Shown: positions 1-37,137 of the stretch, in pieces
How positions within the stretch are numbered: the first letter of the stretch is position 1
Layout: each line of letters starts with the position of its first letter
Virus record (IMG/VR): IMGVR_UViG_3300031974_003920
Location: 1 to 37,137 of that record
Source of the DNA: a virus
Length of the DNA stretch: 37,137 nt
Direction: 5' to 3' (one strand)
Made by a program: the position numbers and the translations under genes
Notes under the pieces: model-generated
What the model was told of the DNA's origin: nothing
Seen by the model: only the letters and a program-made list of their open reading frames with translations
Database searches by the model: none

Positions 1-417
1 ATCCACATACTTACGTGGCATTTTGATTTCTACTACCCACACAGGCTCTGATTTTGATTTTGCACGGTGCTTGGTTACACCGTCAGGAGATATTTCTGCT
101 ACAACGTCATTGAAACTTTGTACTTTAACAGGAGAAACCAGTGTGTCTTTATGGTATTTTACTAGACATTCACGAGTTAATAATCTTTTTGCACCATTTG
201 GATCAGGCATTTCTTTATATGGATAAAGCAATTTTACTGTGACATAGTGGCGGTCCATCAGTGGTCCTTCCAGTACCTCACCCTTGCTCCAGTTCTTGTA
301 GGCATACACATCTATATCTTCCAGAATCTTTTCAAATTCCAGAAGCATGTCTAGCAGTGTATTGGTGTCAGATATTTTTTTGATCTGATCGTTAAGTATT
401 TTAACGGAAATAGTCAT
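1..417 (-). CDS. Conserved phage protein of unknown function (C-terminus cut by window edge)
   Basis: An open frame starts at ATG 417 and runs off the left edge, showing 139 residues from MTISVKILNDQIKKIS to MPRKYVD. The start is well supported: an AGGAG Shine-Dalgarno lies 8 nt upstream and a GATAAATA late-promoter-like box lies just before it. The visible part is soluble, with an amphipathic N-terminal helix rich in Leu and Glu (about residues 5-35) followed by a region rich in Tyr, Pro and Lys. No catalytic motif, signal peptide or membrane segment is visible. The late-type promoter suggests expression late in infection, which fits a virion or assembly role, but that is inference. I do not recognise the family. 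Confidence 0.8.
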   Translation of the reverse strand, partial: MTISVKILNDQIKKISDTNTLLDMLLEFEKILEDIDVYAYKNWSKGEVLEGPLMDRHYVTVKLLYPYKEMPDPNGAKRLLTRECLVKYHKDTLVSPVKVQSFNDVVAEISPDGVTKHRAKSKSEPVWVVEIKMPRKYVD

Positions 418-438
418 AACATTTGCTCCTGTTACGAC

Positions 439-446
439 TATTTATC
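439..446 (-). promoter_or_regulatory. T4-type late promoter box GATAAATA
   Basis: The minus strand reads GATAAATA (one mismatch to the T4 late consensus TATAAATA), about 21 nt upstream of the ATG at 417 and with the AGGAG ribosome site in between. It lies in the short gap between the HNH gene and the unknown gene, where a late promoter would be expected. Confidence 0.5.
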
Positions 447-454
447 CGAAACAA

Positions 455-895
455 TCAGTTGTCGTGTCTGCCTTTGGCGTAGTCACCGCTGATAATAGTT
501 TTAATACGGTGGCACATCAAGCATTTAGTTTTTAAGTTTTCTGGCTCATTATTGTTATGATTACCATCCAAGTGGTCCACTTCCAGCACACTACGCACCA
601 CACGGTTTTGCACAACTGGGTCAGCAATGCTGGAAATTCTGGGGTCGGTTAAAGGATCCCACCCACATTCTTCACACACTTCTTTTTTGCCGAAACTGTG
701 TTCTTTAGTGCCTTTTGCTAAACCACCGTACTCGTATTGTTCTTTCTGGTGTTTCCTGCAAAACTTATCTGCACCAGGTCCTTCAAAGGGTGTAAGCATA
801 CGCTCACACCCAGTGATAGAACATCTGGTCTTTCTGGCTTTTTCTAACAGTTTACCTGTTTTAGGCTTATCAATACCTGAGTTTCTGAATGCCAT
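455..895 (-). CDS. HNH endonuclease-like zinc protein
   Basis: A 146-residue protein rich in Cys/His pairs: C25/C30 with C46/H49, then C74/C77 with C125/C128. The HNH core is seen at about residues 105-131, with the VDHLDGNHNNN segment (D107, H108), a downstream Asn and the CLMCHR knuckle. HNH proteins of this size are metal-dependent DNA nickases or nucleases. In T4-like phages they occur as free-standing homing endonucleases or as genome-processing enzymes. The start overlaps the stop of the upstream gene as TAATG, so translation is probably coupled. The nuclease fold is clear from the motif; which role it plays cannot be told from the sequence. Confidence 0.85.
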   Translation of the reverse strand: MAFRNSGIDKPKTGKLLEKARKTRCSITGCERMLTPFEGPGADKFCRKHQKEQYEYGGLAKGTKEHSFGKKEVCEECGWDPLTDPRISSIADPVVQNRVVRSVLEVDHLDGNHNNNEPENLKTKCLMCHRIKTIISGDYAKGRHDN

Positions 896-2109
896 TATTT
901 CAACTCCTCTTTCTTGAAGTTGTAACGCATTGTACCGCTAAATGCTGGCACATCATACTTGAATCCTGCTTGCTTAACAGCCTGACAAATCCAGGTGGGT
1001 GCAACTTTAGTTTGGTTACAACGGCTTGGAATTGCTTCTGGATTACCCTGACGGTCTCTCCAACTGTTATAAGCTCGCATAACTTTAACATGCTTACTGT
1101 TCTTGGTCATCTGCCTGTGTTTCCAGGTGTTACCTGTAACTTTTTCCAGTACATCAACCAACTGCATGATATAGTCATCATTTACTTCAATGCCTTGTTC
1201 TTCACATGCACGGAAGATGTGGCACATGTTGTCAATTTCCAAGGGCTCTACAGGCTTATCAGGATTACTAAGTCTGTGATACTTAAACACATTGCTCAAA
1301 GTTTCCACACTAAACTTATCAATCCTGGCAGGAAAGATTTCTGAAGGACGTGATACAGCACCTGGCTTATCAGTGTTGCCAAACTTTTCATGCGTAAAGA
1401 ACATATCATTTTCTTCTAATGCACGTTGAATAGCCTCCATACGCACATGCCAGGGATTGGCACTACCATTGTGGCGTACAGCATACACATAGTTGTCGTA
1501 CAAATCAATTTTGTCCAGGCTTTTGTTCATGCTACCATCATTAAAGCCCACAAAACGATCACGAATTTTTGCTACATCTTTGCCTGGGTATACTGCTACT
1601 GGAAATTTAAGTCCTTTGGGCATTTTGGTGTTGCCTTTACCCATACCATAAAGTGCAACAATCAGCAGTAACAATGCAGTATGCTGGCCATCCCAAACAA
1701 CCATTTGCTGTTTACCATCTACCTCGTCATAGTAAACACGGATAGGGTTTACAAAGAAAGGATCGAACTTGCCAAACAGTTCGCAAATCCAGTCCTTGTC
1801 TTTTTCTCTCTGAATAACAATGTTGATAATCATTTCATCTGGGATACCAACACCTTCGCCCATGCCCACCATATCAGGTAGCATGTCATTAAATTTTTTG
1901 TAATCAGGATAACGATCTCGAAACTCTTCACCCAGTTCTTGGAACCATTCGTCCAGAGACGGATCTTCTTCGAGTATTTCCTGGAATCTATCCCACAGTG
2001 TTGTGTAGGTATCTTTAGTGGATTGGAACTTGGTGTTCCATTGTTTTGCGTAATTGACACCAATTGGTTGGGTCATTAAACTCAGAACTTCGTTCTTTGG
2101 TTTAGACAT
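895..2109 (-). CDS. ParB/DGQHR-like protein
   Basis: A 404-residue protein. The recognisable part is VVWDGQHTALLLL at about residues 138-148, resembling the DGQHR/ParB-Srx nuclease-fold signature, followed by a basic segment with PVAVYPGKDVAKIRDRF that continues the resemblance. The N-terminal 110 residues are acidic and helical. ParB-like domains of this kind occur in phage and mobile-element proteins that bind or cut DNA, and some bind nucleotides. The start has an AGGAG site, and the gene is driven by a consensus sigma70 promoter with a palindrome at the expected transcription start. Downstream it overlaps the HNH gene. The domain assignment is tentative and the function unknown. Confidence 0.75.
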   Translation of the reverse strand: MSKPKNEVLSLMTQPIGVNYAKQWNTKFQSTKDTYTTLWDRFQEILEEDPSLDEWFQELGEEFRDRYPDYKKFNDMLPDMVGMGEGVGIPDEMIINIVIQREKDKDWICELFGKFDPFFVNPIRVYYDEVDGKQQMVVWDGQHTALLLLIVALYGMGKGNTKMPKGLKFPVAVYPGKDVAKIRDRFVGFNDGSMNKSLDKIDLYDNYVYAVRHNGSANPWHVRMEAIQRALEENDMFFTHEKFGNTDKPGAVSRPSEIFPARIDKFSVETLSNVFKYHRLSNPDKPVEPLEIDNMCHIFRACEEQGIEVNDDYIMQLVDVLEKVTGNTWKHRQMTKNSKHVKVMRAYNSWRDRQGNPEAIPSRCNQTKVAPTWICQAVKQAGFKYDVPAFSGTMRYNFKKEELK

Positions 2110-2121
2110 AATATTTCTCCT

Positions 2122-2163
2122 GGGCCTTCTGCCCTAGTATTTTAGTTTCGTGCCTTCGGGCAC
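2122..2163 (-). promoter_or_regulatory. Two GC hairpins in the leader of the ParB-like gene
   Basis: On the minus strand the leader holds GTGCC-CGAA-GGCAC (2163..2150) and GGGC-AGAAG-GCCC (2134..2122), the second ending directly before the AGGAG ribosome site. No U-run follows either one, so they look like mRNA-stabilising or translation-controlling structures and not terminators. Confidence 0.5.
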
Positions 2164-2170
2164 ACATAAT

Positions 2171-2189
2171 ATAGTAACAATGTTACTAT
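2171..2189. promoter_or_regulatory. 19-bp perfect palindrome at the transcription start (putative operator)
   Basis: ATAGTAACA, one central base, then TGTTACTAT: a perfect inverted repeat with 9-bp arms. It begins 7 nt downstream of the -10 box at 2196-2201, so it covers the expected +1 site. It could be a repressor operator, or form a 5'-terminal hairpin on the mRNA. Confidence 0.55.
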
Positions 2190-2195
2190 GGATTT

Positions 2196-2223
2196 ATTAT
2201 AGCAAACAATGTCTGGTTGTCAA
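2196..2223 (-). promoter_or_regulatory. Sigma70 promoter for the ParB-like gene
   Basis: TTGACA (2223..2218), 16-nt spacer, TATAAT (2201..2196), with TGC before the -10 as an extended -10. Both hexamers match consensus exactly. It sits at the 3' end of the ligase gene and reads toward 2109. It suggests early expression by unmodified host RNA polymerase. Confidence 0.85.
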
Positions 2224-3513
2224 CTATAATTTTTCACCTAGTTCAAAACCTCTAAAAGTCTTGAACCTGGGAAATCTTAGGCTATATGCATCACTGTCCT
2301 GGCTGATAGTCACAGCATCAGCTCTAACTTCAACCAACTGTCCAATAACAGCATCTTGGTTTGCCCAAATCTGTTCACGTATTTCGTCTGATAAACCGCT
2401 ACCAACATTGAGGTGGAAGAATTTACCGTCGTCGGTCCCCTCAACAACAAGAGCACCTAACATACCTTCATTTTTGCCTGTGCCTTCTTCTACAGACACA
2501 ACCTCTAAGGTAACTTCAATAAACGGCTTGATCTTTAACCATGCATGACTTCGCTTACACTTGTAGATATCATGTGAGGGCTTAATCATAAGGCCTTCAT
2601 AACCTTTTTCAAGGGCAGTTTTATTCAAATCATTAAACAATTCCTGACCTTCTGGTTTGTCAAAGTTTACTATCCAATAGTCAACAACTTTGATACAGTC
2701 TGCTTTGTCTCTATACTGTTCCAATGCCAATTTTCTATCCAATTGAGTTTGGGTACCTTCACCGTTCTGAAACTCTTCCAAAGACAATACATCAAACAAT
2801 GCAAGGTATGCATCCTGTGTCTGAGCTCCTTCCTTGCGGTGTACTTGCTTCATCAGAGTTTGGAAGTCCTCACTCATAACCTCACCGTCAAACACTGTGT
2901 CGTTGTATTCTGGCTTGCTCAGAGCTTGTTCAATGTGAGGGAAGTTTGTTAATAACTTACCATTACGTGAATACAATGTGGCAACACCATTTTGTACAAT
3001 AGCAATAACACGAACACCATCATACTTGTATTCGATGATACATTCACCAGTAATCTTTTTAGGGTGTTTAGCACCATCGTGTGCTAACATACAACCAAAC
3101 ACAGGCACAGTACCAGGTGCTACTTTGTTCACAGTCTTTTCACTTACACCGCAACGCAAGTCTTTGATAAGAATCCTACGATACCAATCGTTCCATTCTT
3201 CCTGTGTGGCTTTAGCCATTGCAACCAGGATAGCATCACGAGCCGCATGTCCTGTGAGTTTTCGTTCCTCTAAATCCAATGCAAGAGTTTCGAAGTCGTC
3301 CCAACTAAGGCCCTCACCAGTAGGATCTTTCTTTTCAGGTACGTCCTTGACACCAAATGTCACCAAAGGGTTTAATGCTTTCATTAACCCGTGTCTGAAC
3401 TTGCTGTCACCAATAAAGTTTCCAACAACTTCTTCTTTAAACAAACGACTGTTGTCGCTTTCCAATTTCTGAATAATATTCCAAGGTTGCATAAGTTTAA
3501 CGTACCCTGCCAT
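2224..3513 (-). CDS. ATP-dependent DNA ligase (T4 gp30 type)
   Basis: A nucleotidyltransferase-type ligase of about 429 residues. It seals nicks through a lysyl-AMP intermediate. The core motifs are in order: EYKYDG (adenylated Lys, about residue 163), SRNGK, VFDGEV, EGLMIK and AWLKIKP, followed by an OB-fold-like C-terminus. An N-terminal helical domain of about 130 residues precedes the core, as in T4 gp30 (487 residues), so this is a somewhat short version. ATG 3513 overlaps the upstream stop as TAATG and is my preferred start; an in-frame ATG at 3519 would add two residues. Together with the clamp loader and the DnaE fragment it belongs to the phage replication set. Confidence 0.93.
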   Translation of the reverse strand: MAGYVKLMQPWNIIQKLESDNSRLFKEEVVGNFIGDSKFRHGLMKALNPLVTFGVKDVPEKKDPTGEGLSWDDFETLALDLEERKLTGHAARDAILVAMAKATQEEWNDWYRRILIKDLRCGVSEKTVNKVAPGTVPVFGCMLAHDGAKHPKKITGECIIEYKYDGVRVIAIVQNGVATLYSRNGKLLTNFPHIEQALSKPEYNDTVFDGEVMSEDFQTLMKQVHRKEGAQTQDAYLALFDVLSLEEFQNGEGTQTQLDRKLALEQYRDKADCIKVVDYWIVNFDKPEGQELFNDLNKTALEKGYEGLMIKPSHDIYKCKRSHAWLKIKPFIEVTLEVVSVEEGTGKNEGMLGALVVEGTDDGKFFHLNVGSGLSDEIREQIWANQDAVIGQLVEVRADAVTISQDSDAYSLRFPRFKTFRGFELGEKL

Positions 3514-3683
3514 TAGCATCCACTGGTCATGTGAACATAACCATCTTTACACTCTTCAATTCGCTCACCGCAAATACAATATTCTTCTTCTTCCCTAGTA
3601 GGGGCACCAACCATATCACGCACTTGTGCTTCTGATAATGGTTTGCGAATAGTCAATTTTTCCAATTCTGCTAAAACATCCAT
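3513..3683 (-). CDS. Small Cys-containing protein, unknown
   Basis: A 56-residue frame starting MDVLAELEKLTIRKPLSEAQ and ending in HMTSGC. It carries CIC and two further Cys (YCICGERIEEC), which suggests a small zinc-binding knuckle. Both ends are coupled: its ATG overlaps the stop of the 181-residue-frame gene upstream as TAATG, and its stop overlaps the ligase ATG in the same way. This tight packing between two real genes is the main support that it is expressed. No family recognised. Confidence 0.75.
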   Translation of the reverse strand: MDVLAELEKLTIRKPLSEAQVRDMVGAPTREEEEYCICGERIEECKDGYVHMTSGC

Positions 3684-4195
3684 TATACTATCTCCGCATT
3701 AGACAAATCATATTGGATAGCAATGCTTTCATACAATTTGTAATATTCGTTATCACTGTTTGGTCTGTGTTCACTACCATAAAGGTCAGCATCAACAAAG
3801 TTCCAGTTAATAGAACCATCTTCGTTGATATTTTCTTGTGTGCTTACAGCATTATTAAATGCTCTAGCAAATTCTGGTCTGTACTCAGCAACTCTGTAGT
3901 TTACTGACTTAGCAAAGAAACCCAATTTCTCAAGTTGAAGAACTAAACTGTTCATGCCTGGAAATTTACCAGTATCTTCGTATTCACCTAAAGTGATTTG
4001 CATTGGGTCATCAATGATGTAGAACTCATCATCTGCTGGAACAAAATCTAAACTAGCAACAAACTCTTCAACAAGTTTTTTGCCTTTTTCAAATGCTTCA
4101 GCATCTCTAGTTCTGTATTGGAAGTCATGTATTTCATGACCTTTTTTTAAGCCTGTTGGCTCTTTTTGCATTCCTAAAATTCTATATTGTAACAT
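3683..4195 (-). CDS. Conserved hypothetical phage protein
   Basis: A soluble protein of 170 residues starting MLQYRILGMQKEPTG. I chose ATG 4195, not the upstream alternative at 4228, because TAGGAG lies at the right distance before it and the sigma70 promoter at 4231-4258 would otherwise overlap the coding start. The sequence is rich in Tyr, Glu and Asp with no catalytic pattern or membrane segment. It heads a run (this gene, the small Cys protein, ligase) that is overlapped end to end and probably co-transcribed as an early operon. Confidence 0.8.
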   Translation of the reverse strand: MLQYRILGMQKEPTGLKKGHEIHDFQYRTRDAEAFEKGKKLVEEFVASLDFVPADDEFYIIDDPMQITLGEYEDTGKFPGMNSLVLQLEKLGFFAKSVNYRVAEYRPEFARAFNNAVSTQENINEDGSINWNFVDADLYGSEHRPNSDNEYYKLYESIAIQYDLSNAEIV

Positions 4196-4230
4196 AAAAA
4201 CTCCTACCTTTTTATTTAAACTATACATAT

Positions 4231-4258
4231 ATTATAGCAAAAAACGCAGATATGTCAA
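4231..4258 (-). promoter_or_regulatory. Consensus sigma70 promoter
   Basis: TTGACA (4258..4253), 16-nt spacer, extended TGC-TATAAT (4236..4231), both hexamers perfect. The expected start is about 28-30 nt before the ATG at 4195. The -35 box follows directly on the T-run of the terminator of the upstream gene. Confidence 0.9.
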
Positions 4259-4260
4259 CC

Positions 4261-4299
4261 AAAAAAAGTGCTTGAAATCTCATTAGAAATCAAGCACTT
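4261..4299 (-). terminator. Rho-independent terminator
   Basis: On the minus strand AAGTGCTTGA (4299..4290) pairs with TCAAGCACTT (4275..4266), a 10-bp stem with a 14-nt loop, followed by a run of T reaching 4261. It lies just after the stop of the small membrane protein gene and ends that single-gene transcript before the next promoter. Confidence 0.88.
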
Positions 4300-4308
4300 A
4301 GGCAAGTT

Positions 4309-4536
4309 TTACTTGCTATCGAATAGACCGATCAGGATAATGGCTACTATTAAGCCTACTAGTCCTGATTCACCTAATCCTTGCACTAATGATGTGAGGT
4401 TACCCACAACATCACCAATGATAAGAAGCGAGTCACCGAAAACGATGCCTGCCACTACACCAAGTGCAATGATTCCAACAAAAATGCTGGTTAGGCCAGA
4501 CACTAAAGTCTGGATCGTACTAATTACATTATTCAT
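4309..4536 (-). CDS. Small two-segment membrane protein
   Basis: A 75-residue protein with two hydrophobic helices, about residues 15-40 (GLTSIFVGIIALGVVAGIVF) and 55-72 (GLVGLIVAIILIGLF), separated by a short polar hairpin and ending in FDSK. A GGAGG site precedes ATG 4536. The gene has its own perfect promoter and its own terminator, so it is a self-contained unit that should be strongly expressed early. Size and topology resemble small holins or inner-membrane modulators, but the early promoter argues against lysis timing. The function is unknown. Confidence 0.85.
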   Translation of the reverse strand: MNNVISTIQTLVSGLTSIFVGIIALGVVAGIVFGDSLLIIGDVVGNLTSLVQGLGESGLVGLIVAIILIGLFDSK

Positions 4537-4570
4537 ATAATTACCTCCATGAATAATATTAACAGCATAT

Positions 4571-4599
4571 ATTATAACGAAATCAATGATTTATGTCAA
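4571..4599 (-). promoter_or_regulatory. Consensus sigma70 promoter for the small membrane protein
   Basis: TTGACA (4599..4594), 17-nt spacer, TATAAT (4576..4571): a perfect consensus promoter about 35 nt upstream of the ATG at 4536. Confidence 0.92.
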
Positions 4600-4701
4600 C
4601 CTTTTCAAATAACATCTGTGTTTATGAACTGACAGATCTACTAAATATTATTGTATGAGGAACACATTCCAACTACATCACAGCAGTATAAACCTTCAGA
4701 C

Positions 4702-4735
4702 GTGTCAGGAGCCCAGGCCCCTTGCACGTTTTTTT
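4702..4735 (+). terminator. Intrinsic terminator/attenuator in the phoH leader
   Basis: The plus strand pairs GTGTCAGGAGC (4702-4712) with GCCCCTTGCAC (4717-4727) with two mismatches and a four-base loop, followed by G and seven T (4729-4735). It lies 33 nt before the phoH ATG with no plus-strand gene upstream, so it either attenuates phoH or ends a short leader RNA. Confidence 0.6.
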
Positions 4736-4767
4736 ATGAGTGAAAAACCTATACAAGGGAGTACCCA

Positions 4768-5517
4768 ATGTCTAGAAAAAAACGTAAAGAAAACTGTAAC
4801 AAGTATAGAAAACACAACCAAGGAGAAACTTATTTGAGAGTAATACAAGGAGGCGCCTTAGAGCGTAACAGAAACAAACAGGTCAACATAGTCCCCAGAA
4901 ATTTCCACCAAGATGACCTACTTGGATATTTGGAAAATCATAACATCAACATAGTTTTTGCTATTGGGCCAGCAGGTACAGGCAAAACACTAATCAGCAC
5001 ATTAGCAGGTATTAAAGCACTCAAAGGAGGTGATATAGATAAATTTGTTGTTACTCGACCTGCAGTAAGTGTTGACGAACAACACGGCTTCTTGCCAGGA
5101 ACATTACAGGAAAAAATGGCTCCCTGGACCAGACCAATATTTGACATTTTTGAGGAGTACTATTCTCCAGATCAAATTGAGTATATGTTAAATGATAACA
5201 AAGTAGAGATTGCACCACTTGCATACATGCGTGGTAGAACATTTAAAAACAGTTTTATCATTGCAGATGAAATGCAAAATGCCACAGACAGTCAAATGAA
5301 GATGCTGTTAACCAGAATAGGAGACAACAGTAAAATAGTGGTAACAGGTGACCTTGCTCAGCATGATCGTGGATTTGAAAGTAACGGACTTAAGATGTTT
5401 ATAGACAGATTTGCACGTTCAGGTTCTGAAAAAATCAAAGTAGTACAGTTTGATAACAAGGACATTGAACGACATCCTGTGGTAGATGAAGTACTTAAAA
5501 TTTACGGCGAGGCATAG
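4768..5517 (+). CDS. phoH: PhoH-like P-loop ATPase
   Basis: A 249-residue PhoH-family ATPase. The Walker A motif GPAGTGKT is at residues 67-74, a Walker B-like segment FIIADEMQN is near residues 165-173, and VVTGD follows, all in family order. PhoH proteins are RNA-associated ATPases or helicases. The gene is common in marine phages, and its role in infection is not settled. The basic N-terminal 20 residues (KKRK, KYRKH) are poor in family motifs but have a GGGAG site before ATG 4768, so I keep this start. It is the only plus-strand gene in the left half and converges on the radical SAM gene, overlapping its 3' end by 16 bp. Confidence 0.93.
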   Translation: MSRKKRKENCNKYRKHNQGETYLRVIQGGALERNRNKQVNIVPRNFHQDDLLGYLENHNINIVFAIGPAGTGKTLISTLAGIKALKGGDIDKFVVTRPAVSVDEQHGFLPGTLQEKMAPWTRPIFDIFEEYYSPDQIEYMLNDNKVEIAPLAYMRGRTFKNSFIIADEMQNATDSQMKMLLTRIGDNSKIVVTGDLAQHDRGFESNGLKMFIDRFARSGSEKIKVVQFDNKDIERHPVVDEVLKIYGEA

Positions 5518-6944
5518 TTAAGCAAATAGACTGACTTGCGATCAATATAGTCGCTGACAAATTTATCGGCGGCTATTTGATCTGGTGTCACTCTATGACT
5601 GATCCATTCCCATGGATCTAAAATACTATTACCTTCCGCAACCCATGCCATGCCCATCTGTTGAGCAATTATTTGAGCAGTTTTTCGGTTTGCAAGTTCA
5701 TGGGTCCAATCCATGCTGGTGCTTGACCCCATTTTCTTTTTAACAGTGATTCCATATTTGTCTGGGTGTAATGCAAAGTCACTGTAGTTATGCTCGTTGC
5801 CAGGAATGTCCCATAAGCCTAATGCTTGCGGAATAACACTGTCTAATAAATTTAAATCACTTATTTCTTTGACTGTTTCCTGGGCATGCTCTAACGGTTC
5901 TTTTGGTATACCCACTATGTAACCACTACAAGTATACCAGTGTGGGAAATTATCCCTTATATAAGACATAAACTCGTATGCTTTTTCCTTGCGGATTCCT
6001 TTTCGTATAAGTTTGCTCGCTTCACGATGTAATGTTTCTATTCCAAAATAATGACCATGAAAACCACATTCGTCTAATTGTTTTACTTGCTCTGGGTGTG
6101 CCATTAACAAATCGAATCTCTGATAACCCACAATTAAAGGCAAATAATCCAGTTGTTTTACAGCACTATGCAGAGTATCTATTTTAGATTGATCTTCGTT
6201 AAAGGTATCGTCAGCACAAAAGAAGTTTGTGACACCATATTTTTTAGCATCTGTAAAAAATTCAGTTAATTGTTCTGCAGTGGCATCTGTTGTGTGTTTC
6301 GCATTACGAAATTCAAAATTACAAAACGTACAGTTAAACTTGCACCCTAATCTGGTTTCAAATCCTAATATATCATTATTGCTTAAACAATAATCGTCAT
6401 ACAGTTTAGGTACTATGGGTTCCTCAACTATTTCTGGACTGTTTGTGTAGTATAGCTCTACGCCTCTTTTTATTCTTAAATGTCCTTTAGGTATAGGCTT
6501 GTTGTCTAACACATGCTCCAGTAGATGCAAACTACGTCCTTGGAATACTGCGTCTGGTATAGGTGTATGCTCATCAAAATTATAGTCTAATAAGTCTACA
6601 GGCCCGCCCAGATAAAGTGTTACATCCAGATGCTGTTTAAAAGAATTAATTAGTTTGTTGATGTTGTTGTCACCTTTGATAACATCATTATCAAAAAGTG
6701 TACTTACACAAATACAAAGTTTTTTGATTTGATTTTTTTGTACCCACACGCTTAATGCAGTGTGTAGTTTGCTATAGTCCCAATTTTCAGTGTAGTTGAT
6801 TAATGTTGCTGGAATATTTCTGGACACAAAAGTATGATGCAGTGCAAAAGGTGCAATGCGGCGAATAATGTTACGCCTCCATTTTCCTGAAGGCGAGTTA
6901 TCAGGAGCCTCTAATATGAGGGCTCCATCGAATTTTTGTGTCAT
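5502..6944 (-). CDS. Radical SAM protein with B12-binding-like N-terminus (copy 1)
   Basis: A 480-residue protein. Residues about 1-150 look like a Rossmann-type cobalamin-binding-like domain without the base-off DxHxxG motif. The radical SAM core begins at LGCKFNCTFCNFEFRN, with cluster Cys 201, 205 and 208, and continues with CADDTFNE and YFGIETLHREASKLIRKG, which are typical of the B12/Elp3-like radical SAM layout. It should bind a [4Fe-4S] cluster and cleave S-adenosylmethionine; the substrate is unknown. It shares these motifs with the protein at 7260-8711, so the two are paralogues. Its start overlaps the stop of the 102-residue gene as ATGA. Confidence 0.87.
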   Translation of the reverse strand: MTQKFDGALILEAPDNSPSGKWRRNIIRRIAPFALHHTFVSRNIPATLINYTENWDYSKLHTALSVWVQKNQIKKLCICVSTLFDNDVIKGDNNINKLINSFKQHLDVTLYLGGPVDLLDYNFDEHTPIPDAVFQGRSLHLLEHVLDNKPIPKGHLRIKRGVELYYTNSPEIVEEPIVPKLYDDYCLSNNDILGFETRLGCKFNCTFCNFEFRNAKHTTDATAEQLTEFFTDAKKYGVTNFFCADDTFNEDQSKIDTLHSAVKQLDYLPLIVGYQRFDLLMAHPEQVKQLDECGFHGHYFGIETLHREASKLIRKGIRKEKAYEFMSYIRDNFPHWYTCSGYIVGIPKEPLEHAQETVKEISDLNLLDSVIPQALGLWDIPGNEHNYSDFALHPDKYGITVKKKMGSSTSMDWTHELANRKTAQIIAQQMGMAWVAEGNSILDPWEWISHRVTPDQIAADKFVSDYIDRKSVYLLNYASP

Positions 6945-7249
6945 AGTGTCTTGCGTATTTGATAATCAAAGGGCTCGACTGTCTTAATTTCAAAAGGCTT
7001 ACCAAAAGCGTCTTTGCCCACAATATGTGTTTGTGTCTTTTTACTTATTTCCTTGAGTACAAAGATTTTACATGATCTGGTGGTAGTTTTAACGCCCTCT
7101 TTATCTTCTGTGGTTGCCGCCACAAACCAAACAGTGAGTTCGTATTCTTCCTGAAAGAAACTTAAAATCCATTCCCAAAAACGTCTGTACCAAGATGCCT
7201 TGACTACTTCTACTTTATTATCTTCTACTACAATGTTTTCTTTTGACAT
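6941..7249 (-). CDS. Conserved phage protein between two radical SAM genes
   Basis: A 102-residue protein starting MSKENIVVEDNKVEVV. Residues about 20-33 (YRRFWEWILSFF) form an aromatic amphipathic helix that could lie on a membrane, followed by a beta-rich C-terminal part ending IKTVEPFDYQIRKTL. An AGGG site precedes ATG 7249, and a GATAAATA box lies upstream at 7268-7275. It resembles small proteins I remember from marine T4-like phages, but no function is known to me. Its position between two paralogous radical SAM genes suggests one transcript, not necessarily a shared pathway. Confidence 0.75.
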   Translation of the reverse strand: MSKENIVVEDNKVEVVKASWYRRFWEWILSFFQEEYELTVWFVAATTEDKEGVKTTTRSCKIFVLKEISKKTQTHIVGKDAFGKPFEIKTVEPFDYQIRKTL

Positions 7250-7259
7250 AATGTATACC

Positions 7260-8711
7260 CTACTTTGTATTTATCATCCACTCGCTTTTGGATTTAATAT
7301 ATCTTCGTACTATTTTATCTCGTCCTGTGTTAAACAAATTAAGATGCTGATTATAACTTGCCCAAGGTAAATCAGGTAACACTGCTGTCATGCCAAATAT
7401 TTCATGTGCTGTAAATTTAGATTCCAAATTCTCTGCCAAATACTGGTCTATTTCAAATGCTAACTTATCTGATTCTGCTGTGGTAGACCAGTCATTTTTC
7501 CAATGTTTAGAGGAATATCCGATCTCTTTCCATTCCTTGTCAGTACCTATTATCTCATATCCAAATTTTTCTGGGTTTTTATCTATGTCACTTTCTACAT
7601 CTGGATTTTCTAGATTAGTATACAATCTTAAACTGTTACATCCTGCACTGGTTAATGCCTGTTTTTCAACTATCTCTCTGCTGTTTTTCCAGATATCCTG
7701 TTCACTGTCACCTGTTAATCCTATCAGGAAATTACCGTAAGTGAATGCCTGAGGATATTCTTTCTTCAGAGTGAGTAAACCTTCCAGCATCTTTTCTGGT
7801 CTGCCACCTTTTCTGATAACTTTGGTGACATTGGGATTCAGGCTTTCAATACCAAAGAACATACTTTTTATTTTGGCACGTTGCAGTAAATCAATCTGAT
7901 GAGGTTTTGCCGCCATTACGTCAGCACGAACAAATGCCATGAACTCAGGTTCAAAATCCAGTTGATCAATTATACTACACAACAATTCTAATTTGTCATC
8001 AATTTCGTTTATGGTATCGTCTGCTAATACAAATTTAGTGATGCCCTGTTCCTGATATGCTGAGCTAAGGGTGTTGTACAGTATCTCAGGATCAATCAGT
8101 ACAGGATTTTTGTTATTACGGAAATCATATCCACAAAAACTGCAATTAAACTTACAGCCTAATGCTAATTCCACAGTATGTGTTTCCTGTGGGGACCAGA
8201 AGTCAGTGTGGGTTAACTTAGGGCTAACAGGCTTTTCTAATATCTGTCCGTGTGGATTTTTGTATGTTAATGGATTTCTGCTAAACACATATTTTTCTAA
8301 ATCATTGCCTTGCAACCATTCAGTGAATATATTTCCACTTCTGCCAATAAAAGCAAAGTCTACCCAATCACTTTCTCCAGTGGGTACACGGTAACCGCCC
8401 AGTATAACTTTAAGATATGGTTTTTGTTTCTTTAGATGGGTTACTAATTGTTTGAATTGTTGAGTACTACTACCATCTATACTGCCACTTAGTGCTATCC
8501 AGATTTCAGGATCATCAGCAAACCAACTCAGTATACTTTGTTCAAGCAGAGCTTCAGGCCACTCAGTCCAATAGTCTATGTTAGTTGCATCTATACCATG
8601 AGCTCTGGCTATCTCTACAATGTGTAAAGCACCAGAACTTCTACTATTGTTTTTAAGTAGGCCTGCTCTTGTGGGTTTTGCACCCAGATCTGATAGCAGT
8701 AAAAATTTCAT
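7260..8711 (-). CDS. Radical SAM protein with B12-binding-like N-terminus (copy 2)
   Basis: A 483-residue protein. ATG 8711 overlaps the clamp loader stop as TGATG, which fixes the start; an upstream in-frame TTG is less likely. The N-terminal 150 residues resemble a cobalamin-binding Rossmann fold (LSGSIDGSS near residue 75, VILGGYRVP near 103). The radical SAM cluster motif is GCKFNCSFCGYDFRN with Cys 186, 190 and 193. ADDTINE and FFGIESLNPNVTKVIRKGGR match the first copy. I infer a duplicated enzyme pair acting on related substrates. Neither has a recognisable tRNA-modification or glycyl-radical-activase signature, so no substrate is proposed. Confidence 0.87.
   Translation of the reverse strand: MKFLLLSDLGAKPTRAGLLKNNSRSSGALHIVEIARAHGIDATNIDYWTEWPEALLEQSILSWFADDPEIWIALSGSIDGSSTQQFKQLVTHLKKQKPYLKVILGGYRVPTGESDWVDFAFIGRSGNIFTEWLQGNDLEKYVFSRNPLTYKNPHGQILEKPVSPKLTHTDFWSPQETHTVELALGCKFNCSFCGYDFRNNKNPVLIDPEILYNTLSSAYQEQGITKFVLADDTINEIDDKLELLCSIIDQLDFEPEFMAFVRADVMAAKPHQIDLLQRAKIKSMFFGIESLNPNVTKVIRKGGRPEKMLEGLLTLKKEYPQAFTYGNFLIGLTGDSEQDIWKNSREIVEKQALTSAGCNSLRLYTNLENPDVESDIDKNPEKFGYEIIGTDKEWKEIGYSSKHWKNDWSTTAESDKLAFEIDQYLAENLESKFTAHEIFGMTAVLPDLPWASYNQHLNLFNTGRDKIVRRYIKSKSEWMINTK
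7268..7275 (-). promoter_or_regulatory. Possible late promoter box GATAAATA
   Basis: GATAAATA on the minus strand, 18 nt before the ATG at 7249, with AGGG between. It lies within the last codons of the upstream radical SAM gene (WMINTK), so coding constraint could produce it by chance. Confidence 0.35.
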
Positions 8712-9634
8712 CAAACACTATTTAACTGAAGTTCAATAAGTGTTGCAGATAAGTTGATTTCAGGATCAGCACACAGACTGCTTTTAGCCATACCGTCTCT
8801 GATAATTACCACAGCCTTGTCCTGTGCTAAACTGTCTTTGCCCCAAAGTTCCAGATTACGATACATAAACTTGTATACATCTTCATATTCTTCAGGACGA
8901 GCTTGGCTTACAATCAGCTCACGTGCTGGCTTATATTGTCCTGCTTTAAACATTTCTATTGCTTCAAGCATCCAATCTGAACTGTTGCCGTCACCTGTCT
9001 GAGGACGCTGTAAGACGCTGTCTACCACGTTTTGCTGAACTAGGTTAATACTTTTACGCAAATCAGGATAAGTTGCTTGTACATAAGTGTCTAGCGTTTC
9101 TAAGTCTACTTCTACACCTTCACCAATACAAATTGTTGCAATCCTGGCGGTAAATTCTTTGATGTCCAGTTTTTCGATATGAAACCCTTGACATCTGCTG
9201 TGCAATGCTGGAATAATACGTTGTGGATAGTTACAAGTTAATATAAACCTACAACTGGTGTGATACATTTCCATTACACCACGCAGTGCCGCCTGACCAT
9301 TTGGAGTGATATAGTCTGCTTCATCCAGCAATACATATTTTATATCACCAAAAGGCATAGTACTGGCAAAATTAGTAATCTTATTTCTAATTGTGTCTAC
9401 GTTATTTTCATTACTGGCATTTATTTCCAGAATATCTAAGTCGTTCACGTCCAGTTCATTTAGCAATACTTTTGCTAGTGTTGTTTTACCCGTACCTGGC
9501 GCACCACTAAACAGCAAGTGCGGCATTGCACCACTTGCAATCCATCCAGTTACCTGTTCTTTTTGATTGTCGTCTCTAAACACATAGTCCTGTGCTGTGC
9601 GAGGGCGATATTTTTCTGTCCACAATTCTTTCAT
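8711..9634 (-). CDS. Sliding clamp loader ATPase subunit (T4 gp44 type)
   Basis: A 307-residue AAA+ protein close in length to T4 gp44 (319). It opens with WTEKYRP, the RFC-box-like start of archaeal, eukaryotic and phage clamp loaders. Walker A GAPGTGKT is at 44-51, the Walker B DEAD at 104-107 and the sensor/arginine-finger SRC at 146-148. With a small subunit (gp62-like, not in this window) it would load the gp45-type clamp for the replicative polymerase. ATG 9634 has an AGGA site, and a perfect sigma70 promoter sits about 45 nt upstream, so it is probably an early gene. Confidence 0.94.
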   Translation of the reverse strand: MKELWTEKYRPRTAQDYVFRDDNQKEQVTGWIASGAMPHLLFSGAPGTGKTTLAKVLLNELDVNDLDILEINASNENNVDTIRNKITNFASTMPFGDIKYVLLDEADYITPNGQAALRGVMEMYHTSCRFILTCNYPQRIIPALHSRCQGFHIEKLDIKEFTARIATICIGEGVEVDLETLDTYVQATYPDLRKSINLVQQNVVDSVLQRPQTGDGNSSDWMLEAIEMFKAGQYKPARELIVSQARPEEYEDVYKFMYRNLELWGKDSLAQDKAVVIIRDGMAKSSLCADPEINLSATLIELQLNSV

Positions 9635-9675
9635 TTGTTTTTCCTGTGTTGTATAGAATACACCTAATGTATGAT

Positions 9676-9703
9676 ATTATACACTAATCATGCATAATGT
9701 CAA
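9676..9703 (-). promoter_or_regulatory. Consensus sigma70 promoter for the clamp loader operon
   Basis: TTGACA (9703..9698), 16-nt spacer, TATAAT (9681..9676). It overlaps the 3' end of the upstream gene and reads into the clamp loader gene (ATG 9634), probably continuing through both radical SAM genes by overlapping starts. Confidence 0.9.
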
Positions 9704-10847
9704 CTAGTTGATCTTGGTTATGAGTATAATAATCAGGCGCAATGTCTTGTATTAAAAGAGCACGATTATGTTTTAAAACAGGTAGCATTTCTGTTAACAT
9801 GTCAACCCAATCAGAATCTGATAAGTTAATAAGATTGCTTGCCGTTTCAAGGACTTGCTGTAAACGTTGATTGTCGTCTTCTATTTGATCGTAACTTTCG
9901 TCCCACCAACGTTCAAATGTTTTGTATCCGTTTTCCTTAAGAGCCTTTAAACTGTATGGTGTACTCGCCAATACAAAAGGATGATAACAATTAATAGTAC
10001 GCCAAGTTTTTTCAGTAATAAAAATATTTCCTGGCATACCTATATTATATCTGTTTGGTTCAACTCCGTAATTATGTGTTGTAAAGCATGTTTCTGTTAT
10101 AAGACTAAAGTAAGTGGAATCGATCTCATTAGTAGAAGGTTCCATGTATTCAGATATATCATAACTTAATATTTTTGGAAATTGTGATTCTATTTCATCA
10201 CCCAGATGTTGAGACACAAAGTCTGGAAAAATTTGTGCTGAGAGATGGTGGGCTTCACTCTCCCTTTCGATAGGCCAATGTGCACTCCATATACAACTAT
10301 CGAGTAACTTTTTGTGTGCAAGACTGTATGCTAATGCATATCGTTGAGGTCTGGGAGACTTATTATAAAACAACATCTTGAAAGGTTTTTGTTTGGGTGT
10401 AAAATCTATTCTGGGCTCATTAACGAAATTTTCCTGAATAGTTTTCAAAAAACTGGTGTTTATCATGTTAGCACCCCAGATATTATATTTGTTTACCTGA
10501 CTTCTGTTACTCTCACAATCTATATAGTCTGCCGCATGATAACAATTAGTAACAGGTACTTTGTATATACTATGCATGGCTTCAACTACTGCATTAAATA
10601 TACTCAATGAACGTTCACTAACAGTTTCAGGACCAGTAGTTAAAACTATCGCTATGGCTTTGGGTACTGCGCCATGTCTGATTTTTTCTGCAACTTGTTT
10701 ACAATAAAAACTTACAGCATCAGCAGATGACCAATAAATCCATTTGTCATAAAGACAATCAGGATCATTGACAATGACATTTTGCGGTTGATAATTGTTA
10801 CTCAGCCTATCAATGAAATAACTTTCATAATAACTTGTATCAGCCAC
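9684..10847 (-). CDS. Glycosyltransferase-like phage protein
   Basis: A 387-residue soluble protein. A conserved C-terminal segment FITEKTWRTINCYHPFVLAS followed by TPYSLKALKENGYKTF and WWDESYDQIEDDNQR resembles a family common in marine phages and often grouped with fucosyltransferase/exostosin-like enzymes. The central LFYNKSPRPQRYALAY segment fits that family too. GTG is the start: AGGAATT precedes it and it lies 2 nt after the stop of the dehydrogenase gene upstream. The neighbour, a UDP-sugar dehydrogenase, supports a role in making or attaching a sugar, for example on a virion protein or DNA. The activity is inferred; no experimentally defined motif is present. Confidence 0.6.
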   Translation of the reverse strand: MADTSYYESYFIDRLSNNYQPQNVIVNDPDCLYDKWIYWSSADAVSFYCKQVAEKIRHGAVPKAIAIVLTTGPETVSERSLSIFNAVVEAMHSIYKVPVTNCYHAADYIDCESNRSQVNKYNIWGANMINTSFLKTIQENFVNEPRIDFTPKQKPFKMLFYNKSPRPQRYALAYSLAHKKLLDSCIWSAHWPIERESEAHHLSAQIFPDFVSQHLGDEIESQFPKILSYDISEYMEPSTNEIDSTYFSLITETCFTTHNYGVEPNRYNIGMPGNIFITEKTWRTINCYHPFVLASTPYSLKALKENGYKTFERWWDESYDQIEDDNQRLQQVLETASNLINLSDSDWVDMLTEMLPVLKHNRALLIQDIAPDYYTHNQDQLVDIMHD

Positions 10848-10849
10848 AG

Positions 10850-11653
10850 TTAATTCCTGCGTTGTTTACTAACAGATACAGCCTTCTCAAGTATACTCAT
10901 ATCTACAGATTTTTTGTCTGCATAGTGTAATAATCCAGCAGTATCTTTAGGAAAGCAATGACCACCGAATCCAAACTTACCATCTGGACCTGGTACCTGC
11001 ATGTGGCTATTACCCATACGCGGATCTGTTTTTAATATTTCTGTAAACTGTTCCCAACTGCTGTGTGCTGAACTTGCTGTAAACAAATCATATAGTTCGT
11101 TAAAAAATGACACTTTTGTTGCAAGCCAACTGTTAATAGTGTACTTGATTAAACTGGCTGTAATTAAATCTACCTTGTATGTGGGCACTGTTTTTACTTT
11201 ACTGTATCTACTGTATGCTTTTTCCACAGTATCGCAATCACGCCACTTGCCTCCAAGTACCTGCATGTGCGGATTGATAAAATCTGAATGAGCATTTGCT
11301 TCTGTGAGGAACTCAGGATTGTAAACCAGTTTTAGATCAAAATCTTTTTTCATGTTTGTTAGGTGGGAAGGTGTAATAGTACTTTTAATAACTACTACTC
11401 CTTTATATTTTTTCTGACTTAACTCTGCAAGTACTTCTCTGGTAACACTAACATCTACATCTCCTTTTTTGCCCTTGGGTGTGGGCAAACACAAGAAGGT
11501 AATAGAGGGTTCAAAGTCAATTAAATCTGAAATAGTGTTATCGTTGTGTAATGGATCAACTACTATTTGTAATACATTATCAGTGTCAAAACCATTAATG
11601 ACAGAACCGCCCACAAAGCCGGCTCCAACGACTCCTAACTTTAAAACACTCAT
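10850..11653 (-). CDS. Short UDP-glucose/GDP-mannose 6-dehydrogenase
   Basis: A 267-residue NAD-dependent nucleotide-sugar dehydrogenase that oxidises the C6 alcohol of a nucleotide sugar to the acid. The N-terminal dinucleotide fold starts LGVVGAGFVGGS (residues 6-17), followed by FLCLPTP, KSTITPS and YNPEFLTEANA. The catalytic Cys is C233 in GFGGHCFPKD. The protein ends soon after this segment, so the C-terminal UDP-binding domain of about 120-150 residues found in UgD/Ugd-type enzymes (roughly 390-430 residues) is absent. Its start overlaps the upstream stop as ATGA. It probably serves the sugar block with the glycosyltransferase-like gene downstream. Confidence 0.88.
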   Translation of the reverse strand: MSVLKLGVVGAGFVGGSVINGFDTDNVLQIVVDPLHNDNTISDLIDFEPSITFLCLPTPKGKKGDVDVSVTREVLAELSQKKYKGVVVIKSTITPSHLTNMKKDFDLKLVYNPEFLTEANAHSDFINPHMQVLGGKWRDCDTVEKAYSRYSKVKTVPTYKVDLITASLIKYTINSWLATKVSFFNELYDLFTASSAHSSWEQFTEILKTDPRMGNSHMQVPGPDGKFGFGGHCFPKDTAGLLHYADKKSVDMSILEKAVSVSKQRRN

Positions 11654-11868
11654 AAAAGGCCTGCGATTTGTTTGATTGCCATAATAGTTTTTTCTGCAAC
11701 TATTTTGTCGTCTTCCAACTCCAGTTTTTCATTTATTTTAGTTAGGTCTGTGATATCTTCTACTAGCTCGCGATACTCATCTTCTTTAAGGTGCCCGGCG
11801 TCCCACAGTTCGGTTAACTCTTTTACTTTCTTTTCTACGTCTGCTAATACTATGTTTAAGTTACTCAT
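11650..11868 (-). CDS. Small helical coiled-coil protein
   Basis: A 72-residue protein that is almost all charged heptad-like helix (VEKKVKELTELWDAG, LVEDITDLTKINEKLELEDD). The DAGHLKEDEYRELV segment resembles the short helix-turn motif of SHOCT-type proteins. No enzyme signature. Its ATG overlaps the lipoprotein gene stop as ATGA, and its own stop overlaps the dehydrogenase start. It may act in assembly or as an adaptor, but nothing in the sequence decides this. Confidence 0.75.
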   Translation of the reverse strand: MSNLNIVLADVEKKVKELTELWDAGHLKEDEYRELVEDITDLTKINEKLELEDDKIVAEKTIMAIKQIAGLL

Positions 11869-12254
11869 TTTACTCTCTTCCCAAACACTTCTAAAGCACC
11901 TTGCGTTGCGTTAGAAATATTTTCTCTTTTTAATTTACAATATACTGGTGAAGGTTCTTCTGCTTGGCGTAATTCGTCTGTAAGCGAATTAATTTCAGTG
12001 TAGATATCTGAGATATTTGTATTTAAAGTATACTTACTATATGTGAGTAGTATCTCTGAAAGGAAATGCATACGATTAATATCAGCACTTCTGCACCAGT
12101 TGTCGCCAACCAGTGGACTAGTGGAAACAACATGCAATTCTGCTAAACGATCAAATTCTGTAGAATCAAATCCGCTAGGAATAAATTTGCTAAAGTTACT
12201 GCATCCAGCAACAACAAACGTTAGAGTTATTAGTGTTAAAAATTTTTTATTCAT
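11865..12254 (-). CDS. Phage-encoded lipoprotein
   Basis: A 129-residue protein with a canonical bacterial lipoprotein signal: basic MNKK, hydrophobic LTLITLTFVV, then lipobox VAGC with the modified Cys at 18, followed by SNFSKF. The mature part is a Ser/Thr-rich helical domain without known motif. It would be lipidated and placed in the inner or outer membrane. Phage lipoproteins are known in superinfection exclusion and in spanin-type lysis proteins. This one is longer than usual o-spanins and has no visible partner gene embedded. The start overlaps the end of the upstream gene. Confidence 0.82.
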   Translation of the reverse strand: MNKKFLTLITLTFVVAGCSNFSKFIPSGFDSTEFDRLAELHVVSTSPLVGDNWCRSADINRMHFLSEILLTYSKYTLNTNISDIYTEINSLTDELRQAEEPSPVYCKLKRENISNATQGALEVFGKRVK

Positions 12255-12495
12255 CTACATTTGCTCCTAATTTTTTAAGAGCACGAGTAGTGTTTCTTTC
12301 TTCTAACCACTCATCCTCTCCGCTGTAAGTTGGGGCATTATCCAGATATTCTTTTGCCTGAAAATATACTTCGTATATCTTTTGTTTACAACCCCAACCA
12401 TTAAATCCATCTATCATGGGATCATGCATTACACCATCCCATTGCCAAAGTTGTTCTTTTATTTTGTTTACGCCGGTTTTTTCTATATACGGCAT
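12247..12495 (-). CDS. Small conserved hypothetical protein
   Basis: An 82-residue protein, MPYIEKTGVNKIKEQLWQWD at the start, rich in Trp and Tyr, ending LKKLGANVDE. The NGWGCKQKIYEVYFQAKEYL stretch looks helical. No known motif, signal peptide or membrane segment. It is coupled on both sides: TAATG with the small membrane gene upstream and an 8-bp overlap with the lipoprotein start downstream. Confidence 0.75.
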   Translation of the reverse strand: MPYIEKTGVNKIKEQLWQWDGVMHDPMIDGFNGWGCKQKIYEVYFQAKEYLDNAPTYSGEDEWLEERNTTRALKKLGANVDE

Positions 12496-12659
12496 TAAAG
12501 TTCTCTACTACTCTCTGAACCAATTGCACCTAATATTAAGGGTATACCTAAAACTAACCACCATATGCTAATTACTTCCAAACTCGCCAGTATCATTAAA
12601 GTGATACCTGTGGCTCCCATTGTGGTTATTCCTGATTTTTGTCCAACTGGTAATTTCAT
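12495..12659 (-). CDS. 54-residue membrane protein
   Basis: MKLPVGQKSGITTMGATGIT, then two hydrophobic stretches (TLMILASLEVISIWW and VLGIPLILGAI) joined with almost no loop, ending GSESSREL. It probably makes one or two membrane passes. Its ATG follows the stop of the GroES-like gene by 1 nt, and its stop overlaps the next start as TAATG, which is the main evidence that it is real. Function unknown. Confidence 0.78.
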   Translation of the reverse strand: MKLPVGQKSGITTMGATGITLMILASLEVISIWWLVLGIPLILGAIGSESSREL

Positions 12660-12660
12660 T

Positions 12661-13041
12661 TTAAACTAAAACTTTTTTATCTGCTGTTACTACATCTGAA
12701 TTGTAATAAACATCATTGGGTTTACTGTCTGCTACTGCTAAACAACTTGACTGCTCAACCTTCCATATCTTGCCTTTGCCGTCTGGTAATCTGTCGTCTT
12801 CTACTTCAACTGCTTCAGTCCAACGTCCATATGCAACTAAGACCCATTTGCCTTGCTCAACACCTTCTTTTAATTCTTTCCAACAATCTGGTCCTACATC
12901 TAACAATTTAAACCAACGGCTAGTGATACCCTGGCTTTTTTCTATATTGCTTTTGATAATGATGCCTGCTTCAGTTACTTGATCACCAAAGTCTGCATCT
13001 GTGCAAAGTACATTGTCCCTAATTGCTCTCAGTCTGGTCAC
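12661..13041 (-). CDS. GroES-like co-chaperonin (T4 gp31-type role)
   Basis: A protein of about 126 residues that caps the GroEL chamber in the family. The opening TRLRAIRDNVLCTDADFG matches the GroES IxPLxDRVLV strand, and GDQVTEAGIIIKSNIEKSQG corresponds to the mobile-loop region with GI-I hydrophobics. Then comes LLDVGPD, a GKWVLVAYGRWTEAVEVE barrel strand and a late CLAVAD strand like the family ILAV end. I chose GTG 13041 because GGAGGT lies directly upstream and the resemblance starts there; a longer frame to 13098 would overlap the upstream gene by 80 bp. T4 needs gp31 to fold its capsid protein, so the same is inferred here. Confidence 0.82.
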   Translation of the reverse strand: MTRLRAIRDNVLCTDADFGDQVTEAGIIIKSNIEKSQGITSRWFKLLDVGPDCWKELKEGVEQGKWVLVAYGRWTEAVEVEDDRLPDGKGKIWKVEQSSCLAVADSKPNDVYYNSDVVTADKKVLV

Positions 13042-13381
13042 TGTTACCTCCGATTTTTCTGATTGCTTTTTGTGCGTTGAATAACTTTTTAACACCACTT
13101 GTATCTGGCATATTTTCTATAATATCCAACAAGGTTAATAAATCTTCTAGTTTTTGTTCAGTTAAAGTTGTACTACCTACTTTTATAGATTTAGTTTCAG
13201 TGTCAAAACTTAAAACGTCCCACGTTGACGTATCTATATCACTAAGATAGTCTGTGTATGTGGAATCTGTGGTAGTAGTAATTGTAACTGTATTATCATC
13301 ATGCATACTGGTGTAGTACATATCATCACTTACTGAAAAAGTAGGTCCTGATAAGATGTCACCAAGTTTGATAGTAGACAT
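13019..13381 (-). CDS. Conserved hypothetical phage protein
   Basis: A 120-residue acidic, Thr/Asp-rich protein (TVTITTTTDSTYTDYLSDID) with a helical C-terminus (LTEQKLEDLLTLLDIIENMP) and a basic tail (AQKAIRKIGGN). The composition of the first half is like virion or scaffold proteins. It overlaps the GroES-like start by about 23 bp and follows the 170-residue gene as TAATG. No function recognised. Confidence 0.72.
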   Translation of the reverse strand: MSTIKLGDILSGPTFSVSDDMYYTSMHDDNTVTITTTTDSTYTDYLSDIDTSTWDVLSFDTETKSIKVGSTTLTEQKLEDLLTLLDIIENMPDTSGVKKLFNAQKAIRKIGGNSDQTESN

Positions 13382-13893
13382 TAAAGATCCTCTTTTTTAT
13401 AAACTGGAACCATTTCAATGTCACCATTAGGCAGTTCTACTTCTTTATAACCTACAGGCTCAGTGCCCTCTGGTGCATCAAACTCTTCTGGTTCATCAAC
13501 TGGAGGAATAGGCGCCACATCAGGTTCAACGGGTGCAACCATTTCCTCTTTAATTTCTTGTGCTCTCTTATCAACATCGGCCTGTGTTACACTTGATGTT
13601 CTGACATTTTCTTTGGCAGTTTTTGAAGTGCTAGGCTGGATGACTGGGTCTGGGTCAGGTTTGAGTCTGGGCATTTCTCCCTTGAGACTTGCCTTTGCCG
13701 TACTACTCTTAGGATTTTTATCGTAGTACTCGCGTACCCTATCTTCATTCTTTTTAACCACTTGTCCATCTTTAATCACATCACCTGCGGCATTCACACG
13801 CATGTTCCCCACTGCTGGCGATGAGGGATTAGACGCGGCTATCAATTTATCCATGTCGATTGGTACGCCTTTGTTTGTTCTTCTGGTTACCAT
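13381..13893 (-). CDS. Pro/Glu-rich phage protein, unknown
   Basis: A 170-residue low-complexity protein. The basic N-terminus MVTRRTNKGVPIDMDKLIAA and NMRVNAAGDVIKDGQVVKK resemble a small family I remember from T4-like cyanophages. The rest is Pro, Glu and Ala rich and probably disordered (PVEPDVAPIPPVDEPEEFDAPEG). A GAGG site precedes ATG 13893. It may be a scaffold or neck/tail accessory protein, but that is only a guess from composition. Confidence 0.72.
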   Translation of the reverse strand: MVTRRTNKGVPIDMDKLIAASNPSSPAVGNMRVNAAGDVIKDGQVVKKNEDRVREYYDKNPKSSTAKASLKGEMPRLKPDPDPVIQPSTSKTAKENVRTSSVTQADVDKRAQEIKEEMVAPVEPDVAPIPPVDEPEEFDAPEGTEPVGYKEVELPNGDIEMVPVYKKEDL

Positions 13894-13900
13894 ATTTTCC

Positions 13901-14368
13901 TCATTTTAAAAATTCGCGAATATCTAAATTATACTTGATACTGTCAATTTTATGTACACCAATCAAGTACAGACAGTAACTGGCCACGCTACTGCCTCTT
14001 CCAACACCCCAAACTAAACTGTGTTTTCTTAGAGTGTCTACAATATATATCAATAATTGAAGCACAGGAAATAGGTTCCTGGCTTTAAATTCGGCTAATT
14101 CCTGCTCTACTCTGGCGGTTATGATATTAACGTCTTGTCCTGACGTAGGAATTAAACCTTTTATATATTCCTCAACATCTAGTTCTTTATAATGTTGCGG
14201 AATGTTAAACTCTTTACTGTAATCAATAAAGTCTGATATTTCTGGTAAATCCAGTTCATCTGCATATTGATTATATTGCTGTACGACTTCAGAAACAAAA
14301 GGTATAGAGTTTATAGGCTTTTGCCTATACAGTGCTTCTATTCCTATTTGTTCAGCATATTGAGTCAT
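13901..14368 (-). CDS. DnaE (Pol III alpha) fragment protein carrying the GRGS segment
   Basis: A 155-residue protein whose C-terminus VGRGSSVASYCLYLIGVHKI then DSIKYNLDIREFLK matches the bacterial DNA polymerase III alpha segment GRGSAAGSLVAYLLGIT...DPIKYNLLFERFLN, which starts the palm nucleotidyltransferase region. The catalytic Asp triad that follows in DnaE is absent because the protein stops right after FLK. Similar short proteins are annotated in T4-like marine phages as Pol III alpha-like. It cannot polymerise alone. The start lies 8 nt after a sigma70 -10 box with no Shine-Dalgarno, so the mRNA is probably leaderless. Confidence 0.82.
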   Translation of the reverse strand: MTQYAEQIGIEALYRQKPINSIPFVSEVVQQYNQYADELDLPEISDFIDYSKEFNIPQHYKELDVEEYIKGLIPTSGQDVNIITARVEQELAEFKARNLFPVLQLLIYIVDTLRKHSLVWGVGRGSSVASYCLYLIGVHKIDSIKYNLDIREFLK

Positions 14369-14376
14369 AGCAGTTT

Positions 14377-14404
14377 ATTATAGTATATTTTTTACAAAAG
14401 TCAA
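14377..14404 (-). promoter_or_regulatory. Sigma70 promoter giving a leaderless DnaE-fragment mRNA
   Basis: TTGACT (14404..14399), 16-nt spacer, TATAAT (14382..14377). Only 8 nt separate the -10 from ATG 14368, so transcription should start at or within 1-2 nt of the start codon. Confidence 0.82.
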
Positions 14405-15181
14405 TCACACCAGTCTGGGCTTCCATTCCTTCTGATCTTTTTTCTTCTTAAATTCATTAAGTTCGATTAGTTCGCCCTTGCTTGTTTTTTCATCATCTAG
14501 TTGACCAGACATTTCTTTAAATATTTGTTGTATCTCATCTTCTATATCATTAAATGGTTGCACAACCATGGAATCGTAATCTGCTTCCTCTGCTTTCTTT
14601 TTCCACTTTTCCACCTCTTCTGCGTCTTTTGCTGGCCTATCTACTGTTCTGGTATTACACTGATTCCACCAAGCATCATCAAAATAACTAAACTCGCCCA
14701 TCCAATCCTGTAGCGGTGGTAACTCTGTGTACTCGTCGTCTTCTTCTGTTAGCACATAATGATATGTGATATTTTGTGCTAAGTCCACAAGACTAACTTT
14801 GTCTACATAAGTATTTTCTGATACAATGTTGTTAAACTTAGAATGTAGTGCGGCAATAATTGTGCTTTCGTGTAAGTCTGGCAATACTATCAAATTGTTT
14901 TCCCACTCATTTAAAAAATCATAAATCTCTGTGCTCATATTTTTATCACTTTCAAATATTACACTATGATTGACAAATTGCTCTATGAATAAAAATACTT
15001 TAGAAAAACTTACGTTTTGATCATATTGTGCATTTAACAATGTGTCTGCATTTGTACTTTCTGCTTCTGTTATCATAGTGAAACTGAGATCGTATCTGCC
15101 AGAAACAATTTTTTTACTGGGTAATGTTTCCATTAATGTTAATGATAATGGAATAGTTTTTTCCATTGTGAATGTTTTCAT
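14405..15181 (-). CDS. Conserved hypothetical phage protein
   Basis: A 258-residue acidic soluble protein, MKTFTMEKTIPLSLTLMETL at the start. The first two thirds are mixed alpha/beta with an acidic patch TEEDDEYTELPPLQDWMGEF. The last 80 residues are a charged helix (DAEEVEKWKKKAEEADYD) with a basic tail KKKKDQKEWKPRL. No enzyme motif seen. It follows the 101-residue gene within 2 nt and probably belongs to the same operon as the genes up to 18.1 kb. The -35 region of the DnaE-fragment promoter abuts its stop. Confidence 0.75.
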   Translation of the reverse strand: MKTFTMEKTIPLSLTLMETLPSKKIVSGRYDLSFTMITEAESTNADTLLNAQYDQNVSFSKVFLFIEQFVNHSVIFESDKNMSTEIYDFLNEWENNLIVLPDLHESTIIAALHSKFNNIVSENTYVDKVSLVDLAQNITYHYVLTEEDDEYTELPPLQDWMGEFSYFDDAWWNQCNTRTVDRPAKDAEEVEKWKKKAEEADYDSMVVQPFNDIEDEIQQIFKEMSGQLDDEKTSKGELIELNEFKKKKDQKEWKPRLV

Positions 15182-15182
15182 A

Positions 15183-15488
15183 TTATTTTTCTCTCAAATC
15201 TTTAGTATAAGATGTTACAATGACATCCAATAACTCATCTTTGCTGTAATCTGGTTCTGTTACAGTGCTTTCCATTTCACCAATGTCCATTACAATGTCT
15301 TCGCTTTTAACACGGTTCTTAAAAAGTATATCCTGATACGCACTCTCAGCAGTTCTTAGCATGTCCATCAACTGATTATACATAGGATTGCCTGGCTTTG
15401 TTTTAAAAAGTCTCTTATTAAGTTTTTCTATTTCAGCCAGAACTTTTTCTTCGCTAAGTTCATTTACATAACTGTAGTAATCAAACAT
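15183..15488 (-). CDS. Conserved small protein of T4-like marine phages
   Basis: A 101-residue helical protein starting MFDYYSYVNELSEEKVLAEI. The pattern LNKRLFKTKPGNPMYNQLMD is one I remember from small conserved proteins of T4-like cyanophages, where no function is assigned. Its ATG is inside the last codons of the upstream gene (AATGTTTGA), so translation is coupled. No motif suggests an activity. Confidence 0.75.
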   Translation of the reverse strand: MFDYYSYVNELSEEKVLAEIEKLNKRLFKTKPGNPMYNQLMDMLRTAESAYQDILFKNRVKSEDIVMDIGEMESTVTEPDYSKDELLDVIVTSYTKDLREK

Positions 15489-15813
15489 TAACTATCTCCA
15501 TCAAACCATTTAACTTTGCTAACGCCAAATCGTCTGAAGTTTTAAATCTGATTTCATTATTTCTAATCTGATACTCTCTGAGATCCTTTAGTCCCATCTC
15601 TTTAAGGAAAGATTTTATAGTGGTTAATGACGGTGTTGGGCGTCCTAATTTTACAGTTCTAGGCTTCCAATCCATCCATTGTTCGAAAAAATATGCTGTT
15701 CTGCTCGTTACTGATGGTGTTAATGTACCAAAAGTCTCCAGCATAAAGTCGTCATCAAAAACTTGTTGATAGATATTGCTACGTTTTATTTCAGGCGTTC
15801 TGTAATTGCTCAT
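15481..15813 (-). CDS. Conserved hypothetical phage protein
   Basis: A 110-residue basic protein starting MSNYRTPEIKRSNIYQQVFD with a strongly patterned centre (TLTPSVTSRTAYFFEQWMDW, KPRTVKLGRPTP). The second half is a predicted helix-strand mix ending KLNGLMEIVNV. It overlaps the VOC-like gene by 23 bp upstream and the 101-residue gene by 8 bp downstream. No function recognised; the Arg/Trp-rich centre could bind nucleic acid or another phage protein. Confidence 0.75.
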   Translation of the reverse strand: MSNYRTPEIKRSNIYQQVFDDDFMLETFGTLTPSVTSRTAYFFEQWMDWKPRTVKLGRPTPSLTTIKSFLKEMGLKDLREYQIRNNEIRFKTSDDLALAKLNGLMEIVNV

Positions 15814-16651
15814 AGTGTGTATCCAGTGTGTTGCCTGTAATGTGTAAGTATTGCTTTCTAGTTCTAAAAATTACGTCTAATCCAGGTGCGGCGTCAGGTA
15901 TAAAGTTTTCTATAGTATAACTTTCCTTGTTTCCAAAAGCAAGACAGTTATACCCTGTAATTTTGTGATTTAGCGAACCAAAATTTAATTCCTGATCATC
16001 TGTATTGAATTTTTTTAAGTCTATACCTGCTACAATCATTGCTCCTGTTGTATGAAATACATCATCAGTATCAGCAATAACTGTTCTTATTTTTTTATCG
16101 TCTTGTGTCTTACTGCACAGAATAGTAAACCTATTATTAGAACTAACCAGTGTATCATATTGTTCAGTACTTCTGGTAAACTTAAAACCAATACTCTGAT
16201 AAAAGTTCATCATTTTGGGATCGCAACAGTTATACTTTATGCCTGTGATTATTTTAAGACCAGGATTACTGTAAGATTTATTGTTTACTGTTTCATAGTT
16301 AATAAGTGAACTTGCATCAAGAGTAAAAGTAGATGTATCAATAAACAATGATCTAAGACCTGCATTGTTCATTTTGACCCACAAGTCTGTTTCAGGATCA
16401 TGCTGGCAACCTAACTGCTGAATTTCTTGTGGTGTTGCTAAAAATCCTAATCCTGTGAGTTCTGGTTGATCAATGGAGAATGTTTCCCTGATCATTAAAA
16501 TGGAATTGTTTTGTGTCCATACTGTGACATAGCCAGACCTATGTTTGGCTCTGTTTACAAAACCCAGTTGTGACAGTTTCCCAAACACTGATTCATATGA
16601 AGTATTATCAGGGTTAAAACTGTATTCTAAAAATCCAAAATCTGCTTTCAT
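15791..16651 (-). CDS. VOC-fold (glyoxalase/dioxygenase-like) protein
   Basis: A 286-residue protein. The segment CDPKMMNFYQSIGFKFTRST followed by a strand ending ILCSK matches the beta-alpha-beta-beta-beta module of the vicinal oxygen chelate superfamily. The N-terminal half shows a second similar module (YESVFGKLSQLGFVNRAKHR with VTVWTQ strands), as in paired-module enzymes such as 4-hydroxyphenylpyruvate dioxygenase. Metal ligands cannot be assigned with certainty by eye. ATG 16651 forms ATGA with the IscA stop, so I prefer it to the longer frame at 16678. Substrate unknown. Confidence 0.6.
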   Translation of the reverse strand: MKADFGFLEYSFNPDNTSYESVFGKLSQLGFVNRAKHRSGYVTVWTQNNSILMIRETFSIDQPELTGLGFLATPQEIQQLGCQHDPETDLWVKMNNAGLRSLFIDTSTFTLDASSLINYETVNNKSYSNPGLKIITGIKYNCCDPKMMNFYQSIGFKFTRSTEQYDTLVSSNNRFTILCSKTQDDKKIRTVIADTDDVFHTTGAMIVAGIDLKKFNTDDQELNFGSLNHKITGYNCLAFGNKESYTIENFIPDAAPGLDVIFRTRKQYLHITGNTLDTHYEQLQNA

Positions 16652-17013
16652 ATAGTAAATGTTACCGATTCTCCACAACCACAGGCACTGTCTGCTAATG
16701 GTGCTTTAATCTCAATATGTCTTCCTGCAACACCTGTAACCAAATCTATGGTACTACCAACTAGATATTGCTTGCTCATGCTGTCTAACCAAAAAGTCCA
16801 ACCAGCAAACTCCTTGCTAAAATCAGTTAAATTGATATCTGAAATATCTTCTACTAATTTCCAATCATACATAAAACCAGCACACCCACCTCCTGTTAAA
16901 CTCAGTTTAACACCCAGTGCACCAGACTCTGACGTTTGAATTTTAAAGTGCTCTTGTGCACCTTCAGTCAAAGTGACTACATCTTTATTAGGATCAAAAG
17001 TTTGTATTTCCAT
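16648..17013 (-). CDS. iscA: A-type iron-sulfur carrier (IscA/HesB family)
   Basis: A 121-residue A-type carrier that receives nascent Fe-S clusters and passes them to apo-proteins. The three family Cys are in place: C44 in GGGCAGFMYDW, and C111 and C113 in the C-terminal ACGCGESVTF. The glycine-rich turn before C44 and the strand after it follow the family. Length (about 107-120 in bacteria) is normal, so the protein should be functional. It sits beside the 2OG-Fe(II) oxygenase, ClpP and SufE-like genes. With SufE and NfuA elsewhere in the window, it suggests the phage supports Fe-S biogenesis during infection. Confidence 0.93.
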   Translation of the reverse strand: MEIQTFDPNKDVVTLTEGAQEHFKIQTSESGALGVKLSLTGGGCAGFMYDWKLVEDISDINLTDFSKEFAGWTFWLDSMSKQYLVGSTIDLVTGVAGRHIEIKAPLADSACGCGESVTFTI

Positions 17014-17017
17014 ACTA

Positions 17018-17515
17018 CTATTTAACCGATTTACACCTTAGATTTAGTACATATCTTGTGCCACGACGCACTGTTTTAACTTCATGCTCTTCTTCGTAAG
17101 TGTATAATACCATATCACCTGGCGCCATATTTTGTAATTTACCACCTATTAATAATAGCCCGCCTACATAATCATTAGGATCATTTAATTGTATTATAAC
17201 ACTGATATCGTTTTCCTGCTGGTATTCAGAAGCAAAAGAATCCACATGTTTGGGTATAAAACAACTACGATTATATTTTAATACTCGTGCATATACCAGT
17301 TCTGTATTTACAGGAATATTATTTTTAACATCTGGCCAAAATCTAGAGACTTCGTCTGTTGTAAACTCTGATATTTGAAAATGACCAATTGTGCTCGCAT
17401 AATGCCTGTCTTGATATTCACCATTGAGCATAACATTATTAGTAGAATCTCTGTACATCGCCATAATTTGGTCTATTTGACCAGGAGATAATACTTGTTT
17501 TGCTTGGTGTATCAT
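17018..17515 (-). CDS. 2OG-Fe(II) oxygenase
   Basis: A 165-residue prolyl-4-hydroxylase-type double-stranded beta-helix enzyme. The metal ligands are H90 and D92 in FIPKHVDSF and H144 in EEHEVKTV, with R154 placed to bind 2-oxoglutarate in RGTRYVLNLR. The core strands VIIQLNDP and GGLLLIGG lie between them, all in family order. Such enzymes hydroxylate a protein, nucleic acid or small molecule; the substrate is unknown. They are very common in marine T4-like phages. The ATG overlaps the ClpP stop as TAATG. Confidence 0.9.
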   Translation of the reverse strand: MIHQAKQVLSPGQIDQIMAMYRDSTNNVMLNGEYQDRHYASTIGHFQISEFTTDEVSRFWPDVKNNIPVNTELVYARVLKYNRSCFIPKHVDSFASEYQQENDISVIIQLNDPNDYVGGLLLIGGKLQNMAPGDMVLYTYEEEHEVKTVRRGTRYVLNLRCKSVK

Positions 17516-18102
17516 TATCTGTTCTCTATAATTTCGTCCACCAAACCAAAGTCTAATGCTTCTTGTGATGACATAAAGTTATCACGATCCATTGCTAATT
17601 CAAACTCCTCAAAAGTTTTACCTTTTGTATTATGCTTAACATAGATATCAGTTAGTTCTTTCTTGATACGCACAATCTCCTTGGCACGGATTTCAATATC
17701 ACTTGCTTGACCTTGTGCACCACCCAGTGGCTGATGAATCATGTGTCTGGCATTGGGTAACATAAAACGTTTACCAGCAGTGCCAGCATTTGCTAGGAAC
17801 GAACCCATACTTGCGGCTTGCCCCATAACAATGGTGCTCACATCAGGTTTGATGTACTGCATGGTGTCGTACATTGCCATACCGGCAGTAACAACACCGC
17901 CAGGCGAGTTGATATAAAAGTTAATATCAGAGTCAGGATCTTCTGCTTCTAAAAATAACAATTGAGCACAAATACTGTTTGATACAGCATCATTTACTTC
18001 GCCATTCAAAAATATGATACGTTCTTTTAATAACCTGCTGTAGATATCATAACTACGCTCTCCAGCACTTGTCTTTTCAATTACATATGGTACAAAATTC
18101 AC
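17515..18102 (-). CDS. clpP: ClpP protease subunit
   Basis: A 195-residue serine peptidase that forms the barrel degraded by partner AAA+ unfoldases. The catalytic set is present: Ser98 in [10 protein letters not shown], His123 in RHMIHQP and an Asp in MDRDNFMS (D174 by alignment). The N-terminal hydrophobic loop region and the [14 protein letters not shown]-like start ([20 protein letters not shown]) match the family. The start is GTG 18102 with GGAG upstream. No ClpX or ClpA is seen in the window, so it would pair with the host unfoldase. ClpS at 36.7 kb points to the same host machine. It has its own sigma70 promoter. Confidence 0.95.
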
Positions 18103-18131
18103 TATTATTTCTCCATTAAAAATGTTTTATA

Positions 18132-18160
18132 AGTATAACAGATATCTTAGATAATATCAA
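18132..18160 (-). promoter_or_regulatory. Sigma70 promoter for the clpP operon
   Basis: TTGATA (18160..18155), 17-nt spacer, TATACT (18137..18132). The expected start is about 25 nt before the GTG of clpP. The -35 overlaps the stop codon of the SufE-like gene. Confidence 0.75.
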
Positions 18161-18558
18161 CTGTTTTCTGTAACTATTTTTTGTATACGGTTAACCAAGT
18201 GTTGTAAACTTTTTTGTTTATCGTTATCTAATATTCTGGTGATCTTTTGAAAGTTTTTATACTTTATTTGTTTAATTTGATGTTCGTTAAGATTGTTATA
18301 AGTGTCTACTAAAATTTTACATAAACTTTTAATCTGAGCATTTTCACTATCAGCTCTAAATATCCAACTACTTCCAGATTTTGAACCATCACACCATACT
18401 AAACAGTGTGGGCAACATCCACGAACAAAATTTTCTTTTACTCTTAATGTTTGAGAATTTTTTACACTATGTGAATTTCCTATAGAAAGAAACCACTCTT
18501 TGGCAGTGTTGTGATCTGTAAACTGGTCAACTTGCTGTATGTAAGTATCTAAGGACAT
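18157..18558 (-). CDS. SufE-like sulfur-transfer protein
   Basis: A 133-residue protein resembling SufE, which takes persulfide sulfur from the SufS desulfurase and hands it to the Fe-S scaffold. The match covers the AKEWFLSIGN start, the active-site region FVRGCCPHCLVW (SufE catalytic Cys, C48 or C49 here, plus C52), WIFRADSENAQIKSLCKILV and the C-terminal helix LQHLVNRIQKI. Extra Cys at 49, 52 and 56 are unusual for SufE. The ATG is 5 nt downstream of a perfect TATAAATA late box, with no ribosome site, so the mRNA is probably leaderless. It would use host SufS because no desulfurase is in this window. Confidence 0.8.
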   Translation of the reverse strand: MSLDTYIQQVDQFTDHNTAKEWFLSIGNSHSVKNSQTLRVKENFVRGCCPHCLVWCDGSKSGSSWIFRADSENAQIKSLCKILVDTYNNLNEHQIKQIKYKNFQKITRILDNDKQKSLQHLVNRIQKIVTENS

Positions 18559-18563
18559 GCAGA

Positions 18564-18571
18564 TATTTATA
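18564..18571 (-). promoter_or_regulatory. T4-type late promoter TATAAATA (leaderless)
   Basis: Perfect TATAAATA on the minus strand with only five bases (TCTGC) before ATG 18558. T4 late transcription starts about 5-6 nt after this box, which places +1 at the start codon. Confidence 0.75.
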
Positions 18572-18586
18572 GATGTTATAAAAGGT

Positions 18587-18608
18587 AAGGCCCACTTTCG
18601 CGGGCCTT
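18587..18608 (-). terminator. Hairpin terminator after the 55-residue gene
   Basis: AAGGCCC (18608..18602 read on minus) pairs with GGGCCTT (18593..18587), a 7-bp GC-rich stem with an 8-nt loop, followed by ACCTTTTAT. The T-run is short, so termination strength is uncertain. Confidence 0.55.
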
Positions 18609-18630
18609 GTGTTTGGGTCTTATTAATATA

Positions 18631-18798
18631 TTAATAAGTAAGTTGTGCCAGGCTTAACCACATAATTGAACCGACTACAACAGATAAAAGTACAGTCAAT
18701 ACAGAATCACAAAATTCACCGTCGTGACAAATCTTGTCAGCAAATTGTTTTGTGGATTCAAAGAGGTTAAGACCCGCCTTCTTGAGTAAGGTGGTCAT
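18631..18798 (-). CDS. 55-residue membrane-anchored protein
   Basis: MTTLLKKAGLNLFESTKQFA, then KICHDGEFCDSV, then a C-terminal membrane segment VLTVLLSVVVGSIMWLSLAQ ending LTY. TAGGAG stands 5-6 nt before ATG 18798, a strong ribosome site. It is a single-gene unit with a long leader before it and a hairpin terminator after it. The C-in topology with a soluble N-terminus suggests a tail-anchored protein. Function unknown. Confidence 0.78.
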   Translation of the reverse strand: MTTLLKKAGLNLFESTKQFADKICHDGEFCDSVLTVLLSVVVGSIMWLSLAQLTY

Positions 18799-18959
18799 TT
18801 GTGTCTCCTAGAGTCTAATTTAAAATTAGCACTCGCGTTCACTGCCCATTGCTGGCACAGCTCAATGTAAAAAGTTCCTTAACTTTTTGGTTGACCCTCA
18901 CATGGAGGCATCAGCAAAACATTGTTGTGGAAGTGCGTTGTGCGATTTACTTCCGCGTT
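18799..18959 (-). promoter_or_regulatory. Long structured leader (possible regulatory RNA)
   Basis: About 160 nt between a late-type promoter box and the TAGGAG site of the 55-residue gene, without any frame longer than about 10 codons. It holds AAAAAGTT-AAGG-AACTTTTT (18888..18869), a perfect 8-bp stem with a four-base loop, GCTGTGCCAGC, and the palindrome CTAATTT-T-AAATTAG. GGAAGT and ACTTCC can also pair around 18950..18925. It may be a structured 5' UTR or the body of a small RNA. Confidence 0.45.
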
Positions 18960-18967
18960 TATTTATC
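18960..18967 (-). promoter_or_regulatory. Late promoter box GATAAATA
   Basis: GATAAATA on the minus strand in a gene-free stretch, reading into the structured leader and the 55-residue gene. The single T-to-G change matches the variants seen at 439 and 31190. Confidence 0.5.
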
Positions 18968-19001
18968 ATTTATTAAGTCATATGTTAATAAAACCGGGTA
19001 A

Positions 19002-19766
19002 TTATGAAACATTTAATAAAATGTTCCAGGTATCATAAAAATCTTTTACAGGAAACACCCTAGCGGTCCGGTGTATATCATCTGTCAGTACTTTGGCTAA
19101 AGGATAATCGTTGCCATCAGGATCCATACGATCGCCAAAAAAGAAACAATCACCGTATATTATTTCATTATCTCCTGTATAAATTTGACTTTTGTCTAAT
19201 CCTTTTGTGGAAATATCAACACCAGTTTCTCCGCCTACCTGTGCACCAATACCATCAAAATTTTCGTTTATGTACTTTGCAATGGAAATTCTCTCCCCAG
19301 AATTTTTGTCCCACTCATAATATTTTGTACGTTGTATTCCCCAAGCCTTTCTGCCAACGATACTGAAGTTAATCATGCTACCACGATCTTCTATATGGTT
19401 ACCATATCTTTCTGTATACTCAGACTCACTAAGACATTTGTTCAAATAATCATAAAGTCCTTCTGGGGGAGTAAATTTGTGGTCATGTATAATAGTGTGC
19501 TCACTATGAGGACCTTTTTGGGTAATCTGATTTCCCATACAAAAACAAGCATAGTCAGATTTGTTAACTATCTCGTCTGTTAATTGTTCATATGTTTTTA
19601 CTGAGTCACTGCCAGTGATAAGAATAACTCTGTCACCCTTTGACTGAACATGATCCATCCATCCACTAAACCAGTTACGAAATCTTTCTTGCATTCTTGA
19701 TCTGCTGGGTGTAAGGGTACCGTCTACATCGAATACATATGATCTTGGATTTAGTTGTTTAGCCAT
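19002..19766 (-). CDS. HAD phosphatase resembling eukaryotic-type phosphomannomutase
   Basis: A 254-residue haloacid dehalogenase protein. The nucleophile motif is FDVDGTLTPSRS (D13 nucleophile, D15 acid/base). Motif II is LITGSDSVKTYEQL, and the late motif is FFFGDRMDPDGNDYPLAKVL, close to the FFGDKTMPGGNDYEI of PMM2. The cap segment includes RGSMINFSIVGRKA, again as in PMM2 (GSMLNVSPIGR). Length is close to PMM2 (about 246). It may interconvert mannose-6- and mannose-1-phosphate, or be a sugar phosphatase using the same fold. AGAGG precedes ATG 19766. It would fit the sugar theme of the window. Confidence 0.78.
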   Translation of the reverse strand: MAKQLNPRSYVFDVDGTLTPSRSRMQERFRNWFSGWMDHVQSKGDRVILITGSDSVKTYEQLTDEIVNKSDYACFCMGNQITQKGPHSEHTIIHDHKFTPPEGLYDYLNKCLSESEYTERYGNHIEDRGSMINFSIVGRKAWGIQRTKYYEWDKNSGERISIAKYINENFDGIGAQVGGETGVDISTKGLDKSQIYTGDNEIIYGDCFFFGDRMDPDGNDYPLAKVLTDDIHRTARVFPVKDFYDTWNILLNVS

Positions 19767-19784
19767 GTTGCCTCTTTATAAGAC

Positions 19785-19805
19785 GACGGGCACTAAGTGC
19801 CCGTC
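19785..19805 (-). terminator. Strong hairpin after the TM/SAP-like gene (weak terminator)
   Basis: GACGGGCAC-TTA-GTGCCCGTC on the minus strand: a perfect 9-bp GC-rich stem with a 3-nt loop just after the stop at 19820. No clean T-run follows (GTCTTAT), so it may be a processing or stability element. Confidence 0.5.
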
Positions 19806-19819
19806 AATATAGTACTAAT

Positions 19820-20113
19820 TTACTTTAAGTTTGCTTTAACGCCAGCCTTAAGATCGCCAATCATTTTGTCTTTGGTTTTTCTCTTATCGAGCTCAACGCC
19901 AAAGTCGCGACCCAAGTCTTCTAAACCCTGCTTGGTCATTGCCTTGAGCTTGGTAGCCGTTGGCAACTTCTTCTGCTCTACAGGTGCAGGAGTCGAAGGT
20001 GCTGGTGCTGGAGCAGGTGTACTAGGTGCTGATGTTGTAGAGTCATCACTTTTCTTAAAGAAAGCAAAGTAAATGACTACGCCAGCAACTACTGCTAAGA
20101 TTACATATTCCAT
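19820..20113 (-). CDS. Membrane-anchored protein with Pro-Ala linker and SAP/HeH-like domain
   Basis: A 97-residue protein in three parts: an N-terminal membrane helix (MEYVILAVVAGVVIYFAFF, then KK), a flexible linker (STPAPAPAPSTPAP, residues about 28-45), and a C-terminal helix-extended-helix domain (LPTATKLKAMTKQGLEDLGR, then DFGVELDKRKTKDKMIGDL) like Rho-N/SAP/HeH modules that bind DNA or RNA. It could tether nucleic acid to the inner membrane. TAGGAG precedes ATG 20113. It follows nadE by 2 nt. The domain call is by pattern only. Confidence 0.75.
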   Translation of the reverse strand: MEYVILAVVAGVVIYFAFFKKSDDSTTSAPSTPAPAPAPSTPAPVEQKKLPTATKLKAMTKQGLEDLGRDFGVELDKRKTKDKMIGDLKAGVKANLK

Positions 20114-20115
20114 TT

Positions 20116-21057
20116 TTATCTCCTAAGATATATATCTAGTTCACTTAATCGTTCAAAACGATCAGTGTCAATAGGATGAATCAAATTATAAGGATTAATT
20201 CGCTTGTAAGTAGTACTCCTTACACGTTTAGCAACTTCCTTTATAATTGCTTGATCTGCTTCGTCCAATTTATTCATGTCCACACCACCATTGATCAAAC
20301 TAAACAGGGCGATGTCGAACTCCAGGTAACTAAAACCAAATTGGTCTTCGTCACCATTTGCAATACCTAAACCATCTGTAGGTACAGCCTCCACAATGCT
20401 TTGTGGAACGCCAAGAAGATCTGCCAAGGCAGGTACTTCCCAACTCTTTGTTAGACTTTGTATAGGTGCAACGTCACCAACGTCACCATGCAAAGTCCAA
20501 AAACCAGCCGCTAGTTCTGAAAAATTGTCAGTACTTGCGACAAAACCGTTATGCTTACTGGCTAAATTATACAGAGTAATCATTCTGAGTCTGGCACGAA
20601 TATTACCTCTGCGTTTGGCAGATTCAATACTGTCGTCATTTAAAGTGTCGTCAAGAGGTTTTGCACTGTTTGTTAAACGTTCAACAAACTCATTAAATGC
20701 TACAGTTAAATCAATGTTTTTGTGTTCGATATCAAGTGCTTTACATGCTTCGATGCCGCGAGCAGTTTCATCTGGATTTTGTGCTATAGGTAATGTTACA
20801 CCAATAACATTGTAGCCTGCTTCTTTAAATAGTGCGGCTGTAAGAGCACTATCAATGCCTCCACTCATGCCTAGGACTACTGTACTAACTTTGTATTGTT
20901 CTCTGTATGTAATAAGTTCAGAAACTAATTTATTACGAAGTTTGGGAATATCGTTATGGTAAACACCAAAAGCAATATGCTTTTCTAGTTGTTGCTTGAA
21001 CCAATCGCTAATATGTGGATTGCGATTGTACTTGTAAATTGTGTCTTGTAGTGTCAT
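20116..21057 (-). CDS. nadE: NAD synthetase
   Basis: A 313-residue amidotransferase-type ligase that makes NAD from nicotinate adenine dinucleotide with ATP and ammonia. The PP-loop SGGIDS is at 65-70; RRGNIRARLRMITLYNLA and the substrate loops STDNFSELAAGFWTLHGDVG and DEDQFGFSY follow as in the family. There is no nitrilase glutaminase domain, so it should be ammonia dependent. The real start is ATG 21057; an in-frame TTG at 21063 is inside the promoter spacing. A perfect TATAAATA box lies 6 nt upstream and no ribosome site is present, so the transcript is probably leaderless. Confidence 0.94.
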   Translation of the reverse strand: MTLQDTIYKYNRNPHISDWFKQQLEKHIAFGVYHNDIPKLRNKLVSELITYREQYKVSTVVLGMSGGIDSALTAALFKEAGYNVIGVTLPIAQNPDETARGIEACKALDIEHKNIDLTVAFNEFVERLTNSAKPLDDTLNDDSIESAKRRGNIRARLRMITLYNLASKHNGFVASTDNFSELAAGFWTLHGDVGDVAPIQSLTKSWEVPALADLLGVPQSIVEAVPTDGLGIANGDEDQFGFSYLEFDIALFSLINGGVDMNKLDEADQAIIKEVAKRVRSTTYKRINPYNLIHPIDTDRFERLSELDIYLRR

Positions 21058-21063
21058 ATGCAA

Positions 21064-21071
21064 TATTTATA
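21064..21071 (-). promoter_or_regulatory. T4-type late promoter TATAAATA for nadE (leaderless)
   Basis: Perfect TATAAATA with 6 nt (TTGCAT) before ATG 21057. It lies in the 45-nt gap after the GMP reductase stop, with no Shine-Dalgarno before the ATG. Confidence 0.78.
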
Positions 21072-21102
21072 TACAGTTTTAATTATTTACATTAAAAAAT
21101 GG

Positions 21103-22236
21103 TTATTCGCCTACTGTACTGCCTTCGTAACTGGTATTGTACTGTTTTGCATTGTTAACTTGAATAAATGTAGTTCGCTTACTGAGCTCTTTTAAACTCC
21201 TTGCACCAACATAAGTGCAAGTACTACGCAACCCACCCATAATGTCTCTGAGCACAGGATCCACCTGGCCTTTATAAGGTACTCGTACAACTCTGCCTTC
21301 ACTTGCTCTGTATTCTTTAACACCATCTCCGTGTTTCTCCTGTGCCGCTGATGAGCTCATGCCGTAAAATTCAATGAACTCTTTCTTTTTAATTTTGTGC
21401 TTTTGAAATTCTAGGTGATTACCCACCTCATAATCTAATTCTGGTTCTTTGTAAAATTTAGTAATTACTTCTCCGCCACCTTCGTCACAACCTGCAAGCA
21501 TTCCTCCCAGCATGACAAAGTCAGCACCTGCACCAAATGCTTTTGCTACATCTCCAGGACATGTACAACCGCCATCAGCAATGATGTGTCCGCCAAGACC
21601 GTGAGCGGCATCGGCACATTCAATGACTGCCGAGAGTTGAGGATATCCAACTCCAGTCTTAATGCGAGTAGTACAAACACTACCAGGCCCAATACCAACT
21701 TTAACGATATCTGCTCCATTAAGAATCAACTCCTCTGTGATGTCTGGTGTTACCACGTTGCCAGCAATAATGGTAATACGTGGGTTTTCTTCTCTAAATT
21801 GTTTTACAAAATCTAAAAATCTTTCGCTATAACCGTTAGCAACATCAATACAAACGTACTGAATGCTTCTGCTTAATTTGAGAGTTTTATCAATTCTTTC
21901 TTTATCAACATCTGTGATGCCTGTACTAACTGCTACAGTGTCTTTAAGATCACTTTTGTATGGTGACGTGTTCCACCAGTCCCAAATGTCTGCAGGATCA
22001 TAACTTTTACTAAGGCAAGTAAACATTCCTTTTTTAGCCATCTCAATGGACATATCAAAAGTACCCACACCATCCATGTTAGCCGCAATTATAGGAACTC
22101 CTGTGTAAGTTAATCCGCTGTTTCTAAAAGTATAAGTTCTTTTGAGATCAACTTCTTTACGACTTCCCATTGTACTTCTTTTAGGCCTAAAAAGTACATC
22201 TGAATAGTCTAATTTTACATCACGTTCAATTCTCAC
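21103..22236 (-). CDS. guaC: GMP reductase
   Basis: A 377-residue TIM-barrel enzyme that reduces GMP to IMP with NADPH. The family marks are [13 protein letters not shown] at the start, [11 protein letters not shown], the active-site loop [20 protein letters not shown] (Cys188), [20 protein letters not shown] and [18 protein letters not shown], then [18 protein letters not shown]. These fit GuaC better than IMP dehydrogenase, which would carry a CBS insertion and an RYxGMGS flap. It is about 30 residues longer than bacterial GuaC. The start is GTG, overlapping the upstream stop. It would shift guanine nucleotides toward adenine nucleotides, fitting an AT-rich genome. Confidence 0.93.
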
Positions 22237-22495
22237 CTGATAACTTCCTCATTACTACATTTTCTACAGTTTCGTATTCTATACGGTTAAATGCGTCAGG
22301 GGGAAACTGTGGAGGAGTCCACTGAACAATCCTCTTCCGCACATAAACATATTTAAGCCACACCTTATCGCCACTGACTGTTTTAGTGGGCCACCAAATA
22401 AATTTTTTCTTCCAGGGTGTATACTGAACATCTGTTGGCTGTGGTTTCAAATGTGGATACCTTGTATATGCAGGATGCCCGTACATGGACTTCAC
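22226..22495 (-). CDS. Small basic Trp-rich protein, unknown
   Basis: An 89-residue protein starting (V/M)[20 protein letters not shown]. It is basic and aromatic ([31 protein letters not shown]) without signal peptide or known motif. The GTG start at 22495 forms TAGTG with the nucleotidyltransferase stop, and an AAGGAAGG stretch lies upstream; ATG at 22486 is an alternative. The stop overlaps the GMP reductase start. No function proposed. Confidence 0.72.
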
Positions 22496-22908
22496 TACAA
22501 CTTACCTTCCTTTCTTAATTGTTCACGAATTTGTGTGGCACTTATTTTATGAATATCTTCGCCCAAGTCATGTTGTGTGAATGTATAACCTACACCTCTG
22601 CCATAACTGATATCCACAATGTTTGGAACCATCATAATGGTGTATTCCTGGTTATATTCAAATCCTTCTTTGGACAATGCTTCTACAATGTTACCAACAA
22701 CTTCGTCAAAATCAAATGGATTATCGTCCTGAGTTTTAGTTCGGCCTCCGCCTGCATCTTTCCCTATGATTCCGCCTACGTCGCGAATCATAATACATAC
22801 TTGACCTGTCTCTAACAGTGCCTTCTTAAACAACGCGGTATGTCCATCATGCCACGGTTGCCAACGACCCAACATTTGTGCTGTGGGTTTCTTCCAATCA
22901 AAATCCAT
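22495..22908 (-). CDS. Cytidylyltransferase-fold nucleotidyltransferase (NMNAT/adenylyltransferase-like)
   Basis: A 137-residue HxGH-superfamily enzyme. The nucleotide-binding site is GRWQPWHDGHTALF (H20 and H23 as HxxH-type), and the late phosphate-binding motif is ISATQIREQ near residue 125, as in NMN adenylyltransferases and phosphopantetheine adenylyltransferases. It would transfer a nucleotidyl group to a phosphate-containing substrate. With NadE two genes downstream, an NAD role (NMN or NaMN adenylylation) is plausible but not proven; the middle insert GGIIGKDAGGGRTKTQ is not typical of NadD. Confidence 0.75.
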   Translation of the reverse strand: MDFDWKKPTAQMLGRWQPWHDGHTALFKKALLETGQVCIMIRDVGGIIGKDAGGGRTKTQDDNPFDFDEVVGNIVEALSKEGFEYNQEYTIMMVPNIVDISYGRGVGYTFTQHDLGEDIHKISATQIREQLRKEGKL

Positions 22909-22936
22909 TTGCTTCTTGCTCCCGGAGTATTAGTCC

Positions 22937-23719
22937 TTACTTTTTATTTTCTTCCTCTCTCACCCATTCTAGATGATCTTTAAAATCATTTAACATTTCT
23001 TCCACTCTGTCTGGCTCTGAGTAAAATTCTTCCTTGTCGTGCCATTTAGTACACATCCAGCCAACACCTGCATAATAACCTTTGCCAGTTGTATCATAAT
23101 AATCATACTCTAAGTCTAACTCTTTACCGTCATAGTAAAGGCCAGTGGTAAGCTCTGCCATGTTAGTTTCTATATTACTAACTGCTAATAGTTCTTTGTC
23201 AAAAGGTTCATCAAGCTCAAGTTGAACATTCCAAAACTGCCCTTTTTCTGAACTAAAAAATGTCACTACTGGAATATATTCCTCTTCAACGCTATCCCAA
23301 TCTGGTTCTTCAGTATCATGATATGCTTCACGACTATACATGCAATACAAATCTTTCAAATCAATATCGAATGCATTTTCATCATCTTCTGTATCGTCTT
23401 CCAATACTGGCACAACTTGACACCAACTGTCAGCAAAAGTGCTTGAAATTTGCTCTACATCATTTAGATCATGCCAATGTCCTGGCTCCCATTCCTCACC
23501 AACAGGCATAGGGCTAGGCATACCATCAGGATCTTCCAGTGCATCTTCAGGAAGATCAAACTCTTGATCCCAATCTGTTAATGCGTCAATTAGATCACTA
23601 TCACCATCATCTTCCACACGATCTTGCCAATACCTAACAAATGCTTCGTTAGATTTTCCGATTACTAGTTCACCACCGTAACCTCTACCCCAAATTATAT
23701 ATTTGTATTTCTTTGCCAT
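22937..23719 (-). CDS. Acidic hypothetical phage protein
   Basis: A 260-residue protein starting MAKKYKYIIWGRGYGGELVI. I chose ATG 23719 with AGGG upstream, just after the lipoprotein stop; the longer frame to 23788 would overlap that gene. It is strongly acidic with Asp/Glu-rich stretches (VEDDGDSDLIDAL, LEDDTEDDENAFDIDL, YDYYDTTGKGYY) and several Trp. No motif is recognisable. Acidic phage proteins can mimic DNA or bind basic host factors, but this is only a suggestion from composition. Confidence 0.75.
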   Translation of the reverse strand: MAKKYKYIIWGRGYGGELVIGKSNEAFVRYWQDRVEDDGDSDLIDALTDWDQEFDLPEDALEDPDGMPSPMPVGEEWEPGHWHDLNDVEQISSTFADSWCQVVPVLEDDTEDDENAFDIDLKDLYCMYSREAYHDTEEPDWDSVEEEYIPVVTFFSSEKGQFWNVQLELDEPFDKELLAVSNIETNMAELTTGLYYDGKELDLEYDYYDTTGKGYYAGVGWMCTKWHDKEEFYSEPDRVEEMLNDFKDHLEWVREEENKK

Positions 23720-23720
23720 T

Positions 23721-24209
23721 CTACTTTCCCTTAGGCAACACTCTGGTTCCAGAAGAACAACGTCCATATCTGTTACCCACATTGCCAATTACCCAAACTG
23801 TATCACCTTTATAAAAAGTTACATCTGGGTCTAATTCTTGTACTACACTCACTGCACTACCATTGACTTGTAAAATTAACTCTACACCATCTCTGTTTAA
23901 TGCACGAGTACCAACTGCATTCCCAACAGCACTTCCTGCCGCTGTTCCTACAACAGTGCCTAATACTTGCTCTAGTTCACTTTCATTTTTAAGTGCCCTA
24001 TTGCCTATGTAACCACCTAATGCGGCACCACCAGCCTGTGCGGCTTCTACATTACGCTCTATAGTTACATTAACCAAATCCAGAACAACTGCCTCTTGTA
24101 CAGGGCAAGTGCTTCTGGCATCTCCACTATCAGGAACAGTAGGCTTTAAACTGCCACCTGCACATCCAGTGATTAAAGAAATTATTAAAACAGTATATAA
24201 ATATTTCAT
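23721..24209 (-). CDS. SlyB-like glycine-zipper lipoprotein
   Basis: A 162-residue outer-membrane-type lipoprotein. The signal peptide is MKYLYTVLIISLITGC with the modified Cys at 16, followed by AGGS. Residues about 57-105 carry a glycine-zipper pair (AGGAALGGYIGN, VLGTVVGTAAGSAVGNAVGT) as in SlyB/17 kDa surface antigen proteins, and a conserved C-terminal beta part follows (VWVIGNVGNRYG). Two Cys (35 and 153 by rough count) could form a disulfide. In hosts such proteins stabilise the outer membrane. In a phage it may alter the envelope or block superinfection. The gene precedes the FNR gene's product only by order; its own start overlaps nothing. Confidence 0.8.
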   Translation of the reverse strand: MKYLYTVLIISLITGCAGGSLKPTVPDSGDARSTCPVQEAVVLDLVNVTIERNVEAAQAGGAALGGYIGNRALKNESELEQVLGTVVGTAAGSAVGNAVGTRALNRDGVELILQVNGSAVSVVQELDPDVTFYKGDTVWVIGNVGNRYGRCSSGTRVLPKGK

Positions 24210-24211
24210 AA

Positions 24212-24928
24212 TTAATCAGCGAAAGCTCTTTCCAACATAAAGTCTCCGCGTTCTCCTAAGTTTCCTTCCTGCCATCCCAAATCCTCAAATTCAGTTCGGC
24301 ATTGTTTGTTTAACTCGGGCGACCCGCATACCATTACACTGTCTCGACCCAAGGTTAAACCTCCAGGCAGATAATCACTTATGTGTGACCAAAATCTACC
24401 ATTACGATTATACTGTTCTTCAGTGACCGTGTCAACATATTTCAGGTTACAATGTTGTGAAAGTTCTTCTAACTCTGCTAGATACGCTAATTCTCTAACA
24501 TATCTCACAGTGTGAAATAAGTAAACATTTTTAAACTTTTCGTATGTTTCAAAGTCTCTTGCTATACTCATGAAAGGAGCGATGCCTGTTCCTGTGGCAA
24601 GCATCACTAAATTTTCTGTATCATTAAGGTAATCTATTACAAGGGTGCCTGTACATTTAGGCTTGATTAGGATTTCATCACCAGGTTGTATTTTTTGTAG
24701 ATGTGATGTAAGAGGTCCATCTGGCACTTTAATGCTGAGAAATTCTAGGTGCTCATCATAACAAGTGCTTACAATACTATACGCTCTAAAGATTGATTTG
24801 GGTTCCAGTTGTAAACCAATCATGGCAAACTCGCCATTCTTAAACCTGAAACCTCTGTCTCTGGTTGTTTTAAAACTGAATAACTTTTCGCTGTGGTGTG
24901 TTACCTCTAACACCTGCTCTGTGTACAC
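24212..24928 (-). CDS. fpr: Ferredoxin-NADP reductase (Fpr type)
   Basis: A 238-residue flavoenzyme moving electrons between NADPH and a ferredoxin or flavodoxin. The FAD motif RAYS is at 48-51 (RxYS family signature), SIKVPDGPLTSHL continues the FAD domain, and the NADP domain has LATGTGIAPFMSIARDFETY (111-130), VYLFHTVR and MVCGSPELN. The length fits bacterial subclass Fpr (about 248-258), and the C-terminus ends RAFAD after LGERGDFMLE. The start is GTG, forming TAGTG with the MazG-like stop. A phage-encoded Fpr with a Bfd-like protein in the same window is notable: this pair drives iron release from bacterioferritin in Pseudomonas. Confidence 0.92.
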   Translation of the reverse strand: MYTEQVLEVTHHSEKLFSFKTTRDRGFRFKNGEFAMIGLQLEPKSIFRAYSIVSTCYDEHLEFLSIKVPDGPLTSHLQKIQPGDEILIKPKCTGTLVIDYLNDTENLVMLATGTGIAPFMSIARDFETYEKFKNVYLFHTVRYVRELAYLAELEELSQHCNLKYVDTVTEEQYNRNGRFWSHISDYLPGGLTLGRDSVMVCGSPELNKQCRTEFEDLGWQEGNLGERGDFMLERAFAD

Positions 24929-25230
24929 TAAGCATCACCTTCCTTGACAAAGACACCATCTATCATTTTGCCTTTGCGGTCTTTGATATCGTCCCACGCC
25001 TTTTCTAAACACTGTTCAATGGTTAGATTGTTACGTTCTGCAATATTGATTAACACAACAATCATATCGCCGATATCGTCTGCAATGTCTTTGCCTTTGC
25101 AGATGTTGTCTGAAAGTTCGCCTGCTTCTTGAATAAGTTTAGCAAACTGGCTTTTGTCATCACTGCCGTCAATTAAGTTTCTGTCGTGATGCCATTTTGC
25201 AATGTTGTCAATCAGTGTGTTTACGTCCAC
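24928..25230 (-). CDS. mazG: MazG-like nucleotide pyrophosphohydrolase
   Basis: A 100-residue single-domain MazG protein that hydrolyses nucleoside triphosphates, in marine phages possibly (p)ppGpp or dGTP/dCTP. The metal-binding helices show EAGELSDN (EExxE variant) and DDIGDMIVVLINIAERN. The start is GTG 25230, overlapping the GGCT gene end. One MazG domain is normal for phage versions (E. coli MazG has two). The stop overlaps the FNR start, so the two are translationally linked. Confidence 0.85.
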   Translation of the reverse strand: MDVNTLIDNIAKWHHDRNLIDGSDDKSQFAKLIQEAGELSDNICKGKDIADDIGDMIVVLINIAERNNLTIEQCLEKAWDDIKDRKGKMIDGVFVKEGDA

Positions 25231-25598
25231 TGCAACACCTCTCCTTTTTTTCCTTTAATCTGATGAATTTGACTGTCGTCCATCATTTCAATGTCTGGGA
25301 TATAATACATCCACGCATTACCGGCACTAGTCTCTACTTCTACTCTGTTGTAAAAAGTAGGATAACCTTCTATTCTGTCTAACATGTCAAAAGTTTCTTT
25401 GTCTACTTCCCAAACCTCTCCAGCAATTTTGTTATCGCCGTTAACACCTACTGCAGGAAATGACCCTAAATCATAAAGACCAAAAGTGGCATTTTTTGTA
25501 GTGGCGTCAGCAACAAAGTCCGCACCCTGAAACATAGTCAGACCACGTATTGAGTTACCCTTTTTGAGAGTACCGTATACAAAAACTTTATTTGTCAT
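25221..25598 (-). CDS. Gamma-glutamylcyclotransferase-like protein
   Basis: A 125-residue AIG2/GGCT-fold protein. The substrate-binding loop is VFVYGTLKKG near the N-terminus (YGTL), and the catalytic Glu (E77) lies in MLDRIEGYPTFYNR, both in family positions. GGCT enzymes convert gamma-glutamyl peptides to 5-oxoproline and take part in glutathione turnover. Here it could act on glutathione or a gamma-glutamylamine. It is followed by MazG and FNR in one overlapped run. Confidence 0.87.
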   Translation of the reverse strand: MTNKVFVYGTLKKGNSIRGLTMFQGADFVADATTKNATFGLYDLGSFPAVGVNGDNKIAGEVWEVDKETFDMLDRIEGYPTFYNRVEVETSAGNAWMYYIPDIEMMDDSQIHQIKGKKGEVLQWT

Positions 25599-25806
25599 TT
25601 AATTTTTCTTCTAGAGCTTTGATACGCTGATTCATCATTGTCAGCAGTCTGCTAGAATCAGCATCCATGGGAACAGCCTGACTGCTAATAGCCATACTTT
25701 CTAATTCGTCAATGCGAGAATTAAGTTCAGCAATAATTGTGTTCTTCTCGTTTACAAGTTCTAACAATTCTGCCTTTGTCATTTGAGTTGTACTTTTCTT
25801 TGCCAT
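25588..25806 (-). CDS. Small coiled-coil protein
   Basis: A 72-residue helical protein, MAKKSTTQMTKAELLELVNE, with two coiled-coil stretches (IIAELNSRIDELESM and LTMMNQRIKALEEKLND). ATG 25806 is preferred to the longer frame, which begins at a TTG within the upstream gene. The ribosome site is weak. The stop overlaps the GGCT start by 11 bp. No function recognised. Confidence 0.7.
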   Translation of the reverse strand: MAKKSTTQMTKAELLELVNEKNTIIAELNSRIDELESMAISSQAVPMDADSSRLLTMMNQRIKALEEKLNDK

Positions 25807-25817
25807 GCAATTACTTA

Positions 25818-26051
25818 TTAAACGTGCTGACTGCCGTCCCAAAATCCTGATACACGAAACTCACCGTCACTGAGTACCTCATCAACATCACCCACATCAG
25901 CCCACAACCAACGTTTGTCGTGAATCTGAATTTGCATGTAACCGTCAGTATCGATTACCTGGAACCACTTATCTTCCTGGCGAATCCAATCGCCTACAAA
26001 AATAATGAATGTTTGGCTAGGGTTATCGGTTAAAATAGATTGCCTTAACAT
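25818..26051 (-). CDS. Small hypothetical protein
   Basis: A 77-residue protein, MLRQSILTDNPSQTFIIFVG, with many Trp and Asp (WIRQEDKWFQVIDTDG, KRWLWADVGDVDEV). It looks like a single beta-rich domain such as a small barrel. Its ATG forms TAATG with the upstream 61-residue gene. No family recognised; part of the small-gene cassette behind the promoter at 27221. Confidence 0.68.
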   Translation of the reverse strand: MLRQSILTDNPSQTFIIFVGDWIRQEDKWFQVIDTDGYMQIQIHDKRWLWADVGDVDEVLSDGEFRVSGFWDGSQHV

Positions 26052-26236
26052 TACTCTGCCCCCATGATGATGCCAATACGCTTCTGCTTATTAACATTAA
26101 CAGTTACTGAGTCGCCAATGCGTCGACGAGGTTCGCCCACAACGTCCAAGTAACGCAATGACTTGACGACATCACGGTTATAATACTTGAAACGCACCGC
26201 ATAGGTGTTCCACTCATACTCAGGTAGTTTAAACAT
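26051..26236 (-). CDS. Small basic hypothetical protein
   Basis: A 61-residue protein MFKLPEYEWNTYAVRFKYYN, rich in Arg/Lys and Val (GEPRRRIGDSVTVNVNKQKR). The compact beta-rich pattern resembles small phage nucleic-acid or protein-binding modules, but no homologue is recalled. TAATG junctions at both ends support translation as part of the cassette. Confidence 0.65.
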   Translation of the reverse strand: MFKLPEYEWNTYAVRFKYYNRDVVKSLRYLDVVGEPRRRIGDSVTVNVNKQKRIGIIMGAE

Positions 26237-26448
26237 TACGCCGCCTCCATTACACGGGTTACACTTTCGTGGTCAACAATAACCACATCGCCTGCAGGAC
26301 GACTGATAGGACCGTCCTTGATGCTGTTGAACAGCTCAACATGGTGACTGATACCGCCACCATACTTGACACGACTTAGGGTTACTTTACCAGCAACCGG
26401 AATGTCCAGGTAAACTGCCTCAACAGCCAAACCTTCCAAATTCCACAT
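26236..26448 (-). CDS. Small hypothetical protein
   Basis: A 70-residue protein MWNLEGLAVEAVYLDIPVAG, beta-rich with GKVTLSRVKYGGGISHHVEL and VVIVDHESVTRVMEA. No motif. ATG 26448 forms TAATG with the preceding gene. Local base composition is richer in G and C than neighbouring genes, as for the 61-residue gene. Confidence 0.65.
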   Translation of the reverse strand: MWNLEGLAVEAVYLDIPVAGKVTLSRVKYGGGISHHVELFNSIKDGPISRPAGDVVIVDHESVTRVMEAA

Positions 26449-26771
26449 TAGTCTAACCTCGACTCTTCATAAAGTTTAACACCAGGCAAGTAACGCTCTA
26501 CAGTATCAACATAAGCCTGCGTACCAGCCATCTTAGCACTCACGTCCTGAGTGTTATGACCTGAAGGGTTCCACAACTTGTAACCACCGTCATAACTTTT
26601 CTTAAAGCCTTGGGCGATAAAACTTTTGCCCAACTTAGTGTTACCTTTTACAAAAGTGGTTACCCAAGCAAAGCCACAGTTGAACGGATGTTCACCGTTC
26701 TTCTTGATATAATCGTTCGTTGCAATCTGTGCATTGCGAACTGCCAATTGATGAATTTCTGGTGTCAACAT
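26448..26771 (-). CDS. Hypothetical protein of the small-gene cassette
   Basis: A 107-residue protein starting MLTPEIHQLAVRNAQIATND with a pattern of conserved-looking aromatic residues (GFAWVTTFVKGNTKLGKSF, GYKLWNPSGHNTQDV). No enzymatic motif. It is 2 nt after the stop of the 137-residue gene. I recall similar small proteins in T4-like cyanophages without function. Confidence 0.7.
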   Translation of the reverse strand: MLTPEIHQLAVRNAQIATNDYIKKNGEHPFNCGFAWVTTFVKGNTKLGKSFIAQGFKKSYDGGYKLWNPSGHNTQDVSAKMAGTQAYVDTVERYLPGVKLYEESRLD

Positions 26772-26773
26772 GA

Positions 26774-27187
26774 TTAAGCCTCCAACTTAGCAAGACGCTC
26801 GTCACGATAATTGAGAGCACCTTCGCCTAAATAAATGTTACCATCGTCTGCTCTAAACAGAGTAGCCAATGATGCCTCTTCGTCCTTCTGCTTCTGCAGT
26901 AAGGAAAATTCTGCTTGTTCAAAAGTGATAGCACCAATCTGCACAAAGTCCAACAGCATGTCTGCAAACGGAACTTCACCGTTTGACTTCCATACAGTTA
27001 AACCATCTACCTGAGCAGTATCTTGGAACTTCTCCTCAATGCTCTTTGAAAAATCGTTTTGCTTTTGGCTGGTGAAAAGAACATCACCTGTGAAAGTCCT
27101 GTTTTCAGGATTGCTACTAGCAAGACCAAAACGCTCTTTACGAACTGTTTCACCTGCTATCTTTACTGTATCGTTCAAAATATGCAT
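26774..27187 (-). CDS. Hypothetical protein heading the small-gene cassette
   Basis: A 137-residue protein MHILNDTVKIAGETVRKERF, mixed alpha/beta with a helical acidic centre (FEQAEFSLLQKQKDEEASL). CGGAG lies about 9 nt before ATG 27187, and the sigma70 promoter at 27221-27248 is directly upstream. It leads a run of five to seven overlapped small genes down to about 25.6 kb. No function recognised. Confidence 0.72.
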   Translation of the reverse strand: MHILNDTVKIAGETVRKERFGLASSNPENRTFTGDVLFTSQKQNDFSKSIEEKFQDTAQVDGLTVWKSNGEVPFADMLLDFVQIGAITFEQAEFSLLQKQKDEEASLATLFRADDGNIYLGEGALNYRDERLAKLEA

Positions 27188-27220
27188 ATTTTCTACTCCG
27201 TTTTTTTAACCTACAAGTAT

Positions 27221-27248
27221 ATGATAGCAAAGAATCAGCAGAAGTCAA
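27221..27248 (-). promoter_or_regulatory. Sigma70 promoter of the small-gene cassette
   Basis: TTGACT (27248..27243), 16-nt spacer, extended TGC-TATCAT (27226..27221). It leads to ATG 27187 with a leader of about 30 nt and a CGGAG site. Confidence 0.82.
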
Positions 27249-27276
27249 CCTTTTTGAGCAACAAAAAGGCGTTGCT
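27249..27276 (-). promoter_or_regulatory. Two mutually exclusive hairpins after nfuA
   Basis: On the minus strand AGCAAC (27276..27271) can pair with GTTGCT (27262..27257), or CCTTTTTG (27269..27262) can pair with CAAAAAGG (27256..27249). The two structures share bases and cannot coexist. They follow the nfuA stop and end at the -35 of the next promoter. No U-run follows, so classical termination is unlikely. Confidence 0.4.
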
Positions 27277-27286
27277 AAGTGCTTGA

Positions 27287-27865
27287 TTAATAATAAGAAT
27301 TTGTGCGATCAGTGTGATCTGTAACGTCATTTACCCCAGAAAGCTCAGGAATCTGCTTGAGTAGCTCTTGTTCTACCCCATATTTGAGTGTCAGATCCAC
27401 TTGTGAACAGCCCTGACAGCCTCCTCCAAACTTGAGTATAGCAACTTTATCCTCAGTAATTTCTACTAAATCTACCTCTCCACCGTGTGGAGCAACCATG
27501 GGGTAAATATCGTTCCAGATTACATATGTTACTTTTTCTTCAAGAGTGGCGTTTTCTGACAGTTTAGGCAATTTACTATTTGGTGCTTTGATTGTGAGAT
27601 TGCCTCCCATAACTTCAGCGTCATAGTTTATCAAAGCATCTTCTAAAAATTGAACGGTCTTATGATCCAAATAGAACGTAACCTCACCGTGTTGTTCTAC
27701 AATATCATTTTCGTCAAAGGTATCTTCTTTACAATAAGTCAACATTGTTTCTGCTTTAGGTGTTCCTGCCCTATTAACAAAAAGTTTGACGCCTTTGGCA
27801 GTCTCTTGTTTCTTTAATAAGTTTAGTAAAAACTCCTGTGCTGATTCTGTTACTGTTATACTCAT
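27287..27865 (-). CDS. nfuA: NfuA iron-sulfur carrier
   Basis: A 192-residue full-length NfuA (E. coli 191). The N-terminal A-type-like domain (VTESAQEFLLNLL, VNRAGTPKAETMLTYC) is followed by the C-terminal Nfu domain with PHGGEVDLVEITEDKVAILK and the cluster Cys C150 and C153 in FGGGCQGCSQVDLTL. Even the terminal SYY is shared with E. coli. NfuA delivers [4Fe-4S] clusters under iron limitation or oxidative stress and rebuilds radical SAM enzymes such as lipoyl synthase. It overlaps the dCMP deaminase stop as ATGA. The close match to host-type NfuA suggests acquisition from a bacterium. Confidence 0.97.
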   Translation of the reverse strand: MSITVTESAQEFLLNLLKKQETAKGVKLFVNRAGTPKAETMLTYCKEDTFDENDIVEQHGEVTFYLDHKTVQFLEDALINYDAEVMGGNLTIKAPNSKLPKLSENATLEEKVTYVIWNDIYPMVAPHGGEVDLVEITEDKVAILKFGGGCQGCSQVDLTLKYGVEQELLKQIPELSGVNDVTDHTDRTNSYY

Positions 27866-28314
27866 ACCTTTATTACCTCAATTCCACTGTCGATTAAAAA
27901 TTGTTTTCCTGTTCCTTTTGCGGCATCATAATCATATTTATAGTACACTGTTACTATGCCACTCTGATGAATTAGTTTAGCACATTCAATACAAGGAGTA
28001 TGAGTACAAAATAATTCAGAACCTCTACTGCTTTCTGAGCTTTGTGCTACTTTTGCAATAGCATTTGTTTCTGCATGTAGTACTTCTGGCTTGGTCTTGT
28101 ACATAGAAGCATCTGTGGGTTTACCGTCATTGGTAAATGTGCCTATGTATGTTTCACATTCATTATCCCAACCACTGGGCATACCATTGTAGCCAATTGA
28201 AATAATTCGTTTGTCTTTGACAATTATCGCACCAACTTTTGCTCTTGTGGCTGTGCTTAATTGTGCAAAACGTTCAGCAACATCCATGAATGCATTAACG
28301 AATTTTTCTTTCAT
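27862..28314 (-). CDS. dCMP deaminase
   Basis: A 150-residue zinc deaminase producing dUMP for thymidylate synthesis. Zinc-site motifs are HAETNAIAKVA (H80, proton-shuttling E82) and PCIECAKLI (C108, C111). YNGMPSGWDNECE and the N-terminal RAKVGAIIVKDK are as in T4 gpcd and ComEB-type proteins. It is shorter than T4 dCMP deaminase (193), nearer bacterial ones. Starts at ATG 28314 with AAGGTG upstream. It fits an AT-rich phage that needs dTMP. Confidence 0.93.
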   Translation of the reverse strand: MKEKFVNAFMDVAERFAQLSTATRAKVGAIIVKDKRIISIGYNGMPSGWDNECETYIGTFTNDGKPTDASMYKTKPEVLHAETNAIAKVAQSSESSRGSELFCTHTPCIECAKLIHQSGIVTVYYKYDYDAAKGTGKQFLIDSGIEVIKV

Positions 28315-28344
28315 GTTCCCAACACCTTTTGCAATGACATCCTT

Positions 28345-28530
28345 TTACATATTTCCATGTAGGCTTCCAATTTTTCCAGACAAATCTTTGATCTTTATCT
28401 CTGTACCTGGATATTTGTTTTGTTTCAACCATTCTAAACATCTGCCGCAATTAGTACCAACTTGACTTATAAGTTCTGGATTATCTTTTAACATGCTTTC
28501 AGTTATAGCATTACAGACACATATATACAT
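28345..28530 (-). CDS. bfd: Bacterioferritin-associated ferredoxin (Bfd)-like [2Fe-2S] protein
   Basis: A 61-residue BFD-like [2Fe-2S] protein, MYICVCNAITESMLKDNPEL, with the four ligand Cys in the BFD pattern: C4 and C6 as CxC, C28 and C31 as CxxC in GTNCGRCLEW. Bfd passes electrons from ferredoxin-NADP reductase into bacterioferritin to free stored iron. The spacing between the Cys pairs is 21 residues, about 10 shorter than in E. coli and Pseudomonas Bfd, so one helix is truncated. TAATG overlap with the DUF2061 gene upstream. FNR is 3.5 kb away on the same strand. Confidence 0.88.
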   Translation of the reverse strand: MYICVCNAITESMLKDNPELISQVGTNCGRCLEWLKQNKYPGTEIKIKDLSGKIGSLHGNM

Positions 28531-28748
28531 TATTTTTTATGTTCCACTCCAAACTTACTGTAATTATACCATGCTCTTTCGTGCCAATAATATAAAAACA
28601 TTTTGGTTACTACTTCTATACTGGCTATACCTGCGGCCCAATCTATTTGACCTGTAATTAGCCATGCAATTAAAAACGTATCAGTTGTTGCCAATACTCG
28701 CCACGTTAGCGTTTTTGCTAGGTGTCGCTTTCTTGATATCTGCGTCAT
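28530..28748 (-). CDS. DUF2061-like membrane protein
   Basis: A 72-residue inner-membrane protein with the DUF2061 pattern: basic KRHLAKTLTWRVLATTDTFL, a membrane helix with AWLITGQIDWAAGIASIEVV, and the end KMFLYYWHERAW. AGGAG stands before ATG 28748, so the start is firm even though the gene overlaps the upstream gene by 68 bp in another frame. Family function is unknown. Confidence 0.85.
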   Translation of the reverse strand: MTQISRKRHLAKTLTWRVLATTDTFLIAWLITGQIDWAAGIASIEVVTKMFLYYWHERAWYNYSKFGVEHKK

Positions 28749-28989
28749 TTAATCTCCTTTTACGGTATTGTATTAATCCATATACACTTATGATAAACCA
28801 AAATACTTCTATTACCATACTTGCTTTGTTCATTGTATATAATAAACTTACACTTACCAGTATTGCTACAATCATGTTATTAAAACTGTACCAGAAACCT
28901 TTAGGGTCTATACGATCTGTTTGCAGTAACCCATAAGTTATTATGAGTAATGCAACTCCTGTATAACCGATTAGATCAGGTATAGTCAT
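28681..28989 (-). CDS. Three- to four-helix membrane protein (CBU_0592-like)
   Basis: A 102-residue membrane protein MTIPDLIGYTGVALLIITYG with three hydrophobic segments (about 7-20, 38-52 and 57-74) and a basic soluble tail (RKRRLNDADIKKATPSKNAN). The GYTGVALLIITYGLLQ...FNNMI...IEVFWFIISVYGL pattern resembles the small CBU_0592 membrane family. Its ATG overlaps the cupin stop (GGATGA). The last 68 bp are shared with the start of the DUF2061 gene in another frame. Confidence 0.78.
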   Translation of the reverse strand: MTIPDLIGYTGVALLIITYGLLQTDRIDPKGFWYSFNNMIVAILVSVSLLYTMNKASMVIEVFWFIISVYGLIQYRKRRLNDADIKKATPSKNANVASIGNN

Positions 28990-29408
28990 CCTTTATAACG
29001 TTCTGCTAGATACTGTTCGTGTTGTTTCCATTCACCGTTATCAACAAATCCCCATTCTCTTAATTGGGGACCTGGGATAAAAAGTGTCCAAACATCGACA
29101 CCAGGCTCCAGCTCAATCCTATGAAGGCTACGACTGCCAGCAAAACGTATAGTGCCCGGACTTCTCCAGAAACGGCCATTAGGCGTATGCTCCCAGTACC
29201 CACCACGTAAGATAATAGTGCAATAAGGCCAAGGATGATCATGTAAATCATCTGGATCTCCTTTGTGAAAATTATGCAGGAAGATATTAAATGGGAACCA
29301 TTTACGTTCCTTCAGAAATAAGTAGTATCTGGTTAAGTAAGGCTCATCGCTTACACGATCCAGTATCACTCTCTTTCTGTTGAACTTCTCCAACAGTTTT
29401 AAAAACAT
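28986..29408 (-). CDS. Cupin-fold protein
   Basis: A 140-residue beta-barrel cupin. Metal-type His are visible in NIFLHNFHKGDPDDLHDHPW (H56, H58) and in a late strand SLHRIEL (H96), with the strand ILRGGYWEH between. The motif HDHPW is typical of small cupins without assigned substrate. GAGGT precedes ATG 29408. It shares the transcript from the 29563 promoter with the 41-residue membrane gene. It could bind a metal and sugar or organic acid; no pathway is indicated. Confidence 0.8.
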   Translation of the reverse strand: MFLKLLEKFNRKRVILDRVSDEPYLTRYYLFLKERKWFPFNIFLHNFHKGDPDDLHDHPWPYCTIILRGGYWEHTPNGRFWRSPGTIRFAGSRSLHRIELEPGVDVWTLFIPGPQLREWGFVDNGEWKQHEQYLAERYKG

Positions 29409-29420
29409 TGTTTACCTCGT

Positions 29421-29546
29421 TTAATAGAACAATCCATAAGCAATGCACCATAGCTCAAGTACTAATCTATATAAAGAATAGTACAGTATTGGCGTTGCCA
29501 AGATTAAGCCTGTCCAAAACAGTTTGCTTTGTGCAATCTTTTTCAT
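29421..29546 (-). CDS. 41-residue membrane protein
   Basis: MKKIAQSKLFWTGLILATPI followed by LYYSLYRLVLELWCIAYGLF and a final Y. One or two closely spaced hydrophobic helices behind a basic start. GAGGT at the right distance from ATG 29546 and a sigma70 promoter just upstream support it as a real gene. Function unknown. Confidence 0.75.
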   Translation of the reverse strand: MKKIAQSKLFWTGLILATPILYYSLYRLVLELWCIAYGLFY

Positions 29547-29562
29547 ATATTACCTCGGTTAT

Positions 29563-29592
29563 ATTATATATTGTTTTTATACTAAGTGTCAA
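29563..29592 (-). promoter_or_regulatory. Sigma70 promoter upstream of the 41-residue gene and cupin
   Basis: TTGACA (29592..29587), 18-nt spacer, TATAAT (29568..29563), the -35 overlapping the stop of the cytidylyltransferase gene. The leader to ATG 29546 is about 10 nt and holds GAGGT. Confidence 0.82.
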
Positions 29593-30032
29593 CCTTTATT
29601 TGCATTTACCACTCTTTTGCGTAAACTGCTACTGCTAAAACTGTGGTCTCTGCCGTTAAAGAAAAGTTCTATGCCTCTTTGTTCACATATATCCTTGCCT
29701 GTGAACTCTTTTTCCTTATACTCGTCTCCCAGTATGCGGATATTTATAGGCAATGTTAATAACAAATCTTCTAAATCCTGTTCTGTATTGTACACAATGA
29801 TTTCGTCTACATATTTTACAGCACTTAGTTGAATTTGTCTTTCTATAATACTTTGTACAGGAGGATTTTTATCTCCTGGTCTATCAATTGTTGGGTCGTT
29901 TTGCAAGCCCACAACTAAAAAATCACAATGATGCTTTGCTTCTTCTAGCATTGTGATGTGTCCTGCATGTAGTAAGTCAAAAGTACTACATGTAAAACCT
30001 ATCTTACCACAGCCTTTGTAATCTAATTTCAT
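29589..30032 (-). CDS. Glycerol-3-phosphate cytidylyltransferase-like enzyme
   Basis: A 147-residue HxGH nucleotidyltransferase like TagD/GCT. The start GKIGFTCSTFDLLHAGHITM gives the HxGH motif (H22, H25) in the family context, RQIQLSAVKYVDEII follows, and the late motif is FSSSSLRKRV (ISTTxxxxR-like). It would make CDP-glycerol or a similar CDP-activated alcohol. It is one nt after the stop of the fused carbohydrate protein, so the two are probably co-translated. That pairing suggests a CDP-activated or glycerol-phosphate-type decoration. Confidence 0.87.
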   Translation of the reverse strand: MKLDYKGCGKIGFTCSTFDLLHAGHITMLEEAKHHCDFLVVGLQNDPTIDRPGDKNPPVQSIIERQIQLSAVKYVDEIIVYNTEQDLEDLLLTLPINIRILGDEYKEKEFTGKDICEQRGIELFFNGRDHSFSSSSLRKRVVNANKG

Positions 30033-30033
30033 G

Positions 30034-31170
30034 TTATACTTGATTGTATCCTAAAGAAATATTGGGCGGAGTATTTTCATTTACAAATTTAAAAATGTGT
30101 TGTATATGATCTATATCTTCTATAGTCCTCACACTACAAACTTCGTTTGCAAAATGAAGTTCAACACCACTATTGACTGCTAAACGAAGTAAGGTCTGTC
30201 TTCTAAACGGATCATCAGGTAAGCAGTATATACTACATAATACTATACCCTCAACACCAAATCCAGTAATCATTTTTTCTAATCCAGGCAACCAGTCTAA
30301 GTATTCATTCTCAAATTGATAATCATTTATTTTGATGTTATGCTTGTTAGTGTAGTCACTAATAATAGCTCTTTGCATTGGCAGTGGTAAAGGATTACTC
30401 CAATTAGAATTCCAGCCAGCATAAGTAATCCACTTTTTACTGTTATCAACAGGTCTGGTATCATCACGCTCACCAATAAATCTAAAGTATCCGCCAGGCA
30501 GTTTTCTGTGATAGTGTCCACCCACAGGAAGTATTCTACCGTCCATACTCCAACGTGTAATATCTGTGTCGTTGTTAAAGTTGCCATGAATATGATGTTG
30601 CTGAAACAGGTGTGCTTGGCCAGGCTCTAGTGTTACAGGATAAACATGTTTGCTACATTCTGATTGGATAGTATCATAATCCCATCTTTCTGCATATGCT
30701 CTTTTAGTAAGGTCGTCTGAAATATCCCAATCCATTATCTGCATACTGTTATTGCCATAGCATTTGGTAAATGGTGTCCATATAGTTCTTAAACCCAATC
30801 CGTTACCAACCCAAATGCCTTGGTGGAATGCAAGTAGTCTGCCTACTTTTTCCTGATTGGGTATAACAATTCTCACAGTAAAGAATCTCTGTATCATCCA
30901 GTCATCCTGATCAATTAAATCAGGTACACAATCACTGTAATAATCATCTATTTTTTGTTGTAACTCTGGGGTATCAAATTGTTTTTGACAATGTTTTCCA
31001 AGCTCAGAGATTTCTGTAGGTGACAGTATCTTGTGCACTGTTTCCAGGGATTCTATTTGGGGGAATTTTTCTTTAGCAATATTTAACCAGTACTCTGGCC
31101 AGTTATGCTTAGATAAATCATAATTTAAAGTTTGATTGTCCCATCTAGGATCAAGGTCATTTACGCTCAT
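30034..31170 (-). CDS. Fusion: 2OG-Fe(II) oxygenase-like domain + LIC12192-type carbohydrate-cluster domain
   Basis: A 378-residue protein. Residues about 50-215 look like the 2OG-Fe(II) oxygenase of the sporadic carbohydrate clusters: AFHQGIWVGNGLGLRTIWTP (core), LEPGQAHLFQQHHIHGNFNN (second His, H195) and TRWSMDGRI (Arg). The first metal pair is H116-x-G118 where HxD is expected, so the carboxylate ligand is missing. Residues about 245-378 match the LIC12192-type family (WSNPLPLPMQRAIISDYTNK, YLDWLPGLEKMI, FRRQTLLRL, ELHFANEVCSV). I know these as separate neighbouring genes in bacterial sugar clusters; here they are one protein. CGGAG precedes ATG 31170. Confidence 0.8.
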   Translation of the reverse strand: MSVNDLDPRWDNQTLNYDLSKHNWPEYWLNIAKEKFPQIESLETVHKILSPTEISELGKHCQKQFDTPELQQKIDDYYSDCVPDLIDQDDWMIQRFFTVRIVIPNQEKVGRLLAFHQGIWVGNGLGLRTIWTPFTKCYGNNSMQIMDWDISDDLTKRAYAERWDYDTIQSECSKHVYPVTLEPGQAHLFQQHHIHGNFNNDTDITRWSMDGRILPVGGHYHRKLPGGYFRFIGERDDTRPVDNSKKWITYAGWNSNWSNPLPLPMQRAIISDYTNKHNIKINDYQFENEYLDWLPGLEKMITGFGVEGIVLCSIYCLPDDPFRRQTLLRLAVNSGVELHFANEVCSVRTIEDIDHIQHIFKFVNENTPPNISLGYNQV

Positions 31171-31189
31171 CTGAACTCCGTACGAATAT

Positions 31190-31197
31190 GATAAATA
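31190..31197 (+). promoter_or_regulatory. Late promoter box GATAAATA for the virion genes
   Basis: GATAAATA on the plus strand, about 35 nt upstream of the GTG at 31232, in the short intergenic gap between divergent genes. The leader contains GGCGGAG, the ribosome site. It fits late expression of a structural gene. Confidence 0.62.
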
Positions 31198-31231
31198 CTT
31201 ATGTAAAACATACCTGGCGGAGTAAAATTTA

Positions 31232-34200
31232 GTGGCAGAACATAAAGACTATGGCCTAGCGGGAGCCGGACGTAGCCTACAACTAGGTAAGCAAGGTCCT
31301 AAACTTGTTGGCAACGCAGATAACGATACATTTCTTTTTACCACTGAAGATGGTAGTACCCTTACACGAGCAAGTGGTGCTAATGCAATTAATTCATCAG
31401 ATTTAGTAACAAAGGCACAATTAGATGCACTTGCAGGCGGTGCAGGTACAGACGGTTTTAATTTACAATTAGGTAATATCAGCAGTCAGGGAGACGCAAG
31501 TTGGACTGACGGTGCTGTACAGACTATTACCAATACTACTTCAGTATCGCAAGCAATTGACGACCTCAACGAAGCAATGGAAAATGTGCGTAACAACACT
31601 TTTGTTAAGAGTGTTGACTTCACTGTGGACAACAGTGTAGGTGGTGCGCCATTAGTTAGTACTCTCACTATATCCACTGTGGGTAATCCAGACAGATATA
31701 CCATTGTTTGGGGCGATGGTACAACCACAACTGCTACTGCAGATAGTACTCCAACCCATACATATTCAAACAATGCATTATCACCATTTGACGTAACTGT
31801 AACAGCATTTAATAGTTCAGGAAGTGGTACAGGTTCAACTGCAAGTACAGAAAAAGTAGACTTTATTACATTGTATACTGCTAACCCAGTCGCTGACTTT
31901 GATTTTTATGCGGCGGCAAGTGGTGGATCACCAGTTACACTTGTTGATGATGGTACAGCATTGTATTTTGAGAATACTACTACCAACATTGGCGGTGCTG
32001 ACGCAACTTACACCATAGAGTGGGGCGACGGTTCTGCAAACAGTAATATTAGCCAAAACGATTTCCCAGGCGGTGAAGCAGGTTCAAGACTTGCTCATAC
32101 ATTTACTAGCTCGACTGAAACTGATCAGGAGTACACAGTTAAATTAACACTGGATACTCATAGTACAGCAGACCCTGCTGTAGTACCAAATAACGTGAGC
32201 GCCACTGTTAAAGTTTACGATACGCATACTCCAGAAGTTGCATTAGACACAACCAATGTGATTAATGAAGAAACATCAAGTGGTGGTGTTGTAACATTTA
32301 CTAACAATACTGAAAACACTATTGGTAGTTACGCAGACTTTGGAATACAATACAGATACGTTTGGGGCGACGGCACAACAACTACGGTAAATGTTGGTGC
32401 TGGAGGTAACGGTGATACAGGCGGAACAATAACGCACACTTATGCACTAAGTGGTGCTCAACAAGCGGCAGGAACAGCAGTTGACTTTACTGGTAATTTA
32501 GAAGTTATATCAAGCCACACAGGTTCACCTTTCAAAACTTCAGACTTTACTGTACACTTGGAACCAGACGTTAGAGCAAGTATTACTGGTTCAAGTACCA
32601 CAAGCAGTCTCAGAGAAAGTGATCATGGTGTAACAGATCTTTATAATGGCGTTGATTTAAGTGGTACTAACAGAGCAGAAGTTACTATAGACAATACCAC
32701 ACAAAACGGTGATTCATATGTTTATAGTTGGGGCGATAGCAGTTTAGATACAGCAGTTTTAGAATCGGGAGCAGGCGCAGGTAGTGTTGCTGGCGGTAAT
32801 ATTACTCACAGTTACTTAGGTGAAGCAAATACCAGTTATACATTAACAATGACTGCAAGTGGTACACCTGATATTACAGCTCAAACAGATACTGATACTG
32901 TAACATTTACATTGAGAGCCGTACCAAGTGCTCCAGCAGGTGTTAGCAGTAAAACTTTACATCTAGCAACAAATGGAAATCATACAGCAAGTTCTAAATT
33001 AGCATCAGGTGCAATAGACAATGCAGGTAGTGGATTAAGTGCAGGTACAGCCTTAAGCACTGATACAGCAAGAAGATACGATACTACTACAAGTATCAGC
33101 ACAGATTTAATCAGTGACGCCTATAACAGTTATAACGGAAATGTTACAGCATACATAGATGGTGTTGCTGACGGAACAAAACAATTTACATCTGCTACAG
33201 GTGAAACAGGAACATTTACATCGCTGGTAATTACCAGTGAAGGTGATGCACATAACGAAATAGGTTCAGCACAATATCCTGAGAACTTCTATCAAGTGTT
33301 CACAGGCAGAATTACAAAAGATATTAGCAGTTTAAATTATGGTGTGCATACAATGTACATAGGTCATGACAGCACAGGCAATACAAACAATGTGCATGTT
33401 GTGTATGACAATGTAAACACTGTGCCCACATTAGATATAAGTGGTGCAAGTTTACAAGAAGAAACAAATGGTTCACTTAGATATGTAAGTGGTATTCCTT
33501 ATTACAACTCAGGTAACCCAACAGTAAAATTAGTGGGTGCCACAGTCACAAATCTAGTTGGACAAGCATACAAAGATGACAGTGCTATTTTTAATATTCA
33601 GAGTGGTACTAACACAGAAGGTTCAGGTTCAGCAGTACAGGTTGAAGGCAGAAGTTATTCACAAATAGATGGTGCTGTATCAATGTTAAGTGGTGGTATT
33701 CCTGTTGCTAACGTTGGTGTTGGTGGTGCTTATACATTAGGTAATGTAAGTATAGACATTTCAACAAGCAGTGTTAATACTGTGGAACCAATTAAGTTTA
33801 CTATAGAAAATTTAATGGGTACAAGTACTGCAACTTCAGATACCTCACAACAAATTCAGGTTTGGAGAATAACTCCAACATTTGATGAGGGTGCTATACC
33901 AGTAAGCGACAGTTTAGGTGCTGGTTTTACCGACGACGGAGTTAGGGTTACTGGTTTCGGTGCGTCTGCAGATACTCCGGCATTTGATAATAGTGTTAAT
34001 AACTATACCGCAAATGCTTGGAGCGGCGCCGAAACCATCTCTGGCACAGCAGAAGCAGTGAATAGATTCAATGTGCTGACTCATTATGATACAGATTTAA
34101 GTTCAGGTTACTTGCCAGTAGGCCCAGACTTAGCAACTGGCAGAAGTGGTGCTCAGTACTTTACTTTTGCATTCCGCAGAACCACAATGAGTAACTTTGA

Positions 34201-34531
34201 TATTACTCTTACTGGAACAGTAAGTGGTATATGGATTGCGGCACCTGGTACAGATATTGATAGTACATCAGGATTAAATGGCTGGGTACATGCTGGTACA
34301 ACTTATGGTGGTGCTGGTACACCTGGTTCAAACACAGGTGCTGGTGGTAACGGATCAGATGGTTGTGCATTTACATCAGGTGACAGAATTATAGACGGTA
34401 CTGCATATAGCGGTGATTCATTTACAATGACACTGGGTGATCAGAACGCAACAAACTCTACAGGCAATAACATACTTGTTAGAGTAAAATTAGAGGACGG
34501 CGACAGTTTAACTGCGTTGAGTATTAGTTAA
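31232..34531 (+). CDS. Large PKD-repeat virion/tail-fibre protein
   Basis: A 1099-residue protein rich in Ser, Thr, Gly and Asn. Four PKD-like beta-sandwich repeats are marked by VWGDGTTTT (near residue 160), EWGDGS (263), VWGDGTTTT (376) and SWGDSS (499), each followed by a HTY/HSY strand at the expected distance. The N-terminus (GAGRSLQLGKQGPKLVGNAD) resembles the start of marine phage fibre proteins. The C-terminal 450 residues have repeated Ser/Gly/Thr strands ending GDSLTALSIS. The start is GTG 31232 with GGCGGAG. PKD domains in phage fibres often bind sugars or proteins, suggesting host recognition. It precedes the second virion gene with an ATG directly at the stop. Confidence 0.85.
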   Translation: MAEHKDYGLAGAGRSLQLGKQGPKLVGNADNDTFLFTTEDGSTLTRASGANAINSSDLVTKAQLDALAGGAGTDGFNLQLGNISSQGDASWTDGAVQTITNTTSVSQAIDDLNEAMENVRNNTFVKSVDFTVDNSVGGAPLVSTLTISTVGNPDRYTIVWGDGTTTTATADSTPTHTYSNNALSPFDVTVTAFNSSGSGTGSTASTEKVDFITLYTANPVADFDFYAAASGGSPVTLVDDGTALYFENTTTNIGGADATYTIEWGDGSANSNISQNDFPGGEAGSRLAHTFTSSTETDQEYTVKLTLDTHSTADPAVVPNNVSATVKVYDTHTPEVALDTTNVINEETSSGGVVTFTNNTENTIGSYADFGIQYRYVWGDGTTTTVNVGAGGNGDTGGTITHTYALSGAQQAAGTAVDFTGNLEVISSHTGSPFKTSDFTVHLEPDVRASITGSSTTSSLRESDHGVTDLYNGVDLSGTNRAEVTIDNTTQNGDSYVYSWGDSSLDTAVLESGAGAGSVAGGNITHSYLGEANTSYTLTMTASGTPDITAQTDTDTVTFTLRAVPSAPAGVSSKTLHLATNGNHTASSKLASGAIDNAGSGLSAGTALSTDTARRYDTTTSISTDLISDAYNSYNGNVTAYIDGVADGTKQFTSATGETGTFTSLVITSEGDAHNEIGSAQYPENFYQVFTGRITKDISSLNYGVHTMYIGHDSTGNTNNVHVVYDNVNTVPTLDISGASLQEETNGSLRYVSGIPYYNSGNPTVKLVGATVTNLVGQAYKDDSAIFNIQSGTNTEGSGSAVQVEGRSYSQIDGAVSMLSGGIPVANVGVGGAYTLGNVSIDISTSSVNTVEPIKFTIENLMGTSTATSDTSQQIQVWRITPTFDEGAIPVSDSLGAGFTDDGVRVTGFGASADTPAFDNSVNNYTANAWSGAETISGTAEAVNRFNVLTHYDTDLSSGYLPVGPDLATGRSGAQYFTFAFRRTTMSNFDITLTGTVSGIWIAAPGTDIDSTSGLNGWVHAGTTYGGAGTPGSNTGAGGNGSDGCAFTSGDRIIDGTAYSGDSFTMTLGDQNATNSTGNNILVRVKLEDGDSLTALSIS

Positions 34532-35601
34532 TGGCTATATCAGATTCACAAAAAGTTGATTTACTTTGGAAAAAGGTAGGCTTTGGTAAGGCAAAGACAG
34601 ATACCAACGACAATAAGAAAGCGCCTAACGAAGCCATTACATCAGATTTTGTAGTAAAAACAAGTCAAATTTGGGCACAATCAGGTAGTATACCAGGTGT
34701 GATACCCACTGCGAATTCAAGCATTGTAAATGTTTATGCTGACAGTATTAGCAATGCGTTAGAGACTGTTGAAGATACAACAGCAACAAATAACAGAACT
34801 TGGAAAACAAATGTTACTAACTGGATATCACCTGGGTTTGGTGCAACATATCAGTTAAAAGTATATGCTGGTGCATCTGGACAAGCAAACGTTCAAAGCA
34901 CAGGTGTACAATTATTTGAAACAGGTTCAGGTAATGACGACCAATGGTACTTTGATTACCAGTCTGGTGTGTTGCACTTTATAGGCAACAACTTACCCAC
35001 AGCAATAGGCACAAGTACAAGTAACGTGATACATGTTAGTGGTGCTGTTTATACTGGTCCAACAGGTATTGGTTCTGATGCATCTGGTGCAAGTAGCACC
35101 TTTAGAAAGAGTAATTTAGCCGCTGTTTGGGCAGATAGTTCAATTAATGAAGGCGATATTATTGAAGTTGCTGATGCCGGTGATGGTGAATATGCTGTTT
35201 ATATTGCTAAACAAGATGCACCTACTAGCACAGGACATTTAACACTGGTTAGCACCAGAGATAGTGGTGCTACAGATGCCCAGACATTAAGTGCATCTGT
35301 TACTTATAACAGTGGAAATGTTACACTGGGCAACGTCAGTTCAGGCAGTAGACCATTAAGTGTTGTAGTAAATGTGACTAATGCATTTGATGGCAATACT
35401 GAAATCACAATAGGTGACGATGCTAATCCAAGTAGATTAATGAGCACCTCTTACGTTGATTTAAGTGAGACTATAACATTTGTAACTAATCCAAGTTATG
35501 TTTATGTTAATGCTATTGATGCTGATAATACATTAAAAGTATATGTTACTGCAGGCAATAGTACTGTTGGTAATGCGACAATCTTAGTTAGTTATTCCTA
35601 A
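34531..35601 (+). CDS. Virion structural protein (tail fibre/appendage type)
   Basis: A 356-residue protein starting MAISDSQKVDLLWKKVGFGK. This N-terminus (LLWKKV..GKAKTDTN) and IWAQSGSIPGVIPTA resemble structural proteins of marine T4-like phages. A FDYQSGVLHFIG segment near residue 145 and a Ser/Thr/Val-rich C-terminus (PSYVYVNAIDADNTLKVYVT) look beta-rich. TAATG links it to the PKD-repeat protein, so the two are co-translated and probably part of one appendage. Confidence 0.8.
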   Translation: MAISDSQKVDLLWKKVGFGKAKTDTNDNKKAPNEAITSDFVVKTSQIWAQSGSIPGVIPTANSSIVNVYADSISNALETVEDTTATNNRTWKTNVTNWISPGFGATYQLKVYAGASGQANVQSTGVQLFETGSGNDDQWYFDYQSGVLHFIGNNLPTAIGTSTSNVIHVSGAVYTGPTGIGSDASGASSTFRKSNLAAVWADSSINEGDIIEVADAGDGEYAVYIAKQDAPTSTGHLTLVSTRDSGATDAQTLSASVTYNSGNVTLGNVSSGSRPLSVVVNVTNAFDGNTEITIGDDANPSRLMSTSYVDLSETITFVTNPSYVYVNAIDADNTLKVYVTAGNSTVGNATILVSYS

Positions 35602-35606
35602 CAAAC

Positions 35607-35614
35607 TATAAATA
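35607..35614 (+). promoter_or_regulatory. T4-type late promoter TATAAATA (leaderless GNAT gene)
   Basis: Perfect TATAAATA with five bases (TTTAC) before ATG 35620 and no Shine-Dalgarno, the same arrangement as upstream of nadE and the SufE-like gene. Confidence 0.75.
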
Positions 35615-35619
35615 TTTAC

Positions 35620-36081
35620 ATGATTAAGAAAATACCGTTCGAGTATATCTATCCTATCTGGAAAGAAAAATTATGGCCAGATAGATCAAGCGACATAGAA
35701 CCCATGAGTGCCATGACCTGGCCATTCGAGGGCGACCCTCAACCTATTAATATGAGTATTTTCGAATATGAGCCTGTGTTTTGGGGGAGATTCGTTGACG
35801 GTAAATTGGTAGGAGTTAATTCAGGTCATAGAACTAATGAATGGCAATATCGTAGTAGAGGTATTTGGGTAGACCCTGATTACAGAATGCATGGGATATC
35901 ACAAGAACTTTTCATGATGACTGAACATCAAGCAAAAGTGGAAGGGTGTGAAATGATTTGGAGTATTCCAAGAAAAACCGCCCTAAGTGCCTACACCAAA
36001 TTTGGTTTCGAAACTGTGGGCGATTATTTTGGTACTGAAACTGCTGACGCAAACATCTACGTCAAAAAGGTTATTAACTAG
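35620..36081 (+). CDS. GNAT-family acetyltransferase-like protein
   Basis: A 153-residue N-acetyltransferase fold. Motif A is [20 protein letters not shown], the acetyl-CoA-binding region with RxxGxxxxL-like spacing, although the Q/RxxGxG/A loop is degenerate (YRMHGIS). The late [14 protein letters not shown] is the typical GNAT end strand (AxxxYxKxGF). The substrate is unknown. It follows the fibre genes, so it may modify a virion or host protein late in infection. The 3' end overlaps the convergent peroxiredoxin by 8 bp. Confidence 0.8.
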
Positions 36082-36619
36082 ATTTTCTGCTTGCCAATTC
36101 AGATTCTAAAAATTTTAGCATGTTATCTGCATCGGATACTTCAAAAGGATCTGATTCAGCATTGTCTGCAAAGCCTGGTTCTACAAACATCTGCTCAACT
36201 ACACCATCGTTGACCACCATGCTGTATCTCCAACTACGAAGACCAAAGCCTAAGTTATCTTTGTTAACTAGCATACCCATTTTACGAGTAAATTCACCTG
36301 TACCATCTGGAATCGATTTTACATTTTCAACTCCCATTTGGTTCATCCAGGCATTCATTGTAAATGTATCGTTAACACTTAAACAATAGACTTCATTGAT
36401 ACCATACTTTTTAAAATCTTGATATGACGCTTCATAACCAGGAAGATGAGTACTACTACAAGTAGGTGTAAATGCTCCAGGCAATGCAAATACTACTACT
36501 CGCTTACCCTGAAAAATATCTCTGCTTGTTACATCCTTCCAAGCAAATCCTGGTTGTTCATCAGTCTTTACCCGTGTTTTAAAAACAACTTCAGGTACTC
36601 TGATAATAAATGCTGACAT
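36074..36619 (-). CDS. Peroxiredoxin (Prx5/AhpC-TSA family)
   Basis: A 181-residue peroxiredoxin reducing peroxides through a peroxidatic Cys, C54, in the motif [20 protein letters not shown], the PxxxTxxC signature of the Prx5 group. [19 protein letters not shown] and the [20 protein letters not shown] strands match Prx5. No second (resolving) Cys is obvious beyond C79, so 1-Cys or glutathione/thioredoxin-coupled use is possible. AGGAG precedes ATG 36619. It could protect Fe-S and radical enzymes encoded in this phage against peroxide. Confidence 0.93.
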
Positions 36620-36674
36620 ATATCGCTCCTATAATATTACGTCTATTTAGTGGGGTGTTAATAATTTGAGGTTA

Positions 36675-36971
36675 TTAAACGGATTCGTATGAAATTTGTA
36701 AAGGATGACCTGCATGTCTGCTCAACAAAGATGCTTCGTGTGTTTTTTGTTCAGCAACTTCAAAACTATATGTAGCCGCAACAGCTCTACCTTCATTGTG
36801 AATTTTAATAGTAATTTCTTTTGCTTGCTCAATATTTTTATTGAACACTTCAATCAACAAATGAATAACAAACTCCATGGGAGTAAAATCGTCATTATGA
36901 AAAATAACATTATAACGATTAGGGTATGTTACTTGTACACTTGATCTTGTATTTGTTTTTGTTTCTGCCAT
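36675..36971 (-). CDS. clpS: ClpS adaptor protein
   Basis: A 98-residue N-degron adaptor. The family core starts YNVIFHNDDFTPMEFVIHLL (NDD and the TPMEFV ligand-pocket residues), followed by KIHNEGRAVAATYSFEVAEQ (HNEG, AE..KT) and GHPLQISYE. ClpS hands proteins with bulky N-terminal residues to ClpAP. ATG 36971 is preferred to an upstream TTG, which lies in the hairpin before the gene. With ClpP at 17.5 kb it shows a phage influence on host proteolysis; no ClpA is seen here. Confidence 0.94.
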   Translation of the reverse strand: MAETKTNTRSSVQVTYPNRYNVIFHNDDFTPMEFVIHLLIEVFNKNIEQAKEITIKIHNEGRAVAATYSFEVAEQKTHEASLLSRHAGHPLQISYESV

Positions 36972-36987
36972 CTCTTTTACCAATAGT

Positions 36988-37010
36988 TTGGGGGCATATT
37001 CTGCCCCCAA
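36988..37010 (-). other. Hairpin between hsp20 and clpS
   Basis: TTGGGGGCA-GAATA-TGCCCCCAA on the minus strand, a perfect 9-bp GC-rich stem. It follows the Hsp20 stop by 12 nt, but no T-run follows (ACTATTGG), so it looks like a processing or stability structure between two co-transcribed genes. Confidence 0.5.
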
Positions 37011-37022
37011 GATTATTTAAAA

Positions 37023-37137
37023 CTAAGAAATTTTAATTTTCTTAGGCTTGGCTTCCTCTGGAACGTTCAAGAATAAAACAATCTTGAGTATGCCATCTTT
37101 TAAGGATGCCTTCTGTACTTCCACATGCTCTGCAAGT
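37023..37137 (-). CDS. Small heat-shock protein Hsp20 (C-terminal part, cut by window edge)
   Basis: The last 37 residues or so of an alpha-crystallin/Hsp20 protein enter from the right edge: LAEHVEVQKASLKDGILKIV then LFLNVPEEAKPKKIKIS. This matches the end of the alpha-crystallin domain (LAxxVxxxxASLxDGxLxIxL) and the PxxxKPKxIxI tail of bacterial IbpA-type proteins. It is a holdase for misfolded proteins and is common in marine T4-like phages. The stop TAG is at 37025..37023. Confidence 0.9.
   Translation of the reverse strand, partial: LAEHVEVQKASLKDGILKIVLFLNVPEEAKPKKIKIS

Follow-up and report, generated by a model that had tools for sequence, protein, structure and literature searches.

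A shortened Bfd-like ferredoxin of viruses and its iron-sulfur gene context in a T4-like jumbo marine phage

The window (the whole stretch of viral DNA analysed here, 37,137 nucleotides) is part of the genome of a T4-like jumbo marine phage, and it encodes a small Bfd-like protein, mini-Bfd, together with a ferredoxin-NADP reductase (Fpr) and several genes of iron-sulfur (Fe-S) metabolism. Bfd, the bacterioferritin-associated ferredoxin, gives bacteria access to their iron stores. Judged by its sequence, mini-Bfd is an unusual, shortened form of Bfd that is confined to viruses. This gene set suggests, short of proof, that the viruses may provide iron and iron-sulfur clusters for themselves while infecting. 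Much of the ocean is iron-limited, and these genes bear on how phages cover their iron need inside the cell.

A shortened Bfd form in viruses

The mini-Bfd gene (28345–28530, minus strand) encodes a 61-residue putative [2Fe-2S] ferredoxin with the pattern C4-x-C6-x21-C28-x2-C31, exactly the four cysteine positions that the original prediction had given for this ORF. Its start overlaps the stop of a DUF2061 gene by one base. Taken singly, the protein is a weak match on sequence criteria: it scored 21.2 bits against Pfam Fer2_BFD, under the 26-bit curated cut-off, and matched P. aeruginosa Bfd at E 0.006. As a family, it is solid by the same kind of evidence. The family comprises 47 viral loci; a profile built from 30 mini-Bfds retrieved Bfd structures as its only PDB matches below E 0.01, and 12 of 30 viral members matched Fer2_BFD at E ≤ 0.01. 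M1, C4, C6, I9, C28, G29 and C31 are invariant, and Y2, N7, T10, E11 and G25 nearly so. The 47 viral loci and the invariant C4, C6, C28, G29 and C31 rule out a chance ORF. The family has no entry in PHROGs.

The shortening lies between the CxC and CxxC motifs. This segment has 21 residues in the window protein and 21, 17 or 29 residues in 38, 8 and 1 of the 47 viral sequences, respectively, versus 31–32 residues in all 29 cellular Bfds counted. The window segment is thus 10 residues below any cellular Bfd examined, and the alignment places the deletion between both cysteine loops. The cellular search covered 399 genomes of one bacterial phylum, of which 60 matched, and the 29 forms counted among the best 30 were all long-spacer. 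A scan of species genomes yielded a single mini form (L122), on a 6.3 kb MAG contig of viral appearance, and mini-Bfd found no match among isolated phages.

The four-cysteine CxC ... CxxC order with Bfd-type flanks is present in the window protein. Compared with the Bfd of P. aeruginosa and E. coli, mini-Bfd is alike in the CxC...CGxC order, the MYxCxC start, the G-x-x-CGxC motif and M1/Y2/hydrophobic-5, but differs in its spacer of 21 (or 17) residues instead of 31–32, in falling under the Pfam cut-off and in being viral. P. aeruginosa Bfd contacts bacterioferritin through M1, Y2 and L5 (PMC12261321); L5 is replaceable by I or V, and the complex is held by loops L1 and L3 (PMC12363616). Position 2 is Y in 44/47 and position 5 is I or V in 47/47 viral sequences, and the window protein, with M1, Y2 and V5, has the bacterioferritin-contact residues. 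Since loops L1 and L3 also bear the cluster ligands, their retention alone is no proof of docking. The AlphaFold (AF2) model of mini-Bfd was of modest confidence (pLDDT 72, pTM 0.40), and its best Foldseek match was Bfd in 4e6k, at a non-significant E of 1.5. The missing 10 residues could mean the loss of docking or of the cluster; a functional mini-Bfd would reveal how small a Bfd fold can become.

The reductase and its co-occurrence with mini-Bfd

Fpr (24212–24928, minus strand) is a 238-residue ferredoxin-NADP reductase of the Pseudomonas/Azotobacter type. Both NAD_binding_1 (54.2 bits) and FAD_binding_6 (29.9 bits) of Pfam exceeded their cut-offs, and the best PDB match had E 7.7e-60, with the P. 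aeruginosa reductase 2qdx at E 1.3e-58; the nearest solved relatives are Pseudomonas/Azotobacter-type reductases. The window enzyme resembles these (2qdx, 1a8p) along its full length, in the FAD and NADPH motifs and in the C-terminal ERAF, but lacks about 15–20 residues, most of them from the NADP-binding half of the alignment. Among 30 distinct viral sequences, 97 positions are at least 95% conserved, including R48-A49-Y50-S51, G113-T114-G115-x-A117-P118-F119 and E233-R234-A235-F236, and the RxYS, GTGxAPF and C-terminal motifs of this reductase type are all intact. The viral set is 59–75% identical to the window protein; matches among isolated phages are 28–46% identical, and some of those records resemble bacterial contigs. 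Fpr is probably able to charge (reduce) mini-Bfd.

In the window the two genes lie 3416 bases apart on one strand with NfuA in between, the arrangement that had been described originally as about 3.4 kb. The original prediction also suggested looking for both genes together in related phages; three contigs (G018, G010 and G011) have both, and most hold only one of the two. Where they co-occur, the spacing is about 3.4 to 12.5 kb; a further contig (G008) combines Fpr with a long-spacer Bfd-like ORF. Most mini-Bfd contigs carry no Fpr, among them those of the three closest relatives that share the Bfd-dCMP deaminase-NfuA synteny, and most searched Fpr contigs are without mini-Bfd. A dedicated Bfd-Fpr pair as a general rule is ruled out, because close relatives carry one gene and not the other. 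The pair is therefore not obligate, and Fe-S assembly is the steadier context.

Iron-sulfur assembly and ferritin genes around mini-Bfd

The window encodes further proteins of Fe-S assembly, all on the minus strand. NfuA (27287–27865, 192 residues), an Fe-S cluster carrier, combines an A-type-carrier-like domain with an Nfu domain bearing CxxC. It aligned with 190/190 positions of the NfuA equivalog TIGR03341 at 248.8 bits, missing the cut-off of 269.35, and is on this sequence evidence an NfuA-like, diverged protein. An ErpA/IscA-like A-type Fe-S carrier (16648–17013) matched Fe-S_biosyn at 38 bits, ErpA at 71.7 bits and TIGR00049 at 63.4 bits, above the cut-off of 58.8, and a SufE-like sulfur transfer protein (18157–18558) matched PF02657 at 39.4 bits, with a cut-off of 27. 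The mini-Bfd/dCMP deaminase/NfuA synteny recurs in loci L001–L003 and L059.

IscU is absent from the 37 kb window fragment, where the Bfd-like and Nfu proteins are both present. Relatives carry it. One contig (G018) has genes for SufS, IscU and a ferritin-like protein besides mini-Bfd and Fpr, and IscU, Bfd-like and Nfu parts are all present there; another (G005) likewise has SufS, IscU and a ferritin-like protein. NifU consists of IscU, a Bfd-like domain and Nfu. The viral set resembles it in having the Nfu domain, the Bfd-like protein and, in relatives, IscU as separate proteins, and differs in the separate genes, the Bfd-type N terminus and NfuA's own carrier-like domain.

A possible alternative, less likely than not but only slightly behind the bacterioferritin chain described below, is that mini-Bfd donates electrons or clusters within viral Fe-S assembly itself, in the manner of NifU's central Bfd-like domain or the Isc ferredoxin. 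The path would then run from Fpr through mini-Bfd to IscU and on to IscA and NfuA without bacterioferritin. Gene positions agree with it: mini-Bfd lies two genes from NfuA in the window and in L001–L003, and IscU, always on the same strand, overlaps mini-Bfd by one base in L097/L098; the distance is 456–476 bp for L070 and L090, and about 1.3 kb for L087–L089. IscU is also present in 13/50 contigs of the mini-Bfd set versus 2/41 Fpr-only contigs (Fisher p 0.009, relatedness ignored). However, relatedness among the loci makes the proximity statistics weak: when they are grouped by single linkage on shared genes, all of them fall into only 6 groups, 2 of which have a near IscU. Most mini-Bfd contigs, many of them fragments, lack IscU, and a coupling to IscU is equally expected if mini-Bfd feeds iron to it. 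Moreover, Y2 of mini-Bfd is typical of Bfd, and NifU-type Bfd-like domains are not known to have it.

Ferritin-family genes occur in only 2/50 contigs of the mini-Bfd set, one of which (G054) reads by eye as Dps, and mini-Bfd has no bfr neighbour in the window. The G018 protein resembles a Sigma-B-operon ferritin (2qqy) more than it does heme bacterioferritin; with the G054 protein reading as Dps, a phage-encoded heme bacterioferritin as partner is not supported.

A possible electron chain and its alternatives

We tentatively lean towards a short phage electron chain serving iron and Fe-S supply in infection, in which iron released from bacterioferritin goes to Fe-S assembly, while recognizing that it may well be wrong. 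NADPH would reduce the flavoenzyme Fpr, and Fpr, or a host enzyme in relatives without it, would reduce mini-Bfd as a minimal [2Fe-2S] ferredoxin. Mini-Bfd would then dock by its M1/Y2/hydrophobic-5 face on host bacterioferritin, from which Fe2+ would be released; in relatives with their own ferritin-like protein, it could dock on the phage protein instead. Together with sulfur supplied by SufS/SufE in phages that have them, the iron would pass to IscU, then to IscA/ErpA and NfuA, and end up in Fe-S enzymes of the phage and the host, for example radical SAM enzymes. The sequences establish the gene identities, the viral family, the kept cysteines and contact residues, the Fpr motifs and the Fe-S gene context; cluster binding, reduction by Fpr, docking and iron delivery are predictions. 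There are several candidate acceptors besides bacterioferritin, and the NADPH-Fpr-[2Fe-2S] chain may end at host bacterioferritin or at the viral scaffold. The rarity of ferritin genes and the fact that Fpr and mini-Bfd usually do not occur together speak against the bacterioferritin chain. The proposal that the phage mines host iron stores through Bfd and Fpr stands in part: the Bfd-type ferredoxin, the kept docking residues, the Pseudomonas-type reductase and the ferritin-like gene of G018 are in line with it, but a dedicated pair is not, as most contigs carry only one of the two genes and the recurrent neighbours of mini-Bfd are IscU and NfuA, not ferritins.

Less likely, Fpr is a general phage reductase with mini-Bfd as one of several carriers, and the chief recipients of electrons are radical SAM enzymes, class Ia ribonucleotide reductase, fatty acid desaturase and enzymes of that kind. 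The window has two radical SAM genes on the minus strand as possible consumers: one at 5502–6944 (PF04055, 55.5 bits), for clusters and electrons, and a second at 7260–8714, whose best NCBIfam match, the PhpK radical SAM family, is below cut-off at 62.3 bits. A radical SAM gene that is QueE-like by sequence lies near Fpr in L005–L010, mostly directly after it; G018 carries NrdA, NrdB, glutaredoxin, desaturase and alternative oxidase, and many phages have Fpr without mini-Bfd. This explanation accounts for Fpr better than for mini-Bfd, which does not track such enzymes (NrdA and NrdB lie together near it only in L091/L092 among the loci read), and we consider it unlikely. That mini-Bfd carries no electrons, being a structural zinc or iron binder or a decoy that blocks iron release at the Bfd site of bacterioferritin, with a chance Fpr pairing in a gene-rich phage, would fit the loss of 10–14 residues, the modest fold confidence and the sporadic pairing, but is improbable given the strictly kept CxC/CGxC with flanking Bfd residues and the Fe-S gene neighbourhood.

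A wider form of the electron chain through bacterioferritin, which we regard as rather unlikely, is that giant marine phages have a nearly complete iron-to-Fe-S line of their own (a ferritin-like store, a reductase, a minimal Bfd opening bacterioferritin, SufS, SufE, IscU, IscA and NfuA), in which mini-Bfd would be the smallest Bfd, evolved in viruses, and would commandeer the iron stores of the host. With a minimal Bfd confined to viruses, a reductase of viral origin and Fe-S genes close by, the way phages meet their iron need becomes directly testable with small proteins.

Marine T4-like phages are described as carrying IscU, A-type carrier, SufE or NifU genes with radical SAM, Grx and ClpP, and the searched passages of these papers make no mention of Bfd, Fpr or ferritin (PMC5332604, PMC9038755, PMC8940887). 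The present set would add a desulfurase, an electron supply and a ferritin-like protein to the viral Fe-S genes known so far (IscU, A-type carrier and SufE). In the passages of PMC8940887, sufE is reported without sufS in marine phages, in contrast to the SufS-family gene in G018 and G005. A virus-encoded bacterioferritin is described in a Bathyarchaeia virus, in passages that do not mention Bfd or Fpr (PMC10904782), and what those passages share with the present phages is a ferritin-family gene in a virus genome.

Bfd-like protein and reductase of the window

The window (G000), a virus record of 37,137 bases, is probably a genome fragment. Its gp44-type clamp loader shares 57% identity with the clamp loaders of PA5oct, a Pseudomonas jumbo phage of about 287 kb, and relatives. 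Between bases 31170 and 455, nearly all genes lie on the minus strand. The original prediction identified a Bfd-like ORF (28345-28530), NfuA (27287-27865) and a ferredoxin-NADP reductase, Fpr (24212-24928), on this strand, and these positions and identities were confirmed.

Taken singly, the 61-residue Bfd-like protein (mini-Bfd) is a weak Bfd match. Searches with this protein and then with an alignment collected a viral family of 47 loci, whose profile retrieved solely Bfd structures from the PDB below E 0.01; Pfam gives the Bfd name to 12 of 30 members, and PHROGs names none of the 30. M1, C4, C6, I9, C28, G29 and C31 are shared across the family, Y2, N7, T10, E11 and G25 are nearly invariant, and the C terminus is variable. 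The spacer between CxC and CxxC comprises 21 residues in 38 members, 17 in eight and 29 in one; in cellular Bfds, collected from a single bacterial phylum (399 genomes, matches in 60), it was 31 or 32 residues in all 29 counted. The alignment puts the deletion between both cysteine loops. An AlphaFold model of modest confidence depicts the conserved part as a strand and three short helices, and its top Foldseek match, which was not significant, was Bfd from the Bfr complex. The DUF2061 small membrane protein gene (28530-28748) shares one base with the start of mini-Bfd, and also precedes mini-Bfd at loci L003 and L059. One mini-Bfd (L122) lies on a 6.3 kb contig filed under a Bacteroidetes MAG, which looks like a misbinned virus. 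A long-spacer Bfd-like ORF with I at position 2, flanked by cupin and dCMP deaminase genes (L045:2709), escaped the similarity searches.

Window Fpr matched solved Pseudomonas/Azotobacter-type reductases with E values between 1e-55 and 1e-60. Related reductases are frequent on viral contigs (43 loci, 59-75% identity), and 97 positions, including the FAD and NADPH motifs, are at least 95% conserved among 30 distinct viral sequences. At loci L005-L010, a QueE-like radical SAM gene lies near Fpr with FolE-like and MazG genes close by, possibly a viral deazaguanine pathway that has a reductase of its own.

Recurrence of the pair and its gene neighbourhood

The proposed pairing recurs in related phage contigs, and is not obligate. 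Among 43 further mini-Bfd contigs, Fpr was found on one, G018 (locus L059). Two Fpr contigs, G010 and G011, also encode a mini-Bfd with the 17-residue spacer, on the other strand and 12.5 kb from Fpr (the G011 match is weak, E 0.02, with a clear cysteine pattern), and on a third, G008, cupin and dCMP deaminase genes flank a long-spacer Bfd-like ORF. The contigs of L001-L003 keep the window order mini-Bfd, dCMP deaminase, NfuA, and Fpr was not found anywhere on them, one being 97 kb; on those of L012, L017 and L025, Fpr and NfuA are present and mini-Bfd was not found. Since the contigs are incomplete, such absences are not proof.

Further window genes specify an ErpA/IscA-like carrier, SufE and two radical SAM enzymes. 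On the 82-kb contig G018 there are, in addition, a SufS-family cysteine desulfurase, IscU and a ferritin-like protein; this contig also codes for class Ia NrdA/NrdB with glutaredoxin, an alternative oxidase and a fatty acid desaturase. G005 (62.6 kb) has SufS, IscU and ferritin-like proteins 57-74% identical to these, plus NfuA, SufE, IscA and Fpr; G008 has SufS, SufE, IscA and IscU. In G018 and G005, SufS lies between Prx and ClpS, which adjoin in the window; the window therefore lacks SufS at this position, although the gene may be located elsewhere.

IscU and mini-Bfd lie on the same strand at L097/L098, where the IscU stop and mini-Bfd start overlap by one base, and at L070 and L090 (gap about 0.5 kb) and L087-L089 (about 1.3 kb). 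IscU occurred on 13/50 mini-Bfd-set contigs versus 2/41 Fpr-only contigs (p 0.009, ignoring kinship among contigs), one of the latter two being G008, later found to carry its Bfd-like ORF. Ferritin-family genes occurred on two of the 50, G018 and G054, the latter encoding Dps by its motif.

Candidate electron acceptors

Electrons would pass from NADPH through Fpr to mini-Bfd, whichever acceptor follows. In P. aeruginosa Bfd, M1, Y2 and L5 bind bacterioferritin (PMC12261321); L5 is conserved or exchanged for isoleucine or valine, and the complex gains stability from loops L1 and L3 (PMC12363616). In the window protein these positions are M1, Y2 and V5; among the 47 viral members, 44 have Y2 and all have I or V at position 5. 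These retained residues are compatible with docking on bacterioferritin, and are not proof of it because the cluster ligands also sit in L1 and L3. The IscU/NfuA machinery would fit as the acceptor instead, given the mini-Bfd gene neighbourhood and the NifU precedent. Bacterioferritin, the acceptor in the iron mining originally proposed, matches the docking residues and the Bfd ancestry; we place it slightly ahead, with low confidence. The two readings are compatible, because released iron would feed IscU.

Already published are IscU, A-type carriers, SufE and NifU from viruses (PMC5332604; PMC9038755; PMC8940887) and a virus-encoded bacterioferritin (PMC10904782). Neither a viral Bfd nor a phage system with Bfd and Fpr, of which the original prediction knew no description, was found in the literature searched, which covers few subscription papers; the sole Bfd-and-phage paper found there followed bfr and bfd, as transcripts and proteins, in infected Pseudoalteromonas (PMC12282109). 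The minimal-spacer Bfd form appears to be new.

Other genes of the window and G018

Beside its Fe-S genes, the window carries purine and NAD genes: GMP reductase (21103-22236, above its cut-off), an ORF with a weak match to NMN adenylyltransferase (22495-22908) and a NadE-like ORF (20116-21063). By sequence, the window encodes, within one phage, both a ClpS-like adaptor (36675-37010) and ClpP protease (17515-18102); the relative G018 has a ClpX-like ORF (31899-33176), and also MetK-like and ketoacyl synthase-like ORFs (L108-L112).
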